Shown in pieces: positions 1-64,000 of a stretch of DNA of 64,000 bases (within the stretch, counting starts at the first letter, position 1; every line of letters starts with the position of its first letter). A program made the translations under genes and the position numbers. The notes under the pieces were generated by a model. It did not search any database and was not told where the DNA came from. It saw only the letters and a list, made by a program, of their open reading frames with translations. The stretch is from an uncultured Ruminococcus sp. (GTDB lineage: Bacteria > Bacillota > Clostridia > Oscillospirales > Ruminococcaceae): NCBI RefSeq assembly GCF_947301925.1, contig NZ_CAMYUE010000006.1, positions 62,001 to 126,000 of the forward strand. The letters are read 5' to 3'.

Positions 1-528
1 GGGGAACTTGTCGTAGGCGATGACGTTCATGCCGAAGCCGCGGCATATGTTGATGAATATGCGGCCTATCTTACCTGTTCCCACTACGCCCACGGTCTTG
101 CCGTGAAGGTCGAAGCCTGTGAGGCCGTTAAGGGAGAAGTTGTGATCCCTTGTGCGGATAAAGGCCTTGTGGACGCGGCGTATTGAGGTCAGCAGCAGTG
201 CAGCTGCGTGCTCGGCAACTGCATAGGGCGAGTAGGCAGGCACACTGACTACCTTCAGCTTGTCCTTGGCGTAATTGATATCAACGTTGTTGTAGCCTGC
301 GCAGCGGAGGGCAAGTGTCTTTACGCCCAGAGCGCAGAGCCTGTCGATGACGGCGGCGTTTACCGTGTCGTTTACGAATACGCAGACGGCCTCGCAGCCC
401 TTGGCCAGAGCGGCAGTATCCTCGTTGAGCTTGGTCTCGTAGAATTTGAAGGTGATCTTCTTCTCCTTGCCAAGCTTTTCAAATGAGGGCATATCATATG
501 GCTTTGTGTCAAAAAAAGCGACTTTCAT
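1..528 (-). CDS. D-isomer-specific 2-hydroxyacid dehydrogenase (D-lactate dehydrogenase type), N-terminal 176 codons, cut by window edge
   Basis: Reverse-strand reading frame open from an ATG at 528 to the window start. The protein begins MKVAFFDTKPYDMPSFEK, as in fermentative D-lactate dehydrogenases (LdhA group), and reaches the NAD-binding Rossmann motif GKTVGVVGTGKIGR near residues 152-165. The catalytic-domain segment ALRCAGYNNVDI (around residue 76) is typical of the family. Expected reaction: NADH-dependent reduction of pyruvate or a related 2-oxoacid in the cytoplasm. The C-terminal half, with the catalytic Glu and His, lies outside the window, so substrate cannot be judged. It lies 37 bp downstream of the isochorismatase-like gene on the same strand, suggesting co-transcription. 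Confidence 0.88.
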   Translation of the reverse strand, partial: MKVAFFDTKPYDMPSFEKLGKEKKITFKFYETKLNEDTAALAKGCEAVCVFVNDTVNAAVIDRLCALGVKTLALRCAGYNNVDINYAKDKLKVVSVPAYSPYAVAEHAAALLLTSIRRVHKAFIRTRDHNFSLNGLTGFDLHGKTVGVVGTGKIGRIFINICRGFGMNVIAYDKFP

Positions 529-565
529 TGCAGTTACCTTCTTTCGCAGTAAGTTTGGGTCCCCT

Positions 566-1084
566 TCAGACTATCTTTGCAAATACGCCTGCAAGGGAAG
601 CGATGTATGTTTTCTGTACTGTCTCGGCAGGTATGATCTCGCCGTTTATCTCCAGATCCATAGTTGCGCAGGCGTCGGCTACCAGCGTCACCTCATAGCC
701 GTGATCCATTGCGGCGCGTACCGTGGTGTCAACGCACATATGGGTCATCATGCCGCATACAATAAGCTTCTCGACGCCCATGCTGCGGAGGCAGTCGTTG
801 AGCTCGGTGCCGAGGAAGCTGTTGGGGCAGTACTTGTTTATCACTATGTCGTCGGGCAGCGGAGCTATCCTCTCGGATATCTCGCAGCCGTAGGTGCCTT
901 CGTTGAAAAACGTCTCGTCGTCGGGGTTGATGTGTCTGATGTAGATTATGGGGCGTCCTGTCTGACGGCTCTCGCTGATGAGTTCAACGATGCGGTCCTC
1001 GGCCTGCCTGGGGTTGTGGAGCTCGCAGGCTCCGCCCTCAAAGTAGTCGTTCTGTACGTCGATGACGATCAAAGCTTCTTTCAT
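566..1084 (-). CDS. isochorismatase-family cysteine hydrolase
   Basis: A 172-residue cytoplasmic protein of the isochorismatase/nicotinamidase superfamily. The catalytic triad is visible: Asp9 in VIDVQND, Lys84 in INKYCPNS, and Cys117 in GMMTHMCVDTT. The family hydrolyses amide or vinyl-ether bonds in small molecules such as nicotinamide, ureidoacrylate or isochorismate; the substrate cannot be told here. Two in-frame ATGs lie 6 bp apart (1090 and 1084); the second is preferred because it sits about 8 bp from the GGGAG ribosome binding site, while the first is only 2 bp away. It is followed by the dehydrogenase gene and preceded by a strong promoter at 1240-1268. Confidence 0.85.
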   Translation of the reverse strand: MKEALIVIDVQNDYFEGGACELHNPRQAEDRIVELISESRQTGRPIIYIRHINPDDETFFNEGTYGCEISERIAPLPDDIVINKYCPNSFLGTELNDCLRSMGVEKLIVCGMMTHMCVDTTVRAAMDHGYEVTLVADACATMDLEINGEIIPAETVQKTYIASLAGVFAKIV

Positions 1085-1239
1085 ATTCATATCTCCCTGA
1101 GTGCATTGTTCCTGTTACGGTGAAATGGAAAGTTCAACTAAGAACTCTGCCGTCTTTTTTCGTCTAATATATAGAGGGAGTTTTCCGTCGGCGAAAGGCT
1201 CCGCTCTCATATCATGACCCGCAGGAACGTTTTTTATTT

Positions 1240-1268
1240 AGTATACCACATCGCAGCCACCCTGTCAA
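1240..1268 (-). promoter_or_regulatory. sigma-A-type promoter for the isochorismatase/dehydrogenase operon
   Basis: On the minus strand a TTGACA box (1263-1268) and a TATACT box (1240-1245) are 17 bp apart. The transcript would have a leader of roughly 150 nt before the ATG at 1084. The rest of the 1085-1473 gap holds no ORF with a ribosome binding site. Its leader part contains a short GGAG...CTCC hairpin that I could not match to a known riboswitch. Confidence 0.65.
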
Positions 1269-1473
1269 TGAATGGAGCGGTGGTCATAATCACGAAAAAT
1301 CCACGCCGGGAGCGTTGAAAAATGTGACTGCGGAGAAACGGGCGGCAGTATGCCGCCTGAAAAACGCATAAAAAGACTTGACGGTATATCCGCCTGTCAT
1401 TATAATTAAGAAGATTAAGGCTCGCGGTATATCCGCCTGCCGTTGTGATAAATATAATAAGGAGGGAAAACCT

Positions 1474-3966
1474 ATGAGATTCATGAAGCAAATGATATCT
1501 GTTGTCCTGGCGTCTGCAATGGCGGCCTCTGTCTGCTGTGCGGGCATGAGCACTGCGGCGGCGGACGGGAACGATCTTTCCGTTGGAGCCGCATTAATCG
1601 AGGAGGGCGGTTTTAACGTTCCCGACTGGGTACCTCAGGACTTTGAGTCCGCTTTCAACTTCACCAACGATCACGGTTCCACTCAGGTGAACGGGAACTA
1701 TTTCTGTATCGTCACAAAGGTGGCAGGCTCAGAAGAAAAGAGCTTTGTTGAAGCAAAGCTTTCGGAGGGCAGCGAAAGTGTGACCCTGTTGAGCAACAGG
1801 AACTACAGTTATGACCCCGGTCAGACCACAACTACTACAAATATATTCGGAGACGGTCAGAGGCTGCCTGACTATTACTACAATGTAATGGTGTTTGAGT
1901 TCAGCGTCGATATCGATGCGGAGATAAATGTGGGAGTGTACGAAAAAGGTGAGGAGCCCGTTGAGGTGATCTCGAAAAAGTACAGCCTTACCATGAGCAT
2001 GGGTACGCTGACGGAAAACGGCTTCTTCGGCTGGCTCCCCGACAGTATCGGCGAATTTGAAAGGTTCCGCGAGGAACACGGCGACGTGTCACTGGTGAAC
2101 GGCTATCTGGTGTACTGCGGTGATATTCTCTACGCTGGCGGATTTGATCTTGTAGTGCGTCAGAGCGAGCCAAAAAGGCTGGAGCTGGTACTGGCCGCAG
2201 GAGTCGCGACCCACTATATGTACGATATGAGACCCGCAGGCGGCAGAGATCATATCATTCAGGTATACAAGCCAGTATCCGAGGGCGATGTGGATATCAG
2301 CTTCTCTGAGGAGAGATACTCCGACAGCTATGATGATGAAATGAAGGGCGAGATAAAGCACCTTACCATTGATCGTGATATGACTATCATTGACAGGGAT
2401 ACCCGGTACCCGGACTGGGTGCCTGTGGACTTTGAGAGCACTGTGGAGTTCCTGCGCAAGCACGGTAAGACCTACGGAGCGGACGGCCTTATCTGCACTG
2501 TGAGGACTGCGGAAAGCAGCGACGAGCTTGCCGAGGAACGGGCTGTGTGCAGGAGCCTGAAAGACAGTGAAAACCTCAGCCGCGAAGACTTCCTCATTTC
2601 GGAGAGGACGTTTGAGTTCGCGCTTCCCGAGAAGCCCGATAAGTCGGATACAATGGCCTATATAAGCTATCTTGAATATCTGGAGCGCCTCGGCCTTACC
2701 GAGGATATGGCAGACAGAGGAGAGGTGCTTCCCACGGTATACAGAGTGAGCGTATACAAGGCTCTGCCCGACAGCTTTATTGAGATCTCCCATTATAGCT
2801 TCGACAGAGATACGGAGAGCAGAGAACTGATCGCTGACCTGTTTTTCAGGACCGAAAAGGACGAGAACGATAATGTCATCATAAATGAGACCGATATTTA
2901 CGGCTGGCTGCCCGACTCCGAGGAGGAGTACAACGCATATATCGAGGAAAACGGAAATATTTCCGTACATGACAAGTACATCGTTTACTGCGGCAGGGTG
3001 CCGGTCTGTGCGGGCTATGATCTGTTTGCCGAGACAAAGGGCAGCGCTGACATAAAGAAGTCGGCAAGCTACGAAGTATATATTCCCGATCTCTCCATTC
3101 TCGACGGAGGCTCATCGCCTATGGTGGTGCTGTTTGAAGGCACTAAGGCAGGAAAGGCTCAGGTGGATTTCTACATAGCTCATAGGGAGCACGTCTCCAA
3201 AAGTGCAAAAGATATCATCAGGTACATAAAGATAGGCAATCTGATGAAGCCCGAGTTGATAGATGAGAAGGATATGCCGGAAAAGGTTGCAGGCGACTGC
3301 AACTGGGACGGGCTTGTGAGCATATCGGACGTTATAATGCTCCAGAGGTGGCTCACGGGAAACGGTGAGATAACAGCTCCCGAAAATGCCGACGTGAACG
3401 GCGACGGTGCCGTGGACGTTTTCGACCTTGTAAGCCTGAGAAAAATGGCTGTGGCTCAGACAAATGAGCTCACAAGGATAGTAAGCGACCCAGGACCCAT
3501 GATAGCTGTCGTGCAGACGGATTTTGCGTGGGGCAGAGCAAATAAGGTCACGGTAGTTGATGAGAACGGCTGCGTGTATTATGATTCACCGTCAAAAAGA
3601 GTCGATCAGTCCTCCGAAAGTAAGCTGTACAATACACTGTGCGGTATAATGGAGAAAAACCAGCCTGAGAACGTGCGCATCTCCGACAGCCTTGTGGCCG
3701 AGACAAGAATGCTTGCAAAGGATATCACCTCTCACAGGAATGACAAGATGGGAGATGTCCGCGGAGGCTTTACTGACGCTCCCGGCGTGACGTATTATAT
3801 ATTCGGAAAGAAGGAAGACGGCAGTATAACGTCCCTTTCCATACTGACAACAACGGCGTCCGTAAGCTGGCTCGAATGTGACGAAATTCAGGACTATATC
3901 GGGGATATGGCTATGGACGGCATCATACTTGACGACAGTGAGATATATTCTCTCCTTATGTTCTGA
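1474..3966 (+). CDS. secreted protein with duplicated unknown domains, internal dockerin and extra C-terminal domain
   Basis: An 830-residue exported protein; the ATG at 1474 follows an AAGGAGGG site and starts a signal peptide (MRFMKQMISVVLASAMAAS). Two copies of a module are visible: a PDWVPxDFES motif near residues 50 and 312 and a GWLPDS...YLVYCG motif near residues 187 and 477, so the N-terminal 600 residues are a tandem duplication of about 260-290 residues. A type-I-like dockerin follows at about 607-662 (GDCNWDGLVSISD and DVNGDGAVDVFD repeats), then about 165 residues that resemble nothing I recognise. The dockerin predicts docking on a scaffoldin. No glycoside hydrolase family or catalytic motif was recognised. 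A central rather than terminal dockerin is unusual. Ends at a strong terminator. Confidence 0.85.
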   Translation: MRFMKQMISVVLASAMAASVCCAGMSTAAADGNDLSVGAALIEEGGFNVPDWVPQDFESAFNFTNDHGSTQVNGNYFCIVTKVAGSEEKSFVEAKLSEGSESVTLLSNRNYSYDPGQTTTTTNIFGDGQRLPDYYYNVMVFEFSVDIDAEINVGVYEKGEEPVEVISKKYSLTMSMGTLTENGFFGWLPDSIGEFERFREEHGDVSLVNGYLVYCGDILYAGGFDLVVRQSEPKRLELVLAAGVATHYMYDMRPAGGRDHIIQVYKPVSEGDVDISFSEERYSDSYDDEMKGEIKHLTIDRDMTIIDRDTRYPDWVPVDFESTVEFLRKHGKTYGADGLICTVRTAESSDELAEERAVCRSLKDSENLSREDFLISERTFEFALPEKPDKSDTMAYISYLEYLERLGLTEDMADRGEVLPTVYRVSVYKALPDSFIEISHYSFDRDTESRELIADLFFRTEKDENDNVIINETDIYGWLPDSEEEYNAYIEENGNISVHDKYIVYCGRVPVCAGYDLFAETKGSADIKKSASYEVYIPDLSILDGGSSPMVVLFEGTKAGKAQVDFYIAHREHVSKSAKDIIRYIKIGNLMKPELIDEKDMPEKVAGDCNWDGLVSISDVIMLQRWLTGNGEITAPENADVNGDGAVDVFDLVSLRKMAVAQTNELTRIVSDPGPMIAVVQTDFAWGRANKVTVVDENGCVYYDSPSKRVDQSSESKLYNTLCGIMEKNQPENVRISDSLVAETRMLAKDITSHRNDKMGDVRGGFTDAPGVTYYIFGKKEDGSITSLSILTTTASVSWLECDEIQDYIGDMAMDGIILDDSEIYSLLMF

Positions 3967-3981
3967 GCACAATAGTGATAT

Positions 3982-4011
3982 AAAAAAGCAGCCGTTGCGG
4001 CTGCTTTTTTT
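3982..4011 (+). terminator. rho-independent terminator
   Basis: GCAGCC-GTT-GCGGCTGC-type hairpin flanked by an A-run and a T-run, 15 bp after the stop of the preceding dockerin gene. Confidence 0.85.
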
Positions 4012-4110
4012 CTGTATGGATACGGAAGAAAGCCTTGATTTCGGTAAAAATGAACAGAAATCAAATATTGCTTTTTTTTAAACAGATATTGCTATTTGTG
4101 CTGTTTGAGA

Positions 4111-4139
4111 TTGACTTTTATTCATTCTTAGTGTATATT
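4111..4139 (+). promoter_or_regulatory. promoter of the GH11 xylanase gene
   Basis: TTGACT at 4111-4116 and TATATT at 4134-4139 are separated by 17 bp. Transcription would start near 4146, giving an approximately 110-nt leader that contains the hairpin at 4167-4222. Confidence 0.6.
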
Positions 4140-4166
4140 ATAGGTGAAAGGAATAAAATAGAAGGG

Positions 4167-4222
4167 GAGTCGGTGAGATTATTTGTCCTTTTAGCTAAAA
4201 GGATGGATGGAATAATCGACTC
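4167..4222 (+). promoter_or_regulatory. nested hairpin in the 5'UTR of the xylanase mRNA
   Basis: Three paired segments nest inside each other: GAGTC (4167-4171) with GACTC (4218-4222), GATTATT (4177-4183) with AATAATC (4211-4217), and an 18-bp perfect palindrome TCCTTTTAGCTAAAAGGA (4186-4203) at the tip. It ends about 20 nt before the AAAGGAG ribosome binding site of the xylanase. It may stabilise the mRNA, gate translation, or the palindrome may be a protein-binding site; the sequence does not decide. Confidence 0.5.
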
Positions 4223-4256
4223 TGAACGGGTATTATTATCAAAGGAGTGATCAATC

Positions 4257-6650
4257 ATGAAAATCAAAGGTATAAGAAAGGCGGCTATCGGTCTGGTGGC
4301 AGGAATGGTCTGCGCAGCATCAGTTCCGTTTGCGGCTTTTAACACAGTAAGCGCTGCAGGTCAGACTTACAGTCTGAACGGTGCGGGTCAGCACAAGGGC
4401 ACAGGCCCCGATGGCTACAGCTTCGAGATCTGGGCAGCTGATACCAACCAGCCATCGTCAATGACACTTGGCGATAACGGCACATTCTCCACAACTTGGA
4501 ACTGTGCAGGTCCCAGCGGTAACTTCCTTGCCCGTCGCGGTATCGACATGGGCAGTACAAAGAAGTTCCAGGAGTACAACGGAATTACCTGTGACTTCGA
4601 CGTAAGCTGGTCATCAAGCAACTCCGGTAACTCGCGTCTTTGTATTTACGGCTGGACAAGAAGTCCTCTCGTAGAGTACTACATCGTTGAGGACTGGGCA
4701 AACTGGTGTCCTCCTAACGGACAGCCCGGACAGGGTAATGTTATCAAGCAGTTCACTCTGGACGGAAGCACCTACTATATCTATAAGGAAAACAGAAACT
4801 CATATACTATCGACGGTAACCAGCCCTTCGTACAGTATTACAGTGTTCGTCAGCAGCGCAGACAGTCCGGTACGATCCACGTTTCCGACCACTTTGAGCA
4901 GTGGGAGAGCGCAGGTCTCCAGATGGGCGTTATGTACGAGGTTGCATTCAACGTAGAAGGCTGGGAGAGTAACGGTCAGGCCGATGTTAAGAAGAACACC
5001 ATCACCCTCGGCGATGGCGGTGGCGGCGGCGGACAGCCCGTTGTTACAACTCCCGTTGAGCCCGACGCAAACGGCAACTACTTCCAGAGCACATTTGAAA
5101 GCAGCACCGACGGCTGGACAGGACGCGGCGGCGCTTCGGTTTCCACTACATCGTCTGAAAGCTACGACGGCAGCAAGTGTCTGGCGGTAACAGGAAGAAC
5201 AGCAGAGTGGAACGGCGCAGCTATAGAGCTGGATTCCTCAGCATTCGTTCCCGGCGAGACCTACAGCTTCAGCGTAGGCGTGCTTCAGAAATCAGGCAGC
5301 ACAGTTCCCATGCAGCTCTCACTTCAGCAGGGCGACGGCAACGGCGCTTCCTATACATCTATCGCCAAGGCAGACGCCAAGAGCGGCGAGTGGACAAAGC
5401 TTGAGAACACAGAGTTCAAGATACCCTCAAATTCGGGTTCTATGATACTTTATGTTGAGACTCCCGAGAGCTCGGGCGAACTCACAGACTTCTACATTGA
5501 CGTTGCACAGGGCTCAAAGGCCGGTGTGAAGTCATCTGTAGTCACAGGTCAGGGCAATGTTGGTACTACACCCGATCCTATAGTAACAACTCCCAATCCC
5601 GTAAGCTCGGGCAATCTCTCAAAGGACAGCCAGATCAAGATCATGCCTGTGGGCGACTCTATCACCAACGGCGACGGCGATCCCGGCGGATACAGAAAGT
5701 TCCTCTATGACGCTCTCAAGAACAAGGGCTATACAAAGATCGACATGGTAGGTCCCAACGGCAAGGACAGCGCTACTCAGGGCGGTATCACATATGACGA
5801 CAATCACGCAGGCTTCAGCGGCTACCAGATCAAGGAAGTTCCCAGCTGGGGACAGGCGCAGGGCGGCAGAGGAAGCCTTTACAACGAGCTCAAGAACAAT
5901 GACGCTGTAAAGAAGGCTCAGCCCGATATCATACTCCTTATGATAGGAACGAATGACCTTACCGCTAACCGCTCAATGGACGCCTGTGCATCTGATCTCC
6001 GTGCAATGCTGGATTATATGCTGGCAGATATGCCTTCAGACGGCATGATCTTCCTCTGCTCAGTTCCCGAGCATACAGCATACGGCGGAAATACACAGAA
6101 AATAGCAAACTACAACAACACCGTAAAGAGTGTTGCCGAGGAATACGCAGGCAAGGGCAAGAACGTTCAGTTCGCAGACGTTCACGGCTGTCTCGACGGC
6201 ATGAACGATATCAGCGGCGACCAGCTCCACCCCAACAGCGGCGGCTACAAGAAGATAGGTAACTTCTTCGCAGGCGTTATCGACGAGTACGTTTCGGCAA
6301 GCGCTGCAGCAGTTACCACTACCACCACAACTACTACAACTACGACGACAACAACTACTACCACTACATCTACAACTACCTCCACAACTACGACAACAAC
6401 AACTCCTCCCATCACAGTAAGCAAGCTTGGCGACGTTAACTGTGACGGTACAGTTGAGCTGGCTGACGCTATACTCATCATGCAGTCACTGGCTAACCCC
6501 AACAAGTACGGTAAGAACGGTTCAGACTCCAAGCACCTTACAGAGCAGGGTGCTGCAAACGGAGACGTTGACAAGGAAGTTGTTGGACTTACCTCAAGCG
6601 ACGCACTGAAGATCCAGGAATTCCTCATCGGAAAGATCCAGAGCTTATAA
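4257..6650 (+). CDS. multidomain xylanase: GH11 - CBM22 - SGNH (CE3-like) esterase - Thr linker - dockerin
   Basis: A 797-residue secreted enzyme. Signal peptide at 1-34. GH11 endo-1,4-beta-xylanase at about 36-255, with nucleophile Glu140 (PLVEYYIVEDW) and acid/base Glu234 (FNVEGWESNG). CBM22-like domain at about 275-430. An SGNH-hydrolase domain of the CE3 acetyl-xylan esterase kind starts at about 459, with Ser468 in VGDSITNG, the GTND block, and Asp655/His658 in GDQLHPNS. An almost pure Thr linker (about 680-715) leads to a C-terminal dockerin (725-796). It should cut and deacetylate xylan together. AAAGGAG precedes the ATG. The dockerin nearly matches that of the GH124-like protein at 56755, pointing to one cohesin partner. 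Confidence 0.93.
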   Translation: MKIKGIRKAAIGLVAGMVCAASVPFAAFNTVSAAGQTYSLNGAGQHKGTGPDGYSFEIWAADTNQPSSMTLGDNGTFSTTWNCAGPSGNFLARRGIDMGSTKKFQEYNGITCDFDVSWSSSNSGNSRLCIYGWTRSPLVEYYIVEDWANWCPPNGQPGQGNVIKQFTLDGSTYYIYKENRNSYTIDGNQPFVQYYSVRQQRRQSGTIHVSDHFEQWESAGLQMGVMYEVAFNVEGWESNGQADVKKNTITLGDGGGGGGQPVVTTPVEPDANGNYFQSTFESSTDGWTGRGGASVSTTSSESYDGSKCLAVTGRTAEWNGAAIELDSSAFVPGETYSFSVGVLQKSGSTVPMQLSLQQGDGNGASYTSIAKADAKSGEWTKLENTEFKIPSNSGSMILYVETPESSGELTDFYIDVAQGSKAGVKSSVVTGQGNVGTTPDPIVTTPNPVSSGNLSKDSQIKIMPVGDSITNGDGDPGGYRKFLYDALKNKGYTKIDMVGPNGKDSATQGGITYDDNHAGFSGYQIKEVPSWGQAQGGRGSLYNELKNNDAVKKAQPDIILLMIGTNDLTANRSMDACASDLRAMLDYMLADMPSDGMIFLCSVPEHTAYGGNTQKIANYNNTVKSVAEEYAGKGKNVQFADVHGCLDGMNDISGDQLHPNSGGYKKIGNFFAGVIDEYVSASAAAVTTTTTTTTTTTTTTTTTTSTTTSTTTTTTTPPITVSKLGDVNCDGTVELADAILIMQSLANPNKYGKNGSDSKHLTEQGAANGDVDKEVVGLTSSDALKIQEFLIGKIQSL

Positions 6651-6669
6651 TTTACCTTTTTACCTCTGC

Positions 6670-6698
6670 AAGGGCCGGGATATAATATCCCGGCCTTT
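6670..6698 (+). terminator. terminator after the xylanase gene
   Basis: AAGGGCCGGGATATAATATC-type hairpin (arms GGCCGGGATAT / ATATCCCGGCC) followed by TTTGCTT, 20 bp after the stop codon. Confidence 0.75.
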
Positions 6699-6716
6699 GC
6701 TTATTGTGACATAAAG

Positions 6717-6751
6717 ATCCCCCTCAGTGCTTCCGCAGCTGAGGGGGATCA
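6717..6751 (-). terminator. terminator-like hairpin after the 30-residue peptide gene
   Basis: Arms GATCCCCCTCAG and CTGAGGGGGATC with a T-rich tail on the minus strand; lies 14 bp beyond the stop of the peptide gene at 6766 and between convergent genes. Confidence 0.6.
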
Positions 6752-6765
6752 GTCATATCATTCTG

Positions 6766-6858
6766 TTAAAGGGGAGGGAGCTCTGTGCTGGTGGTGATAA
6801 CATCTTCAGCTTCAAACTCGATCATTTCCATCTCGGGAGTGGTGTATATTTCCTTCAT
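6766..6858 (-). CDS. conserved 30-residue peptide with EDVITTSTELPP tail, first of two copies
   Basis: A 30-codon ORF starting 18 bp after the large repeat-protein gene, with its own GAAAGGAAA ribosome binding site. It begins MKEIYTTPEMEMIEF and ends EAEDVITTSTELPPL. A second ORF of the same length and nearly the same sequence sits in the same place after the paralogous repeat protein at 16790-19093. Of 30 residues, about 23 are identical, and conservation at the protein level in both copies argues for real translation. It has no signal peptide or membrane segment and is strongly acidic with a Thr-Ser-Thr/Pro-Pro C-terminus. Function unknown; short acidic peptides of this kind could be RiPP-like precursors, secreted signals or partners of the neighbouring protein. 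Confidence 0.75.
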   Translation of the reverse strand: MKEIYTTPEMEMIEFEAEDVITTSTELPPL

Positions 6859-6876
6859 AGTTGTATTTCCTTTCGT

Positions 6877-9402
6877 TTACTGCTGTACATAATCTAATGC
6901 TGCAACTCCATAGAGGTAAGCTGCCGAAGCTGCGTCAACAAGCTTCTGGTTTGTTGAGGCCTTGTTTATGACCCTCCATACATAGGACATGGGTGTGAAT
7001 GTGTACTTATGGCCGTCGATAGTAACGGTATGAGCTGTGAGGAGCTGCTGTGCGGGAATATCCGGGAGCTCGTAGTACTGCTTGCCGTCCTTCTTCTTAG
7101 GAGTTGCCTTTACGGTGCTGTCATCGAAGACAACACTCTTGCTGTCGGTGTATATCCTGAATGATGTGGCGGAATTGAGCACCAGAGATATCTTTATATC
7201 ATCGGGAAGATCAGTGGAGTGCTTCTCCTTGATATCAGCGATTTCTTCCATAGTGAGTTCTGTTACCGAATACTGTCCCTGACAGAAGTAGTTCTCTGCG
7301 GCGTTGCAGAAATTGAGGAGCTTCTCTGCGAGTGTCTTTTCCTTAGCGGTTATATCATAACCGCCGTATAATGAGATATATTTTTCGATCAGCTCGTTTA
7401 CTGTACAGCTGTAGCTGCTGCGGCTTACGATCTGTCTGTTGGAATTCAGCAGATTGATCTTTTTGCCGTCCTTGTTGTAGAAGCTGTATGTGATAGTTTC
7501 GCGGGACTGTGTTGCGTCGATATAATAAGGAGCCACATACTTTCCGTCTGCATTTTTCTCCAGATCGGAGACATCTAACCTCTTTTCACCGGCAGGTCCC
7601 TCAATAACTACGGTCTTTAGGTCTGTATTGGTCGTGAATGCTACCTGCATACCGATGAGGCCCTTTTTGAGAAGGAGCTGAGCGCCTTCCATAGTAACAT
7701 TGTATGCGGGGCAGTTGGTCAGTATATTATTCTGAGTGTAGGTATTATCCGGTACCTCAAAGCTTGTAACGTCAAGCTCCTTGAGTGATGTGCAGTCGTT
7801 GAACATATAATTCATGTAATCAACGCGGCTTGTATTGAAATTGGTGAGATCAAGCTTTGTAAGACTTGAACAGCCGTTAAACATATCGGTCATAAAGTAT
7901 ACTTTTGAGGTATCAAAATTGCCGATGTCAAGTTCTTCAAGACTTGAACAGTTATAAAACATACCGGTCATTTCGGATACTCTTGAGGTGTCAAAGCTGC
8001 TGAGATCGACGGTTTCGAGGCTTGAACACGAGTAAAACATTCGCTTCATATTGACTACTTTTGAGGTATCGAAGCTGCTCAGATCAAGTTCTTTAAGGCT
8101 TTCACATCCATCAAACATACTGATCGTATCGGTCAGCTTTGAGGTGTTAAAGCCGCTCAGATCAAGTCTTTCAAGACTTGAACAGGTTTGAAACATACAG
8201 CTCATACTGGTTACATTTGAGGTATCAAGGCCGCTGAGATCAAGCTCTGTAAATGCTGTACCGCGGAACATGGCGGACATATTGGTTACATTTGAGGTAT
8301 CAAAGCTGCCGAGATTAAGCGATGTAAGAGCTGCATTATCAAACATACTGTTCATGTACTTGACATTTCGGGTGTCAAAGCTGCTGAGATCAAGCTTGGC
8401 AAGGCTCATACAGGCAGCAAACATACCGCTCATGGACTGAGCGTCTGATGTGTCGAAGCTCGAAACATCAAGCTTTTCAAGAGAAGTACAGCCGCTGAAC
8501 ATACTTGTGAAGCTTTCAACTTTAGATGTATCAAAGCTTTTTACATCAAGTTCGGTGAGGCTTGTACAGTTAGAGAACATACCGCTCATATCGATCACCT
8601 TTGAAGTGTTGAAGCGGCTGAGGTCGATCTCCCTGAGGCTGCTGCAGTTTCCGAACATTGAGTGCATATCCGTTGCATTTGCCGTATAGAACTGAGGCAT
8701 ATAGATGTATTCAAGAGATGCGCAGTCAAAGAACATTGCGGATAAGGACTGGGCGGAGAATGTGTAGAAACTGCTCAGGTCAAGCTTTTTGAGCGATTCG
8801 CACTCCTGGAACATACCGGCCAGTATCGTTACCTTTGTGGTTTTAAAGCTGCTCAGGTCGATTTCTTTAAGGGATTTGCAGCCGTAGAACATATTAACCA
8901 TGTTTGTGACATTGGATGTGTCAAAGCTGCTGAGATCAAGCTTGGTAAGGCTCGTACAGCCAGCGAACATACCGCTCATGTTTGTGACCTTTTTGGTATT
9001 TAAGCTGCTCAGATTTACGGCCCTGAGCTTACTACAGCCTGCGAACATGGTGATCATACTTGTAACAGCTGACGAATCCGCATTTGAAAGATCGATTTCC
9101 TCTGCCATGAAACCGCTGAACAAACCTGTGCAATCTGCGGGTAATACAGTGTTTTCCTCGCATACTACCTTCTTTACATCAGAGTTGTTGGCCCACTGCT
9201 GAACTTCTGACTTTACTACTTCACCGCTTAGTGTAAGTGTGAGCGTTGCATCGTTGAATGATACTGTGGAAGTGTCCTCTGCGTTTGCGGATATGATGCT
9301 GCTGAATAAGGGCTTATCGCCGACAGGCGCTGTGACAGCTCCGCCGAGGAGGGCGACTGCCATTATGGCGGCGATGGTTTTCTGCATTAGTTTTCTTTCC
9401 AT
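6877..9402 (-). CDS. secreted BspA-like/DUF285 repeat protein (about 20 leucine-rich-type repeats)
   Basis: An 841-residue exported protein. AAGGAGATATA precedes the ATG; residues 1-41 form a signal peptide ending near ANA. Residues about 75-560 are a tandem array of 24-residue repeats of the form SFDTSNVTNMSxMFxGC..SLxxLDL, the DUF285/bacterial surface-protein repeat family. A conserved C-terminal region of about 280 residues follows; it has no dockerin, sortase signal or membrane anchor, so how the protein is retained is unclear. It is a full-length paralogue of the protein at 16790-19093, including the C-terminal region. Such repeats are known in surface adhesins, so a role in adhesion or ligand binding is inferred only. 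Confidence 0.88.
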   Translation of the reverse strand: MERKLMQKTIAAIMAVALLGGAVTAPVGDKPLFSSIISANAEDTSTVSFNDATLTLTLSGEVVKSEVQQWANNSDVKKVVCEENTVLPADCTGLFSGFMAEEIDLSNADSSAVTSMITMFAGCSKLRAVNLSSLNTKKVTNMSGMFAGCTSLTKLDLSSFDTSNVTNMVNMFYGCKSLKEIDLSSFKTTKVTILAGMFQECESLKKLDLSSFYTFSAQSLSAMFFDCASLEYIYMPQFYTANATDMHSMFGNCSSLREIDLSRFNTSKVIDMSGMFSNCTSLTELDVKSFDTSKVESFTSMFSGCTSLEKLDVSSFDTSDAQSMSGMFAACMSLAKLDLSSFDTRNVKYMNSMFDNAALTSLNLGSFDTSNVTNMSAMFRGTAFTELDLSGLDTSNVTSMSCMFQTCSSLERLDLSGFNTSKLTDTISMFDGCESLKELDLSSFDTSKVVNMKRMFYSCSSLETVDLSSFDTSRVSEMTGMFYNCSSLEELDIGNFDTSKVYFMTDMFNGCSSLTKLDLTNFNTSRVDYMNYMFNDCTSLKELDVTSFEVPDNTYTQNNILTNCPAYNVTMEGAQLLLKKGLIGMQVAFTTNTDLKTVVIEGPAGEKRLDVSDLEKNADGKYVAPYYIDATQSRETITYSFYNKDGKKINLLNSNRQIVSRSSYSCTVNELIEKYISLYGGYDITAKEKTLAEKLLNFCNAAENYFCQGQYSVTELTMEEIADIKEKHSTDLPDDIKISLVLNSATSFRIYTDSKSVVFDDSTVKATPKKKDGKQYYELPDIPAQQLLTAHTVTIDGHKYTFTPMSYVWRVINKASTNQKLVDAASAAYLYGVAALDYVQQ

Positions 9403-9645
9403 TACTATATCTCCTTATTATATAGAATTGCTGCTTCGGCAGTGACTATGGCAGACACAGACCTGCCTTGCGAGCGCGGTCGAAGCAATACAGCGGGATA
9501 CTCATACAAAAGTTATAAACGGTATGATATCTACAGCCTGTATTACATGATACTTAAATATTACCACAGCGGGAGCAGTATGTCAAGGTGAATATTGCTT
9601 TCAGATACCGTATACCCTATGACTGTAAATATTCGGATATAAAGA

Positions 9646-9670
9646 AGAGACGGCTTTGCCGTCTCTTTTT
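9646..9670 (-). terminator. terminator of the lipoprotein gene
   Basis: AGAGACGGC-TTT-GCCGTCTCT hairpin with A/T runs on both sides, 4 bp beyond the stop of the gene at 9674. Confidence 0.8.
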
Positions 9671-9673
9671 GTA

Positions 9674-10396
9674 TCATGATCCGAAGGATATACTGTCTGC
9701 CTTCCATGTGCCGTTTTCATTTACGACTCTTATATCCGCTGTGTCGATACCGCCGAAATTGTCGAAATCGGCAAGTATTGACCAGCCATTCTCAGATGTC
9801 TTTTCTATTTTCGGTGCTGTTTCTTGGAATATGTAGAAGCCTCTTGCGTAGTTCTGCATATATAAAGCTCCTTCTACGTCGATATAAAAAGGCGATTCAC
9901 CACCTATTAGATAACTGTAACGTTCATTTATCATATTCTGGCTTATATAGCTGTCCTGAATTGCCTTTATATCGGCTGTGCCTGTAAATCCGCTTTCGGT
10001 TACTTTATAATAGTTTATACCGCTTTCGGAAGTATATACTGTTTCTGCGTCATATGACAGACCGCAGCCGCCCAGCCTTTCAAGGCTTTTTATTGCATTC
10101 ACGATCCCGGCTGCCTGAGCTTCGGTGGGACCGCCCTCTGCGGTATTGTCTGCCTCTGTGGGAGCTGCTTCCTGGGCAGCCTCCGTGGTGGCAGCTTCTG
10201 CGGCAGCGGCCTCCGCTGTGGTGGCGGCTTCTGCGGCAGTTGTTTCTGCTGTGGTCTCCTGTGCGGTTGTTACCGTGGTGCTCTCCTTTGCGGCAGATGT
10301 GGCAGCCTGAGAGTTTCCTTCCTCCTGCTTTCCGCAGCCTGCGAGCATAAGTCCTGCTGCTATGCAGGATAAGATCATCGTTGCTTTTTTGTTCAT
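9674..10396 (-). CDS. lipoprotein with Ala/Thr/Glu-rich spacer, function unknown
   Basis: A 240-residue predicted lipoprotein. The signal peptide ends in the lipobox LAGC (lipidated Cys about residue 21). Residues about 25-95 are a low-complexity Ala/Thr/Glu spacer (repeats like TTAEAAAAEAATTEAA), and about 140 residues of globular domain follow, ending DIRVVNENGTWKADSISFGS. The ATG follows GGAGGAATATC. The last motif (a strand, NENGTWK, then hydrophobics) is like NTF2/DUF4878-type lipoprotein domains, but I do not assign a family. It should be anchored on the outer face of the membrane. Monocistronic between a terminator and the metY promoter region. Confidence 0.8.
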   Translation of the reverse strand: MNKKATMILSCIAAGLMLAGCGKQEEGNSQAATSAAKESTTVTTAQETTAETTAAEAATTAEAAAAEAATTEAAQEAAPTEADNTAEGGPTEAQAAGIVNAIKSLERLGGCGLSYDAETVYTSESGINYYKVTESGFTGTADIKAIQDSYISQNMINERYSYLIGGESPFYIDVEGALYMQNYARGFYIFQETAPKIEKTSENGWSILADFDNFGGIDTADIRVVNENGTWKADSISFGS

Positions 10397-10512
10397 TGTG
10401 ATATTCCTCCGTAATGCTGTTTTTGATGATGAGTGCGCTGCACTTTTTCATTAATTATTTTATACTAAATGAGGTGAGATGTCAATAGATAAGGTGAAAA
10501 TAAACATTCTGA

Positions 10513-10533
10513 GTTATAGGTTGAGCCTATAAC
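10513..10533 (+). promoter_or_regulatory. palindromic operator with T-N11-A core, LysR type
   Basis: GTTATAGG-TTGAG-CCTATAAC is a perfect 8-bp inverted repeat with a 5-bp centre. T at 10517 and A at 10529 fit the T-N11-A pattern of LysR-type regulator boxes. It lies 19 bp upstream of the -35 element at 10553, a normal place for a LysR activator acting on a sulfur-metabolism gene. No regulator gene is adjacent. Confidence 0.5.
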
Positions 10534-10552
10534 TGACAATGGGTTTTTTGCA

Positions 10553-10582
10553 TTGGACAAACCTACTAAGTCGGTGTATAAT
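10553..10582 (+). promoter_or_regulatory. promoter upstream of the leader ORF and metY-type gene
   Basis: TTGGAC (10553-10558) and TATAAT (10577-10582) with an 18-bp spacer (17 bp if TGGACA is taken). The transcript starts about 20-25 nt before the leader ORF ATG at 10613. Confidence 0.65.
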
Positions 10583-10612
10583 ATAGACATACCGAACGAA
10601 AGGAGAGGTACG

Positions 10613-10690
10613 ATGAAAAAACTGAATAAGCTCTGCCGTCTCCGTTCTATCGTCAGAGGAACAGACCGAATGTGCGGACGGCGATGTTAA
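10613..10690 (+). CDS. 25-residue Cys-containing leader peptide upstream of O-acetylhomoserine sulfhydrylase
   Basis: A short ORF with its own GGAGAGG ribosome binding site 6 bp before the ATG. The peptide starts MKKLNKLCRLRS and ends DRMCGRRC; it has three Cys and is very basic (Arg-rich). It lies between the promoter at 10553 and the sulfhydrylase ATG at 10755. Three Cys codons in 25, two of them near the stop, are what a cysteine-sensing translational leader would look like, and the downstream enzyme makes sulfur amino acids. No clear terminator/antiterminator pair was seen between 10690 and 10740, so the attenuation mechanism is not demonstrated. It could also be a free-standing small peptide. 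Confidence 0.5.
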   Translation: MKKLNKLCRLRSIVRGTDRMCGRRC

Positions 10691-10754
10691 AAAAGTTCAT
10701 TAGTTACAAAGTAAATTAATATATGTGAATCATAATTATCAGGAGGAAATTACA

Positions 10755-12044
10755 ATGGCTAACAATAAATTACATTTTGAGACACTTCAGCTCCACGTTG
10801 GACAGGAGCAGGCTGACCCCGCAACAGACGCAAGGGCAGTACCTATATACGCGACTACATCTTATGTGTTCCATGACTCTCAGCACGCTGCCGACCGCTT
10901 CGGCCTGAAGGACGCAGGCAATATCTACGGCAGACTTACCAACTCCACACAGGACGTTTTCGAGAAGCGCATCGCAGCTCTCGAGGGAGGCGTGGCTGCT
11001 CTGGCAACAGCTTCGGGCGCTGCCGCAATCACATACACCATACAGGCTCTTGCAAAGGCAGGGGAGAACATAGTGGCTTCCAAGACGATCTACGGCGGCA
11101 CATATAACCTGCTGGCACATACGCTTCCCCTCTACGGCATAAACACAAAGTTTGCCGATCCCGACGAGGAGGGAAGCTTCGAGGCAGCTATCGACGAGAA
11201 CACAAAGGCTCTCTATATCGAGACTCTCGGCAACCCCAACTCAAACGCTATAGACATAGAGAAGATCGCAAAGATCGCTCATGCACACAATATACCCCTT
11301 GTTGTTGACAATACCTTCGCAACTCCCTTCCTTGTACGCCCCATAGAGTACGGAGCTGATATCGTTGTTCATTCGGCTACAAAGTTCATCGGCGGCCACG
11401 GTACGGCTATCGGCGGCGTCATCGTGGACAGCGGAAACTTCGACTGGGCAGCTTCGGGACGTTATCCCTGGGTATCCGAGCCCAATCCAAGCTATCACGG
11501 CGTAAGCTTCACGGCTGCTGTGGGAGCTGCTGCATTCGTTACATATATCCGCGCTATACTGCTCCGCGATACAGGCGCTACACTTTCTCCCTTCCACGCA
11601 TTCATCTTCCTTCAGGGACTTGAGACCCTTTCGCTCCGCGTGGAGCGCCACACCTCCAACGCAAAGAAGATAGTGGAGTATCTTGCGGCACATCCCCAGG
11701 TAGAGGCCGTTCATCACCCCTCACTCAGCTCGGAGCCCAGCCATGAGGTGTACAGGAAGTACTTCCCCAACGGCGGCGGAAGCATATTCACCTTTGATAT
11801 CAAGGGCACTGAGGACGACGCGAAGAAGTTCATCGACAATCTTGCCATATTCTCGCTGCTGGCAAATGTTGCCGATGTGAAGTCGCTGGTTATCCACCCT
11901 GCTTCCACTACACATTCCCAGCTCACAGAGGCAGAGCTGGCAGAGCAGGGCATCAAGCCCAATACTATCCGCCTGTCCATAGGCACAGAGTATATCGACG
12001 ACCTTATAGCTGCTCTTGATGACGCATTTGCAGCGATAAAGTAA
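10755..12044 (+). CDS. metY: O-acetylhomoserine aminocarboxypropyltransferase / sulfhydrylase
   Basis: A 429-residue PLP enzyme of the Cys/Met metabolism family. The start at 10755 follows AGGAGGAAA; an in-frame ATG at 10725 has no such site. Seen: [31 protein letters not shown] at the N-terminus (residues about 8-38, long form typical of MetY), [14 protein letters not shown], and the PLP-lysine motif [11 protein letters not shown]. Length matches MetY (about 425-430), longer than MetB/MetC. It should form homocysteine from O-acetylhomoserine and sulfide in the cytoplasm. Regulation is suggested by the LysR-type palindrome and Cys leader ORF upstream. Confidence 0.92.
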
Positions 12045-12064
12045 GATAATACCCCGGAGCTTTT

Positions 12065-12092
12065 AACCGCTATACTCATATAGCGGTTTTAC
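12065..12092 (+). terminator. terminator after metY
   Basis: AACCGCTAT-ACTCAT-ATAGCGGTT hairpin followed by TT, 20 bp after the stop. Confidence 0.7.
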
Positions 12093-12184
12093 GGGTGATA
12101 TTGAGGAAAGATCTTTTGAGAACGGCTTTTTCTCATGCTTCTTTCAGGACTACGGTCTTAATTCTTCTATAGCAGAGCCCCTAT

Positions 12185-12220
12185 AAAAAACCTGCCCCCT
12201 TGTATAATTTACAAGGGGGC
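12185..12220 (-). terminator. terminator of the leucine-rich-repeat dockerin gene
   Basis: Arms GCCCCCTTGTA / TACAAGGGGGC around TAATT; on the minus strand it is followed by a run of Ts at 12185-12190. It lies just beyond the stop at 12227. Confidence 0.85.
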
Positions 12221-12226
12221 TCTGTT

Positions 12227-13465
12227 TTAGTAATAATCAGCTATAAAGTCCTCAATGGACCTGGCAGTTTCGTCCTCTTTCAATGTGGAGGTATAGGCGT
12301 AGTAGGAAAGGATATTTGAAGCGTCAACAGCATTTATACTGCCGTCATAGTTTACATCTGCGGCAAATTCCTGGGTTTTATCATAGCCGCCTGCCTGATC
12401 GGTGGAGGTACGGGCGTAATATGCCAGCACGGAGGAGGCGTCCACGGCGTTTACTGTGCCGTCGTTGTTGACATCGCCCAGAAGCGAGCCCAGAGGCGGT
12501 CTGCCCAGTGATACAAAGCTGCGGCCGTACTTATCCGCGTATTCTGCGGCTGTAGAACCCTCATAGCCCGTGATTACGCCTGCATACTCCTCGCTCTTGT
12601 TGGTGAAGGTGGTAGGTCTGCCGAATATCTTGCAGTCGGGGGAGAGTATTACCACTTCCCCGAGGGCGGTGCAGTTTGAAAATGCCTGCATACCTATATC
12701 CTCAACGGAGGCAGGTATTGTGACCGAGGTCAGGGATGAGCAGCTTGCAAAGGCGTTATTCTCTATAGTTTTCACGGTGTTTGGTATGTAAAGCTTTTCC
12801 AGAAGGCTGTGTCCCCAGAAGGCGTTGCTGACTATGGTAGTCACAGAGTCGGGGATAACGGCCTCCTTTGTGTCTGCGGCGAACAGCAGCATACCGTTTA
12901 CGATGACGAACCGCGAATTCTCAGCTTCTGCCTTGAGCCACGGAGTATTGGAAAATGCAAGGCTTCCGATATATGTCACCGAGGAGGGTATGTTTACTTC
13001 GGCAAGGCTTTTGCATAAGGCAAATGCCATTGATGATATACTTGTCAGCGACTTTGGAAAGGTCACCGATCTCAGCGATCTGCAGCCGCTGAAGGCTGAT
13101 GAGCCTATAGAGGTCACGGTATCGGAAAAGGTCACGGATACGAGGTTTGTGCAGTCGCTGAAGGACTGGGCGCCCACGCTCGTTATTCCGTCGCCTATGA
13201 TGACCTGCTTTATGCTGTCCTTTTTGTCTGCCCAGGGTATGGAGTAATTTGAATTGAGACTGTACATATCTCCCGTGCCGCTGACTGTGAGAGTGCCGTT
13301 GCTGTCAAGCTGCCAGACGGCGTTCTTTCCGCAGACTCCGCTGTCTGCGGCCGCTGCCGAGGCGGACAGGTCCGTGACGGTGAACTGTGACAGCGGAGGT
13401 ATCGCTGGCGTTCCTGTCAGTACAGCTATACCCATCAGTGCTGATGCTATGGCTTTAAATTTCAT
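12227..13465 (-). CDS. secreted leucine-rich-repeat (BspA/LRR_5) protein with C-terminal dockerin
   Basis: A 412-residue exported protein. The start at 13465 (MKFKAIASALMGIAVL) follows GGAGGGG; an upstream ATG at 13528 lacks a site. After the signal peptide comes a short beta domain (AVWQLDSNGTLTVSGTGDM), then LRR_5-type repeats of the ITSVGAQSFSDCTNL form (about 90-290), and a dockerin near 330-395 (GDVNNDGTVNAVDASSVLAY and DVNYDGSINAVDASNILSY). It should sit on the cellulosome and bind rather than cut. A close paralogue (27513-28730) is carried inside the inserted mobile element 14 kb away. Confidence 0.87.
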   Translation of the reverse strand: MKFKAIASALMGIAVLTGTPAIPPLSQFTVTDLSASAAAADSGVCGKNAVWQLDSNGTLTVSGTGDMYSLNSNYSIPWADKKDSIKQVIIGDGITSVGAQSFSDCTNLVSVTFSDTVTSIGSSAFSGCRSLRSVTFPKSLTSISSMAFALCKSLAEVNIPSSVTYIGSLAFSNTPWLKAEAENSRFVIVNGMLLFAADTKEAVIPDSVTTIVSNAFWGHSLLEKLYIPNTVKTIENNAFASCSSLTSVTIPASVEDIGMQAFSNCTALGEVVILSPDCKIFGRPTTFTNKSEEYAGVITGYEGSTAAEYADKYGRSFVSLGRPPLGSLLGDVNNDGTVNAVDASSVLAYYARTSTDQAGGYDKTQEFAADVNYDGSINAVDASNILSYYAYTSTLKEDETARSIEDFIADYY

Positions 13466-13499
13466 ACTATCCCCTCCATAGTATAATGATCCTGAAATT

Positions 13500-13528
13500 A
13501 TAATACCATAAAAGGAGCTGAAAGTCAA
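13500..13528 (-). promoter_or_regulatory. promoter of the LRR-dockerin gene
   Basis: On the minus strand TTGACT (13523-13528) and TATTAT (13500-13505) are 17 bp apart, about 35 bp before the ATG. The remaining 13529-13788 gap is AT-rich; TATAAT at 13654-13659 may be the -10 of the downstream beta-helix gene, but no well-spaced -35 is seen. Confidence 0.55.
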
Positions 13529-13788
13529 TGAGCATTGATTAAAGCGGCAGAGTTCTTTTAATTAAATAATAAAAACCGCGGCTAAATCATCGGGAAGTAG
13601 TTAATTTACCAAAAATGTCATTATCGTTGTATTACAGCAGGGCTGTGTAATGCTATAATTAACACGCATAGATATAAAATGGTGATTTTTCACAAACGGA
13701 ACTATATGATCAGGGGGTATTAAAAAGATATTGGTTCTCAGAATTAAAGAAAAAGAAATGAGAATTAATATAGAAGGAGGAATTTTAT

Positions 13789-16644
13789 ATGAACGGACGA
13801 TCAAGAGGAACAGCGATCCTTGCGGGCGTTGTTTCGGCATTTTCTGCGCTGAACTCTGTGGGCATCGCAGGAGCTGTCAATGCAGTGGGCGGAGTTCAGG
13901 AGGTATTCTATGTATCTCCCGACGGCAGCGACAGCGGCGACGGCTCGGCGGAGTCGCCCTTTGCCACGCTGGAAAAGGCCCGTGACCAGGTTAGGAAGAT
14001 AAACGGTAGTATGACAGGCGACATCATCGTTTATCTCCGCGGCGGAGATTACCGTATCACCGAGCCTGTGGAGTTCGACACAAGGGACTCGGGCACAGGG
14101 GGCTTCAATGTCAGGTATGAGGCCTTTGAGGGCGAGACTCCCGTGATAAACGGCGCTCAGAAGGTTACGGGCTGGACAAAGTACAACGACAAGCTGTGGT
14201 CGGCTCCGCTGGACAGAGATGTTAAGCTCAGAAACCTGTATGTCAACGACCGCCGCGCCAGTATGGGCAGCGTGCAGGTTCAGGCCAAGGGCGGCTATGG
14301 GGATTACTATATCCAGGCGGGGCAGGCGGACTGGGCCTGGGATTCGGGAAAGAAAAGCGACGGCATAGTCTACGACGCAGGCTCCATGCCTCGTATCACC
14401 TCAAATTTCGACGACCTTGAGGTGGTCAACGGAACCACATGGAACGAGAATATAGTCTGCTCGCGCGATGTGAAGTACGACGGGAACAGCGTCATACTGC
14501 TCATGCAGCAGCCCTACGGCGCTATAGCCCAGACTCCCGGCTGGGGCGCAGGCTTCACCACGGGCGGCACCCATACGGTATATAATGCCTTCTCCTTTGT
14601 GGACAGCGAGGGCGAGTTCTTCTTCGACAAGACGGACAAGGTGCTGTACTACTACCCCAGAAGCGGTGAGGATATGACCACCGCCGATGTTGAGGCTCCC
14701 GTGGCGGACGGCCTTATAAAGATAGCGGGAAAGTCCACCTCCGACCGTGTGAAGAATATCAGCTTCAGCGGTATTACCTTTGCAAATACCGACTATCAGC
14801 TCACAGAGGTTGCAGGCTCTCACGGAAAGACCACCTGTCAGGCTGCACAGAGCTATACCGCATTTGCGGACTCCAACTGGCACCTGAAGAATTACGAGAT
14901 GGTTGATACTCTCCCTGCGGCTGTGCATATCACAAGCAGCGACGGTATAAAGCTCACGGGAAATGTGGTGAAGCATACGGGCGCGGACGGTATCTCAATG
15001 ACCAATGACGTTATAAATTCCGAGGTGAGCGGCAACTTCATAACCGATATCACCTCCAGCGGTATCACCGTGGGACACCCTCAGCATATCTACATCGGCG
15101 ACGGTGACGGCTCCAACCGCGAGAAGTTCCCGCGGGGCGTCGAGGGCGTATGCAAGAACGACCTCATAACCGAGAACCTGCTCTATGATATCAGCGTCGT
15201 TCACGGCTTCGGCGGCTGTGCGGCGATCACCGCATACTTCGTTGACTCGGTGAGCATACTCAGCAATACCATTGAAAAGACTGCCTACAACGGCATACAT
15301 ATGGGCTGGGGCTGGTGCAACTTCAAGGACAGCACCACCTGCCGCGATAATAAGATATGCTACAACAGGGTCATCAACTCGCTGAACCGTCTCCACGACA
15401 GCGGCGGTATCTATACTATAGGTCAGATGCCCGGAACTGTCATCAACGAGAACTACGTTCAGGGCATACCCGCAGGCGGTCCGGGCTGGCCTACATACGG
15501 ACTCCACAACGATGAGGGAACTACCTATATCGAGGAGAACGACAACGTCCTGGAGATCAGTCCCGACGTTACTTACACTATCAACTGTGAGGAGTACGGT
15601 GACAAGCACCACCTCACTATCAAGCGCACCTACGCCACAGTAAACAAAATGGGCAAGAATCCGCCATACAGCGATATCGACGCTCCTATCGTAGTTTCCG
15701 ATAACGTATGGCCATTTGCTCAGTACAAAATATGTCTGAATTCGGGTATATCCGACGATTACCGCAGTCTTATGCCTTCGTGGCTGAAATCCGCGGCAGA
15801 TCAGGCATTCCCCGCAAGCTGCGCCACTACCTGCGGCAGCAAGCTCCCCATAAGGAAGGTTGACGGAACTGTGTGGATAGCTCCCGACGGTACCGATACA
15901 TTCAAGGCAGGCGCCGATATGACAAAGGCGAAGGGAAGCGCAGGCACTATAAAGACTCCCTCAAAGGAGGGCGAGTACAGGATATACGTTCTTGACGAAA
16001 GCGGCAAGGTGCTCAGCAAGTCGGGACATATCCTCAGACTCAGCGGTACGGGAAGCGCCGACGCAGGCGATGTCATCGAGGCGGAGAGCTGCCAGTACAA
16101 GTCGGGCGTGGACACCGAGAACTGTTCGGAGGGCGGCAGCGATGTGGCCTATATCGAGAACGGCGACTATATCGGCTTCAAGGATATCGACCTTACCGAT
16201 GTAAGCGGCATAGACTTCCGTATGGGCTCCAACGGTGCTGAGGCTGCTCTTGAAGTAAGACTTGACAGCCCCGACGGAAAGCTCATAGGCAGAATGGACG
16301 TCAGCGGCACAGGCGGCTGGCAGACATGGAACACACAGAGCTGCACCATTGACCCCACCACAGGCAAGCATGATCTCTACTTCGTATTCACAGGCGGAGA
16401 GGGCTACCTCTACAACGTCAACTGGTGGAGACCTGTGAAGCCTGCCGAGGAGTATATCCCCGGCGACCTCAACGGCGACGGTGCGGTGGACGTATACGAT
16501 ATGATACAGATGCGCAGAGCTGCCGTTGACGGCGACGCCGAGCGCTTCGGAGCAGCAGATGTCAACGCCGATGACGTTATCGACGAGGACGACCTGAAGC
16601 TCCTGGGACAGTATCTCAAAGGCGAGATAAAGACATTTGAATAA
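13789..16644 (+). CDS. secreted right-handed beta-helix carbohydrate-active enzyme - CBM6 - dockerin
   Basis: A 951-residue exported protein; GGAGGAATTTTAT precedes the ATG. After a signal peptide, residues about 42-720 form a parallel beta-helix domain beginning EVFYVSPDGSDSGDGS, a start typical of beta-helix hydrolases of the GH141/GH120 kind, with repeated stretches such as DGIKLTGNVVKHTGADGISM. GH141 (fucosidase/xylanase family) is my best guess, but it rests on overall pattern. A CBM6-like domain lies at about 762-885 (VIEAESCQYKSG start, YLYNVNWWRP end), and a dockerin at 892-950 (GDLNGDGAVDVYD, DVNADDVIDEDD). Probable role: hemicellulose or pectin side-chain removal on the cellulosome. 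Confidence 0.82.
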   Translation: MNGRSRGTAILAGVVSAFSALNSVGIAGAVNAVGGVQEVFYVSPDGSDSGDGSAESPFATLEKARDQVRKINGSMTGDIIVYLRGGDYRITEPVEFDTRDSGTGGFNVRYEAFEGETPVINGAQKVTGWTKYNDKLWSAPLDRDVKLRNLYVNDRRASMGSVQVQAKGGYGDYYIQAGQADWAWDSGKKSDGIVYDAGSMPRITSNFDDLEVVNGTTWNENIVCSRDVKYDGNSVILLMQQPYGAIAQTPGWGAGFTTGGTHTVYNAFSFVDSEGEFFFDKTDKVLYYYPRSGEDMTTADVEAPVADGLIKIAGKSTSDRVKNISFSGITFANTDYQLTEVAGSHGKTTCQAAQSYTAFADSNWHLKNYEMVDTLPAAVHITSSDGIKLTGNVVKHTGADGISMTNDVINSEVSGNFITDITSSGITVGHPQHIYIGDGDGSNREKFPRGVEGVCKNDLITENLLYDISVVHGFGGCAAITAYFVDSVSILSNTIEKTAYNGIHMGWGWCNFKDSTTCRDNKICYNRVINSLNRLHDSGGIYTIGQMPGTVINENYVQGIPAGGPGWPTYGLHNDEGTTYIEENDNVLEISPDVTYTINCEEYGDKHHLTIKRTYATVNKMGKNPPYSDIDAPIVVSDNVWPFAQYKICLNSGISDDYRSLMPSWLKSAADQAFPASCATTCGSKLPIRKVDGTVWIAPDGTDTFKAGADMTKAKGSAGTIKTPSKEGEYRIYVLDESGKVLSKSGHILRLSGTGSADAGDVIEAESCQYKSGVDTENCSEGGSDVAYIENGDYIGFKDIDLTDVSGIDFRMGSNGAEAALEVRLDSPDGKLIGRMDVSGTGGWQTWNTQSCTIDPTTGKHDLYFVFTGGEGYLYNVNWWRPVKPAEEYIPGDLNGDGAVDVYDMIQMRRAAVDGDAERFGAADVNADDVIDEDDLKLLGQYLKGEIKTFE

Positions 16645-16650
16645 AAAGAA

Positions 16651-16687
16651 GCAGCCGCCCATAAGTGATATGGGCGGCTGCACTTTT
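16651..16687. terminator. bidirectional terminator
   Basis: GCAGCCGCCCATA-AGTGA-TATGGGCGGCTGC hairpin with an A-run before and T-run after; serves the beta-helix gene and the convergent peptide gene. Confidence 0.8.
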
Positions 16688-16694
16688 ACCTGCA

Positions 16695-16787
16695 TTATAC
16701 GGGAGGAAGTTCTGTACTTGTGGTTATAACGTCCTCAGCCTCGAAGGTGATGATCTCTACCTCGGGTGATGTGTAAATATCTTTCAT
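16695..16787 (-). CDS. conserved 30-residue peptide with EDVITTSTELPP tail, second copy
   Basis: A 30-codon ORF whose ATG lies 2 bp after the stop of the large repeat protein upstream, with the ribosome binding site (CAGGAGGC) inside that gene's last codons, so translation is likely coupled. The peptide starts MKDIYTSPEVEIITF and ends EAEDVITTSTELPPV. It differs from the copy at 6766-6858 by about seven mostly conservative substitutions, all lengths equal. The pairing with a DUF285-repeat protein is the same at both loci, so the two genes form a duplicated cassette. Function unknown; no export signal is visible. Confidence 0.77.
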   Translation of the reverse strand: MKDIYTSPEVEIITFEAEDVITTSTELPPV

Positions 16788-16789
16788 TT

Positions 16790-19093
16790 TTATGCCTCCT
16801 GTTCAGCTTTGTAGTTTTCTGCGGCTCTTCCGTAAGCGCAGAGCATTCTGCATATAGTATCCAGCTTGGGATCTGCATCGGACATATTGAATACTCTCTG
16901 TACATAGGACAGTGCGCTGAATGTGACCTTCTTACCGCCGATAGTGATGGTATAGGTGTCGTTGAGCTGGTCTGCTCTTACGTTGGGGATCTCAAAATAC
17001 TTGCCGTACTTGCTTGTCTGTGCTTTTAGCTCTTTTGTGCCGTACTTAGCTGTATTTTCATTGCCGTTGTGGTAGATTCTGATGGAAGTTCCGGAATTGA
17101 GAACCAGTGAGATCTTGCATTTGCCTGTCTCGTCCTTCATTTTGCTTTCCTCTATCCTGTTGAGGTCGGCGTCTGATAAGGTGGGAACATCGTATGCAGC
17201 AGCGGTATTGTGGAAATATTCCTTAGCGCATATGCAGTAGCTGCGGAGAGCCTGTGCAAGCTCGGTAACTGAAGCTGCTGCGCTGCTGTCAGCCAGAAGC
17301 TCCTCAAGGTATGAATCAAGAGTGCGGCTTGCCTGACAGTGATCGGCAATAGCGTCGTCCTTGGTGCATACCAGAAGCTTTCTGCCGTCGCTGTTGTATG
17401 CGGCCAGTGTGACTTCCTTATAACTCTGATCGGAATTCAGAGGATATGTAAACTGATACAATCCGCTGTCCTGGAGATGATCTGATATATCCGTGAAGGT
17501 GATATCGCCGTTGGGACCGCTGAGAACTACCTTTGCAAGATTGTCGCATGACTGAATGTGGAAGTTAAGGTTTATTGTACCGTCGAGAGTGGTATTATTG
17601 TACATTGCGTATACCATATCGGGCTTCAGCTTGTCGCAGCCGCCGAGCATACTGCCCTTCTTTTCGACGTTCTTCATGTCGAAGCCTGAGAGATCCACAT
17701 CCCTGAGCTTCAGGCAGGCTATGAACATACCGCCGATATCTGTGACGTTCTCGGTGTTGAAGCTGCTTACATCAACAGATTCAAGTGCTGTGCAGCGTCT
17801 GAACATATTGGACATATTTGTTACAGACGAGGTATCAAAGCTGCTGAGATCAAGCGAGGTCATCTGGCAATCGTCAAACATAAATGCCATATCGGTGACC
17901 TTTGAAGTGTTGAAGTTGCTGAGATCAAGTGAAGTAAGCTTTGCGCAGCTGTCAAACATATTCCTCATGGTCGTTACATTTGAGGTATCAAAGCTGCTGA
18001 GATCAAGAGAAGCAAGCTTTTTGCAGTTAGAAAACATTTCTCTCATATCCTCAACCTTTGAAGTATCAAAGCTGCTCAGATCAAGTGAGGTAAGGCCGGA
18101 GCAGCCACTGAACATCTGGTACATATTTTTAACGTTCTGTGTATCAAAGCCACTGAGCTCAAGTGAGGTAAGACCGGAACAGCCGGAGAACATATACTGC
18201 ACTTCAGTTAAACTTGAGGTGTCAAGACAGCTGAGATCAAGTGAGCTGAGGGACGTGCATTTTGTGAACATATGGATCATGCTTGTTACATTAGATGTGT
18301 CAAGGGGGCTCAGATCAAGGGATGTCAGACCTGTACATCCAATGAACATACCGTACATAGTTGTAACATTTTCAGTATTGAATGAGCCCAGATCCAGCGA
18401 GGTGAGACCTGTACAGCTGTCAAACATATTCGTCATTTTTTTGACAGATGAGGTATTGAAGCTGCCAAGATCAAGTGAAGTGATGCCGGTACAGTTGGAG
18501 AACATATAGCTCATGTCAGTTACATTGCTTGTATCAAATTCGCTTACATCAATTACAGGTACTTTTCTGCAGTTGTGGAACATCCAGCTCATATCAGTTA
18601 CATTTGAGGTTTTGAAGTGTCTTACGTCAAGTGATTCAAGCTTTGAGCAATTGCTGAACATCTGAAACATACTCTTGACATTTGATGTGTCGAAGCTGCT
18701 GATATCCAGCTTTACAAGGTTTCCACACTCGTAGAACATACTCTTCATGCTGGTGACGCCTGATGTGTCAGCATTTGAAAGGTCGATCTCTGTTGCTTTG
18801 TAGAATGCGAAAAGTGACGAGCAGTCCGCAGGAAGTACGGTATTCTCGGCGCATACGATCTTTTCTACTTCTTTTTTCTTTTCAAAATCACGAACTTCAG
18901 CTCTTACGACATTGCCGCTGAGGGTAAGGACGCCATCCACTAATGAATCATTTAATGCTGTTTTGGTTGACTGATCTGCTGCGCTTGCAGTAAGGGGAGC
19001 TGAAAGGGGCGAGCTGCTGCCGCTGAAGGGCAGGGCTGTTCCCATAAGTGCAACAGCAAGTATAGCTGCCGCAGTTTTCTTGAAATTGCTCAT
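16790..19093 (-). CDS. secreted BspA-like/DUF285 repeat protein, paralogue of 6877-9402
   Basis: A 767-residue exported protein; AAAGGAGATG precedes the ATG and residues 1-40 form a signal peptide ending near ASA. About 17 repeats of the TSNVTDMSYMFSNCTGLTSLDL kind (24 residues each) fill residues about 75-490. The C-terminal 270 residues (from NLAKVVLSGPNGDITF) align with the corresponding part of the 6877-9402 protein, including KISLVLNSGTSIRIY and the ending with a Tyr-Gly-Ala/Arg-Ala helix. No dockerin, sortase signal or transmembrane anchor. It is followed 2 bp later by the 30-residue peptide gene. Likely cell-surface or secreted binding protein; ligand unknown. Confidence 0.88.
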   Translation of the reverse strand: MSNFKKTAAAILAVALMGTALPFSGSSSPLSAPLTASAADQSTKTALNDSLVDGVLTLSGNVVRAEVRDFEKKKEVEKIVCAENTVLPADCSSLFAFYKATEIDLSNADTSGVTSMKSMFYECGNLVKLDISSFDTSNVKSMFQMFSNCSKLESLDVRHFKTSNVTDMSWMFHNCRKVPVIDVSEFDTSNVTDMSYMFSNCTGITSLDLGSFNTSSVKKMTNMFDSCTGLTSLDLGSFNTENVTTMYGMFIGCTGLTSLDLSPLDTSNVTSMIHMFTKCTSLSSLDLSCLDTSSLTEVQYMFSGCSGLTSLELSGFDTQNVKNMYQMFSGCSGLTSLDLSSFDTSKVEDMREMFSNCKKLASLDLSSFDTSNVTTMRNMFDSCAKLTSLDLSNFNTSKVTDMAFMFDDCQMTSLDLSSFDTSSVTNMSNMFRRCTALESVDVSSFNTENVTDIGGMFIACLKLRDVDLSGFDMKNVEKKGSMLGGCDKLKPDMVYAMYNNTTLDGTINLNFHIQSCDNLAKVVLSGPNGDITFTDISDHLQDSGLYQFTYPLNSDQSYKEVTLAAYNSDGRKLLVCTKDDAIADHCQASRTLDSYLEELLADSSAAASVTELAQALRSYCICAKEYFHNTAAAYDVPTLSDADLNRIEESKMKDETGKCKISLVLNSGTSIRIYHNGNENTAKYGTKELKAQTSKYGKYFEIPNVRADQLNDTYTITIGGKKVTFSALSYVQRVFNMSDADPKLDTICRMLCAYGRAAENYKAEQEA

Positions 19094-19290
19094 TGAAACA
19101 TCTCCTTTTATAAAATATAAAACGCTTCGCGTTTGAGATACTGTGGTGATCGTCTCTGCTTTTGTATAAAACCAAACAGAATCAACTTTCAGTAATCACG
19201 GACAAACTGATTTTACCATATATTCCCGCAGTTGTCAAGGCGATTATTGCGGTGTGTACGCTGTGACGGCGGTGCTTTTTCGGCGTTACG

Positions 19291-19319
19291 TTGACATTTT
19301 TCCGTTCAGGCCGTATAAT
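19291..19319 (+). promoter_or_regulatory. consensus sigma-A promoter for the HAD phosphatase gene
   Basis: TTGACA (19291-19296), 17-bp spacer, TATAAT (19314-19319): an exact consensus match, 44 bp before the ATG at 19363. Confidence 0.8.
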
Positions 19320-19362
19320 AGTAAGGGCGGCAGCCCAGCAGCTGAACACAGAGGTGATATTC

Positions 19363-19929
19363 ATGAAGGTATTCGATTTCGACAACACGCTTTACCGCGG
19401 CGAGAGCGCCGTTGACCTGGCAATTTACATGATAAGGAACAACAGGAGGGTCATTCTGTACCTTCCCAAGATATTCTATAATCTGATAAAGTACAAGCTC
19501 TGTCTGGTGGACAAGAGGAAAATGGTGCGGGCTGTGGACGATTTCCTGAAAAACGTCATACGCAGCAGAGAGGAGCTCTTCGGCGCAGTTGAGGGCTTCT
19601 GGGCGGAATACGGCCGCAAGCTTGACCGAGCCATGCTGAAAAGGATAGACAGTGACGACGTTATAATCTCGGCGGGGCCCGATTTTCTTCTGTATGGAAT
19701 AAATGAACTGCTGGGAACGGAGAATATAATTTGCAGCAGGATAGACTCCCGCCGTATGAGGGTGAAGTATCTCAACTTCGGAGACAACAAGGTCAGACGA
19801 TACAGGTCTCTCTACGGCGATAAGCCCATTGACTGCTTCTATACGGACTCCTACAACGATAAAGCCCTTATGGATATATCCGACAGGGTATACATCGTAA
19901 AAAAGGGCAGGCTCAAACGAGTAAAATGA
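19363..19929 (+). CDS. HAD-superfamily phosphatase (phosphoserine-phosphatase-like)
   Basis: A 188-residue cytoplasmic protein starting at the ATG after GAGGTGATATTC; an in-frame ATG at 19291 lies inside the promoter and is excluded. Motif I is VFDFDNTLYRGES (nucleophile Asp6 region), motif III is the KP stretch near GDKPIDCFYTDSYND, which also supplies motif IV acidic residues (DS.ND). The alpha-helical cap and length resemble HAD-IB phosphoserine phosphatase-like proteins acting on small phosphorylated metabolites. Substrate not inferable. Followed by a terminator shared with the convergent acylphosphatase gene. Confidence 0.82.
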   Translation: MKVFDFDNTLYRGESAVDLAIYMIRNNRRVILYLPKIFYNLIKYKLCLVDKRKMVRAVDDFLKNVIRSREELFGAVEGFWAEYGRKLDRAMLKRIDSDDVIISAGPDFLLYGINELLGTENIICSRIDSRRMRVKYLNFGDNKVRRYRSLYGDKPIDCFYTDSYNDKALMDISDRVYIVKKGRLKRVK

Positions 19930-19930
19930 A

Positions 19931-19959
19931 AAAAGGCGGCTGTATAAGCCGCCTTTTTC
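19931..19959. terminator. bidirectional terminator between HAD phosphatase and acylphosphatase
   Basis: AAAAGGCGGCT-GTAT-AAGCCGCCTTTT hairpin with A and T tracts on both sides. Confidence 0.85.
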
Positions 19960-19966
19960 ATGACTG

Positions 19967-20236
19967 TTATCTTACCTCGAAGCTGTAGTCTCCGTGAACG
20001 GGTATGTCCTCGGACTCTATGCGTTCAACGCTGCCCCAGCTGTGATCTTCAAGAGCCTCCGTTAGAGCCTCGATATCCCTGCGGGTGCCCTCGGCCTCCA
20101 TTTCCACCGAACCGTCGTCCATATTGCGCACCCAGCCCGATATGCCGAAGCGTTCCGCGGTATGCCTTGCCTTCCATCTGAAGCCTACTCCCTGAACGTA
20201 GCCGTAGAATACTATATGTCTGCGTATCTTATCCAT
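19967..20236 (-). CDS. acyP: acylphosphatase
   Basis: An 89-residue protein, the usual length of the family. It contains the signature HIVFYGYVQGVGFRWKARHTA (catalytic Arg in GVGFR) and the second motif GWVRNMDDGSVEMEAEG with the catalytic Asn. It hydrolyses carboxyl-phosphate bonds of acylphosphates in the cytoplasm. The start at 20236 follows GGAGGAAGAT; an in-frame ATG at 20260 lies upstream of this site. Confidence 0.93.
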   Translation of the reverse strand: MDKIRRHIVFYGYVQGVGFRWKARHTAERFGISGWVRNMDDGSVEMEAEGTRRDIEALTEALEDHSWGSVERIESEDIPVHGDYSFEVR

Positions 20237-20310
20237 ATCTTCCTCCGTGATAATATGCAATGATCTCCTGTTATTTTAGCACTATCGCTTATGAATTGCA
20301 ACTGATACAA

Positions 20311-20342
20311 TGCCCCCGGGCGTGTCGGAACGCTCGGGGGCA
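20311..20342 (-). terminator. terminator-like hairpin after the degenerate GH11 protein gene
   Basis: Arms TGCCCCCG / CGGGGGCA, about 45 bp beyond the stop at 20385; T-tract on the minus strand is weak. Confidence 0.5.
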
Positions 20343-20384
20343 AAACTTTGCCGTCTTATGGACTGCCTGTTTATGGTTTATATA

Positions 20385-22580
20385 TCAGTTTTTATGATAT
20401 TCGGGCGCATTACAGAATGACAGCTCCTTGATGTCCGCGTTGCCCGAGCAGTTGAAGGCGTCTAATTCAAATCCTGCCCAGGTCAGGATATCCTCGTCAG
20501 TATTGTCATCGAACCAGTATGCCAGGAAATCGTCGAGCGAGAGCACATCTTCGGTATGGGCGCTCTTGCCAACGGGTGAAACGGCGTCCTTGCGGTAGAA
20601 GAATATTGCGGAGGGTTCCGACACAGGGCCGTTGTGCTCGGTATAATACTCCTTGCCGTTTATGGTCGCGGTACCAAGTTTGCCCTCGTCCAGAGCTTTC
20701 TGAAGCGATTCGTCAAGTTGGCCGCCTTCTGTACGGAATTCATATATAACAAAGTGTGTTTCCTGTGTATTGCCCTTGTGGATGAAATTGCCGTAGAAGT
20801 GCATATCCATATCTCCGTCACTCATGATATCTGCGGAATAGCGGATATTGCAATCCGTGCACTTCTTGTCGGCGGCTTCTCCGTCGTAGAATTCGTAGCT
20901 GGTGAGTCTGTACAGCTTGGTGTCGTTCCATTCTGCCGAGACAGAGCCGTCCTTTCTGACGATGGCCTTGAGACTGTCATCGTTCACCTTGCCGCCGCTG
21001 ATCTCGAAAGAGCGCTCTCCGGTCTCTCCTGTCTTTTTGGCGTCTCCTATGATGAGCTCCGCTTCGTCCTGTGAAACAGGTATCTCGTCAATGGTGTTGA
21101 GTACGAATCTGGTCAGGAGAACGAGGTCGCTGACATTGCTTCTGAGGTCGCCGTTGACATCGCCCTCAACGGATATCATATTATCGTCCATGGCGTTCAG
21201 TATAGCTTTGCGGCATACGGGGATATCAAGGCTGTTGACCACTCCGTCGCCGTTGAGGTCGCCGCGCAGTCTCTTTGCTGCCGAGGTATATTCGGGCTCT
21301 CCCGAGGAAATGCAGAAATCATCTATATAGAATCCCACGGGTGATGATGGGGTGTAGACCAGTTTGTACTTGTGGTACGGGTCAAAATTTATCGTGAACG
21401 GGATATCGGTGATGCTTGTCCACTGTCCCGAGACGCACTTTCTTGTGCCCAGTGATATCCTTCTGAGATAATTCTGCGGAGCGTCACTGTATTCCACCAG
21501 CTCCACTTTCATGGACAGATCTTTTCCTGATTTCTGGAATATTTTTGCACCTGTGAGGTAATCCTTCTTTGCATAATACATTGATACGGGCAGATCATAG
21601 GGGTCTATCTCATAACAGAAAGCTCCGCTGTCGCCTGCGGTTATCTGCATGGACTGATCGTCGCTGTAGGCCTGTTCGTCGGTGAGTGCTGCCGTACAGT
21701 TGCCTTCGGTTCCTGCCTTGAAATCTTCACATTCCATATCCAGAGTTATTATGCTGCCGTCGTCGCCTACAGGGAGGGGATCATGCTTGGGATAGGCCTT
21801 CTCCTGACCCTTGGGTCCGAAAACGTAGTCATTGGATATTGTTCTGTATGTATTCATGCGCTTCAGTTCCATGGAGCCGGTGCTATTGAATGCGTCAAGC
21901 TGGAAATCGATCTCGTAAAGGTCTCCGAGAGGGAGGCCTGCTTCGCTCCACGCCTTGAAATGCTCTGCAACGTTTACTGTGCCTGCTACATGATTGCTGT
22001 GGTTTAGCTCCATTTGCTTGTTGATGCAGACGCTCCAGTATGAGTTGTAAGCATTCTCGCGGACACCATGCTGGCATTTATAGATCTGATAGTACTTGCC
22101 GTCAATGAAAGCAGTGGAAAGCTTTTGTATGTTGTCTCCTTCTGCTCCGGGAGGCATCCAGTCGCCATAGGCTTCAACTATATTGAAGGATATCAGCGGA
22201 TCAGTGAACCAGCCGCCGATTCCGATATATGCGTTTCCGGCAGTGGTGATATCAGCCTCGTAGTCTATTTCGTATTCCGATACACGATAGGCCTTTATGC
22301 CCTGATTTTCATAGCTTATGCCCTTGGTGACAGTCACATCGTATTTGGCGTCCCACTCGGCAGTGAAGCCGTTGGTACCGCTGTTTTCATAATTGCACAG
22401 ACTTTCTTCCTGGCTCTTAAAGACTCTGTAGCTGTAGCCGTCGATCTCGCCGCTTATTTCCCCACTGTCCGCCATTGCCGTTAGAGGAGCAAGGCTGCTG
22501 AAGCCGAGAGCTGAGGGAGCTCCTGTTATGCAGGCAGCTGCTGTCAGTGCTGAGACTATTCTTTTGATCTTTTTGTTCAT
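20385..22580 (-). CDS. secreted dockerin protein with two degenerate GH11-like domains and a CBM22-like domain
   Basis: A 731-residue exported protein (signal peptide 1-37, RBS GAGGTGG). Residues about 45-245 align clearly with the GH11 domain at 4257: GWFTDPLISFNIVEAYGDWMPP matches [22 protein letters not shown]. However, the nucleophile Glu is Ser131 and the acid/base position (VEGW) is LDAF with Asp229. A CBM22-like domain follows (about 285-425), then a dockerin (about 440-497, GDLNGDGVVNSLD and GDVNGDLRSNVSD). A second GH11-like unit (about 520-720) again lacks the Glu pair (THFVIYE, FELDAFNCSG). Architecture: pseudo-GH11, CBM, dockerin, pseudo-GH11. It may bind xylan without cutting it. 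Confidence 0.85.
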   Translation of the reverse strand: MNKKIKRIVSALTAAACITGAPSALGFSSLAPLTAMADSGEISGEIDGYSYRVFKSQEESLCNYENSGTNGFTAEWDAKYDVTVTKGISYENQGIKAYRVSEYEIDYEADITTAGNAYIGIGGWFTDPLISFNIVEAYGDWMPPGAEGDNIQKLSTAFIDGKYYQIYKCQHGVRENAYNSYWSVCINKQMELNHSNHVAGTVNVAEHFKAWSEAGLPLGDLYEIDFQLDAFNSTGSMELKRMNTYRTISNDYVFGPKGQEKAYPKHDPLPVGDDGSIITLDMECEDFKAGTEGNCTAALTDEQAYSDDQSMQITAGDSGAFCYEIDPYDLPVSMYYAKKDYLTGAKIFQKSGKDLSMKVELVEYSDAPQNYLRRISLGTRKCVSGQWTSITDIPFTINFDPYHKYKLVYTPSSPVGFYIDDFCISSGEPEYTSAAKRLRGDLNGDGVVNSLDIPVCRKAILNAMDDNMISVEGDVNGDLRSNVSDLVLLTRFVLNTIDEIPVSQDEAELIIGDAKKTGETGERSFEISGGKVNDDSLKAIVRKDGSVSAEWNDTKLYRLTSYEFYDGEAADKKCTDCNIRYSADIMSDGDMDMHFYGNFIHKGNTQETHFVIYEFRTEGGQLDESLQKALDEGKLGTATINGKEYYTEHNGPVSEPSAIFFYRKDAVSPVGKSAHTEDVLSLDDFLAYWFDDNTDEDILTWAGFELDAFNCSGNADIKELSFCNAPEYHKN

Positions 22581-22828
22581 TATTCATTCCACCTCTCTGT
22601 AATGCTTGATGTACCTGTCAAGTGAAAAGCATATACTTTCCATTATAATGATTTTACACTGATTTTCACAACAAGGCAAGTCGAAAATTGTTGATTTTTA
22701 TGAAGATGTGCTTTTTTTGCTGTCTGTATAGTCGGAGCTGCGGTATATGGGTGAAACGGGAATAATCCTTCCCTGCGGTGAATATCATTCAGTGACGAAG
22801 CGTCGCATTTGCGGAAGGAGAGATACTA

Positions 22829-23003
22829 ATGAAAAAAGCACACAGAAAGATATTCAGCGGAGCCGTTTTGTGCGGCGCTGCGCTGTTCACGCTTTACGGA
22901 GCCTCCCGTGTGGCGGAAAGGGCCGAAAACGCTGCGCTGCCCGCGGCACTGACCGATACGGATACCGAGATTCCCGTTATCGTGCTGGACGCAGGACACG
23001 GCG
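22829..23003 (+). pseudogene. cwlD: cwlD-like N-acetylmuramoyl-L-alanine amidase, 5' part, interrupted by the mobile element
   Basis: GGAAGGAGAGATACTA precedes the ATG. The reading frame gives an N-terminal signal/anchor segment (KIFSGAVLCGAALFTLYGAS) and reaches IPVIVLDAGHG, the first zinc-ligand motif of Amidase_3 enzymes, where it runs into element sequence and stops at a TAA 4 codons later (about 23013). The remaining amidase sequence is found in the same frame at 34887-35453. Joining at the shared CACGGCG gives DAGHGGIDGG without indel and a protein of about 244 residues, the usual length of CwlD. The native product would cleave the amide bond of peptidoglycan stem peptides; CwlD acts in spore-cortex lactam formation in sporulating Firmicutes. 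Confidence 0.88.
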
Positions 23004-23016
23004 AATCAACTTAAAC
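22997..23016. other. attL: left junction of the element
   Basis: Chromosomal GACGCAGGA, then the central dinucleotide CA (22997-22998), then the element arm CGGCGAATCAACTTAAAC. The five bases CGGCG are shared by chromosome and element. Confidence 0.8.
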
Positions 23017-23032
23017 ATAGTTCATTTAAATG

Positions 23033-23061
23033 ACATCGCTCCCCGAGCAGAGGAGCGATGT
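23033..23061. terminator. hairpin at the left end of the element
   Basis: Arms ACATCGCTCC / GGAGCGATGT, 9-nt loop, followed by TGTACTATTT. It would stop transcription coming from the cwlD promoter into the element. Confidence 0.55.
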
Positions 23062-23101
23062 TGTACTATTTATGCGGTTATAGGTTTATTCTGAAATACA
23101 T

Positions 23102-23125
23102 AATGCTCTCAACCGGGAGCATTTT
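23102..23125 (+). terminator. second small terminator-like hairpin
   Basis: ATGCTC-TCAACCG-GGAGCAT followed by TTTCC. Confidence 0.4.
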
Positions 23126-23158
23126 CCTGTTTGTTCAGTCTCTGGCGATTTCTTCTTA

Positions 23159-23371
23159 TCATGGAGGAGCAGTACTGTAAACACGACTGCCATCAGGAAT
23201 ATTGTCCTCCCACCAGATGCCCTTGCATATCTGACGGTACATGCCACAGGCCCAGACGGCACCCCCGATCATTACTGTGCCGATGATACCCACAAGCGGT
23301 TCCGGTTTCGGATTCTTATACTCTCGCCAGTCAGCTCCTAACCAAGCAGACCGAGCGAAACTCGCTTCTAC
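23159..23371 (-). pseudogene. remnant of an unidentified small membrane protein gene
   Basis: An open minus-strand frame of about 70 codons with no start codon at its 5' end. It reads ...GADWREYKNPKPEPLVGI, then a hydrophobic stretch (IIGTVMIGGAVWACGMY), then WWEDNIPDGSRVYSTAPP and a stop. Composition looks like a coding region; the 5' end merges into the terminator at 23385-23422. Family not recognised. The 23004-23432 interval otherwise holds only the two hairpins. Confidence 0.3.
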
Positions 23372-23384
23372 AATTATAAATTAA

Positions 23385-23422
23385 AATAGCCGCTTCAGAC
23401 ATTAACGTCAGAAGCGGCTATT
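23385..23422 (-). terminator. terminator of the large LRR-dockerin gene
   Basis: AATAGCCGCTTC / GAAGCGGCTATT arms with A/T tracts, 11 bp beyond the stop at 23433. Confidence 0.85.
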
Positions 23423-23432
23423 ATTATATTTA

Positions 23433-26288
23433 TCAGTCTGCCAGTATCTTCTTGCGGAACTCTGTCACATCAAAGATATCAGCGTTTCCATCACCGTTAA
23501 GGTCAGCGGACTTGAACTGCTTTTCATTGAATGTATAAGTACCGAGGATATACCTGTTCATGAGAACAAGATCGCCTACATTGAACTGTCCGTCACCGTT
23601 GATATCGCCGTTCTTATACAGCTTGGTATCGTCTATAGCCTCAAATTTCAAGCCGTACATATTAGCGTAAGCCTCAGCGGTAGAGCCCTCATAGCCATGG
23701 ATAACAGTTTCGGCAAGCGTCCTGCCCTTGACTTCTTGAAGCTCCTCAGCATATGTTCTTGCATCTGAATACAGCTTGTGATATCTTACCTCCTGAAGTC
23801 CTACGAGACCACTGCTCCATTCATAATGGATCTTGCGCATTGTCTGATCGCCTGCACATATCTCACATTCGGGATCATAGATATAGATATCTTTAAGAAA
23901 TACAGCATTCTTGAAAGCATCATAATCTAGTACATGAGAGAAAACATCGGCTCTTACAAGGCCTGCGCTGTTCTCAGCGATCATTTCCCAGCTCATTTTT
24001 GTTACACTGCTCGGGATAGTTACATTGCCTGATGCACCGAAGCTTGCAACGCCCACAGTACCTTCCTTTATATTGATACTTCCGGGATAATTAGCCGGGC
24101 TGTGTTCCGGACCAACGAACCAACCGTCCAGATATCCCAGACCTTTTTCATATTTAACTACAGGAGTTTCGGTAAAGGCTTCACAGCCCACGTAATTCAC
24201 GCTTTCGGGTATAGTTATATTTTTAAGTGAGGTACAGCCTGAAAATGCATTATCGCTCAGGATATCGAGATTTTCCGAAAGCTTTACTGTTTCAAGCTTT
24301 CTTGATGCACTGAAAGCACATCTGCCGATGATCTCAACACTGTCCGGGAGCTCGATGCTCTCAACATTATCAAGGCTGAAGAAAGCAAAATTCTCAATTG
24401 TCTTTACGCCGTCGGGAACAACTATCTTCTTGCCCGCATATCTTGACGGAACTTTTATGAGCTTTGTCATGTCCTTGCTGTAGATTATACCGTCAACAGA
24501 TATAAGATAAGGATTATCCTCGGCTACATCGTAATAAGCGATACCGTCCTCAGCCGCATCTACAAGGCATACATATTTCTCAACAGTTGCAGGGATATGT
24601 ACTATATCGGATTTACCCTGAAATACCTTTAAATTTTTCACAGGTACATCGTTTACGGTGGCAGGGATAGTTATCTCCTTTGGCACCTCTTTGCCATATG
24701 TGACTCTGCCCGAGCTTATCTGAGCAGTAGCGTATCCGCTGCTGTATACCCAGTAATCAACGCCGTTATCCATATCCTTGACAATTTCAGGGCCGACAAG
24801 TACATTCAAAGGCTCAAAGGCATCAAATACTCTTCTGTATTTAAGTGCATATTCCTCAGCTGTAGAGCCTTCAAATCCGCGGATTATAGTATCATACTTT
24901 GCAGGATTGCCTATCTTGATAGGTGCGGAATATACCTTCTCTACAGGCTGAACTTCTGCACTTGCAGAGGTATCATCTGTATTCAGGTTTGTTTTATTGG
25001 CTTTCTCCATGTAATGCCCTATCTTGGTTATTGTCGCGCTCGACGGGGCAATATCCTCATCAAGCTCTACCAGAGAAGTGTTTATAGCCTTCAGAGTATT
25101 TGCCGCTACATTTGCAGAAGTAACGCGAGTGTGCTTTACAGTATAATCGTTTTCTTCATCTATGTCAGTTTTGCTCTCCGGAGCTTCCTTAGGTTCTCTC
25201 CAGTATGAAGGTATAGTAATTGCGTCATCCTCTATCTTACAGTCGCGGTCATTTATCCATACTTCCTTTACAGTCGGGCAGGAAATGCTTCTTGCAGGAA
25301 TAGCAGAACAGTTAAATACGACCAGTTCCAGAGGCATATAAATTCCCAAGGCAAGAAATCTGCCAATATGTCTGACTGATGCAGGAACTGTTATTACCTT
25401 AAGATTGTTTTTTTCACTGAAAAGGCCTTCGATAGTACCAACTGTATCTGCACGTATATCAGCACGTTCTATATCGTTATCTGCGCCTACAGCCCACTTG
25501 TCAACGTAGTGAATACCGTCCTCAACAACGATAGCACCGGAGTCCCTGAAAGCTTCAAAATAAATATTCTCAACAGAATCCGGTATTTTGAGATCCTTCA
25601 GAGCTTTTGTTCCAATAAATGTATCCTGATTTATCTCTTTTACACCGTCAGGGATATTTACAGAGATCAGATTGATACAGCCTGCAAAAGCACCGACGCC
25701 TATCTCTCTTACGTTATTGCTTACCTCTATCTTTGTAAGATTATGACACGCAATAAAAGCATAAGGATCTATTGTCTCTGCTTCATCGGCTATCTTTATC
25801 TCAGTTGCACTGTTTGAAGGTGGGAAAGCAATAACTGTTTTCATATCTTTGCTGTAAAGTATACCGTCAACAACTGTAAATGCTTCGTTGTCCTCGATAA
25901 CAGCTATTTCCTCGATAGTCTGCTCTGCTATATCATTCCAGTCAAAAACGCTTACATTCTTGCCTAGAGTCAGCTTTTTGATCTTGGAACAGTCCCTGAA
26001 TGCACCCCATTCTATACCTACAACAGGCGTATTGTCAATAGTCTCGGGAACTGTGAATTCCTCAATATTATGATCGCTGACATAATGAACGGCTGCATAT
26101 CCGCCTTTAAAGATATTATATGTAACGCCGTCTTCCGTCTCGCTGTACATAGCACTATCGAAATTATATTCCACAGCAGCTTCTGTTTCTGAAACTGTCT
26201 CAGCAGCCGCATTGAACGGCACAGTTGCTACAGAACTTGTGATGACAGTAAGTGCAGCAAGAATTGAAATAACCCCCTTGATTTTCAT
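23433..26288 (-). CDS. large secreted leucine-rich-repeat (BspA/LRR_5) protein with C-terminal dockerin
   Basis: A 951-residue exported protein in the mobile element. AGGAGGTAAATTATT precedes the ATG and a signal peptide covers about residues 1-29. Two LRR_5 arrays are visible (about 65-460 and 510-870), each with a beta segment, ITVPASVRHIGR/VTIPSSVTKMSW-type repeats and an ending of the form GFEGSTAEEYALKYRRVFDAF / GYEGSTAEAYANMYGLKFEAI, so the protein is an internal duplication. A dockerin is at about 885-945 (GDINGDGQFNVGDLVLMNRY, DLNGDGNADIFDVTEFRK). No enzyme domain. Predicted to be a cellulosomal or surface binding protein. AT-rich codon use compared with genes outside the element. Confidence 0.86.
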   Translation of the reverse strand: MKIKGVISILAALTVITSSVATVPFNAAAETVSETEAAVEYNFDSAMYSETEDGVTYNIFKGGYAAVHYVSDHNIEEFTVPETIDNTPVVGIEWGAFRDCSKIKKLTLGKNVSVFDWNDIAEQTIEEIAVIEDNEAFTVVDGILYSKDMKTVIAFPPSNSATEIKIADEAETIDPYAFIACHNLTKIEVSNNVREIGVGAFAGCINLISVNIPDGVKEINQDTFIGTKALKDLKIPDSVENIYFEAFRDSGAIVVEDGIHYVDKWAVGADNDIERADIRADTVGTIEGLFSEKNNLKVITVPASVRHIGRFLALGIYMPLELVVFNCSAIPARSISCPTVKEVWINDRDCKIEDDAITIPSYWREPKEAPESKTDIDEENDYTVKHTRVTSANVAANTLKAINTSLVELDEDIAPSSATITKIGHYMEKANKTNLNTDDTSASAEVQPVEKVYSAPIKIGNPAKYDTIIRGFEGSTAEEYALKYRRVFDAFEPLNVLVGPEIVKDMDNGVDYWVYSSGYATAQISSGRVTYGKEVPKEITIPATVNDVPVKNLKVFQGKSDIVHIPATVEKYVCLVDAAEDGIAYYDVAEDNPYLISVDGIIYSKDMTKLIKVPSRYAGKKIVVPDGVKTIENFAFFSLDNVESIELPDSVEIIGRCAFSASRKLETVKLSENLDILSDNAFSGCTSLKNITIPESVNYVGCEAFTETPVVKYEKGLGYLDGWFVGPEHSPANYPGSINIKEGTVGVASFGASGNVTIPSSVTKMSWEMIAENSAGLVRADVFSHVLDYDAFKNAVFLKDIYIYDPECEICAGDQTMRKIHYEWSSGLVGLQEVRYHKLYSDARTYAEELQEVKGRTLAETVIHGYEGSTAEAYANMYGLKFEAIDDTKLYKNGDINGDGQFNVGDLVLMNRYILGTYTFNEKQFKSADLNGDGNADIFDVTEFRKKILAD

Positions 26289-26751
26289 AATAATTTACCT
26301 CCTATATCAAAAATATATACAGTATATATACTACAATAAATTATATCAGTTGTGTTTCTGTATGTCAATATTTTTGCTGCGAAGCTATCCAGACTTTCTA
26401 AATGTTGCTCTTGACTTTTTTATGTTGATATTGTATTGTTGCAAATCCGATGCGCCAGATTAGTATAGTTTATTTGCGAAGGGAAGAAATAAGGAATAAT
26501 GCGAGCAGTAAGACTTATTTCTGACCAACATTGAGCAAGTCGCAGGTTCGGGTTTTGTCAACCACGCCGAAAAACAAATTGCCTGTATTGCGAATTTTTA
26601 CCGATATTCAGGTGGCTTTCTTATATTCTGAAAGCAGCTGTGATTCTGTATAAGCACTTTAATAACATAAAAAACACACAGAAAACCACACGAAATAGAG
26701 TAGTGATACAAAGCTAATAAAAGAAGCAGCTCCCGTAAGGGAGCTGCTTTC
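26289..26751. other. AT-rich intergenic region inside the element
   Basis: Contains the upstream region of the LRR-dockerin gene (ATATATACAGTATATATACT near 26310), no ORF with a ribosome binding site, and near 26536-26560 a sequence vaguely like the T-arm of a tRNA (GCAGGTTCGGGTTTTGTC). The SRAP terminator (26725-26748) is at its right edge. Confidence 0.4.
26725..26748 (-). terminator. terminator of the SRAP gene, now read through by the frameshifted frame
   Basis: AGCAGCTCCC-GTAA-GGGAGCTGCT hairpin followed on the minus strand by TCTTTTATT. The shifted reading frame translates through it. Confidence 0.75.
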
Positions 26752-27383
26752 TTATAAACTGATTTTACTTTCTCAACTATAGCACTGGGATTTCTGTCAG
26801 GACGTATCCAGTCCTTCACGTCTTCCTTATCCAGTATAAGCGGCATTAGGTCATGTATATCTCTTACAATACCGACTGCTTCTTTGGTGAGCACAGTGAA
26901 CATAGGGATCTGCATACCGCTGTGTTCCTCATATCGATATAAACCAGCGATATACGTTATATCAGAGCCTTCGGTCTGAATAGCAAACTTGACCTTTTTA
27001 GTATTCCGGTGCCCGACCATACTGCGACTGTCTTTTTCATATACAGGATATCCCCACTCATAATACCAAGAGGCAGGAATTACACATCTTCGCCTGTACC
27101 AGGAGTCTCTCCACATAGTTTTTCTGTCAGCGGTCTCTATGCGGCAGTTTGCAAGAGGCTTTGGAGTTGCTTTATGTGTAAATCCCCATGCCATAGGGAA
27201 TATAGCTATTTTTCCTTGCTTGTTCGACGCAAGAACAGGTGCTATATCTGACGGATACAAGTCACCGGACATGGATAGGCTCTTTCCAAGCTTTACTGAC
27301 ATTTCCTGAGCAAAGGGCATTTTTCTTATTTTTATGAGTACTTCGGCCATTTACTTTGGTTCTATACGCAATGACATACACAT
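26752..27383 (-). pseudogene. SRAP/YedK-family (SOS response-associated) protein gene with early stop and late frameshift
   Basis: The expected start is the ATG at 27383 after GGAGGTGA; it encodes Met-Cys, the catalytic Cys2 that SRAP proteins use to crosslink abasic sites in single-stranded DNA. After ten codons (MCMSLRIEPK) an in-frame TAA follows, directly abutting an ATG (TAAATG at 27348-27353) from which the rest is open. Family blocks are intact: NCRIETADRKTMWRDSWYRRRC, IPASWYYEWG and HDLMPLIL. Near the 3' end the frame shifts around GTAAAATCAG; one extra A would give VEKVKISL and a TAA at 26752-26754, just before the terminator. Without it, translation runs to 26598. Reinitiation would make a protein without Cys2. 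Confidence 0.75.
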
Positions 27384-27471
27384 GCAACTCACCTCCAAGC
27401 ACAACGAGATTGGAATATATGTTCTGCCACGATTATATCATATGAAGATACATTTGTCAAGATAAAAGAAG

Positions 27472-27493
27472 GACCGCCCGTTAAAGGGCGGTC
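27472..27493 (-). terminator. terminator of the LRR-dockerin gene at 27513
   Basis: GACCGCCC-GTTAAA-GGGCGGTC hairpin with AAGATAAAAGAAG before it on the plus strand (T-rich on the minus). Confidence 0.8.
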
Positions 27494-27512
27494 ATCAAAT
27501 TAGTATATTTTC

Positions 27513-28730
27513 TTAGTTCTTTTTCATATATTCTTCCATTGACATAGGAGTGTCTTTTGTAGTCGATACATACGCATAGTACGCAAGAATACTCGATGCG
27601 TCTACGGCATTGATATCTCCGTCGTGGTCAACATCTGCTGCAAGCTTTTGCTCCTCATCATATCTACTGTCCTGATTTGTTGAGGTCAGTGCATAATAAG
27701 CAAGAACTGATGAAGCATCTACTGCGTTTACATTCCCGTCAAAGTTCACATCTCCCATGTCAGAATCAACGGGTACAAAGATGCGATCATACTTATTGGC
27801 GTAAGCCTCGGCAGTAGAGCCTCTGTATCCTTTGATAATACCTGTATAGGCATAACCGGCACCGTTGGTAAAGGTCGAATTCATGTCGCTTATATCACAT
27901 TCGGGATTAAGTATGCAGACCTTTTCAAGAGAATTGCAGCTCTGAAAAGCACTCGGTTCTATTTTCTCTACCGATTCGGGTATTGTCACCGATTTCAGTG
28001 ATCTGAATCCCTCAAAAACACGGCTTTCTATTATCTTCACCGAATCAGGGATAACGACCTCTGTTACTGACCAATATCCCCAACCCTGAAAACATCTCCG
28101 ACCTATACATTCAACTCCGTCAGGTATGACAATCTTTTCCGTATCGATTCTTGCAGCAAGAAGAACACCGTTTATTACCACAAAAGGCGACTTCTCAAGC
28201 TGCTCTTCCTCCCATTTGGTGCCTGAGAAAGCCCCGCCTTCTATCTTTGTGGCTGTTGAGGAGATCGTTATTTCCGCATTACTACAGGACTTAAAAGCCT
28301 CATGTTCGACTACCGTCACAGAAGCGGGTATTACGATGGAAGTGAGAGCGCTGCATTCAGAAAACGCAACAAAGCCAATGGTTTTCAGAGTATCGGGAAG
28401 GGTAACGGACACAAGGTTCTTACAAGAATTAAAATTCTGATCTCCGACTCTTGTTATCCCTTTGCTTATAACCACCTTTTTTATAAGATCTCTTTCTTTT
28501 ACCCACGGAGTATTTTTGACAGGACCTACATCGCCCATATCTCCCTTGCCTTTGACTACCAGGGTACCGTCACTGTCCAGTTGCCAGCTGATATTCTCAC
28601 CATAGTTGCCGCTGTCAACTATGGTTGCAGCTTCAGCCGAAAGAGTTACAGGTACTCCCAGCGAAAGTGCTGTCGTTCCCAACGGTATTACAGCACATAT
28701 CAACGCTGCTACTATTCTTTTACAATTCAT
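27513..28730 (-). CDS. secreted leucine-rich-repeat protein with dockerin, element-borne paralogue of 12227-13465
   Basis: A 405-residue exported protein; GGAGGTATACT precedes the ATG, and residues 1-34 form a signal peptide. The same plan as the chromosomal protein at 12227-13465: GENISWQLDSDGTLVVKGKGDM (beta segment), LRR_5 repeats such as ITRVGDQNFNSCKNLVSVTL, the GYRGSTAEAYANKYDRIFVPV stretch and a dockerin (about 325-390; GDVNFDGNVNAVDASSVLAY and DVDHDGDINAVDASSILAY). The two dockerins are nearly identical, so the two proteins likely share a cohesin partner. It lies 14 bp after the HhH gene, in the same operon. Confidence 0.87.
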   Translation of the reverse strand: MNCKRIVAALICAVIPLGTTALSLGVPVTLSAEAATIVDSGNYGENISWQLDSDGTLVVKGKGDMGDVGPVKNTPWVKERDLIKKVVISKGITRVGDQNFNSCKNLVSVTLPDTLKTIGFVAFSECSALTSIVIPASVTVVEHEAFKSCSNAEITISSTATKIEGGAFSGTKWEEEQLEKSPFVVINGVLLAARIDTEKIVIPDGVECIGRRCFQGWGYWSVTEVVIPDSVKIIESRVFEGFRSLKSVTIPESVEKIEPSAFQSCNSLEKVCILNPECDISDMNSTFTNGAGYAYTGIIKGYRGSTAEAYANKYDRIFVPVDSDMGDVNFDGNVNAVDASSVLAYYALTSTNQDSRYDEEQKLAADVDHDGDINAVDASSILAYYAYVSTTKDTPMSMEEYMKKN

Positions 28731-28744
28731 AGTATACCTCCTGT

Positions 28745-28975
28745 CTATTCAACATCCAAGAACTTTTCTATGACAGCCATTATCTCTTCAAGGCGCTTAC
28801 CTCCGATACCTTTTATCTTGCTGAGTTCTGCCTCAAGAGCCGGGAGATCAATTGTCTTGCCCTGTTCTCCGAGAAGCTCGTCTCCATACTGGAGAATGAA
28901 CTTTGTAAGCTCCTCGCGGTTCATCTTCTTGATCTTCTTATACGTGTCTCTGTCAATAATCTCTTGATTTGCCAT
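28745..28975 (-). CDS. small helix-hairpin-helix protein
   Basis: A 76-residue predicted cytoplasmic protein (AAAGGATCTATAT before the ATG). The C-terminal half contains a helix-hairpin-helix motif, LSKIKGIGGKRLEEIMAVIE, as in non-specific DNA-binding domains; the N-terminal half is a charged helix (DTYKKIKKMNREELTKFIL). Possible DNA-binding accessory protein of the element. It precedes the LRR-dockerin gene by 14 bp, an unusual pairing of a DNA-binding-like protein and a cellulosomal protein. Family not identified with certainty. Confidence 0.65.
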   Translation of the reverse strand: MANQEIIDRDTYKKIKKMNREELTKFILQYGDELLGEQGKTIDLPALEAELSKIKGIGGKRLEEIMAVIEKFLDVE

Positions 28976-29067
28976 ATATAGATCCTTTTTTTGTTTCTTG
29001 TAACCTATTATACCATATCATTTATACCATGTAAATACATAAATCAGAACCGATATATCATTACATG

Positions 29068-29099
29068 AAAAAGCTCCGCGATATGCGGAGCTTTGTTTT
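29068..29099 (-). terminator. terminator of the sigma/anti-sigma operon
   Basis: AAAGCTCCGC-GATAT-GCGGAGCTTT with T-run on the plus side and A-run/T-run on the minus, 10 bp beyond the stop at 29110. Confidence 0.8.
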
Positions 29100-29109
29100 T
29101 AATTCAGTT

Positions 29110-30918
29110 TTATCCCCAGTAAGCTAAAAGCTTGCCGTCACAGCCGCGGATATAAAAGAACGGAACGGTGCCAGGGGTTGCTATATGATATTTTCCGTCC
29201 TCTGACGAACCTGAAAATAACGTAGGATAGAATACCCATATGTCATAGTCCTCATGATAGTTTGCTACATATATAGGATTGTCTCTGTATACTGTTATGC
29301 CATTAGGTTTTACTATATATTCTTTGTTTTGATTATCTATATATTCCTGACCTCGGAGGTTGAGCAATATCTCTTTGCCTTTTTCGATAGCGTCTTCTTC
29401 ATCGACAATTGGACCAAGTACCCTTTCAAATGGTACTATCTCAGCTTTATGGAGCATATAGTTTATTTCGTTCTTGTAATCGACCATATTTCCGTTTTCA
29501 TCCATTGCCTCGTAAGAGCCCTCATAGGAACCATCCCAACCATTATGTTCTGACATATAAAACTCTCTTACAAGCTCTTCATCAGTCTGCTCTGTTTTTA
29601 CAGGTTCATCTTCCGGTTCTTCCTCAGGAGGTGCAGTTTGTTCGGTAGTAGTAACTGTAGTCGTTTCAGCTGTAGTTGTTGTAGATGTAGTTACTGCTGT
29701 TGTGGTTGTTTTTGCCTCGATGGAATACTTATCATCGTACTTGCCGCTTGCAATGTCTTTGAGTACAGTCTCAAACTCTTTAATGTCGATATAGTAGTCT
29801 GAACAGCCTGTAGGGATATCACCGTATTCGGTCAACTCATATTCACAGAGGTTGGCAGCACCATTGCTGCTGATGTAGTATGTCAATCTGCGGGTAGTTG
29901 TGCTGCTTGTCTTATAATAGCAGGCAACAGTAAAGAGCAAATCATTGCTGTTATATTCGATAGACTTATCTTTTTGCAGCATACCAACGAAATCATCTCT
30001 GAGGAAGCACTGAAGAGCGTTGTATGAATTTTGAACATCGGAAATAAATGCTTCTGAATCGTATCTCTTACAGCGTTCTACAATACCATTCCGGAATTCG
30101 CCCTGAGTGAGATACATTTTATCTCTTTTAGAGAGATATTCGCTTGTATCGGGAACGTCACTGCTCAGGATATCCTGTATGCCATTATCAAGAGCTTCAT
30201 AATCAATATTATATACTGAGCTTTCGATGATAGGATAATTAAAGCAGTTGCCGTCAGGCTGACATTTTTTGGCTAAATAATATGATTTTCCGTTCTCTGT
30301 CACATAGACATAAAACCATACGTCACCCTTTCGCCAACTGATCGCATATCCCTTGCCATTATATCCGTCGCCTTCAAAGTTATTGAAATCAGGGATATCC
30401 ATTTCTTTGATATCGTTTCCTTCGCCCCAGGTAAAATTATTCAAGAATACAGCGAGCTTATCATATGTTTCAGATGAATAATCAGTTGAATCTTCGTCAT
30501 ATGACTCATTGAGACTACATAATCCGAAATATACCTGCTTGAAATCAACGAATGGAGCAACAGCGCCGGAATCAACTATATTATCAGACTCGGTCGATTC
30601 TGTGTAAAAAACATCTTTCTCGGCTAAAGCTGATTTATTAGCCTTATTTTTGTGGAGCAGGAAACCTGTAGCACCTAATCCCGTTACAAGTACAGCAGCG
30701 GCAGCCAATGAGCTTACTATACGCAGCGTGTTGTTCGAGGAATTTATATTATCTGTGCCGGTTACTTCCTCGGTGTATTCATCTTCATTTGTGGCTTCTG
30801 TTTTATTATTTTTTGCAGAAAAAAGTTTTTTTAACTTAGAGTTCTTCATTTTCTTTTCCTCCTCATATTGAGCTATGCGGCGGTGTACATTCTCGATCAT
30901 CTCTTCATGTCTCAACAT
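29110..30918 (-). CDS. transmembrane anti-sigma-like protein with large extracellular domain
   Basis: A 602-residue protein. The start at 30918 (MLRHEEMIENVHRRIAQYEEE) follows CGGAGGGG and overlaps the end of the sigma factor gene by 14 bp, so the two are translationally coupled. Residues about 1-65 are a charged cytoplasmic segment, one transmembrane helix follows (about 67-90, VSSLAAAAVLVTGLGATGFLL), then about 340 extracellular residues, a Thr-rich linker (TTTTAVTTSTTTTAETTTVT) and a C-terminal domain of about 130 residues. This is the plan of membrane anti-sigma factors such as RsgI-type sensors, but no known anti-sigma domain was recognised; the role is inferred from coupling and topology. 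Confidence 0.72.
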   Translation of the reverse strand: MLRHEEMIENVHRRIAQYEEEKKMKNSKLKKLFSAKNNKTEATNEDEYTEEVTGTDNINSSNNTLRIVSSLAAAAVLVTGLGATGFLLHKNKANKSALAEKDVFYTESTESDNIVDSGAVAPFVDFKQVYFGLCSLNESYDEDSTDYSSETYDKLAVFLNNFTWGEGNDIKEMDIPDFNNFEGDGYNGKGYAISWRKGDVWFYVYVTENGKSYYLAKKCQPDGNCFNYPIIESSVYNIDYEALDNGIQDILSSDVPDTSEYLSKRDKMYLTQGEFRNGIVERCKRYDSEAFISDVQNSYNALQCFLRDDFVGMLQKDKSIEYNSNDLLFTVACYYKTSSTTTRRLTYYISSNGAANLCEYELTEYGDIPTGCSDYYIDIKEFETVLKDIASGKYDDKYSIEAKTTTTAVTTSTTTTAETTTVTTTEQTAPPEEEPEDEPVKTEQTDEELVREFYMSEHNGWDGSYEGSYEAMDENGNMVDYKNEINYMLHKAEIVPFERVLGPIVDEEDAIEKGKEILLNLRGQEYIDNQNKEYIVKPNGITVYRDNPIYVANYHEDYDIWVFYPTLFSGSSEDGKYHIATPGTVPFFYIRGCDGKLLAYWG

Positions 30919-31465
30919 ATTCAAACCCCTCCGTTTCAAGCTGTGATCTGAGTGATTTACGAGCACGATATAGAATGGATTCAAGGCTGCGGAGGCTCTT
31001 TCTCATGATCCTTGCAGCTTCTTTGTTACTAAATCCTTCAAAATAAATGAGCCATAACACCTGTTGATATTTCGGATTGAGTTTTCGCATTGCCTTATGT
31101 ATCATAATCTGTTGTTCTTTCCTGATATAAGCCTCTTCAACAGCAGTTTCATCATCTATCATTTCAGGTGTATCTTCAATAGAAATACAGTTCTTCCTTG
31201 AATCTTTGCGAATATAATCTACCGCAAGATTTCTGGCGATGGTATAGAGCCATGTCTTGAACGAGCTTTTTTCCTTGAATTTCGGTTTTTTTGTGCCAAG
31301 CAGGACAAAAGTATCTTCGGCAATCTCTTCGGCTTTCTGAACATTCCCGACTATGCTTGCCAGGTAAAGTATCAGACCATCGCAGTATTCTATTATTATC
31401 TCATCTAATCCGTGTACATCACTATTGTCACGAAAACGGCGGTAGCTACTTGCACCGTTATCCAT
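30905..31465 (-). CDS. ECF-type RNA polymerase sigma factor
   Basis: A 186-residue protein; the start at 31465 follows AAAGGAG, while the upstream in-frame ATG at 31504 has no site. Sigma-2 region: YCDGLILYLASIVGNVQKAEEIAEDTFV through SSFKTWLYTIARNLAVDYIRK (about 25-90). Sigma-4 region: MRKLNPKYQQVLWLIYFEGFSNKEAARIM with the helix-turn-helix (about 125-178). No sigma-3, as expected of ECF factors. Coupled to the transmembrane partner downstream, so probably released by an outside signal. It lies in the element with dockerin genes on the same strand, which are candidate targets. Confidence 0.9.
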   Translation of the reverse strand: MDNGASSYRRFRDNSDVHGLDEIIIEYCDGLILYLASIVGNVQKAEEIAEDTFVLLGTKKPKFKEKSSFKTWLYTIARNLAVDYIRKDSRKNCISIEDTPEMIDDETAVEEAYIRKEQQIMIHKAMRKLNPKYQQVLWLIYFEGFSNKEAARIMRKSLRSLESILYRARKSLRSQLETEGFEYVET

Positions 31466-31505
31466 TGACAAACTCCTTTCCGAAAGCTTTTCCTGTGCTT
31501 TCACT

Positions 31506-31514
31506 TATTAGACG
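31506..31514 (-). promoter_or_regulatory. possible ECF -10 element upstream of the sigma factor gene
   Basis: CGTCTAATA on the minus strand, 41 bp before the sigma ATG, resembles the CGTC-containing -10 of several Firmicutes ECF promoters and would fit autoregulation. A matching -35 (TAGTTTTTTC or GTAGAAAAAG upstream) is not certain. The 31515-31823 stretch is AT-rich and holds no ORF with a ribosome binding site that I trust. Confidence 0.3.
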
Positions 31515-31823
31515 ATATGAGAAGAAAAAACTACGCGCTTTTTCTACATTTTTTAAAATATTCGTTTTATATGAAATATGCTGTATTTTTTATGGCGTTT
31601 TTGTTTATGCTGCATCTTAGTATTACAAATGACTTTTTCTCTACTGTTGTTAACAGAACTAAAATATTTCAAAGAATAACGTTTCCTCCAATCGGAGGGG
31701 ATTCTTTCTATTTATTTTATTTAAGTGTCTTTACAATTATATTATATCCTGTTGAGGTAAGAAGGTCAAGCATAACATATATAATGATCGTCTCGAATAC
31801 AATTGAAAGGCAGGTGATAAATA

Positions 31824-31943
31824 ATGGATGATAAAATATATACCAAAAGCAGCTTCAAAACGGCTGATATCGAGCGTTTGAAAAAAGCTGTCACAGAGAA
31901 GATAGAGAAGCTCGTAAACCGTCAGGTGAAGAGAACAAACTGA
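31824..31943 (+). CDS. 39-residue charged peptide directly upstream of the serine integrase
   Basis: AGGCAGGTGATAAATA precedes the ATG; the peptide starts MDDKIYTKSSFKTADIERLK and is a single basic amphipathic helix ending VKRTN. It ends 33 bp before the integrase ATG and is co-directional, so it is probably in the integrase operon. Small basic proteins beside serine integrases are often recombination directionality factors or integrase regulators, which is a hypothesis here. Too short for family assignment. Confidence 0.6.
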   Translation: MDDKIYTKSSFKTADIERLKKAVTEKIEKLVNRQVKRTN

Positions 31944-31976
31944 ACAAAAACATATTAAAACAAGGAGGTGAGGTCA

Positions 31977-33548
31977 ATGCCGAAGGTAGCTATATATTGT
32001 CGTTTGTCCATAGAAGACAAGGATAAGGCAGAGAATGATTCAAGCGCAAGTATACAGAATCAAAAGGCAATGCTTCGTGATTACTGTCATGAGCGCGACT
32101 GGGAGATATATGACATTTATGTTGATGACGGGTACAGTGGCATTGACCGCAGCCGTCCTGAATTCAACCGTATGCTCAGGGACTGCGAGACTGGAAAAAT
32201 CGACATCGTCTTGTGCAAAGACCAATCCCGTTTTTCCCGTGATACTGTAATCGTTGAAAAGTACATCAACGACAAATTTCTTGAATGGGGCATACGCTTT
32301 ATCGGAGTTGCTGACAACGCTGATACGGAGAACGAGAGCTATTCCACGATGCGGCTGTTCACTAGTGCCTATAATGAAATGTACGTCAAGGACATTTCCT
32401 CGAAAATTCGGCGTACCCTCGCTTATAAGCGAGAGCAGGGGCAGTTTATAGCCTCTTTTGCGCCATACGGTTATCAAATTGATCCCGAGGACAAGCACCA
32501 CCTCGTTATCGACGAGGAGACCGCACCTGTTGTGCGGATAATATTTGATATGTATGTCAGCGGCGAGGGCTACCGCAGGATAGTTCAGGAGCTGAATACC
32601 GACGGTATCGTAAGTCCAACTGAGTATAAGCGTCAGAAGGGCTCAAAGTACGTTAATACTAATGCTGATACAAGCAATGCACATGGGCTTTGGACGCAGT
32701 CAACTGTTGCAAGGATTTTACATAACGAGGTGTACACCGGGACGCTTGTGCAGGGGAAGTCTCACCACATCAGCTACAAAAATAAGAAGCGTAAGCAGGT
32801 GGAGCAGGCGGAATGGGTACGAATACCGAATGCCCATGAGCAGATAATCGACGCTGAAACATGGTCACGCACACAGGAACGTCTTAACAGCCATGGTAGA
32901 GTGGGAAAACGCTCACAGGAGCTCCCACCGCTGTCAGGCAAGGTAAGATGTGCTTGCTGTGGACGTCCCATGAAACGGAATATTTATTATAACAAGGCAA
33001 AGACCATAAAGTACTATGGTATGCAATGCGCCACATATAAGACTGGCGCAATGAACTGCCCCAATAAATCAAGTATCAGCGGTCTTATCCTCGAAAAGCA
33101 TATCCTTGACGAGCTTAACATAATCGTGGAGCAGTTCTGCAATGCTGACGAGATTAAGCTTGCGGATATTCACTCCGAACAGCTAAAGGAGCTTAATCGC
33201 AGACTCAGTACACTTGAAGACAGGCATAAAACAGCTAAGGAGCGCCTTGTTAAGGTGTACAAGGAGAAGCTTGACGGATTATTGTCAGATGACGACTATG
33301 CAATGTTCCGTAAGAGTCTAAACGATGAGGAGAACGATCTTGCGGAACAGGTAGCAGAGGTAAGTAAGCTGATTTCGGTCTGCCGAAAGCGTCAGGAGAA
33401 TGCTGAGGGGCAGAAGGCTCTGATCAGGCAGTATACTCACTTTGACAAGCTTGACCGTAATATCGCCGACGAGTTCATTGACTATGTCGAAATAGGAGAG
33501 AGCGGCAAGAACGGAGAGCGCGAGATTCATATTCACTGGAAATTATAA
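31977..33548 (+). CDS. large serine recombinase (site-specific integrase)
   Basis: A 523-residue protein; the ATG at 31977 follows AAGGAGGTG, and an in-frame GTG at 31968 overlaps that site. N-terminal resolvase domain (about 1-150) with the nucleophile Ser in VAIYCRLSIEDK and the LCKDQSRFSRD block; a Recombinase domain (about 160-290, RRTLAYKREQGQFIASFAPYGY); a zinc ribbon (VRCACCGRPMKR and Cys pairs up to NCPNKSS, about 320-360); and a C-terminal coiled coil (LNRRLSTLEDRHKTAKERL). Catalyses integration and excision between attP and attB. All expected parts are intact, so the element may still be able to excise. Confidence 0.95.
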   Translation: MPKVAIYCRLSIEDKDKAENDSSASIQNQKAMLRDYCHERDWEIYDIYVDDGYSGIDRSRPEFNRMLRDCETGKIDIVLCKDQSRFSRDTVIVEKYINDKFLEWGIRFIGVADNADTENESYSTMRLFTSAYNEMYVKDISSKIRRTLAYKREQGQFIASFAPYGYQIDPEDKHHLVIDEETAPVVRIIFDMYVSGEGYRRIVQELNTDGIVSPTEYKRQKGSKYVNTNADTSNAHGLWTQSTVARILHNEVYTGTLVQGKSHHISYKNKKRKQVEQAEWVRIPNAHEQIIDAETWSRTQERLNSHGRVGKRSQELPPLSGKVRCACCGRPMKRNIYYNKAKTIKYYGMQCATYKTGAMNCPNKSSISGLILEKHILDELNIIVEQFCNADEIKLADIHSEQLKELNRRLSTLEDRHKTAKERLVKVYKEKLDGLLSDDDYAMFRKSLNDEENDLAEQVAEVSKLISVCRKRQENAEGQKALIRQYTHFDKLDRNIADEFIDYVEIGESGKNGEREIHIHWKL

Positions 33549-33580
33549 CGGTATGCTGTTATGCGGCATACCGTTATTTT
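33547..33580 (+). terminator. terminator of the integrase gene
   Basis: AACGGTATGC-TGTTATGCG-GCATACCGTT followed by ATTTTT; starts within the stop codon. Confidence 0.8.
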
Positions 33581-33592
33581 TATGAAAATATG

Positions 33593-33621
33593 TTTACAAC
33601 TTCTATATGGTGTGATATAAT
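33593..33621 (+). promoter_or_regulatory. promoter of the HipA-like gene
   Basis: TTTACA (33593-33598), 17-bp spacer, TATAAT (33616-33621). Confidence 0.65.
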
Positions 33622-33676
33622 AAAAATAATGATATTTGTATCGTACAGCGTACAATTTGAGGAGGAGCGTGATAAA

Positions 33677-34756
33677 ATGGGTTATAAGGTAATGCACAGA
33701 GATAAGATTATTGCACTTGCAGATGAAAACGGAATATCGGAAATACTTGACAAGGCGCTTTGCCCTGCCTGTTTTGTATTAGGAATGCCGCTTGAAATAT
33801 GGCTGGATAACAGAATAGTTGATATTCACCGCTCCCATTCGAGAAAGCTGTTCAAGGCTCTGAGACTGCGTACTCCTGATGATTTAGGTCAGGTAATAGA
33901 TATCGGACACGGAATCTCTATTACCGATAACTGGTGGATACAGCGGTCTGATGAAACATTGGACTATCGTTCGCTGAAAAAGTATAATGAGGAGCTTGCT
34001 GATATAGCACTTTATGGTGCTTCTGCTTCAAACAGCGGAGATACTTCGGGCTACAGAGAGCTTGGTACAGTAGGCAGCTATGAAAAGGCATGGCGATATA
34101 TCGATGATGCTTGGTATATGTTCAAACAGGGAAATACACAAGAGCTTATCAGCGAATACTATGCCTATCTTTTCCTCAAGGCTATGGGCGTAAATGTTGC
34201 TGAGTATGAGCGGATGTCCTATACTTCTGAGGAAACAGGTATTACTTCTGATTTTATTGTATCAAAAGATTTTACTGATAATGCAAAGGTGGATTTCGAG
34301 CCCTTTTGTAATTATTTCAGCGATCATGACGAGCCTGAATATATAATTCCGAGACTTGATGAAAAGCTGATAACGCCTTATGTTATGATGATATTCTATG
34401 ACGCTCTGCTCCATAATGACGACCGTCATAATCAGAACGCAGGAGTTCTGCGGAACAGCACCACAGGTGAAATTATCGGGCTTGCTCCGTATTTTGATTA
34501 TAATCTCGGACTTATTGCAACAGGTGTGCCGAGGATAGATGCCGAAAAAGGAAATATCTTCACAGACAACTTCCTTGCTAATGATGTATGCAGAACGATT
34601 CTGAAAGCCAATCTTCCAAAACGTGAAAAGATAATTGAAGCAATCGGTGCCGCTTCAGCGGGAGTCAGAATACCGGGAACAATATTGCTTGTAAAGCTTG
34701 ATCCTATCATGAATTATATCAGAGATACCTATGATTATCTCGCAAACCATATCTGA
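33677..34756 (+). CDS. HipA-like kinase domain protein, element cargo
   Basis: A 359-residue protein; the ATG at 33677 follows GGAGGAGCG. Kinase features of the HipA fold are visible: the catalytic loop LLHNDDRHNQNAGVLR (about residues 250-265, base Asp in NDDRH) and the metal-binding YFDYNLGL Asp about 20 residues later; GTVGSYEKAWRY may be the ATP loop. HipA proteins are Ser/Thr kinases that can act as toxins or phosphorylate translation factors. No HipB-like repressor gene is adjacent and the N-terminal HipA subdomain is divergent, so it is an orphan HipA-type kinase; a role in element maintenance or defence is conjecture. Own promoter and terminator. Confidence 0.75.
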   Translation: MGYKVMHRDKIIALADENGISEILDKALCPACFVLGMPLEIWLDNRIVDIHRSHSRKLFKALRLRTPDDLGQVIDIGHGISITDNWWIQRSDETLDYRSLKKYNEELADIALYGASASNSGDTSGYRELGTVGSYEKAWRYIDDAWYMFKQGNTQELISEYYAYLFLKAMGVNVAEYERMSYTSEETGITSDFIVSKDFTDNAKVDFEPFCNYFSDHDEPEYIIPRLDEKLITPYVMMIFYDALLHNDDRHNQNAGVLRNSTTGEIIGLAPYFDYNLGLIATGVPRIDAEKGNIFTDNFLANDVCRTILKANLPKREKIIEAIGAASAGVRIPGTILLVKLDPIMNYIRDTYDYLANHI

Positions 34757-34762
34757 GAATGT

Positions 34763-34796
34763 GATCCATAGAGTTTTCGCTCTATGGATCTTTTTT
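34763..34796 (+). terminator. terminator of the HipA-like gene
   Basis: GATCCATAGAG-TTTT-CGCTCTATGGATC followed by TTTTTT. Confidence 0.9.
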
Positions 34797-34800
34797 ACTC

Positions 34801-34828
34801 TTGACAAATAAAAAATACATGATATAAT
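34801..34828 (+). promoter_or_regulatory. outward-facing promoter at the right end of the element
   Basis: TTGACA (34801-34806) and TATAAT (34823-34828) with a 16-bp spacer, right after a strong terminator and pointing out of the element into the amidase 3' half. The predicted start (about 34835) is only a few bases before the ATG at 34839, so the message would be nearly leaderless. Confidence 0.75.
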
Positions 34829-34838
34829 ATATGTACAA

Positions 34839-35453
34839 ATGCCTGTTTTAAGCCAAAAACGCGACTTAGTTTTAGTTGATTCGCCGCACGGCGGCATAGA
34901 CGGCGGCTGCACATCTGCGGAGGGTGTTCCCGAAAAAGGCATAAACCTGGATATACTGCTGCGGCTCCGCGATCTGCTGGAGGTCAGCGGCTACGAGGTC
35001 AGAGTTACCAGAGATACAGACAGATCTATCCACGATGAGGGGATAGAGGGTATCGCCGCGCAGAAAAGCTCGGATATGGATAACCGCCTTGCAGTGTTCA
35101 ACGGAAGCGATAACGCGGTATGCGTTTCCATACACCAGAACCAGTTCACCGATCCCAGATTCAAAGGGGCGCAGATGTTCTACTCGGGCAGCAACAGCTC
35201 CAGCGAAGCTCTTGCAAGGGCGCTCCAGGACAGATTCAGGGAGCTTCTTCAGCCCGAAAACGACCGCGAGATAAAGCTGTGCGGAAAGGAGCTCTTTCTC
35301 TGCTATTACAGCGAGAACCCAACGGTCATGGCGGAGTGCGGCTTCATGTCCAATCCCGATGAGGCAGCGCTGCTGAATACGGAGGAATACCGCGGAAAGG
35401 TGGCCTTTACCCTCCTTGCGGGGATAAATGATTTTGTGGGGAGGAAAAAGTAA
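34839..35453 (+). pseudogene. cwlD: cwlD-like amidase, 3' part, with an element-derived start
   Basis: From 34887 onward this is the rest of the amidase opened at 22829. The zinc and catalytic residues of Amidase_3 are all present: the His of HGGIDGG, Glu in EKGINLDI, His in VSIHQN and the catalytic Glu in MAECGFMSN. The first 16 codons come from the element (MPVLSQKRDLVLVDSP), replacing the signal peptide, and happen to rebuild VLVDSPHGG, close to the native VLDAGHGG. The outward promoter at 34801 could transcribe it, but no ribosome binding site is visible. A product, if made, would lack an export signal. Downstream a short gap and a terminator follow. Confidence 0.83.
34869..34893. other. 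attR: right junction of the element
   Basis: Element arm GTTTTAGTTGATTCGCCG (34869-34886), central CA (34887-34888) and chromosomal CGGCG, continuing into the amidase codons GGC ATA GAC. Confidence 0.8.
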
Positions 35454-35519
35454 GGAGACGCAAAAATGATGGATAAATCAGGGCACGTCAGCCGGTGAGA
35501 GGCTATACTCAGACAAAAA

Positions 35520-35548
35520 GATCCCCGCGGCGGTCTGCTGCGGGGATC
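35520..35548 (-). terminator. terminator between cwlD and the TSCPD gene
   Basis: GATCCCCGC / GCGGGGATC hairpin with an AAAAA tract on the left, giving a T-run on the minus strand; also follows the plus-strand amidase remnant. Confidence 0.75.
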
Positions 35549-35562
35549 GGATATATATGGTC

Positions 35563-35823
35563 TTATGCGTTCTTCTGTGCCTCGTAGGCCTCGCGGACTG
35601 CCACGCAGAGCTGATCTGCGCAGGATGTGGGCTTCATGCCGCAGGTGTTGCCCTTGAGCTTTGCCTCTATCTCCTCCACTGTCCAGCCGTCAAGCACCTT
35701 TGACAGTGCCTTGAGGTTGCCGTTGCAGCCTCCCACGAATCTTATATTTGTGATGACGCTGCCCTCGATATTGAAGCTGATCTCCTGTGCACAGACCTTC
35801 TTCGTTTTGTAGGTGTAATCCAT
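35563..35823 (-). CDS. TSCPD-domain protein (TIGR03905-like)
   Basis: An 86-residue cytoplasmic protein with GGAGGAATATC before the ATG. It matches the small TSCPD family: VITNIRFVGGCNGNLKALSKVL and a Cys-containing tail, GNTCGMKPTSCADQL, where the name-giving TSCPD motif reads TSCAD. The Cys residues and its similarity to the C-terminal part of class II ribonucleotide reductases are known for the family; the function is not established. Confidence 0.85.
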   Translation of the reverse strand: MDYTYKTKKVCAQEISFNIEGSVITNIRFVGGCNGNLKALSKVLDGWTVEEIEAKLKGNTCGMKPTSCADQLCVAVREAYEAQKNA

Positions 35824-35960
35824 GATATTCCTCCGTTCATGATTTTTTTCTGCATATAGATTTTACACCATTGCCGTGCAATAATCAATGTTTTTTTTCT
35901 GAAAATTCTGTGAAACCCCCGAAAGTGACAAAACTGTTATCATATACAGCAAAAATAATG

Positions 35961-35989
35961 TTTACAAAGGTCGGAAAATGTGGTATCAT
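35961..35989 (+). promoter_or_regulatory. promoter of the GH25 gene
   Basis: TTTACA (35961-35966), 17-bp spacer, TATCAT (35984-35989). Confidence 0.6.
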
Positions 35990-36025
35990 ATACTTACAAA
36001 AATATAAAAAACAATGGAGGACAAA

Positions 36026-36982
36026 ATGGCAGACAACAAAAAACGTATACGCTTCAGGAGCATTGCCATACTGGAAGCGGTCATCATACTGCTCCTTGCG
36101 GTGGGACTGATCTGGGTGGGCTTCATAAAGGGCAGGAACGACGCCGTACCTGCTAATGCTGATCCGGATAAGCCACAGGTACGCAGAAGGGCAGTCATCG
36201 ACAAGGAGGAGTCGTTCTATCAGCTGGACGGCAAGAAGCTCCTTATGAACGACAGTACATACGGACAGATATTCGTGCCCATATACGGAGATGTGCCTGC
36301 GAGCACTCTCAACCTGGACGGCCTTACCATGAGGAACGGCTACGCATACTACGAGGAGAACGGTCAGGTCATATCCACCACGGGAATAGATATCTCGGAG
36401 TTCCAGGGTGAGATAGACTGGGAGCAGGTGAAGCAGGCGGATATAGATTTTGCATTTATCCGTGTGGGCTACCGCACCTACGGCGACGGTATCATCACCT
36501 ACGATTCAGCGTTCCAGCGCAATATCGAGGGCGCACAGAAGGCAGGCATAAAGGTGGGAGCCTATTTCTACTCTCAGGCTACCAACGCAGACGAGGCTGT
36601 TGAGGAAGCAGACGCCATGATAGACGCTCTTGCTCCCTACGATATCACTTACCCCGTTGTATACGACTGGGAGATAGTACATACCGACAGCGCCCGTACC
36701 GACGACGTCAGCGTTGAGGCTCTTGCGGACTGCTGCGTGGCTTTCTGCGAGAGGATAAAGGATTCGGGCTACACTCCCATGGTCTACCAGAACACGGGAA
36801 CAGCCATGCACAAGCTGGATCTCCCGAGGATAAAGGACTACGACTTCTGGCTGGCAGAGTACGGCGACAAGCCTTCGTACTACTATGATTTCAAGATCTG
36901 GCAGTATTCAAATACGGGACATATCCCCGGCATCGAGGGCGACGTTGACCTGAATATATGCTTCAGGCCTTACGGCAGCTGA
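36026..36982 (+). CDS. membrane-anchored GH25 (Chalaropsis-type) muramidase
   Basis: A 318-residue protein; the start at 36026 is preferred because the ATG at 36014 overlaps the GGAGG site. An N-terminal membrane anchor (IAILEAVIILLLAVGLIWVGFI, about 15-37) is followed by an 80-residue spacer and a GH25 domain (about 115-316). Seen: TGIDISEFQGEIDWEQVK with the family Asp, VYDWE with the catalytic Glu, and VYQNTGTAMH/WLAEYG late in the barrel. It cuts the MurNAc-GlcNAc bond of peptidoglycan from outside the membrane. Cell-wall remodelling enzyme; monocistronic with a terminator. Confidence 0.9.
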   Translation: MADNKKRIRFRSIAILEAVIILLLAVGLIWVGFIKGRNDAVPANADPDKPQVRRRAVIDKEESFYQLDGKKLLMNDSTYGQIFVPIYGDVPASTLNLDGLTMRNGYAYYEENGQVISTTGIDISEFQGEIDWEQVKQADIDFAFIRVGYRTYGDGIITYDSAFQRNIEGAQKAGIKVGAYFYSQATNADEAVEEADAMIDALAPYDITYPVVYDWEIVHTDSARTDDVSVEALADCCVAFCERIKDSGYTPMVYQNTGTAMHKLDLPRIKDYDFWLAEYGDKPSYYYDFKIWQYSNTGHIPGIEGDVDLNICFRPYGS

Positions 36983-37000
36983 GATAACTTATAAAAAACA

Positions 37001-37026
37001 AAAGGACGGTTCGTGACCGTCCTTTT
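37001..37026. terminator. bidirectional terminator between GH25 and ireB
   Basis: AAAGGACGGT-TCGTG-ACCGTCCTTT with A-run upstream and T-run downstream. Confidence 0.85.
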
Positions 37027-37028
37027 TA

Positions 37029-37274
37029 TTATGCGTTAAGATATGACCTTACAAGCACCTGCAAAAGCTCGTCACGGTCGATGTGACGGATAAGGTTCCT
37101 TGCGTTATTGTGGGTCGTGATGTATGTAGGATCCTCTGAGAGGATGTAGCCTACTATCTGATTAACGGGGTTGTATCCCTTCTGGGTGAGAGCGTCGTAG
37201 ATTATCGTGAGATTTTTCTTCAGCTCTGCTTCTCGGTCCTCGTTGACGGAGAACGTCATTGTTTTATCGAACAT
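37029..37274 (-). CDS. ireB: IreB-family regulatory phosphoprotein (UPF0297)
   Basis: An 81-residue protein of the exact family size. Recognised from [40 protein letters not shown], the [30 protein letters not shown] block. The Thr residues near the N-terminus are the sites phosphorylated by the PASTA kinase IreK in Enterococcus. Usually next to ruvX; here it stands alone between GH25 and the Sfp-type transferase. The gap up to 37475 holds only its promoter region. Confidence 0.93.
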
Positions 37275-37475
37275 ATTATCAGCCTCCCGCTGTTGTGGAA
37301 TACTTCTGGTGGAAGAAGCTTGTACATTATATTATACCCTATAATCGGCGGCAGTGCAAGGGAAAACGAGTATTTTTCCCGATTTGACTGAATTTCATTG
37401 CTTATTTTATGAAATATGCACAGGCAAAGACGTTGATAGAGAGCGTTTTCCACATAACGGCAGAGCCTTTATGTA

Positions 37476-38030
37476 TCATTTCTCCGTTCCGTCGGAGTCT
37501 TCGAGCTCGCAGACCGCCGTTACGAAACGGCCTCCGTCAATGATGTACTGCCTGAAGCGGCAGTCCCTGCGGTCGGATATTATCTCATTGCCGCGGAAGC
37601 TGAACTCCACCTCGTTCATGGGATAGGATATACCTATGCCAATGGCCTTCACATAGGCCTCCTTGAGGGTCCACAGGCGGAAGAACAGGATATCACGCTC
37701 ATTTTCGGGGGCGGACTCCACCATTTCGCGCTCCTTTTCCGAGAAGGCGCGTTTCATCACATTGGGACGGTAATTCCTGACCTTTTCGCAGTCTATGCCG
37801 CATTCGCGGCGGGAGACTATACAGGCGGCTATGCCGTCGGCGTGGGAGATATTGTAGTGTATGTCGGGGCGCTCCGAAAGGGAGGGCTTGCCCATTTTTC
37901 CTTTTGTTAAGGGAGTAGCTTCGCTGTAGTTCACGCCAAGGGGCTTCAGACATTCCCTGAGAAGCCTGTGAGCGTGTTCGCGGACGGCTTTTTTGTCCAG
38001 GTCTGTAATGGATATCATAAGCATTTTCAT
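37476..38030 (-). CDS. 4'-phosphopantetheinyl transferase, Sfp type
   Basis: About 184 residues from the ATG at 38030 (alternatives at 38024 or 38018; ribosome binding site GGTGGTG is weak). Family motifs: GKMGKPSLSERPDIHYNISHADG, ECGIDCEKVRNY (metal-binding Asp), and FRLWTLKEAYVKAIGIGI (the W-x-x-KEA-x-x-K block). It transfers 4'-phosphopantetheine from CoA to acyl or peptidyl carrier proteins. No polyketide or NRPS gene is in the window. Small for the Sfp type, closer to the single-copy housekeeping enzymes of Clostridia. Confidence 0.88.
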   Translation of the reverse strand: MKMLMISITDLDKKAVREHAHRLLRECLKPLGVNYSEATPLTKGKMGKPSLSERPDIHYNISHADGIAACIVSRRECGIDCEKVRNYRPNVMKRAFSEKEREMVESAPENERDILFFRLWTLKEAYVKAIGIGISYPMNEVEFSFRGNEIISDRRDCRFRQYIIDGGRFVTAVCELEDSDGTEK

Positions 38031-38180
38031 CACCACCGTTATTATATCATGTTTTGCGGCTCCTTTGCAACAGGAAATGACAAATGTCACTGCGGAAATG
38101 ACAGAATACATCTTCATTAATGTGCATTATAGTGCTATTATGTATGCAGAGAGATCCTGCGTGTGTATAGGAGGAGATCT

Positions 38181-38402
38181 ATGGAGAATATCAGGATAGC
38201 TTTATTTATAGCCCTGCCGTTTATCATAATGTGCATTATCGGCGGAATCGTCATGTTTACGTCAAAGGACAGGAAGGAAGATAAACAGGGGACGGGGCTT
38301 TTTCTGACAGGACTTGTTCTGAGTCTGCTGGTGATATCGGTGGTCGTATCAACGCTGAATGATATAGATTCCTGCTGCACCGGGATAGGCGCTATGGGCT
38401 GA
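38181..38402 (+). CDS. small membrane protein, function unknown
   Basis: A 73-residue protein with an AGGAGGAG site before the ATG at 38181. Two transmembrane helices, at about 5-25 (IRIALFIALPFIIMCIIGGI) and 38-58 (TGLFLTGLVLSLLVISVVVS), separated by a charged loop KDRKEDKQ. Not recognised. It is followed by another small membrane protein gene with its own promoter. Confidence 0.65.
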   Translation: MENIRIALFIALPFIIMCIIGGIVMFTSKDRKEDKQGTGLFLTGLVLSLLVISVVVSTLNDIDSCCTGIGAMG

Positions 38403-38417
38403 ATTTATCGTTATCTC

Positions 38418-38446
38418 TTGATTTACCGCCTGTCGGGTGCTATAAT
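38418..38446 (+). promoter_or_regulatory. promoter of the gene at 38475
   Basis: TTGATT (38418-38423), 17-bp spacer, TATAAT (38441-38446). Confidence 0.7.
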
Positions 38447-38474
38447 ATAAACACATCATAAAGGAGGGACGGCT

Positions 38475-38987
38475 ATGGAGCATATACTTGTTCTTGCAGG
38501 TGCGGCAGTTATAATTGCCCTTGCGGTTTTTCTGTCAAAGCTGACCAAGGGAACGGCGCAGACGGTAAATACCGCGGCAGACGTTCACAGATACAGGAAC
38601 GGCGGACACCGCCGCACAGGCAGAGAGCCGGAGCTGTGGCACTACGCCGACGGCGGCACGGGTCTGGCGCTGAAATACACTATAGACGGCGAGGAGGTCA
38701 AGGGCGTTCTTGACCGCGGATTCACCTTCAGCGAGGAGGAGCTGCGCTCCATGGCGGAGGCGGGGGAGGATATAGATATCATCACCGATCCCGACAATCC
38801 GAAGCGGTTCTGCCTTGCAAGGGAGTTTTATTCCTCGGGGCACAGCGAGAGATTTCTGGCTGAGCACAGAAAGACGGTCGGCAGCGTTAAAATGACCTGG
38901 TTCAACGTAAAGGCCGTCATCTTCTTTGCGGAGCTGGCAGTGGGAGCGTTCCTGGTATTCAGCTTTCTGGCAATGTTTGCGAAATGA
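38475..38987 (+). CDS. membrane protein with a soluble loop domain, function unknown
   Basis: A 170-residue protein with AAGGAGGG before the ATG. A transmembrane helix at the N-terminus (about 4-22) and one at the C-terminus (about 145-168) flank a soluble region with LALKYTIDGEEVKGVLDRGFTFSEEEL and DIDIITDPDNPKRFCLAREF. This plan resembles DUF3592-type membrane proteins, in which the central part is a small beta domain; the match is only suggestive. Confidence 0.65.
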   Translation: MEHILVLAGAAVIIALAVFLSKLTKGTAQTVNTAADVHRYRNGGHRRTGREPELWHYADGGTGLALKYTIDGEEVKGVLDRGFTFSEEELRSMAEAGEDIDIITDPDNPKRFCLAREFYSSGHSERFLAEHRKTVGSVKMTWFNVKAVIFFAELAVGAFLVFSFLAMFAK

Positions 38988-39124
38988 TACGCAGCTGCCG
39001 CGGAGAAGCTGCGTTGCAAGGATAATATATCCTTAAAAACGCCTTATTCATCTGCGGAAAAGTGCGAAAAAATGACATTATTGACGAAATAGCGGACTCT
39101 GTCCGCTATTTGTCATCATAGGTA

Positions 39125-39153
39125 TTGACAAACAAATACGTTTGTTGTACAAT
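39125..39153 (+). promoter_or_regulatory. promoter of secA with a palindrome in the spacer
   Basis: TTGACA (39125-39130), 17-bp spacer, TACAAT (39148-39153). The spacer and -35 contain the inverted repeat ACAAAC-AAATAC-GTTTGT, which could be a repressor site. The leader before the ATG at 39223 is about 60 nt. Confidence 0.65.
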
Positions 39154-39222
39154 ATATTATGTGTATTTATACAATGTATCAGACTCACACTATAATTAAG
39201 ATTGTAAAGGCGGAAAACTAAA

Positions 39223-41985
39223 ATGGGTTTATTCAAAAACATTTTCGGTTCTAATGCTTACTCCAACCGCGAGCTGAAGCGCATAGAGCCTATAAAGAAT
39301 AAAGTACTCGAGCTGGATGAGGAATATCAGGAGCTCTCCGACGCTGAACTGAAGGCAAAGACTGCCGAATTCAAGGAGAGACTGGAGGACGGCGAGACCC
39401 TCGACGATATCCTCCCCGAGGCTCTTGCAACTGTAAGAGAAGCAGCATGGCGTGTCCTCGAGAAGAAGCCCTATCCCGTACAGATCATCGGTGCTATCGT
39501 TCTTCATCAGGGACGTATCGCCGAAATGAAGACCGGTGAAGGTAAAACTCTCGTTGCCTGCGTAGCTTCATACCTCAACGCACTTTCGGGTCTCGGCGTT
39601 CACGTCGTTACCGTTAACGATTACCTTGCAAAGACTCAGGCAGAGGAAATGGGCAAGGTGCTCCGCTGGCTGGGACTTACCGTAGGATGTATCCTCCACG
39701 GCCTCAACAACGACCAGCGCCGTGCAGCTTACAACTGCGACGTTACATACGCTACAAATAACGAGCTGGGCTTCGATTACCTCCGTGACAACATGGTAAC
39801 TCACAAGGAGGAGCGCGTTCAGCGTGCCCCAAACTTCGCTATCGTGGACGAGGTGGACTCCATCCTCATCGATGAGGCCCGTACTCCTCTTATCATTTCC
39901 GGACGCGGCGACAAGTCCACAGACCTCTATGCTATCGTTGACCGCTTCGCAAAGACACTTACTCCTACCACAGTCGTTGAAATGGACGACAAGCAGGATC
40001 AGGACGCTCTCAACGAGGACGCCGACTACATCATCGACGAAAAGGCCAAGACCGCTACTATCACTCAGCGCGGCGTTAAGAAGGCAGAGCAGGCGTTCAG
40101 AGTCGAGAACCTTATGGATTCCGAGAACATGACCCTTCTCCACCACATAAATCAGGCTATCAAGGCCAACGGCGTAATGAAGAACGATATCGACTACGTT
40201 GTCAAGGACGGCGAGATCATCATCGTTGACGAGTTCACAGGCCGTCTCATGATGGGACGTCGATTCAACGACGGTCTCCATCAGGCTATCGAGGCCAAGG
40301 AAGGCGTTAAGATCAAGAGCGAGTCAAAGACTCTGGCTACCATCACTTTCCAGAACTTCTTCCGTCTGTATACAAAGCTGTCGGGTATGACAGGTACGGC
40401 TATGACCGAAGAGGACGAGTTCAAGGAGATCTACAAGCTGGACGTTATCGCTGTTCCCACCAATAAGCCCGTTATCCGTATCGATCACAACGATCAGGTA
40501 TATACCACCGAAAAGGGCAAGTATTCCGCTATCATAGACAAGATCATCGAGTGCCACGAGAAAGGACAGCCTATCCTCGTCGGTACCGTATCCATCGAGA
40601 AGTCGGAGCTCCTCTCCGCTATGCTCAAGAGAAAGGGCATCAAGCATGAGGTGCTCAACGCTAAGCACCACGCAAAGGAAGCCGAGATCGTCGCTCAGGC
40701 AGGTAAGTACGGCGCCGTTACCATCGCTACCAACATGGCAGGACGTGGTACCGATATCATGCTGGGCGGTAACGCAGAGTTCCTTGCAAGAGCAGAGCTG
40801 AGAAAGCGCGAGATCCCCGAGGAGATCATCACAGAGGCTATCGGCTTCGCCGATACCGAGGACGAGGAGATCCTGGCGGCAAGAAAGCTCTACCGCGAGC
40901 TTTACGATAAGTACAACGCAGAGGTAAAGGAAAAGGCTGTTGCCGTCAAGGAGGCAGGCGGACTTTATATCCTCGGTACAGAGCGTCATGAGTCACGCCG
41001 TATCGACAACCAGCTCCGCGGACGTTCAGGACGTCAGGGCGACGAGGGCGAAAGCTGCTTCTTCCTTTCCGTAGAGGATAACCTCATGCGTATCTTCGCA
41101 GGCGACCGCCTCGAGAACCTTATGAAGACCCTCAACGTTGACGAGGAGACCCCCATCGAGAGCAAGATGCTCACAAGAATCATCGAGTCCTCACAGAAGA
41201 AGGTGGAGGGACAGAACTTCAGCATAAGAAAGAACGTCCTCAACTACGACGACGTTATGAATACACAGCGTGAGATCATCTACAAGCAGAGATCACAGGT
41301 GCTTGACGGAGAGGACCTCCACGAGAGCATCCTCAAGATGTCAGAGGATCTTATCAACAGCACGGTTGACACCTATCTCGTTGATGACGAGGTCAAGGAC
41401 GACTGGAACCTTGTTGGTCTCAAGGAGCACTTCATGGGCTGGCTCATCGGTCCCGACGACCTCAACTACGACGAGGACGACCTGGACGACGTATCCAAGG
41501 AGGATATCGTCAACGAACTCAGCACCAAGGCAGGAGAGATCTACGAGGCCAAGGAAGCAGAATACGGCTCAGAGGTTATGCGTGAGCTGGAGAGAGTTAT
41601 CCTCCTGAAGGTAGTAGATACCAAGTGGATGGCTCATATCGACGACATGGAAGAGCTGAAGAAGGGTATCGGACTCCGCTCCTACGGCCAGAAGAACCCC
41701 GTTATCGAGTACCGTTACGAGGGCTTCGAGATGTTCGACGCTATGGTCGAGTCTATCCGTGAGGATACTATCCGTATGCTCCTTACTGTCAAGCTCCAGA
41801 AGAACGAAGCTCCCGAGCGTGAGCAGGTAGCCAAGCCCGATGCACCCAATGCAGGCGCAGGTGACGGAAGCTTCACAGACGAGCCTGTACGCTCAAAGAA
41901 AATAGGCGATAACGATCCGTGCCCATGCGGAAGCGGCAAGAAGTATAAGAAGTGCTGCAAGGCTAAGGATATGGCGAATAAGTAA
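39223..41985 (+). CDS. secA: SecA preprotein translocase ATPase
   Basis: A 920-residue motor ATPase of normal length. Walker A at [11 protein letters not shown] (about residue 103), Walker B at [23 protein letters not shown], helicase motif [27 protein letters not shown], and the C-terminal zinc-binding tail [17 protein letters not shown] that contacts SecB-like partners or phospholipid. It drives export of Sec substrates, which here include the many secreted dockerin proteins. Preceded by a near-consensus promoter, followed by a terminator; monocistronic. Confidence 0.98.
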
Positions 41986-41994
41986 TATTCACAC

Positions 41995-42018
41995 AGGGGC
42001 GGATCCGCGCCCCTTTTG
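41995..42018 (+). terminator. terminator after secA
   Basis: AGGGGCG-GATC-CGCGCCCCT with a T-run, 10 bp after the stop. Confidence 0.75.
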
Positions 42019-42090
42019 TGCATTACCGCCTGAAAGAACGGCACAGAAGGCTTTTTTACAGAGAAAAGAAAGGTTTTATGAGGTGACAAT

Positions 42091-43065
42091 ATGAAAAAGT
42101 TTGTTTTTCCCGTATTGATGCTCGCGCTTCTTGCGGGCTGCGGAAAGGTAAGCGACGCCTCCGGCGTTGAGAGCCGTATAAACATCGTTTCGGGTACCGT
42201 TGAGGGTACTACCCGCGACATCTCGACTACGGATACAGAGGTCACTACCGACGAAACATCCACCAAGAACGGCACTACTACCACCACAAAGACCGCAGGA
42301 GAAAAGGTATCGGGTTCTACTACCACCACCAAGAAGACCCGCGTACAGCCTGCCACAAGAGCTTCGGGCGGCGGCGGAGGTACCCGCGGTACCACAAGAG
42401 CTGTGCCCACCGCTCCAAGGACTACCACTACCGCACCACAGCCTACATCACAGACACCTACCATAGACCCGAAGGACTACAGCTCTATTTCCTTTGCACT
42501 GAATGAGAGCGCCAATGAGATAGACGTAACAAGGAACGGCGTCACAAACTCCATACAGGTGCTGAAGGACGTTGACCTGACAGACATAAGGAACGCTATG
42601 TCCAATGATTCATCAAAGACCATAAACGACTTCATCGTAAGGAACAACGATTTCGACTTTGACGGCTATCCCGATCTCTTTATCATAGAGAAGCCCGATG
42701 ACCTCAATAAGACGGGAAAGTTCTACCGCTATGATCCCACAAAGGGCATATATTCGTCATGGAGCGAGCTCAACGGTCTCGGCTTTGACGGCGGCTCACG
42801 CGGCTATGAGATAATGCCAAATGCTACCGAAAACAGCCTGACTATCTATGACAAGAAGGATTCTCTCAATTATGAGGCCAAGACCTTCTCATGGAATGAG
42901 TACAATCTGCTGGTTCTGAGAAAATACGTCAAGCAGTACAACGACGGCGAGCTCATAGATACGGTCCTGTATGACGAGAACGGCCTTGAGACTCTCAGGG
43001 AGACCAGAGACAGCCAGGGCAATCTCATCGGAGGAGAGACTGAGGAGCAGCCTCAGAACGATTAA
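42091..43065 (+). CDS. lipoprotein with Thr-rich spacer and FG-GAP/XAC2610-like domain (copy 1 of 3)
   Basis: A 324-residue predicted lipoprotein: lipobox LLAGCGK (Cys about 17), then a long Thr/Ser/Gly spacer (about 20-130) and a C-terminal domain of about 190 residues containing NDFDFDGYPDLFIIEKP, a calcium-loop-like DxDxDGxxD motif as in FG-GAP/VCBS repeats and XAC2610-like domains. It ends with a repeat-like YDENGLETLRETRDSQGNLIG. It is the first of three tandem, co-directional genes with the same domain; likely binds a surface ligand. Function unknown. Confidence 0.78.
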   Translation: MKKFVFPVLMLALLAGCGKVSDASGVESRINIVSGTVEGTTRDISTTDTEVTTDETSTKNGTTTTTKTAGEKVSGSTTTTKKTRVQPATRASGGGGGTRGTTRAVPTAPRTTTTAPQPTSQTPTIDPKDYSSISFALNESANEIDVTRNGVTNSIQVLKDVDLTDIRNAMSNDSSKTINDFIVRNNDFDFDGYPDLFIIEKPDDLNKTGKFYRYDPTKGIYSSWSELNGLGFDGGSRGYEIMPNATENSLTIYDKKDSLNYEAKTFSWNEYNLLVLRKYVKQYNDGELIDTVLYDENGLETLRETRDSQGNLIGGETEEQPQND

Positions 43066-43098
43066 TAACAGGATATGCTCACGGCTGAGCGGATATAC

Positions 43099-43128
43099 AG
43101 GGGCTGTGCCGATAACGGCGCAGCCCCT
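43099..43128 (+). terminator. hairpin between the first and second lipoprotein genes
   Basis: AGGGGCTGTGCC-GATAAC-GGCGCAGCCCCT hairpin; the T-tract is weak (TGTCACAG), so it may be an attenuator or RNA-stability element within the cluster. Confidence 0.5.
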
Positions 43129-43157
43129 TGTCACAGCAGGAAAGGAACAAACGCAAT

Positions 43158-44414
43158 ATGAACATGAAGCATTTCATCATACCAATCATCAGCGCTGCAC
43201 TGCTTTCAGGCTGCTCGCAAGGAGCAAAGAGCTCAGTGCCCTCCGAACCGGAGACAACTGCCGCTGCGGCGACTTCAACTGAGCCCACCACCACAAAACC
43301 CATAGTCACCATAGCTTCACCGACGAGGAGAAAGGACGAGACCGTCCACTTCACGGTGGGAGTTCAGGGCAGCAGTGTCACGGTGCTACGCGGAGGAAGC
43401 GCCGTCGGCGTGATCGAGGCTGACGTACAGCTTGCGGGGCCGGAGGACGTTGTTATCGGGGACTTCAATTTTGACGGCTATGACGACCTGTTCATTTATG
43501 ATGATGTATACACGGGAGCTTACTGGCTCTGTGTCCCCGATACCATGGAGTTCACACGGTCTGAGGCAATGGCTCTTGCGGACGGAAAGGCCCTGCTCAT
43601 GGACGCGGACAGCTCCTCCCGCACCCTTACCATGAAGCATAATGTCGGTTACGGCAGCTGTGAGACTGTATACAGGTGGCAGGACGATGTGCTTGTGCCT
43701 GTGAGCTGCATTTGTGAATACACAAAAGGCTATGGTGACGACGCGGAAAGTCTGGTTGACGTCTTGGAGTTCGACGAAAAAGGCCGCAGGATCATCACCG
43801 AGAGAAGGCATATCAATTACAACACAGGCGCCTGCTTCAGGACAGAGACAGATGTGCCGTACCTCTGCACCACTGACAGCTCCGTGGACTATATGAAGGG
43901 ACGGGAGCTTATACAGTCCATTGATGTGACGGGGCTGCCACAGCTCTATGACAGGATAAAGCAGAACGGAAAAGCCAAATATCTTCCGTATAGCAGCAAC
44001 AACCTGAGTGACAGTGCCGATGTGCTCCTGCTCGAAGAAGACTATGACTTTGACGGGCATAATGACCTGCGGATACAGACGGATTCAGTGCTTGCAGGGG
44101 GCGATGACAAATATGTTTATTACCGCTATGACGAGGCTGCGGACAGATATACGGAGTGGCAGGAGCTCAATGAACTGGGCGCAGTTGCGGCCGATCCTTA
44201 CAAAAAGGAGCTGTCATACTATGACAAGCTTACCCTTGACGAGGACCACAACTGCTATATCTTCATATGGGATGACGGAAAGCTTCGCCTGACAAAGCGC
44301 ACATTTTATCACGGTGACAGCAATCAGTGTGATACATATGAGTATGATGAAGACGGAAACGAGCATTTTGTCCGTTCGGGTATCTACATAAAGGATAATT
44401 TCGATAAAGAATAA
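43158..44414 (+). CDS. lipoprotein with two FG-GAP/XAC2610-like calcium motifs (copy 2 of 3)
   Basis: A 418-residue lipoprotein; the start at 43158 (MNMKHFIIPIISAALLSGC) follows AGGAAAGGAA. Lipobox LLSGC. Two domain units each have the calcium-loop motif: INFDGYDDLFIYDDVY-type (FNFDGYDDLFIYDD) at about 105-120 and DYDFDGHNDLRIQTD at about 300-315, each followed by a conserved YWLCV/YRYD segment. It is similar in plan to the gene just downstream, so the two arose by duplication. Surface-exposed; ligand or substrate unknown. Confidence 0.8.
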   Translation: MNMKHFIIPIISAALLSGCSQGAKSSVPSEPETTAAAATSTEPTTTKPIVTIASPTRRKDETVHFTVGVQGSSVTVLRGGSAVGVIEADVQLAGPEDVVIGDFNFDGYDDLFIYDDVYTGAYWLCVPDTMEFTRSEAMALADGKALLMDADSSSRTLTMKHNVGYGSCETVYRWQDDVLVPVSCICEYTKGYGDDAESLVDVLEFDEKGRRIITERRHINYNTGACFRTETDVPYLCTTDSSVDYMKGRELIQSIDVTGLPQLYDRIKQNGKAKYLPYSSNNLSDSADVLLLEEDYDFDGHNDLRIQTDSVLAGGDDKYVYYRYDEAADRYTEWQELNELGAVAADPYKKELSYYDKLTLDEDHNCYIFIWDDGKLRLTKRTFYHGDSNQCDTYEYDEDGNEHFVRSGIYIKDNFDKE

Positions 44415-44427
44415 GAAAGGGTTTGCC

Positions 44428-45645
44428 ATGAGACAGGAAAAGATATTATTATTGCTTGCGGGCAGTCTGCTGCTTGCAGGCTGTTCAGACAATAACGACT
44501 TGTCTGTGAGTATTTCAGAGCCTCCCACAGAGGCGGCTGAAACCACTGCTGCCGTGGAGAGTGCAGAGGACTTCAGGCTCTCGGCTAACGAGAGAGGCGC
44601 CACCATGCTCATCAACGGAGAGCCCGCAGGCAGTGTGGAATTTGATATTCCTCTCAGGGACGGAAAAAGCGTTCTGTCCGTGGATATCAATTTTGACGGC
44701 TATGACGATATTTTTGCCTGTCTGGACTACTACATGGCGGACTGCTGGGTATACGACCGTGAGGCAAAGGGCTTTGTCAAGGCGGGAGAAGCTCTTCCCA
44801 TGGCCTTTGCCTACGATAAATTCAACATTCAGAGCATCACTTATGAAACGGACAAGAACGAAAAGACCGTCACCGTGACTCAGAACGACAATTCAAATGA
44901 GGGAAGCACCGTATACAAATGGCAGGGAGACAAACTTGTCCCGCTCAGCATGAGCACACGCTATTACACTGATGAGGGCGGCCCCTTTGTTGACAGATAT
45001 TCATTTGACGATAAATGGCGGAAGGTGCTTGAAGAAAGGCAGCGTATCGACTATTCCACAGGCGAATGTATAAAGACCGAAAAGAATATTGAGTATTTCC
45101 GCGTGACAGACAGCTCCGTTGACTATATGAAGGGGGCAGAGCTGCTCCAGAGCATAGAGGTAAGCGGACTGCCCGAGGTGTGCGGCAGGATACTCGCAAG
45201 AGATGAGAGTATAAAGTATATGATCATAGGGCGGTACCATATGGCTGTTCCCGAGGACTATATCCTCTGTGAGGACGACTTCGACTTTGACGGTCACGGC
45301 GATCTGGCCATATATACAGGCTGTTCAGGGGAAAGCGGCGAGAAGAATCTTTACTACCGCTATGACAGCGCAAGCGGAAGCTATATCCCGTGGGAGGAGC
45401 TGAACAGGTTCGGTGAATATCAGCTCTTTATCATGGAGGACTCTGAGGAGATCGCTTACTATGACGATTTCTCAACTGATAAGGAGAACGATATGTATAT
45501 ACTGACCTGGACCGGCGGCAGCCTGAAGCTCAGCCAGAGAAGGCATTATACAAAGCAAAGAGGAATGTATAAGCTCTATGAGTATGACGCGCAGGGCAAT
45601 GAGAGCTATGTGAAGGACGTAGTGCTTCCCACAGGCACATACTGA
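44428..45645 (+). CDS. lipoprotein with two FG-GAP/XAC2610-like calcium motifs (copy 3 of 3)
   Basis: A 405-residue lipoprotein with AAGAAAGG before the ATG; lipobox LLAGC. Two units are visible: INFDGYDDIFACLDYY (about 90-105) and DFDFDGHGDLAIYTG (about 285-300), matching the spacing in the preceding gene; SSVDYMKGAELLQSIEVSGLP also occurs there nearly unchanged. It begins 13 bp after the stop of copy 2. Together with the 42091 gene it forms a tandem family, and the last is followed by an unrelated methyltransferase gene. Confidence 0.8.
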   Translation: MRQEKILLLLAGSLLLAGCSDNNDLSVSISEPPTEAAETTAAVESAEDFRLSANERGATMLINGEPAGSVEFDIPLRDGKSVLSVDINFDGYDDIFACLDYYMADCWVYDREAKGFVKAGEALPMAFAYDKFNIQSITYETDKNEKTVTVTQNDNSNEGSTVYKWQGDKLVPLSMSTRYYTDEGGPFVDRYSFDDKWRKVLEERQRIDYSTGECIKTEKNIEYFRVTDSSVDYMKGAELLQSIEVSGLPEVCGRILARDESIKYMIIGRYHMAVPEDYILCEDDFDFDGHGDLAIYTGCSGESGEKNLYYRYDSASGSYIPWEELNRFGEYQLFIMEDSEEIAYYDDFSTDKENDMYILTWTGGSLKLSQRRHYTKQRGMYKLYEYDAQGNESYVKDVVLPTGTY

Positions 45646-45683
45646 GGCTTCGGGACTATAAATACTATTCGGGAGATATTATT

Positions 45684-46451
45684 ATGAGCGGATACAGTGC
45701 GTTTGCCCGTTATTATGACGAGCTCACCGCAAATATAGACTACAGGAAGAGGGGAGAGTTCTTCCACAGCATCATACAGCGGTTCAAGACCACAAAGGAG
45801 AATATCCTCCTTGATCTTGCCTGCGGTACGGGAAGCATATCCGAGGTCATGGCAGGTCTGGGCTACGACGTCATCGGCGTGGACAACTCCGACGAGATGC
45901 TGGGCATAGCCCTTGACAAGAAGTTCGACAGCGGACTGGCTATACAGTATCTGTGTCAGGATATGCGCAGGCTGGATATGTTCGGCACGGTGGATATCAC
46001 CATATGCGCTCTTGACAGCATAAACCACCTCGCCTCCCTTGACGATGTAAGGAAGGTTTTTGAGAATGTGGCCTTCTTCTCCGAGCAGGATGGACTCTTT
46101 ATATTCGACGTGAACACCCCATACAAGCACAGGGAAGTGCTGGCGAACAATACCTTCACCTATGAGACCGACAATGTGTACTGCGTATGGGAGAACACTC
46201 TCGATCCCGATACCCTTGAGGTAAAGATGCAGCTGGAGTTCTTCGAGCGCGAGGAAAACGGTCTTTATTCACGAAGCTCGGACAGCTTTTCGGAAAAGGC
46301 CTACAGCGAGGCGGATATCGAGAGGCTCCTTGCGGAATGCGACTTTGAGGTGCTGGGGAAATACGCCGAGGACAGCTTCGAGCCCCCCGCTGAGGATCAG
46401 CAGCGCATAGTCTATGCCGCAAGATGTATCAGAAGCGGCCAGAAATATTGA
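45684..46451 (+). CDS. class I SAM-dependent methyltransferase
   Basis: A 255-residue cytoplasmic protein. Rossmann motif I ILLDLACGTGSISEVM (about 47-62) binds S-adenosylmethionine; IGVDNSDEMLGIA is motif II; CALDSINHL (about 108) is the catalytic-loop region. Typical of small-molecule or tRNA methyltransferases; the substrate cannot be told. Closely spaced with the following hslO and HAD gene (13 and 9 bp), forming an operon. Confidence 0.85.
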   Translation: MSGYSAFARYYDELTANIDYRKRGEFFHSIIQRFKTTKENILLDLACGTGSISEVMAGLGYDVIGVDNSDEMLGIALDKKFDSGLAIQYLCQDMRRLDMFGTVDITICALDSINHLASLDDVRKVFENVAFFSEQDGLFIFDVNTPYKHREVLANNTFTYETDNVYCVWENTLDPDTLEVKMQLEFFEREENGLYSRSSDSFSEKAYSEADIERLLAECDFEVLGKYAEDSFEPPAEDQQRIVYAARCIRSGQKY

Positions 46452-46464
46452 AAGGATAAGTTGA

Positions 46465-47337
46465 ATGGGTAATTTATACAGAGCAATATCTGCGGACGGC
46501 TCCGCGTTTGCAGAGGTGCTTGACGCAAAGGACATAGTATCGGAGATAGAGCGTATACACAAGACCTCCGCGGTAGTGACAGCAGGTCTGGGAAGGCTTA
46601 CCATTGCCGCTTCACTTATGGGCTATATGCTCAAGGGCGAGGAGGACAGCGTTACCCTCCGTGTGGACGGAGGCGGTCCTGCGGGACAGCTTGTGGCGGT
46701 TGCCGACAGCCGCGGAAACGTAAAGAGCTGCGTGAACAATCCCGTGGTGGAGATACCCCTCAATCCGCAGGGCAAGCTTGACGTTGGCGGAGCAGTGGGC
46801 AGGGACGGCACCCTCTCCGTAGTCAAGGATATGGGACTGAAAGAGCCCTATGTGGGCGTTATCCCTCTTGTTTCGGGAGAGATAGCCGAGGATATAGCAA
46901 GCTATTACGCCACCAGCGAGCAGATACCTACGGTGTGCAGCCTTGGTGTACTGGTAAATCCCGATCTTACCGTTAAGTCGGCAGGAGGCTTCCTTGTGCA
47001 GCTGCTGCCCTTTGCGGACGAGAAGTGCATAGATATCATCGAAAAGAATGTGGCTAAGATACGTCCCGTATCGGCTATGCTGGACGAGGGCGTAACTCCC
47101 GAGGAGATAGCCAATATGCTCCTTGAGGGACTTGAGCCCAATGTCCTTGATACAGCCGCTCCCGTGTACAGGTGCGATTGCAGCCGTGAGCGCACAGAAA
47201 GAGTTCTCATCAGCATAGGAAGGGACGAGCTGAAGGCCATAGCCGATGAGGGCAAGGACACAGCGGTGAGCTGCCATTTCTGCGGTAAGGAGTACGTTTT
47301 TTCTCCCGATGAGATAAGAAAGCTCATGGGCGAATAA
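46465..47337 (+). CDS. hslO: Hsp33 redox-regulated chaperonin
   Basis: A 290-residue protein with AAAGGATAAG before the ATG. The Hsp33 fold is seen from the N-terminal SVTLRVDGGGPAGQLVAVADSRGNVKSCVNNP block and the C-terminal redox zinc site CDCS (about 233) and CHFCGKEY (about 272). Oxidation of these four Cys activates the holdase, protecting proteins in oxidative or heat stress. Cytoplasmic; in the operon with the methyltransferase and the HAD gene. Confidence 0.97.
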   Translation: MGNLYRAISADGSAFAEVLDAKDIVSEIERIHKTSAVVTAGLGRLTIAASLMGYMLKGEEDSVTLRVDGGGPAGQLVAVADSRGNVKSCVNNPVVEIPLNPQGKLDVGGAVGRDGTLSVVKDMGLKEPYVGVIPLVSGEIAEDIASYYATSEQIPTVCSLGVLVNPDLTVKSAGGFLVQLLPFADEKCIDIIEKNVAKIRPVSAMLDEGVTPEEIANMLLEGLEPNVLDTAAPVYRCDCSRERTERVLISIGRDELKAIADEGKDTAVSCHFCGKEYVFSPDEIRKLMGE

Positions 47338-47346
47338 GGAGGAGCT

Positions 47347-48012
47347 ATGATAACTGCCATATTTGACCTTGACGGCACCATAGCCGATACCATAGCCGAT
47401 CTGGGCGACGCTGTGAACTGCGGGCTTACGCAGCTGGGCTGTCCTGTCCACGGCTATGAGGCCTACAAGAAGATGGTGGGCAACGGCGCAAGAAAACTGT
47501 GCGAGAGGGCTCTGCCCGATGACAGAAAGGACATGGCCGAGGAGCTCCACGGCCTTTTCAAGGAGTATTACAGCTCCCACTATCTGGACAAGACAAGGCT
47601 GTACGACGGCATGAAGGAGACGTTGGAAAGGCTTCAGCAGAACGGGGTTTATCTTGCCGTGGCCACAAACAAGCCCGAGAGCGCAGCGCGGGACATAATT
47701 GCGGAGCTTCTGCCCAATATTGATTTTGTCCGTGTGCTGGGCGGCAGGGACGACAGACCCACCAAGCCCGACATTGCTATACTTACCGAGATATTCGCGG
47801 CTCTGCCGGACGAGGAGAACCGTGTGTTCATGATAGGCGACAGCAATGTGGACGTTCGGACGGCTAAGAATGCAGCCATAGAGTGTATCGGCTGCGCATG
47901 GGGCTTCCGCGGACGTTCCGAGCTGGAGGCCGAGGGCGCGGACTATATTGCCGAAAAGCCCGGAGATATTTTCGGTATTATTATGAGATCAGGACTGAAT
48001 ACCGTGAAATAA
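47347..48012 (+). CDS. HAD-family phosphatase (phosphoglycolate-phosphatase-like)
   Basis: A 221-residue protein with AAGGAGGAGCT before the ATG. Motif I FDLDGTIADT, motif III TKPDIAIL and motif IV MIGDSNVDVRTAKNA are complete. The Gph/PGP subfamily dephosphorylates 2-phosphoglycolate or similar metabolites. Exact substrate uncertain. Last gene of the operon; a terminator follows. Confidence 0.9.
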   Translation: MITAIFDLDGTIADTIADLGDAVNCGLTQLGCPVHGYEAYKKMVGNGARKLCERALPDDRKDMAEELHGLFKEYYSSHYLDKTRLYDGMKETLERLQQNGVYLAVATNKPESAARDIIAELLPNIDFVRVLGGRDDRPTKPDIAILTEIFAALPDEENRVFMIGDSNVDVRTAKNAAIECIGCAWGFRGRSELEAEGADYIAEKPGDIFGIIMRSGLNTVK

Positions 48013-48019
48013 AAGCTCA

Positions 48020-48046
48020 GGGGCGCACAGTGTGCGCCCCTTTTTT
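48020..48046. terminator. terminator between HAD gene and GH53 gene
   Basis: AGGGGCGCACA-GTGTGCGCCCCT hairpin followed by TTTTTT; also follows the minus-strand GH53 gene. Confidence 0.85.
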
Positions 48047-48055
48047 GCGTGAAAA

Positions 48056-49693
48056 TCACCAGTTGCTGATAGCCCGGTTGTTCGGATCGTATATATCGGA
48101 ATCAAAAGGGAGCATGGTCACAGTGATCTTTGTCAGGTCACTGTCGGGATATCCCAGAACATAGCGTTGAAGCTTTACAAAGTCGGCAATATTGAAATAT
48201 CCGTCGTTGTTAAGGTCGATAGTGTCGTCCGGGGTGCTGCTGTTGTTTGCGGAGACAAGCAGCTTTCGCAGCATTACTACATCGAATACATCTATGACGC
48301 CGTCGCTGTTGACATCGCCTCTTACAACGTCTATTTTTATTGTGGGAGTGGTGGTCGTAGTTGTAGTTGTTGTGGCAGTCGTCGTTGTGGTCGTAGTAGT
48401 TGTAGTAGTAGTCGTTGTTGTGACGGGCTTGCTCTGCGGGTAAATGTTCAGGAAGAGATCAAGGGACTCCAGAGGCTTTCCGTGGAAGTCGAAAAGCGCC
48501 TGATTATCGAAGGAGGAGCCTCCCGATTCAGTAACGTCCTTGTCATAGCCCTTGGCATAGGAAGTAGCCCAGCCTGTTCCGTATCTGTCCCAGTTGTTCC
48601 TCTGCTGTTCCCATGAGAGGTCGGGTATGCCCAGCCATGCAGGCTCCCAGTAGAAAACGCCGATACCGTGGCCGTTGCAGCCGGCAACAGTCCTGAACAC
48701 ATCGGTGACAGCCTTTATCTGACCGTCCACGGATACGGGATACTTCATCTCGCAGCCCTCATGTGTGGAGGTGACGCTGTTTGCGAAGTGGTCGCCGTCC
48801 TGATCGGTGTAGGGATAGGCGGTCTCGGCCACCATGACGTATTTATTGTACTTGTTGCCGATGTCGGTGAGAGTTTTTTGCAGATTATCCAGAGAGCCGT
48901 GCCAGTAGGAATAATATGAGGCGGCAAACACATCATAATCCAGGTTGCATTCGTCCATGACCTGAGCGTACCAGCCGAAGTGGCCGTTGCCTGCGTTGGC
49001 GAAGTGATGGGCTATGAGGATATTCCTGTCAAAGTCGCGGACTGCCTTTTCACCGCTGGAAAACAGGTCGCATATCTTGTACATATCCTTTTCGCCGCAG
49101 AAGAAGCACTCGGTCTCGTTTCCCACCTGCACCATGCCGATATCGCTGCCGTTCTCGGTGAGGTACTTCAGCACCCATGAGGTCCAGTTGTATATCTCGC
49201 CCTTGAGCTTGTTGTGGTCGTGGGGCTGCCAGTATTTGGGACGGGTCTGCTTTGCGGGATCCGCCCAGAAGTCGGAATACTGTATATCCGCAAGGAGCTT
49301 CATGCCGTTTTCCGCAGCACGTTTGCCTATCTTTGCGGCAGTTTCGAGATCGGAGTGACCGCCGCCGTAGGTGTTGCCGTTGTCGTCATGGGGCTCGTTC
49401 CATATCCTGACGCGGATATAGTTGACGCCGTGAACTGCAAGCGTTCTGAATATATCCTGCTCATTGCCGTTATCGTCATAGAACTTCATGCCTGCCTCCT
49501 CAAGGGAGATAACGGAGGAGATATCCACTCCGCGGATAGGCTCTCCGCCGTTGATGCGGCTGTCGAAGTCGGTGAAGGTAACTGCGGGGATGTCAGCTGC
49601 CTCTGCGTCGCGGCAGGTGATACTGCCTGCTGACACAGAATGGAAGGCCATCAGCGCGGCAGCTGCCGACGCTATGAATCTGCTGATTTTCAT
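48056..49693 (-). CDS. GH53 endo-beta-1,4-galactanase with Thr linker and dockerin
   Basis: A 545-residue secreted enzyme; AAAGGAGGATATC precedes the ATG and residues 1-32 form a signal peptide. GH53 domain at about 48-400: RGVDISSVISLEEAGMKFYD start, HGVNYIRVRIWNEPHDDNG, acid/base Glu193 in VQVGNETECF and nucleophile Glu290 in VMVAETAYPY. It cuts beta-1,4-galactan side chains of pectin. A Thr linker (about 415-445) leads to a dockerin at about 452-512 (RGDVNSDGVIDVFD, DLNNDGYFNIAD). It extends the cellulosome's target range to pectin. Confidence 0.93.
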   Translation of the reverse strand: MKISRFIASAAAALMAFHSVSAGSITCRDAEAADIPAVTFTDFDSRINGGEPIRGVDISSVISLEEAGMKFYDDNGNEQDIFRTLAVHGVNYIRVRIWNEPHDDNGNTYGGGHSDLETAAKIGKRAAENGMKLLADIQYSDFWADPAKQTRPKYWQPHDHNKLKGEIYNWTSWVLKYLTENGSDIGMVQVGNETECFFCGEKDMYKICDLFSSGEKAVRDFDRNILIAHHFANAGNGHFGWYAQVMDECNLDYDVFAASYYSYWHGSLDNLQKTLTDIGNKYNKYVMVAETAYPYTDQDGDHFANSVTSTHEGCEMKYPVSVDGQIKAVTDVFRTVAGCNGHGIGVFYWEPAWLGIPDLSWEQQRNNWDRYGTGWATSYAKGYDKDVTESGGSSFDNQALFDFHGKPLESLDLFLNIYPQSKPVTTTTTTTTTTTTTTTATTTTTTTTTPTIKIDVVRGDVNSDGVIDVFDVVMLRKLLVSANNSSTPDDTIDLNNDGYFNIADFVKLQRYVLGYPDSDLTKITVTMLPFDSDIYDPNNRAISNW

Positions 49694-49712
49694 GATATCC
49701 TCCTTTACACGG

Positions 49713-50360
49713 TCAGTCGTTCTTCTTGCGTGTTCTTATCCACATCTTCTTCAGGGGGTTCTTTACCTGCATATCAGAGAAGTAATTGTACAGCACGTCC
49801 TGATTGCAGCCTGCGTCGGGGAGGGAGTTGTAGAACTTCTCAAGTCCCCTGATATCCATGCCGATCTCGGGAGGGAACTGGATATCCCTGGCCGAGAACA
49901 CCACGGCACCGTTGACGGGAGTCTTGTCGAAGCCGCCCTTTTTCAGGTGGTGGATAACATTGTCCATATGTGTTTTGTTCTGGAGCTGAGGATTATATAG
50001 CTTATGGGTCTTGCTGCCTATCTTATGGGTGAGGTTCTTGCCGCTGCCGGATACCGAGCCCGAAATGCCCTTGGTCTCCACAACGAGTATACCGAAACGG
50101 CCGAACACAAGGTGATCCACCTCGCAGGCCTTGTTGTAGAGGGGGAGATAGGCGTTGTTTATGATACGGATATGATCTTTTTTGCCCAGCTTCTTCAGCA
50201 CCTTTGCCACCTTGCGCTCGGCAGCTCTGCCCTTGCGCTTGCCCTTGCTGAAGTGAACGCCTATGTAGAGTATCAGCAGGAGAGCTGCTGCTGCGGCAAT
50301 ACCAATGAGTATCCATGTTTTTTTGTCAAGACCAAAAAGCGTAATATTAACAAAATCCAT
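49713..50360 (-). CDS. NERD-domain membrane protein
   Basis: A 215-residue protein with AAAGGAG before the ATG. An N-terminal transmembrane helix (about 15-37, KTWILIGIAAAAALLLILYI) is followed by a nuclease-related domain (NERD): the blocks ACEVDHLVFGRFGILVVETKG and later VNGAVVFSARDIQF. NERD is related to PD-(D/E)xK nucleases, with the E..D...E.K arrangement kept (EVDH...VVETKG). Function in cells is unknown; plasmid and stress loci often carry it. The gene follows a 20-bp gap after the GH53 start region on the same strand. Confidence 0.85.
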   Translation of the reverse strand: MDFVNITLFGLDKKTWILIGIAAAAALLLILYIGVHFSKGKRKGRAAERKVAKVLKKLGKKDHIRIINNAYLPLYNKACEVDHLVFGRFGILVVETKGISGSVSGSGKNLTHKIGSKTHKLYNPQLQNKTHMDNVIHHLKKGGFDKTPVNGAVVFSARDIQFPPEIGMDIRGLEKFYNSLPDAGCNQDVLYNYFSDMQVKNPLKKMWIRTRKKND

Positions 50361-50482
50361 AATTTTCTCCTTTCAGGATGAATAATTCCGATCCTTGCGG
50401 CGATAATAGCAGTGTACCGCTGAAGCGCGGCTGCGGCCGACATCAGTGGTCTCAAAATCCCGAATAAAGAGGTGTTCTCAAT

Positions 50483-50701
50483 ATGTGGGACAAAATAGCT
50501 CTTATTCTTCTGATAATCGGAGGAATAAACTGGGGACTGGTCGGTATATTCGAGTTTGACATGGTGGCATGGCTCTTAGGCGGCACAGACAGTGTCGTAA
50601 GCCGTGCGGTCTACATTCTCGTAGCCATTTCGGCAGTCTGGTGCATATCCCTTCTCTTCCGCAGAGACGGGGAGCTGGCAGTCCAGGGCGCTGACCGATA
50701 G
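50483..50701 (+). CDS. DUF378 small membrane protein
   Basis: A 72-residue membrane protein with AAAGAGGTGTTC before the ATG. Two hydrophobic helices and the family's INWGLVGIFEFDMVAWLLGG stretch and a C-terminal RAVYILVAISAVW. DUF378 proteins are common and uncharacterised. A small hairpin (arms CGCTCCTT / AAGGAGCG, 50709-50736) after the stop may end it. Confidence 0.88.
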   Translation: MWDKIALILLIIGGINWGLVGIFEFDMVAWLLGGTDSVVSRAVYILVAISAVWCISLLFRRDGELAVQGADR

Positions 50702-50755
50702 ACCCACTCGCTCCTTTTACGATGCCGTAAGGAGCGGTTACATATGCGGATATGC

Positions 50756-50784
50756 AAAAAGGGAGGCATAAATGCCTCCCTTGA
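50756..50784 (-). terminator. terminator of the rpsF-ssb-rpsR operon
   Basis: GGGAGGCAT-AA-ATGCCTCCC hairpin; on the minus strand followed by a T-run (TTTTTGC), just beyond the rpsR stop. Confidence 0.85.
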
Positions 50785-50793
50785 GTTTTATGA

Positions 50794-51036
50794 TTAGTCG
50801 CTGATATAAGGAAGCAGAGCGATATGTCTTGCTCTCTTGATAGCAACTGTGAGCTCACGCTGGTGGTAAGCGCAAGTGCCTGTTACACGTCTCGGAAGAA
50901 TCTTAGCTCTCTCGGTCATGCACTTTCTGAGCTTAGCGAGATCCTTGTAATCGATCTTCTCGATCCTGTCAGCACAGAACATACAAACCTTCTTGCGGGG
51001 CTTCTTCGAGGGACGGGAATTTCTTTCCTTTTCCAT
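50794..51036 (-). CDS. rpsR: 30S ribosomal protein bS18
   Basis: An 80-residue protein, normal size. Recognised from [61 protein letters not shown], including the CxxC...C pattern. AGGAGGAAAAGTC precedes the ATG. Third gene of the rpsF-ssb-rpsR operon. Confidence 0.98.
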
Positions 51037-51075
51037 GACTTTTCCTCCTATCGTAATAAAGTAAAGTTAACGTAC

Positions 51076-51594
51076 TCAGAACGGAACGTCGCCGTCGCTG
51101 AGTATCTCCTCAAAATCGCTGAGGTTGCCGTAAGACATACTGTCATTGGCAGCGGGCTGCTGGGGAGCTGCCTGCTGAGGAGGAGCGGAATAATTGTTAT
51201 TGTAATTGTTCTGGGGAGCGCCGTAGCCGCCGCCGTTCTGATAACCGCCGCCGTTGCCGCCGCTTTCGCCCTTGCCGCCCACGAATTCAACATTATCCAC
51301 CTGCACGTCCATGGTGTAGTGGGTGATATCGGGGTGATTCCTGTCCTGATAGTTGTTATTTCTGAGAGAGCCCTCTATGCAGATGAGCTTGCCCTTGTTG
51401 AAATAACGGGAAACGAACTCTGCGGTCTGTCTCCATGCTGTACAGGTGATGAAATCAGCCTGCCTCTCGCCTGTGGTCTTATCGGCGAAGCGCCTGTCCA
51501 CAGCGACAGTGAATCTGCATGAAGCGATACCGCTCTGAGTCTGTCTCAGTTCGGGATCAGCAGTAAGTCTGCCGACTAAAATAACCTTATTCAT
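51076..51594 (-). CDS. ssb: single-stranded DNA-binding protein
   Basis: A 172-residue OB-fold protein: MNKVILVGRLTADPELRQTQSG, FTVAVDRRFADKTTGERQADFI, GKLICIEGSLRNNNYQDRN, then a Gly/Asn/Gln-rich tail (about 115-160) and the acidic C-terminal tip DGDVPF that binds replication and repair partners. TTTAGGAGGCGG precedes the ATG. Between rpsF and rpsR as in most Firmicutes. Confidence 0.97.
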   Translation of the reverse strand: MNKVILVGRLTADPELRQTQSGIASCRFTVAVDRRFADKTTGERQADFITCTAWRQTAEFVSRYFNKGKLICIEGSLRNNNYQDRNHPDITHYTMDVQVDNVEFVGGKGESGGNGGGYQNGGGYGAPQNNYNNNYSAPPQQAAPQQPAANDSMSYGNLSDFEEILSDGDVPF

Positions 51595-51623
51595 CTGACC
51601 GCCTCCTAAATAATGAAGTAGAA

Positions 51624-51920
51624 TTATTCAACAACTGTAACGAGTGAACGAAGAACGCCGTCTGTGATGTTGAGACGTCTTGAAAGCTCAGCGGGATAAT
51701 CGGGCTGTGACTGGAATGTGTAGATCACATAGTAGCCTTCTGTCTCGTCCTCGATAGGATATGCAAGCTTGCGCTTACCCCAATCCTCGTTGACTTCAAC
51801 AGCTTCGGCGTGACGCTCGATTCTCTCCTTGAACTTCTCTACGAGAGCCTTCATAGGCTCCTCGCCGTTCTTGAGGCTGAAAACAACCATTACTTCATAC
51901 TTAGCGGATACCTTTGCCAT
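51624..51920 (-). CDS. rpsF: 30S ribosomal protein bS6
   Basis: A 98-residue protein of normal size: VFSLKNGEEPMKALVEKFKERIE, EDWGKRKLAYPIEDETEGYYVIYTFQ and the C-terminal LNITDGVLRSLVTVV block. GGAGGTGTGCTAA precedes the ATG. First gene of the operon. Confidence 0.97.
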   Translation of the reverse strand: MAKVSAKYEVMVVFSLKNGEEPMKALVEKFKERIERHAEAVEVNEDWGKRKLAYPIEDETEGYYVIYTFQSQPDYPAELSRRLNITDGVLRSLVTVVE

Positions 51921-51944
51921 TTAGCACACCTCCTTCTGGGATCA

Positions 51945-51967
51945 TGCCCGGCAACTTACTGCGGGCA
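51945..51967 (-). promoter_or_regulatory. rpsF leader hairpin, possible S6:S18 autogenous-control element
   Basis: On the minus strand TGCCCG-CAGTAAGTTG-CCGGGCA (stem arms with a bulged C) lies 25 nt upstream of the rpsF ATG. S6:S18 regulatory leaders upstream of rpsF are known in many bacteria and contain a conserved CCG bulge beside a hairpin; the match here is partial. The 51968-52092 gap otherwise holds the promoter region. Confidence 0.35.
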
Positions 51968-52092
51968 AGGATAATAATAGTACCTGTTTACACAAGATAC
52001 TCAATTATTATACCATTTCATAAAGGGCTTGTCAAGCATTTTTTTGAAAAAACTGTAGCAACAGAATTCAACTTAAATATGCAGAGTTTATG

Positions 52093-52123
52093 TGTATCCC
52101 TCCGCCTCAGGCAGGGGGATACA
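52093..52123 (-). terminator. terminator-like hairpin after the first of three lipoprotein genes
   Basis: TGTATCCC / GGGGATACA arms with a CCGCCTCAGGC inner stem, 13 bp beyond the stop at 52136. Confidence 0.5.
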
Positions 52124-52135
52124 GGCTTTCGGGGG

Positions 52136-52846
52136 TTATTCTGCCGTATCTTCCGTCTTTTTGCCCCAGCAGGCAAAAGAGCCCACGGTTCTTGGAAACG
52201 AGGGCTCGGTCACATAGTTGTCCTTGTAGTCCTCGGCGTTGAAGGTGATGGGATCGGCATCGGGAAGCTTTATGAGCTTATCCCGGGAGGAAGGTGAACT
52301 CCAGAGTAACAGATTGCCGCTTTCGTCAAAGTCAAAATGTTCATCGAGGACATCATCGGCTTTGTCGGGGTAAACCGCATCAAGTGCATATCCCACAGGG
52401 TAAGATGAGTTTTTCCATACGGTCGTATAATGGAAGGTGATACTGTGTTCCTTTTGCTCACAGTTAAAGACGTTTATTACGCCGTCAAATGCGCTGATTA
52501 CCTCTCCGTTGTATGGGCTGAAAAATACATAGAAATCGCCGCGGAATCTGTCGTCGTAGGGCTTATCGGGCGTTTTTTCAGCCTTTATCTGTATCTCATA
52601 TACGCCTGCGTCTATCCAAATATGATCTTTGTCATCGTTTGTGAAGGTGGTAGTTGTGACGGTTTCTGCGGCGGTAGTTGTAACGGTCGAAGTTGTCGTA
52701 ACAGCCTTTGTTGTTGCAGATGTTGTCGTTACAGCTACTGTGGCGGGAGAAGTCGTGGGTTCCGAGGCCTTTCGGGAACTGTTATCCTTTGAGGCACAGC
52801 CGCATAACATGGTAAGAGCTATTGTTGATATGAGTATTTTTTTCAT
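52136..52846 (-). CDS. lipoprotein with C-terminal conserved domain (family B, copy 1)
   Basis: A 236-residue predicted lipoprotein starting at 52846 (MKKILISTIALTMLCGC; lipobox LCGC). A Thr/Val spacer (about 20-70) precedes a domain of about 155 residues: DHIWIDAGVYEIQIKAEKTPDKPYDD, YVFFSPYNGEVISAFDGVINVFNCEQKEHSITFHYTTVW and a tail with LPDADPITFNAEDYKDNYV. About 85% of the domain is shared with the next gene, so this is a recent duplication. The family was not identified. Surface-exposed by lipidation. Confidence 0.8.
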   Translation of the reverse strand: MKKILISTIALTMLCGCASKDNSSRKASEPTTSPATVAVTTTSATTKAVTTTSTVTTTAAETVTTTTFTNDDKDHIWIDAGVYEIQIKAEKTPDKPYDDRFRGDFYVFFSPYNGEVISAFDGVINVFNCEQKEHSITFHYTTVWKNSSYPVGYALDAVYPDKADDVLDEHFDFDESGNLLLWSSPSSRDKLIKLPDADPITFNAEDYKDNYVTEPSFPRTVGSFACWGKKTEDTAE

Positions 52847-52893
52847 ATTAATATTCATTCCTTATGCAAAAAAGATAATTAAAGCCATTATAT

Positions 52894-52910
52894 TTGTCAG
52901 CCATTGACAA
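52894..52910 (-). promoter_or_regulatory. inverted repeat upstream of lipoprotein copy 1
   Basis: TTGTCA-GCCAT-TGACAA, directly before TATAAT on the minus strand (TGACAAATATAATGGC). The same 30-bp stretch is repeated upstream of copy 2 at 53675-53691, so the promoter region was duplicated with the gene. The spacing suggests a repressor site overlapping the -10. Confidence 0.5.
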
Positions 52911-52925
52911 TAGTATCTTCGGTGA

Positions 52926-53627
52926 TCAGCCGAGCTTTTTGCCCCAGCAGGCATAAGAGCCCACGGCTCTTGGGGGCATAGACTCGGTCACATAGTTGTC
53001 CTTGTAGTCCTCGGCGTTGAAGGAGTGGGGATCGGCGTCGGGAAGCTTTATGAGCTTTTCCATAGTGGAAGGTGAACTCCAGAGTGTCAGATCGCCGTTT
53101 TCGTCAAAGTCAAAATATCTGTAATTGATATCATCGGATTTGTCCGGGTAGACCACATCATATTCATAACCCACAGGAAGGGAGGAGTTTTTCCATACAC
53201 TCGTATAGTGGAAGGTGATACTGTGTTCCTTTTGCTCGCAGGTAAAGACGCTTATTACGCCATCAAATGCGCTGATTATCTCTCCGTTGTATGGACTGAA
53301 AAATACATAGAATTCGCCGAGAAATCTGTCGTCATAGGGCTTATCTGGTGTTTTTTCAGCCTTCAGCTGTATCTCATAGACGCCTGTGTCTACCCAAACA
53401 TGGTCTTCATCGTTATCTGTGGAGGTGGTAGTTGCTTCTGTTGTGGAAGCTGTTGTCGTAACCGTTGTAGTTGCGGTAACTGTTGTCGTAGCTTCAGCAG
53501 AAGCAGGAGCTGTCGTTGTTATAGCTTCTGCGGCCGTGGGTTCGGCGGATTTGTTTGAGCTGTTATCCTTTGAGGTACAGCCGCAGAGCATGGTAAGAGC
53601 TAATGCTGATATGAGTATTTTTTTCAT
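52926..53627 (-). CDS. lipoprotein with C-terminal conserved domain (family B, copy 2)
   Basis: A 233-residue lipoprotein starting at 53627 (MKKILISALALTMLCGC). The domain matches copy 1 almost throughout: DHVWVDTGVYEIQLKAEKTPDKPYDD, YVFFSPYNGEIISAFDGVISVFTCEQKEHSITFHYTSVW and LPDADPHSFNAEDYKDNYV. The Thr spacer and signal peptides also align. Recent tandem duplication with copy 1; divergence is mostly conservative. Confidence 0.8.
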   Translation of the reverse strand: MKKILISALALTMLCGCTSKDNSSNKSAEPTAAEAITTTAPASAEATTTVTATTTVTTTASTTEATTTSTDNDEDHVWVDTGVYEIQLKAEKTPDKPYDDRFLGEFYVFFSPYNGEIISAFDGVISVFTCEQKEHSITFHYTSVWKNSSLPVGYEYDVVYPDKSDDINYRYFDFDENGDLTLWSSPSTMEKLIKLPDADPHSFNAEDYKDNYVTESMPPRAVGSYACWGKKLG

Positions 53628-53674
53628 ATTACGGTTCATTCCTTATGCAAATTAGTTAATTAAAGCCATTATAT

Positions 53675-53691
53675 TTGTCAGCCATTGACAA
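53675..53691 (-). promoter_or_regulatory. inverted repeat upstream of lipoprotein copy 2
   Basis: Identical to 52894-52910: TTGTCA-GCCAT-TGACAA followed on the minus strand by ATATAATGGC. Confidence 0.5.
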
Positions 53692-53709
53692 TAGCTACCG
53701 TTCCAGTGA

Positions 53710-54810
53710 TTAGTCGAGCTTTTTTCCTAAAGCGGAATAGGCGCCCACGGTCCTGGGCTGATCCGTATTGGCAACGTAGTTGTCCCTGTAGTCCTCGGCG
53801 TTGAAGGTATCGGGATCAACACCCGGGAGTTTTATAAGCTTATTCATGCTTGTAGATGAGAAAGCGAGTGTCAGGTTGTCGTTTTCGTCGTAAAACAGGT
53901 GGTCATAATACTCATCATCGGGATCATTGGAGAAAACAACATCATATTCCGTATCCATTGCTCCGGAGTCGTTTTCCCCGACAGTAATACAGTGGAAGAC
54001 CATGCTGTTTTTCTTCTGCACACAGGTGAATTCGGTCAATATGCCGTCAATTGCACTGTAACACTCTCCGTGGTTTGCGTCGTAGAACACATAGAACTCG
54101 CCGCGGAATCTGTCATCGTAGGGCTTGTCAGGCGTTTTTTCAGCCTTGATCTGTACCTCATAGACTCCTCTGTCAGCCCATACATAGTCCTCGTCTTCCT
54201 GAACCTTTTTCCCGAGCACCTGTTCTTCAAAGTCGGTCCGGACGTTTGAGCCTATAATGTAATCGTCGATATAGTCTTCGACGTTGAAGGTATCGGGATC
54301 AACGTCGGCGAGCTTTAAATAGGTCGTTCTGTTGAATTCTCCGCCACAGACTACATTGCCGTTTTTGACAAGGCCGGGAGTTAGTTTGGAATCCGATGAA
54401 TAGCTGAATTTTCCTCCCGAATAGTATTCGCTGTGGAAGATTATCCTGTCTTTTTTCTGCTCGCAGGTGAATTTTTCTGTCAGACCGCTGTAAACGTTTA
54501 TGACCTCACCGTGAGTTTCATCGAAAAAGCAGTAGAAATCACCGTTATATCTGTTATCGCAGGCGGGATCATTGTCCCTTTCGCCCGTTCTGACTTCGTA
54601 TACGCCTTTTGTGAACCAGACATAGTCCTCTTCGTCATTCCGGGCTGTAGTAGTTGTTGTTACGGCAGTTGCAGTGACAGTTTCGGTTGTCGATACAGTC
54701 TGTGTTTCGGGAACTGTTGTGGTATCAGCCGTGACTGTGGAGTTTTTGCTCTCCGAGCTGCAACCGCACAGGGCAGCAAGCATTATTATTGGTATGATGT
54801 ACTTTTTCAT
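53710..54810 (-). CDS. lipoprotein with two copies of the family-B domain (copy 3)
   Basis: A 366-residue lipoprotein starting at 54810 (MKKYIIPIIMLAALCGCSSE) after GAAAGG. It carries two family-B domains in tandem: EDYVWFTKGVYEVRTGERDN (about 60-195) and EDYVWADRGVYEVQIKAEKTPDKPYDD (about 210-365), each ending with LADVDPDTFNVEDYIDDYI / LPGVDPDTFNAEDYRDNYV. The second domain is closer to the single-domain neighbours. It lacks the duplicated promoter repeat. Function unknown. Confidence 0.8.
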   Translation of the reverse strand: MKKYIIPIIMLAALCGCSSESKNSTVTADTTTVPETQTVSTTETVTATAVTTTTTARNDEEDYVWFTKGVYEVRTGERDNDPACDNRYNGDFYCFFDETHGEVINVYSGLTEKFTCEQKKDRIIFHSEYYSGGKFSYSSDSKLTPGLVKNGNVVCGGEFNRTTYLKLADVDPDTFNVEDYIDDYIIGSNVRTDFEEQVLGKKVQEDEDYVWADRGVYEVQIKAEKTPDKPYDDRFRGEFYVFYDANHGECYSAIDGILTEFTCVQKKNSMVFHCITVGENDSGAMDTEYDVVFSNDPDDEYYDHLFYDENDNLTLAFSSTSMNKLIKLPGVDPDTFNAEDYRDNYVANTDQPRTVGAYSALGKKLD

Positions 54811-54916
54811 ATTGAGCCTTTCATGTTTTATTTTTATAAAAAGCATTATACCACAGCCGCAGTTTTTTGGCAATACATTCATTGCTGTTTTATTGTTGCA
54901 CTGCTTTAATAAAAAG

Positions 54917-54945
54917 TTGACAACTGCAAAGTTTCATAGTATAAT
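54917..54945 (+). promoter_or_regulatory. promoter of the antiporter gene
   Basis: TTGACA (54917-54922), 17-bp spacer, TATAAT (54940-54945): consensus. Confidence 0.8.
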
Positions 54946-55000
54946 AATAGCAGACGGGAGCATATATGCTCCCTTTATTTGCGAAAGGATATGTAAATGA

Positions 55001-56209
55001 ATGGAGACTTACAGGATACTCAAGGATCTTGCCATAGTATTCATATGCGCCAAGGGCGCGGGACTGCTGGCAAGGAAGCTGAAGGCTCCCATGGTAGTGG
55101 GAGAGATAATCTCGGGACTTATCATAGGCCCCTGTCTGCTGGGCTGGGTACAGCCCAATGACTTCATCGGCCAGATGGCCGAGATAGGCGTTGTGCTCAT
55201 CATGTTTTCCGCAGGACTGGAGACCAATCTTCAGGAGCTGAAAAAATCGGGCTTTGCCGCCTTCCTTATCGCCTGCGTGGGAGTGCTGGTGCCGCTGATA
55301 GGCGGTACGCTGCTGTATATGTGCATATACGGCTTTGCCTCGGTGGGCACGGACGAGTTCTTCAAGGCGGTGTTCATCGGCTGTATCATGACGGCAACCT
55401 CCGTCGGCATAACAGTTGAGGTGCTCAAGGAGATGGGCAAGCTCAAGACCCGCGTGGGACAGACCATTCTCAGCGCCGCCATAATCGACGACGTCATCGG
55501 TATCATAGTTCTCACCTTTGTGCTTGGCTTCAAGGACCCCGACAGCAATACTCTCCTTGTAACGGGCAAGATACTGCTCTTCCTGGTGCTGTCTCTGGTG
55601 CTGGGCTTCATAATATACAAGGTGTTCAAGTTCTACGACGACAGGCACGCCCACACAAGGCGTATCCCAATTATTGCCATAACGCTCTGCTTTGCCATGG
55701 CCTTCGTAGCTGAGAAGTATTTCGGCATAGCCGATATCACAGGCGCGTATATCGCAGGCATAATCCTCTGCAATGTCCGCGATGCCGAGTACATAGACCG
55801 CCGCGTCAGCATCAACGGCTATATGTTCTTTGCGCCGGTTTTCTTCGTGAGCATCGGACTGAAAACGGATTTCAGCAGCGTGGATTCAAGCATGATAGTA
55901 TTCTCCATAGGCTTTGTCATAGTGGCAATGATCAGCAAGATCATAGGCTGCGGACTTGTGTCGAAATGCTTTAAGTACAGCTGGACAGACTGTCTGAAGA
56001 TAGGCGTGGGAATGATGACCCGCGGAGAGGTAGCCCTCATCATCACAAACAAGGGACTTGGCCTTGGTATAATAGACTCGTCGTACTTCACGGCGGTAAT
56101 ACTTCTCATAATCGTTTCAAGCATAGTAACGCCCGTATTGCTGAAGCTGCTTTTCGGAAAATCGCATGACAGCGGCGAAAAGGAAGCGGCAGTGCAGGCG
56201 GCGAAGTAA
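55001..56209 (+). CDS. CPA2-type cation/proton antiporter
   Basis: A 402-residue integral membrane protein. About 12 hydrophobic helices; the family motifs are visible in the GEIISGLIIGPCLLGWVQPND region near the N-terminus and the TSVGITVEVLKEMGKL and SAAIIDDVIGIIVLTFVLG helices, with the paired Asp (DD) that carries ions in CPA2 (KefB/NapA-like) transporters. No C-terminal RCK domain, so closer to Na+/H+ antiporters than to KefC. It should exchange Na+ or K+ for H+ across the membrane. Followed 24 bp later by ispF. Confidence 0.9.
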   Translation: METYRILKDLAIVFICAKGAGLLARKLKAPMVVGEIISGLIIGPCLLGWVQPNDFIGQMAEIGVVLIMFSAGLETNLQELKKSGFAAFLIACVGVLVPLIGGTLLYMCIYGFASVGTDEFFKAVFIGCIMTATSVGITVEVLKEMGKLKTRVGQTILSAAIIDDVIGIIVLTFVLGFKDPDSNTLLVTGKILLFLVLSLVLGFIIYKVFKFYDDRHAHTRRIPIIAITLCFAMAFVAEKYFGIADITGAYIAGIILCNVRDAEYIDRRVSINGYMFFAPVFFVSIGLKTDFSSVDSSMIVFSIGFVIVAMISKIIGCGLVSKCFKYSWTDCLKIGVGMMTRGEVALIITNKGLGLGIIDSSYFTAVILLIIVSSIVTPVLLKLLFGKSHDSGEKEAAVQAAK

Positions 56210-56233
56210 TATGATCCCCGAAAGGAGAAAGAT

Positions 56234-56710
56234 ATGTTCAGGATAGGTCACGGATACGACGTACACAAGCTTGTTGAGGGCAGGAAGCTCATTCTCGGCG
56301 GTGTTGAGATACCTCATGTTACGGGACTTCTCGGTCACTCCGACGCGGACGTTCTCGTCCACGCCATAATGGACGCCATGCTGGGAGCTCTGGCCATGGG
56401 TGATATAGGCCATCTTTTCCCCGATAACGACAACAGCTTCAAGGACGCCGACAGCATGAAGCTCATGGCGGAGGTATGCCGCAGAGTGAGAGCCGAGGGC
56501 TGGGAGATAGGCAATATCGACGCAACGATAATAGCGCAGGCACCGAAGCTTGCTCCCCATATAATGACGATGAGGGAGAATATCGCAAGAGTATGCGGCT
56601 GCGACGTATCGCAGATCAGCGTCAAGGCCACCACCGAGGAGCACCTGGGCTTCACAGGCGAGAAGCTGGGAATGTCCGCCCATGCAGTGGCACTCATGCA
56701 GAAAGTGTAA
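56234..56710 (+). CDS. ispF: 2-C-methyl-D-erythritol 2,4-cyclodiphosphate synthase
   Basis: A 158-residue enzyme of the methylerythritol phosphate pathway to isoprenoids. Zinc and substrate motifs: [26 protein letters not shown] (Asp-x-His), [20 protein letters not shown], and [20 protein letters not shown] at the C-terminus. Acts in the cytoplasm as a trimer. AAAGGAG precedes the ATG. Co-transcribed with the antiporter. Confidence 0.97.
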
Positions 56711-56745
56711 AAAATCCCCGAAGCTTTATGGCTTCGGGGATTTTT
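56711..56745. terminator. bidirectional terminator after ispF
   Basis: AAAATCCCCGAAGC-TTTATG-GCTTCGGGGATTTT hairpin between ispF and the minus-strand GH124-like gene. Confidence 0.9.
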
Positions 56746-56754
56746 GTATATCCG

Positions 56755-58005
56755 TCAGTCAGCGCTGATTTCAAGGCTGCTTATCTTGTGGAGCAGATAC
56801 TCCTGTATACGCAGTGCGTCATTGGAGGTAAGCCCCTCTGTGGAGCTGTCCACGTCGCCGTTGAGCTTGCCCTGCTCAGTCAGGTGCTTGGGATCCGTTC
56901 CTGTGAGTCCGTACTTATTCGGATTTGCAAGGCTCTGCATGATGAGTATAGCGTCTGCCAGCTCCACCTTTTCATCACAGTTGGTATCGCCGTAAAGGAT
57001 ATCAGCGGGAGGCGCAGTGGTAGTCGTTGATGTGACGGTCGTTGACGTTGTGGTAGTAGTGGTTGTGGTGGTAGTTGTAGTGGTAACAGGCGGCTTTTCG
57101 GTTATCGGAGCCATGCTGGGCTTGGTATCGCCCCACCAGTCCCAGCGGTCGGGAGTGCGGTACTTGTTGATCTTCTCGCCGTTTGCAGAGGTCCAGGTGA
57201 ACACGTTGTCGTAAAGGTGTCCCTCATAGTAGTAGAACTGCGCCATTGCGCATATCTCATCGGCATATGTGGCGTAGGCGCCGTCGTCCTCAGCCATGTT
57301 GCACCAGCCTGTGTTGAAGCCCTTGAGGCTGTTCCTTACTACCTGATAGTCGGTCATTCCCTGCTGGTTCATGCAGATCTCCGCAAAGTGGAGTATCTTT
57401 CTGATACCCATATGATTGGATATGATGCAGTCGTAGAAGTTCTGCGGGGTAAAGGAATACTGGTACATCTCGGGGACGTTGTCCTCTGGCATGAACTTGG
57501 GGTCGCAGTCCGCAAAGGCCGTAACGGCGGTCTGCAAGGTGCCGTATGCGTGGGCGGAGTTAACGCCCCAGCCGTCCTCGTAGGCGGTCTCGTGGTCAGA
57601 GCCTATCTTGCCCTCGCCGAGAGTTGATTCTCTCGACCCCAGTCCTAAGAACAGAGCATACATTTTCTCGCGGTCGGGCTGTCCCAGACGTGTGGAAATG
57701 AGGTCCCAGTGCTCGTCTATCTCCTTGTAGAGAGCGTACTTTACTTCCTGTACGGTCATTTTATGGTTGATCGCGCGTATCTCCTCAGCTGAGGCGTCCG
57801 CGGGAGTGTTCCTCTCGCCGAAATTCAGGGGGTTGCCTACGCCCTCAGCCTGTATATCACGGGAGGTATCGTGCAGGGGCTCGCAGGTCTCTCCGGCGAA
57901 GCACCATTCGTCCGCATGGACCGTTGAGCTGCCGAGACCTGTCACTGCTGATGAAGTGCATATCACCGCAGCGGTGAGAAGTCCCCATAATCTGTTGAAT
58001 CTCAT
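56755..58005 (-). CDS. secreted GH124-like (lysozyme-fold) protein with Thr linker and dockerin
   Basis: A 416-residue secreted protein; the start at 58005 (MRFNRLWGLLTAAV) follows GAGGTGAC. Domain at about 60-300 with MYALFLGLGSRESTLGEG (putative acid Glu126), HAYGTLQTAVTAF, and NSLKGFNTGWCNMAE; the ALFLGxxSRES pattern and fold signature fit GH124 endoglucanases, known from Clostridium thermocellum and Ruminococcus, which have a lysozyme-like superhelix. The assignment is moderately sure. A Thr linker precedes a dockerin at about 341-412 (GDTNCDEKVELADAILIMQS), very close to that of the xylanase at 4257. It starts 10 bp after a MIF-family gene. Confidence 0.7.
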   Translation of the reverse strand: MRFNRLWGLLTAAVICTSSAVTGLGSSTVHADEWCFAGETCEPLHDTSRDIQAEGVGNPLNFGERNTPADASAEEIRAINHKMTVQEVKYALYKEIDEHWDLISTRLGQPDREKMYALFLGLGSRESTLGEGKIGSDHETAYEDGWGVNSAHAYGTLQTAVTAFADCDPKFMPEDNVPEMYQYSFTPQNFYDCIISNHMGIRKILHFAEICMNQQGMTDYQVVRNSLKGFNTGWCNMAEDDGAYATYADEICAMAQFYYYEGHLYDNVFTWTSANGEKINKYRTPDRWDWWGDTKPSMAPITEKPPVTTTTTTTTTTTTTSTTVTSTTTTAPPADILYGDTNCDEKVELADAILIMQSLANPNKYGLTGTDPKHLTEQGKLNGDVDSSTEGLTSNDALRIQEYLLHKISSLEISAD

Positions 58006-58015
58006 AGCTGTCACC

Positions 58016-58357
58016 TCAGAAGTTGGAGCCGTTCCAGCCCCAGTCGCTGGTACCTGTGTACTTGACGTATACCCTGTCCGATGGTACGCCGATATTGTCT
58101 GTGAGAATGCCTGTGATATGGCTGGTGAGGGTAGTCAGCGCATTTGAGGAAGCGCTGCCGAATATGGATACTTCTACCATAGCGGCGGGAGCGTCCTCTC
58201 CCTTGAACCACAGGTCGTACTCTGGCTCGATGCCTACCATGAGCCAGCCCTCGGACTTGCCGGGGATAGCGGTTATAGCTCTGCCCAGAGCTGATTTGAT
58301 ACTGGTTTTCTGCTCCGCAGATACGGAGACATTGGTCTTGACGTTGATGAATGGCAT
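58016..58357 (-). CDS. MIF-family tautomerase (phenylpyruvate tautomerase-related)
   Basis: A 113-residue protein starting Met-Pro: MPFINVKTNVSVSAEQKTSIKS, where Pro2 (N-terminal after Met removal) is the catalytic base of the MIF/tautomerase superfamily. The GKSEGWLMVGIEPEYDLWFKG and MVEVSIFGSASSN blocks are typical of bacterial MIF-like proteins. AGGAGGAATTC precedes the ATG. The stop is 10 bp before the GH124-like gene, so the two are co-transcribed. The cellular role is unknown; its link with a cellulosomal enzyme may be chance. Confidence 0.85.
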   Translation of the reverse strand: MPFINVKTNVSVSAEQKTSIKSALGRAITAIPGKSEGWLMVGIEPEYDLWFKGEDAPAAMVEVSIFGSASSNALTTLTSHITGILTDNIGVPSDRVYVKYTGTSDWGWNGSNF

Positions 58358-58387
58358 GATGAATTCCTCCTCATTGTGATTTCTTGT

Positions 58388-59668
58388 TTATATACTTATA
58401 AGCCCTTCCGAGAGCATTTCCTGTGCCGCAAGCATTACGCCCAGCCTGCCGCTGGTGTAGGTTATTCCTCCCTGCATCCATACAGCGTAGGGTTCGCGGA
58501 GAGGAGCGTCTGCGGAGAGCTCGATAGACGCGCCGTTGGTGAAGGCTCCTGCCGCCATGATGACCTGACTTGAATAGCCGGGCATATCCCAGGGCTCGGG
58601 AGTAACGAAGGAGTCCACGGGAGCGCCCTTCTGTATACCCCGGCAGAAAGCGCAGAGGTGCTCTGCGTCGCCAAGCTGCACGGCTGTGATGATATCTCCT
58701 CTGGGGTCGTCCTTGCGGGGCGAGCATTCAAAGCCCAGCATAGTAAAGAGCTCGCTGGCGAACATAGCGGTCTTGACAGCATTTGCCACCACATCGGGAG
58801 CAAAGAAAAGTCCCAGCAGCATCTCGCGGTTCATGCCGAGAGTGCAGCCTACCTCCTTGCCCATGCCCACGCAGGTTAGACGATAGGAGCAGAGCTCCAC
58901 AAGGTCGGTTCTGCCTGCGATATATCCGCCTGTACGGGCGATACCGCCGCCGGCGTTCTTTATAAGGGAGCCGATGATGACGTCAGCGCCTACAGCTGTG
59001 GGCTCTCTGTCCTCGATGAACTCGCCGTAGCAGTTGTCCACCATTATTATAATGTCGGGGTTGCCCTTTTTAGCGGCTTTTATCATCTTTTCGATGTCGG
59101 CGATTGTAAAGGCACCGCGGAGCGAATAGCCGCGGGAGCGCTGTATGTAGGCCACCTTGGCGTCCTTTACGGCCTCGGTTATCTCGTCAGGCCTGGGAGT
59201 ACCGTCCTCGTTGAGGTCCACCTGACCGTATTCCACGCCGTAGTCCATAAGTGAGCCGCTGCCCTTGCTGCCGCTGAGTCCGATGACCTCCTCGAGGGTG
59301 TCGTAGGGCTTGCCTGTAATAGATACTATCTTGTCGCCTGTGCGGAGGACTCCGAAGAGCGCAACGGAAAGGGCGTGAGTGCCCGATACGAAGTTGAAGC
59401 GCACCAGTGCGTCCTCGGCGCCGAGAGCCTGTGCAAAGACCTTGTCTATGACCTCTCTGCCCATGTCGCCGTAGCCGTAGCCTGTAGAGCCGTAGAAGCA
59501 GGGCTCGCTTACCTTGTTGTCGGAGAAGGCCTTCAGCACCTTTGCACCGCAGTATTCGGCGGTCTCCTCGGCCTTGCGGAAGGCGTCGGCGCAGTTTTTC
59601 TCTGCCTGAGCGGCCAGCTCGGCAAGTCTGCTGTCGAAGCCGTATAATTCGTTTATCTTACTGTTCAT
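58388..59668 (-). CDS. methionine gamma-lyase family (aluminium-resistance-type) PLP enzyme
   Basis: A 426-residue cytoplasmic PLP enzyme of the YnbB/aluminium-resistance branch of the Cys/Met metabolism superfamily. Features: FYGSTGYGYGDMGREVIDKVFA at the N-terminus, RFNFVSGTHALSVALFGVLRTGDKIVSITGKPYDTL, and the PLP lysine in GSLIKNAGGGIARTGGYIAG. Family members act as cystathionine or methionine gamma-lyase-like enzymes; the substrate is unproven. AAAGGATAAAAC precedes the ATG. Confidence 0.9.
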   Translation of the reverse strand: MNSKINELYGFDSRLAELAAQAEKNCADAFRKAEETAEYCGAKVLKAFSDNKVSEPCFYGSTGYGYGDMGREVIDKVFAQALGAEDALVRFNFVSGTHALSVALFGVLRTGDKIVSITGKPYDTLEEVIGLSGSKGSGSLMDYGVEYGQVDLNEDGTPRPDEITEAVKDAKVAYIQRSRGYSLRGAFTIADIEKMIKAAKKGNPDIIIMVDNCYGEFIEDREPTAVGADVIIGSLIKNAGGGIARTGGYIAGRTDLVELCSYRLTCVGMGKEVGCTLGMNREMLLGLFFAPDVVANAVKTAMFASELFTMLGFECSPRKDDPRGDIITAVQLGDAEHLCAFCRGIQKGAPVDSFVTPEPWDMPGYSSQVIMAAGAFTNGASIELSADAPLREPYAVWMQGGITYTSGRLGVMLAAQEMLSEGLISI

Positions 59669-59754
59669 GTTTTATCCTTTCCTGCCGGTATACGCAAAAT
59701 ACCTGTATGTTTTTATTATACACCATCAGCCTGCATTTGGGAAGTCCTTTCGGA

Positions 59755-61704
59755 TTAATTATACTGTTTTAATAATCTGTAATAGCAGACCTCGGAGTAT
59801 TCGCTGATGATATCCTGATATTCGCTGTCCATTTCGGCTTTTGAATACCATTTTCCGTTTCTGCCCTTATATCCCCAGCCTGTGATAACGGGGATATCGG
59901 CTTTTATGTGTTCAAGCTCCTGCTGCATGGGAGTAAGCGGTATATCAGCCGCCTTCATCACTTCGTTTGAAAGGTAGTTGAGACTTATCTCGCCGATCTC
60001 CTCGTCGTCTATGTCCTGATTGCACCATATGAAAAACGGAGTCCGGTGAGTCAGGGAATTCTTTTCCATCTCGCTCAATCCGGGACGTTCATCGAACAGA
60101 GCGTTATCAAAGTCTATCAGATCGGGAAAATGATCACCGAACATAACAATGATGACCTTTTCGTCATAGTCTCTGAAATGGTCGATGAGCTCAAGGGTGG
60201 CCTGATCGCTGAGATGTACGGAATTAAGGTATATTTCCGCTGATTTATCGTATGGGTATTCCAGTCTGATCTCATCGGACTTGTATTCGTTGTACGGCGT
60301 ATGATCCTGCATGGTGGACGCCATGATAAAGAGTCCCTTGCTTTTGTCCCGTTCGTCGGCGAGCTTGCAGATCTCTCTGTAGAATTGGCTGTCACTTTTT
60401 TTCGACTCCTCAAGGGGTATATCCCCATCGAGAAAGTATGTGCGGTCAAATCCGTAGTGTTCATATACTTCCTCGATATTCCATACGTTTTTCGAGATAG
60501 GCGATATGCCTATAGTATCGAATCCGTAATTATTGAAGGTATCAACAATGCTGTCCTTGTGGCTGTCTATGTACATGGAATACACACCGACGCCGTCGGG
60601 AAGGAACAGCATGGAATTGCCTGTGAGGAATTCATAGTCAGAATTACAGGTATTGCCGCCGAAGGGCGAGACCGATACATACCCCTTTATGGTGTTTTCG
60701 TCCAGTGACCGCCATACGGGCAGAGCGTCCTTGTTTGACGAAAAATCATAGATTATCTTATGATCCGCCCAGCTTTCGTTGAGGACTGCCAGTATTACGG
60801 GAGTACCTATGTCTTTTTTCTCCTCACTGTATTGTTCAAGGACAGCAATGGCCTTTTCATCGGAATAGTTCTGTGACTTATGTATGTGAGTGTTGAAAAG
60901 ATCGTAATAAATGGTGGCCAGACTGCCTACTGTTGAAGCTGTTTTGTCGGGGAACCACATTCCGAGGTTATATATTGAGTTATAGTATTTCCCCGAGGTG
61001 ACGGAGACAACAGCAGCACAGACAACGGCGGCAGCAAGCGTGATGGTTCTTTTGGGGATACCGCTTTTTCTGAACTTCATGGATAAGAGCCAGATGGTCG
61101 TTATGACAAAAACTGCCAGTATGAAGAAAATGTCTGAAGTAAGTCTGAAGCTGTATTCGCTCTTGATAGCCAGAGCGCTTTTTATATTGAACACATCGGC
61201 CAGTCTTATGGGGATACCGCGCAGCATTATCAGATAATACTGAAGGATACAGAACGCGTTCAGGAACACCGAGGCTGTAATGAACCAGATCCTGGGGTTC
61301 CTGAAAATGGCGGCACCAAGGATAAATATGAGGATATTCAGGAAAACGCCCGTTAATGTAAAAATAATGTAATCCTTTATGACCTTGTCACCGTTGACAA
61401 GCTCGCATACCCAGTAATTGACAGCTCCGAAAAACGCTGCCGTTATCAAGGGATCATATTCGATGTTTTTCTTCAGGCAATGCCGTATAAAAACGATCAA
61501 TGCCGCCAGAATGACAAGCCCCATAAAAATCAGAACGGCAATGTCTATAACAGTGATAAGGATTATTTCTTCGTAATAATGAAAGGAATGATATAGCATC
61601 CACATCATAAAAAGAAATAACAGCAGCATACACAGATTCTGAGTGATCCTCTTTGTTTTGGGTCTGTCATCATTATAAAACAGATTTTTGATCTTGTTTA
61701 TCAT
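59755..61704 (-). CDS. LTA-synthase-family phosphoglycerol transferase
   Basis: A 649-residue membrane protein; GGGAGGAAGC precedes the ATG. Residues about 15-240 hold five or more transmembrane helices, and about 290-600 an extracellular sulfatase/alkaline-phosphatase-fold domain. The catalytic segment SPFGGNTCNSDYEFLTGNS contains the nucleophile Thr, with GDHFPDLI supplying the second metal site. It should transfer glycerol phosphate from phosphatidylglycerol to lipid-linked acceptors outside the membrane (teichoic acid polymer or related). Monocistronic, somewhat AT-richer than neighbours. Confidence 0.92.
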   Translation of the reverse strand: MINKIKNLFYNDDRPKTKRITQNLCMLLLFLFMMWMLYHSFHYYEEIILITVIDIAVLIFMGLVILAALIVFIRHCLKKNIEYDPLITAAFFGAVNYWVCELVNGDKVIKDYIIFTLTGVFLNILIFILGAAIFRNPRIWFITASVFLNAFCILQYYLIMLRGIPIRLADVFNIKSALAIKSEYSFRLTSDIFFILAVFVITTIWLLSMKFRKSGIPKRTITLAAAVVCAAVVSVTSGKYYNSIYNLGMWFPDKTASTVGSLATIYYDLFNTHIHKSQNYSDEKAIAVLEQYSEEKKDIGTPVILAVLNESWADHKIIYDFSSNKDALPVWRSLDENTIKGYVSVSPFGGNTCNSDYEFLTGNSMLFLPDGVGVYSMYIDSHKDSIVDTFNNYGFDTIGISPISKNVWNIEEVYEHYGFDRTYFLDGDIPLEESKKSDSQFYREICKLADERDKSKGLFIMASTMQDHTPYNEYKSDEIRLEYPYDKSAEIYLNSVHLSDQATLELIDHFRDYDEKVIIVMFGDHFPDLIDFDNALFDERPGLSEMEKNSLTHRTPFFIWCNQDIDDEEIGEISLNYLSNEVMKAADIPLTPMQQELEHIKADIPVITGWGYKGRNGKWYSKAEMDSEYQDIISEYSEVCYYRLLKQYN

Positions 61705-61769
61705 GTATCGTGCTTCCTCCCTGAAAATAACAGCTTTGCTCCTTATGAGGGCTTTGCGGACATAGTGAG

Positions 61770-63017
61770 TCAGACCTTATAGCTTTCCGCTTCTTTTATG
61801 AGCTTCACGTCCACGAGAGCGTCAATGAGGGTGCCGTTTTCGGCGTACTCCTCGGAGAAGATCTTGCCGTCCTGCCGTATTTTACCGAGGAATGCCCCCT
61901 TGTCGTAGGGGATCAGCAGCTTCATGCGCTTTGCGGTCTCGGGAAGGTTCTTCACTATACATTCAAGGAGCCTGTCGAAGCCCGTGCGCTCCTTGGCGCT
62001 TATCATGACGGTGGTGTCGTCCTCGAACACCGTATCGGTGTACGGAGCTACGTCCGCCTTGTTCATGACGTATATCTGAGGTATGCCCTCGCAGCCCAGC
62101 TCGCCGAGAAGCTTTGATGTGACCTGAGCCTGCTCCTTTATCTCGGGAGAGGACAGATCCTGCACGTTGAGGATTATATCCGCAGCTGCAGCCTCCTCCA
62201 GAGTGGACTTGAAGGCCTCCACCAGATTATGGGGCAGTCTTCTGATAAGTCCTACCGTGTCAATGAGCATGACGCTCCTGCCGTCGGGCAGCTCTATTGA
62301 ACGGGAGGTTATATCCAGCGTGGCAAAGAGCTTGTTTTCCGCAAGCACTCCCGCGTCCGTCAGTGCGTTCAGCAGGGTGGACTTGCCCACATTGGTATAG
62401 CCCACTATGGCCGCACAGAGTATGCCGTCCTTTTTGCGGCGTGAACGCGAGAAGCTGCGGTGCTTTTTCAGCTCTTCCAGCTCCGCTTCCAGGTTGCTTA
62501 TGCGTTTGCGGATATGGCGCTTGTCGGTCTCCAGCTTCGTTTCGCCGGGACCTCTTGTGCCGATGCCTCCGCCAAGACGGGACAGCGCCGTGCCCATGCC
62601 CGTAAGACGGGGCAGACGGTACTTCTGCTGAGCAAGCTCCACCTGGAGCTTGCCCTCCTTAGTTCTTGCACGCTGGGCAAATATGTCAAGTATCAGCGTA
62701 GTGCGGTCGATAACGCGGACGCCGAGTATCTCCTCGATATTTCTGACCTGAACTCCCGTGAGCTCGTGGTCGAAGATGACCAGCTCCGCTTCAAGGGCGC
62801 CGAGCTGTTCCTTCAGCTCCTCCAGCCTTCCTGCGCCCATACAGGTGGCAGGGTCGTAGGCGGGGCGCTTCTGTATGATATTGCCGACCACATCGGCGCC
62901 TGCTGTACCGGCCAGCTCTGCCAGCTCGGCAATGGAGGTCTCTGCGTCGAATTCGCCTGTATCCACGCAGGCAAGGACGGCTTTTACGGGGACTTCCTCC
63001 GTTTTGTTCTCGTACAT
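61770..63017 (-). CDS. hflX: HflX GTPase (ribosome rescue/dissociation)
   Basis: A 415-residue P-loop GTPase; AAAAGGAG precedes the ATG. N-terminal HflX domain with the LPRLTGMGTALSRLGGGIGTRGPGETKLE loop, then the G domain: G1 VGYTNVGKSTLLNALT, G3 DTVGLIRRLPH, G4 MNKAD. It splits stalled or hibernating 70S ribosomes and binds ATP/GTP. A short C-terminal domain is present. Downstream of a GIY-YIG gene by 12 bp. Confidence 0.97.
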   Translation of the reverse strand: MYENKTEEVPVKAVLACVDTGEFDAETSIAELAELAGTAGADVVGNIIQKRPAYDPATCMGAGRLEELKEQLGALEAELVIFDHELTGVQVRNIEEILGVRVIDRTTLILDIFAQRARTKEGKLQVELAQQKYRLPRLTGMGTALSRLGGGIGTRGPGETKLETDKRHIRKRISNLEAELEELKKHRSFSRSRRKKDGILCAAIVGYTNVGKSTLLNALTDAGVLAENKLFATLDITSRSIELPDGRSVMLIDTVGLIRRLPHNLVEAFKSTLEEAAAADIILNVQDLSSPEIKEQAQVTSKLLGELGCEGIPQIYVMNKADVAPYTDTVFEDDTTVMISAKERTGFDRLLECIVKNLPETAKRMKLLIPYDKGAFLGKIRQDGKIFSEEYAENGTLIDALVDVKLIKEAESYKV

Positions 63018-63029
63018 AAAAACTCCTTT

Positions 63030-63338
63030 TCAGATGGTCTCGCGGCGGTAGAGCTCCGCGTTCTCGCTGCCGAAGAGCTGCGGAAACAGGCTGTTATCGG
63101 ATATGAGCGCCAGCTTCTGAGCCTTTTTCAGCTGCTTTATGCGGAATTCCAGCTTTGAGGCAAGGCTGCGGCCTTCACAGCTCCATAACGCCTCGAGGGA
63201 GACCGCTCTGTGCGACCTTGTGAAGCGTGCGCATTTTTCGGTCCTGCCGAAATGCTCGTCCATCCGTCGGCTGACATCTGTTGTGATGCCCGTATAGAGC
63301 AGGTCTCCCTCGCATTTGATTATATATATGTAGTACAT
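63030..63338 (-). CDS. GIY-YIG nuclease-family protein
   Basis: A 102-residue protein, the usual length of the small UPF0213/YhbQ-like class. YYIYIIKCEGDLLYTGITTDVSRRMDEH gives the Y-I-Y...YTG motif with the catalytic Arg on the helix, followed by a conserved Glu in KLEFRIKQLKK. These proteins may be DNA endonucleases, though cellular roles are unclear. It overlaps no neighbour and precedes hflX on the same strand, 12 bp apart. Confidence 0.93.
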   Translation of the reverse strand: MYYIYIIKCEGDLLYTGITTDVSRRMDEHFGRTEKCARFTRSHRAVSLEALWSCEGRSLASKLEFRIKQLKKAQKLALISDNSLFPQLFGSENAELYRRETI

Positions 63339-63344
63339 ATCACA

Positions 63345-64000
63345 TCATGTCCAGAAGGCGAAGAGACGCTGTACCTCGTAGGCCATTTCGGGGAAGCCTC
63401 TGTCGTAATCGTCAAATCTGAACATCTGGTTGAATTCCTGAGTTCCCGCAACTACCAGAGCCCACATCACGGAGAACCACATGAAGCCGCATATGAGCTT
63501 TTTCTTGGTGGGATCCTTGACTCTTGGGTAGAGGAAGAAGATAATGGCCAGTGCTCCCAGCAGAGCCTGCCATGCGAAGTCGGTCATATAGCGTGCAGCA
63601 TAGCCGCTCTCCCATACGGAGGCAACTATCACGAAGGGTATGACAAGGCATGGAAGGGATATATATACCGCCTTTGAGAGCCTGTTCTTCCTGCCGTGTA
63701 CTGCTTTCAGCGCCCTGCCCGAGAATATGTATGCGAAAAGGGGCAGCGCAAGGCAGAATATGCCCGAGGTGTTGTATGTACAGACCACATCGGCGTAGAA
63801 GTAGCCGCCGCTGTTGAGGTACTGGAAATCCGTCCTGAAGCCGGGATAGCCGGGGACGAATATGGGTGGATTGAAGAAGTAGTTGTATATCGCCACCAAT
63901 GACAGACGGGGGTGGAACTGTGTCCTTGTGAAGTCGTTGATGGTGAGGGAATACTGTATGCCGAACTCAAAGGGCGAGCCGAAGCGGGTGTAGTTGTACC
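63345..64000 (-). CDS. polytopic membrane protein, C-terminal part, cut by window edge
   Basis: The frame is open from the window end to a stop at 63345, at least 218 codons. Several hydrophobic helices are visible (ISLPCLVIPFVIVASVW, ALLGALAIIFFLYP, FMWFSVMWALVVAG). The upstream part reads YNYTRFGSPFEFGIQYSLTIND, a loop typical of membrane glycosyltransferases of the mannosyl/dolichyl-phosphate type (GT39-like or related), so a membrane-bound sugar transferase is likely. The start and catalytic part are outside the window. It lies 6 bp before the GIY-YIG gene. Confidence 0.75.
   Translation of the reverse strand, partial: YNYTRFGSPFEFGIQYSLTINDFTRTQFHPRLSLVAIYNYFFNPPIFVPGYPGFRTDFQYLNSGGYFYADVVCTYNTSGIFCLALPLFAYIFSGRALKAVHGRKNRLSKAVYISLPCLVIPFVIVASVWESGYAARYMTDFAWQALLGALAIIFFLYPRVKDPTKKKLICGFMWFSVMWALVVAGTQEFNQMFRFDDYDRGFPEMAYEVQRLFAFWT

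Follow-up and report, generated by a model that had tools for sequence, protein, structure and literature searches.

In the 64,000-nucleotide stretch of Ruminococcus DNA analyzed here (the window), the gene of a CwlD-type amidase is interrupted by an element of 11,890 bp (22997..34886) at the core sequence CACGGCG, which is present at 22997 and again at 34887. The 5' half of cwlD (22829..23014, plus strand) encodes the N-terminal segment up to DAGHG and runs into the element, where it ends at a stop codon, and the 3' half (34887..35453, plus strand) encodes the Amidase_3 domain, starting at HGGIDGG and running up to the stop. Joining of the flanks at the core results in a single 735-nt reading frame for a 244-aa protein without any indel. 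This confirms the original prediction of an amidase split in its zinc motif by an element of about 11.9 kb; the coordinates 22999-23003 given there for DAGHG need a small correction, since the last base of DAG is 22996 and the core begins at 22997. The attL site (22997..23016) consists of the core (22997-23003) and the right attP arm CGGCGAATCAACTTAAAC (22999-23016), the attR site (34869..34893) of the left attP arm (34869-34886) and the core (34887-34893), and both arms are kept in relatives. The joined element ends form the palindrome around a central CA that had been proposed, with 17 of 18 arm positions matching. A common core in attL and attR and the rejoining of the host gene in frame are characteristic of sporulation gene-intervening elements. 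The GC content of the element is 41%, compared with 50% in the remainder of the window.

The presence of a large serine integrase within the element, also part of the prediction, was confirmed by domain and homology searches. The 526-aa protein (31968..33548, plus strand) carries Resolvase, Recombinase, Zn-ribbon and DUF4368 domains (Pfam), and the first three of these together with a palindromic attP and a central dinucleotide are typical for this class of enzymes. It is followed by the gene of a HipA_C-like cargo protein of 388 aa (33590..34756, plus strand; 23.6 bits, with a cut-off of 30.5). On the minus strand, Pfam domains identified further cargo, namely two BspA-type LRR proteins with type I dockerin (951 aa, 23433..26288; 405 aa, 27513..28730) and an SRAP (SOS response associated peptidase) family protein (26598..27350). 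The same strand encodes a small helix-hairpin-helix protein of 76 aa (28745..28975; HHH 21 bits, below the cut-off of 24), a 624-aa protein without family match (29110..30984) and an ECF sigma factor of 199 aa assigned by family search (30905..31504). Judged by its position, the 624-aa protein is possibly the anti-sigma factor of the adjoining ECF sigma. A divergent sigma-A-like promoter, TTGACC-N17-TATAAT, is predicted on the minus strand at 31741..31769 from reading by eye.

A prophage was rejected, as phage structural families were not found in the eight element proteins scanned with Pfam. A PHROG search with four element proteins assigned the integrase to integrase families and one protein to families of unknown function, with no match for the other two. 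Integrase relatives in IMG/VR are 29-39% identical, and the pattern of the attP centre gave no match in viral_contigs. An integron was rejected as well, because the recombinase is a serine enzyme and not an IntI tyrosine integrase. An Rfam scan of the whole window yielded no matches.

Directly upstream of the integrase lies a gene for a 39-aa peptide (31824..31943, plus strand). With the loosest pattern, a conserved peptide gene, mostly of 39 aa, precedes the integrase in all 35 loci considered, and stricter patterns gave 34 and 32 of 35; four loci with incomplete integrase were left out. The gene is under purifying selection, and Pfam and PHROG searches with the peptide had no matches. Its position, size and conservation make it a candidate recombination directionality factor.

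The joined protein is best described by the model TIGR02883 spore_cwlD (194 bits, E 2e-57, below the equivalog cut-off of 221.55), in agreement with the predicted restoration of a CwlD-type product, and its closest solved structure is the germination-specific amidase 7rag (E 2.4e-35). By both assignments, and by the sigma-E-like motif upstream of cwlD, the element sits within the coding sequence of a sporulation gene of the CwlD family, which is thought to be needed for spore germination. Among 125 genomes of the genus, taken to be Ruminococcus on the basis of named relatives and scored by reading matches, 36 have a split cwlD and 71 an unbroken one; the intact allele that was sought in relatives is therefore common, and the split is not shared by all of them. 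The identical junction was read in 18 genomes of eight further genera, and altogether 54 genomes, the present one included, have it at the same codon, with the core CAYGGHGG in all 54. This recurrence excludes chance and rules out an assembly artefact, and two unrelated genes are ruled out by the exact rejoining and the intact orthologues.

Within the genus, 28 of the 36 split genomes have an orthologue of the integrase (at least 49% identity), compared with 2 of the 71 with an unbroken cwlD (Fisher p 2e-16), a tally that omits two other unbroken genomes whose integrase is 39% identical. When split genomes with a completeness of 90% or more and a contamination of 5% or less are counted, the number is 18 of 19. 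The integrase is also carried by R. flavefaciens ND2009, XPD3002 and YRD2003. Outside the genus, eight of nine integrase carriers are split. In the ninth (G367), an unbroken cwlD lies on one contig, and another contig has an integrase with a 5' half and attL arm nearby. The element is a member of a mobile family, which was read in nine genera. The CwlD 3' half was not found in 18 of the 125 genus genomes, six of them among the 68 good genomes; a lone 5' half is present in five genomes, and an attL-like end could be read in two of these. Either the missing 3' halves were lost from the assemblies or permanent loss occurs, and these genomes count against a programmed excision.

Among the 3' halves found, the reading frame is open in all 54 split genomes, and in 44 of these the interval from the last in-frame stop to HGG is free of start codons, whereas some start is present in ten. 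In close, hand-picked pairs dN/dS is 0.013-0.058 for the 3' half in six split-split pairs and 0.011-0.063 in six intact-intact pairs. Split and intact genomes are intermingled on the tree, which means that many of the insertions could be recent and that an open frame in such cases carries little weight as evidence. The split genomes G037 and G030 have several kilobases of element DNA in common at 80-92% identity, so that their split probably stems from one old insertion, and dN/dS is 0.014 despite a stop five codons upstream of HGG in both. In two of the three closest split pairs, comparable shared element DNA amounts to just 0.37-0.44 kb, which counts against a programmed excision as well.

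Sigma-E-like promoters are predicted upstream of cwlD (22760..22788, plus strand; GAATAAT at 22760-22766, 14 bp, AATATCAT at 22781-22788) and of the peptide-integrase operon (31775..31803, plus strand; ACATATA at 31775-31781, 14 bp, AATACAAT at 31796-31803), and both copies in the window match the relaxed pattern only. The operon motif was found at about the same place in relatives. Since the motif patterns were loosened after the upstream regions had been viewed and the loci are related to each other, the ratios should not be taken as clean probabilities: upstream of the operon the strict motif occurs in 17 of 35 loci versus 0 of 322 control regions and 0 of 6 other integrase branches, the relaxed motif in 24 of 35 versus 3 of 322, the controls being mechanically picked regions upstream of open frames of at least 150 aa in 27 loci, not all of these frames being genes. 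An earlier loose form, based on the B. subtilis sigma-E consensus, gave 20 of 63 versus 0.7 expected, and another form 13 of 32 versus 0.22 expected. Upstream of cwlD, the relaxed motif is present in 26 of the 33 intact genes and in 15 of the 19 split 5' halves that were usable.

For spoIVA, which served as promoter control, none of the 16 readable starts had the motif and 4 of 20 starts were not found. Because spoIVA follows another frame in several genomes, spoIIIAA was used instead, with the relaxed motif in 22 and the strict motif in just 3 of 29 cases (the 30 best loci minus one without a start, searched over up to 220 bases and thus further than elsewhere). The spoIVA result and the low strict count for spoIIIAA argue against the sigma-E reading. 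No excised junction was seen for the present strain, and to our knowledge R. flavefaciens has not been described as spore-forming, both of which count against a programmed excision. In its favor, the present genome has a sigE match, just above the cut-off, and SpoIVA was detected in 121 of the 125 genus genomes. For C. difficile, likewise in its favor, PMC3789822 describes cwlD as sigma-E dependent and likewise CD1234 of the skin element.

We consider it likely that this is a non-phage intervening element of cwlD that undergoes developmental excision, and that the bacterium probably carries it safely and removes it on spore formation. A programmed excision is favored over plain inactivation by the purifying selection on a mostly start-less 3' half, by the conserved peptide gene upstream of the integrase and by the sigma-E-like motif of their operon, and the likeness to skin elements noted in the original prediction is strengthened by this selection and by the sigma-E-like motifs on the integrase operon and cwlD. 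From the mother-cell-type promoter motif of the integrase operon we infer that removal would take place at sporulation and in the mother cell. During growth the element would stay integrated and be inherited with its cargo, with cwlD interrupted. The integrase, probably switched to excision by the 39-aa peptide, would then recombine attL with attR at the central CA, and the element would depart as a circle bearing the palindromic attP. The rejoined cwlD would allow the synthesis of cortex muramic lactam, and with the death of the mother cell the element would persist in the forespore chromosome.

Alternatively, an ordinary integrative element might use cwlD as attB and inactivate it, the 3' half being intact since insertions are recent or CwlD is dispensable. 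The family is mobile, and two genomes of different genera (G091 and G215) have close integrases (pS 0.21, pN 0.011) next to distant cwlD 3' halves (pS 0.68, pN 0.219); the interleaved states and the missing 3' halves also fit. Nevertheless, we regard this as unlikely in view of the low dN/dS in G037 and G030, the lack of decay in any of the 54 3' halves, a sigma-E-like motif that is hardly seen on control regions and the existence of gene-restoring cassettes. A phase-variation or population switch, in which some growing cells excise the element independently of sporulation, is very improbable. It is compatible with the attP junctions in 7 of the 125 genus assemblies and with one genome (G080) that has an unbroken cwlD and, on a contig of its own of 3.5 kb, an attP junction next to an integrase 3' end, as in a free circle. 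However, tandem copies would yield the same junction, the assembly is 64% complete and its integrase piece just 56% identical, the sigma-E-like motifs speak for sporulation, and we know of no role of CwlD in growth. That the 3' half functions alone, translated from a start within the element such as the ATG at 34839 in the window, which opens a frame into it, is hardly credible even with a start in ten split genomes, as the other 44 have none and a protein made in this way would be missing the N-terminal segment as well as the DAG of the zinc motif.

Cassettes in some relatives come with a cwlD 5' half of their own, in part together with cellulosome-type cargo. A 3.4-kb match between G009 and G021 including the 5' half was rejected as a further case, since identity falls at the core. 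It is conceivable, though we put this forward only tentatively, that cwlD is a cargo platform in rumen and gut Ruminococcus relatives, at which elements excised in the dying mother cell under sigma-E and 5'-half-bearing cassettes share one site. In that case autonomous elements would break cwlD and leave it at no other time than this, whereas a cassette would come with a cwlD promoter and 5' half of its own and thereby give a functional composite gene on insertion. Such cassettes would build up tandem arrays and spread across species, frequently carrying dockerin (cellulosome) genes. A sporulation gene would have become a site at which fibre-degradation genes are exchanged much as in an integron, and because the mother cell dies, the germ line would be protected. 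The element itself predicts that R. flavefaciens relatives still sporulate, suggests a route for dockerin gene movement among fibre degraders and offers a candidate 39-aa directionality factor together with some 30 related integrases with readable sites.

According to PMC10747680, elements of this kind interrupt sigK, spsM, spoVFB, gerE and yabG. Against these, cwlD would be a new target, and its hosts, bacteria of gut and rumen, are scarcely known to form spores; no report of a cwlD-intervening element was found in the literature searched, most subscription papers being outside its reach. According to PMC5595907, gin in gerE of Bacillus cereus ATCC10987 is a non-phage element in a mother-cell sporulation gene with serine recombinase, whose 42-aa GirX is needed for rearrangement and whose recombinase and factor are expressed at sporulation. 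The gin system was also reconstituted in B. subtilis 168. The cwlD element shares the non-phage nature, the sporulation gene as target, the serine recombinase and an imperfect inverted repeat at att; its peptide is a candidate for a comparable small factor, and sporulation-time expression is predicted from the promoter motif. As described in PMC5595907, gin has three recombinases and another target gene; the cwlD element has one recombinase with the peptide gene directly upstream, belongs to a family in nine genera and carries dockerin cargo, and its relatives hold cassettes with spare 5' halves. Skin in sigK of B. subtilis and C. difficile and yin in yabG of C. botulinum are likewise serine-recombinase elements that are excised to restore a sporulation gene, but, as presented in PMC3789822 and PMC10747680, they are prophage-like and the cwlD element is not. 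The predicted promoter logic is nearer to B. subtilis skin, vfbin and gin, for which PMC5595907 gives the recombinase itself as sporulation-specific, than to SP-beta and C. difficile skin, where only the factor is. The better named matches of the integrase include CcrB and XisF, and SCC cassettes with their Ccr recombinases also accrete in tandem at one site; in contrast, the cwlD site lies inside a gene, which is either disrupted or made whole again by the carried 5' half. Integrons resemble the cwlD system in that short cassettes, some of them with a single gene, form arrays at one site, but integrons use a tyrosine instead of a serine recombinase, and the cwlD cassettes end in a piece of the host gene.

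In the 3.49-Mb genome holding the window (99.9% complete), the core CACGGCG, found at 22997 and 34887, marks the point at which the amidase is cut by the 11,890-bp element (22997..34886), and rejoining restores a 244-aa protein, whose assignment to CwlD scores below the equivalog cut-off. The joined element ends form a palindrome of 18-bp arms with one mismatch and CA at the centre. The DNA between the cwlD halves encodes the serine integrase as well as two LRR-dockerin proteins, one SRAP protein, an ECF sigma factor next to a 624-aa protein and, both scoring below the model cut-offs, a small HHH protein and a HipA_C-like protein. Dockerins were also found in split elements of relatives, attached to a GH9 cellulase in genome G043 and to a GH127 protein in G099. 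A GH11 protein with a dockerin is encoded at 20385-22580, just 5' of the cwlD 5' half and outside the element.

Using the joined protein as query, we obtained a match in 114 of 125 genomes of the genus and none in 11. Reading of the match rows assigned 36 of the 125 as split, with a match only from residue ~46-55 onward, and 71 as carrying a whole cwlD (two of these interrupted by a contig end); two gave only a weak match, absent from the matches listed, and five contained only the 5' part. An integrase match was present in 33/125 genomes. Leaving out those of G056 and G085 (39% identical), the remaining 31 orthologues are at least 49% identical and reside in 28 split genomes, in two intact genomes with arrays (G010, G021) and in G089, which has the 5' part only. 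Close integrases occur in Ruminococcus flavefaciens ND2009, MA2007, YL228, XPD3002 and YRD2003 as well as in rumen and gut MAGs. At E 1e-120, 10 of 297 family genomes carry the integrase, the window's own among them; eight of the nine carriers outside the genus are split and G367 is not. Outside the genus, 18 split genomes from eight other genera were read, picked among the matches listed and thus implying no rate.

All 54 split genomes that were read (36 + 18) have the junction core CAYGGHGG and are broken directly 5' of the zinc-motif His codon. A second integrase branch (G091, G215, G316, G321, G359; 49-52% identical) has an arm resembling CAGTTAAGACATACGCACCA, and G201, with an integrase ~40% identical, one of yet another kind. 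Across the other 48 split genomes the majority bases of the left arm are TAGTTTAAGTTGATTCGCCA; a few deviate, and G028 among them has an arm resembling that of the second branch. The right arm behind the 5' half is also conserved, with the typical form AATCAACTTAAAC.

In 54/54 split genomes the 3' half reads without interruption to a stop at normal length (186-192 codons), as does the same region in 46/46 intact copies (185-192 codons). A stop lies within 15 codons 5' of the 3' half in 41/54 split genomes, and only 10/54, including the window, have a start codon anywhere from the last stop to HGG. For hand-picked close pairs, dN/dS of the 3' half ranged from 0.013 to 0.058 in six split-split pairs (G037/G030 0.014, G095/G038 0.014, G012/G075 0.046), from 0.011 to 0.063 in six intact-intact pairs and from 0.032 to 0.084 in six mixed pairs. 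A start-less 3' frame under such strong selection is best explained by rejoining of the two halves. No 3' half was seen in 18 genomes of the genus, which could include decayed copies invisible to the 54/54 count. The loci with a 5' half and no 3' half found are L374 (G054), L377 (G024), L375 (G069), L376 (G123) and L378 (G089); an attL-like arm at the end of the 5' half was read in two of these five genomes, and all five are candidates for permanent loss.

Four genomes (G009, G010, G015, G021) combine an unbroken cwlD with two or three extra 5' halves each, located upstream on the same contig or on other contigs, once 1.6 Mb away in G009. The right attP arm follows at the end of all 10 extra 5' halves, not counting a 29-residue fragment in G010. 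The unbroken cwlD is preceded by short cassettes, which all end in a cwlD promoter region and 5' half, at L051:4400-17700 (G015), L048 (G010) and L043 and L044 (G009). The stretches between 5' halves in G015 and G010 hold one or a few genes. Those of G015 encode a CotH-dockerin protein, an RTX-repeat protein and an LRR protein, and an LRR protein is encoded in G010 as well; the dockerins on these LRR proteins score just below the cut-off. The 5' halves within one genome differ among themselves. L044:5016-8443 (G009) and L046:805-4231 (G021) are 99.3% identical along 2.95 kb 3' of the core versus 75% across the 5' half and the sequence preceding it, and the cwlD 3' halves of both genomes are 86% identical; this shift at the crossover site is the pattern that would be expected from site-specific exchange between species. 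Cassettes may enter via a chimeric junction or via homologous recombination in the 5' half. Whole attP junctions between tandem units were found in G010, G021 and G099. In G003 (L054, G003:C20:52000-65701), an unbroken cwlD is followed ~8 kb downstream, at the contig end, by a second 3' half preceded by an attR-type arm, an arrangement that mirrors the 5'-half cassettes. In G080 (L380, G080:C104, and L395), whose assembly has an unbroken cwlD, an attP junction adjoins an integrase 3' end on a 3.5-kb contig; this contig may represent either a tandem copy or an excised circle.

Split and intact genomes are interleaved on a tree of 100 cwlD 3' halves, and insertions are therefore frequently gained and lost. 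Between G091 and G215, pS and pN are 0.21 and 0.011 for the integrase versus 0.68 and 0.219 for cwlD, which indicates that the integrase is transferred between genera. The G037/G030 insertion looks old from its alignment: common element blocks of 3.6, 1.8, 1.0 and 0.5 kb are 89, 92, 87 and 81% identical, the two shortest being inverted, and the 3' half with its surroundings is 90% identical. The integrase-bearing segment is inverted between L079/L080 (G030) and L124 (G037), the G030 contig breaking within the integrase. Contig ends limit the comparable element to 0.37 kb (91%) in G095/G038 and 0.44 kb (87%) in G012/G075.

A predicted peptide gene lies directly 5' of the integrase in 35/35 loci given, with a gap of 19-31 bp in 32 and an overlap in three. 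It encodes 37-48 aa, and 39 aa in 25 of the loci; among these 25, synonymous exceeded non-synonymous change in 299/300 pairs. A strict sigma-E-like motif, [GT][AC]ATA..-N13-15-CATA[ACT]..T, precedes the peptide gene in 17/35 loci, always with a 14-bp spacer and in 16/17 at -48 to -51. It was found in 0/322 control regions, 0/6 integrases of other branches and 0/35 reversed sequences, and shuffled sequences give 0.19 matches. The relaxed motif precedes the operon in 24/35 loci versus 3/322 control regions. Before cwlD, the relaxed motif occurs in 26/33 usable intact and 15/19 usable split copies and the strict one in 17/33 and 7/19. For spoIIIAA, which in B. subtilis forms an operon under sigma-E, the relaxed motif occurs in 22/29 and the strict one in 3/29 cases, all spoIIIAA matches being below the model cut-off; spoIVA has neither (0/16). 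By eye, the second integrase branch has a predicted sigma-A-like promoter over an inverted repeat in place of the sigma-E-like motif. On the opposite strand at 31741-31769, just 5' of the predicted integrase promoter, lies another predicted sigma-A-like promoter, which might keep the peptide-integrase operon quiet during growth; inspection by eye shows one in G119 as well. In C. difficile, sigma-E is reported to control cwlD (PMC3789822), and mutants without CwlD or PdaA are described as having severe germination defects (PMC8496864). In known elements, sporulation control is reported to act on either the recombinase or the factor (PMC5595907).
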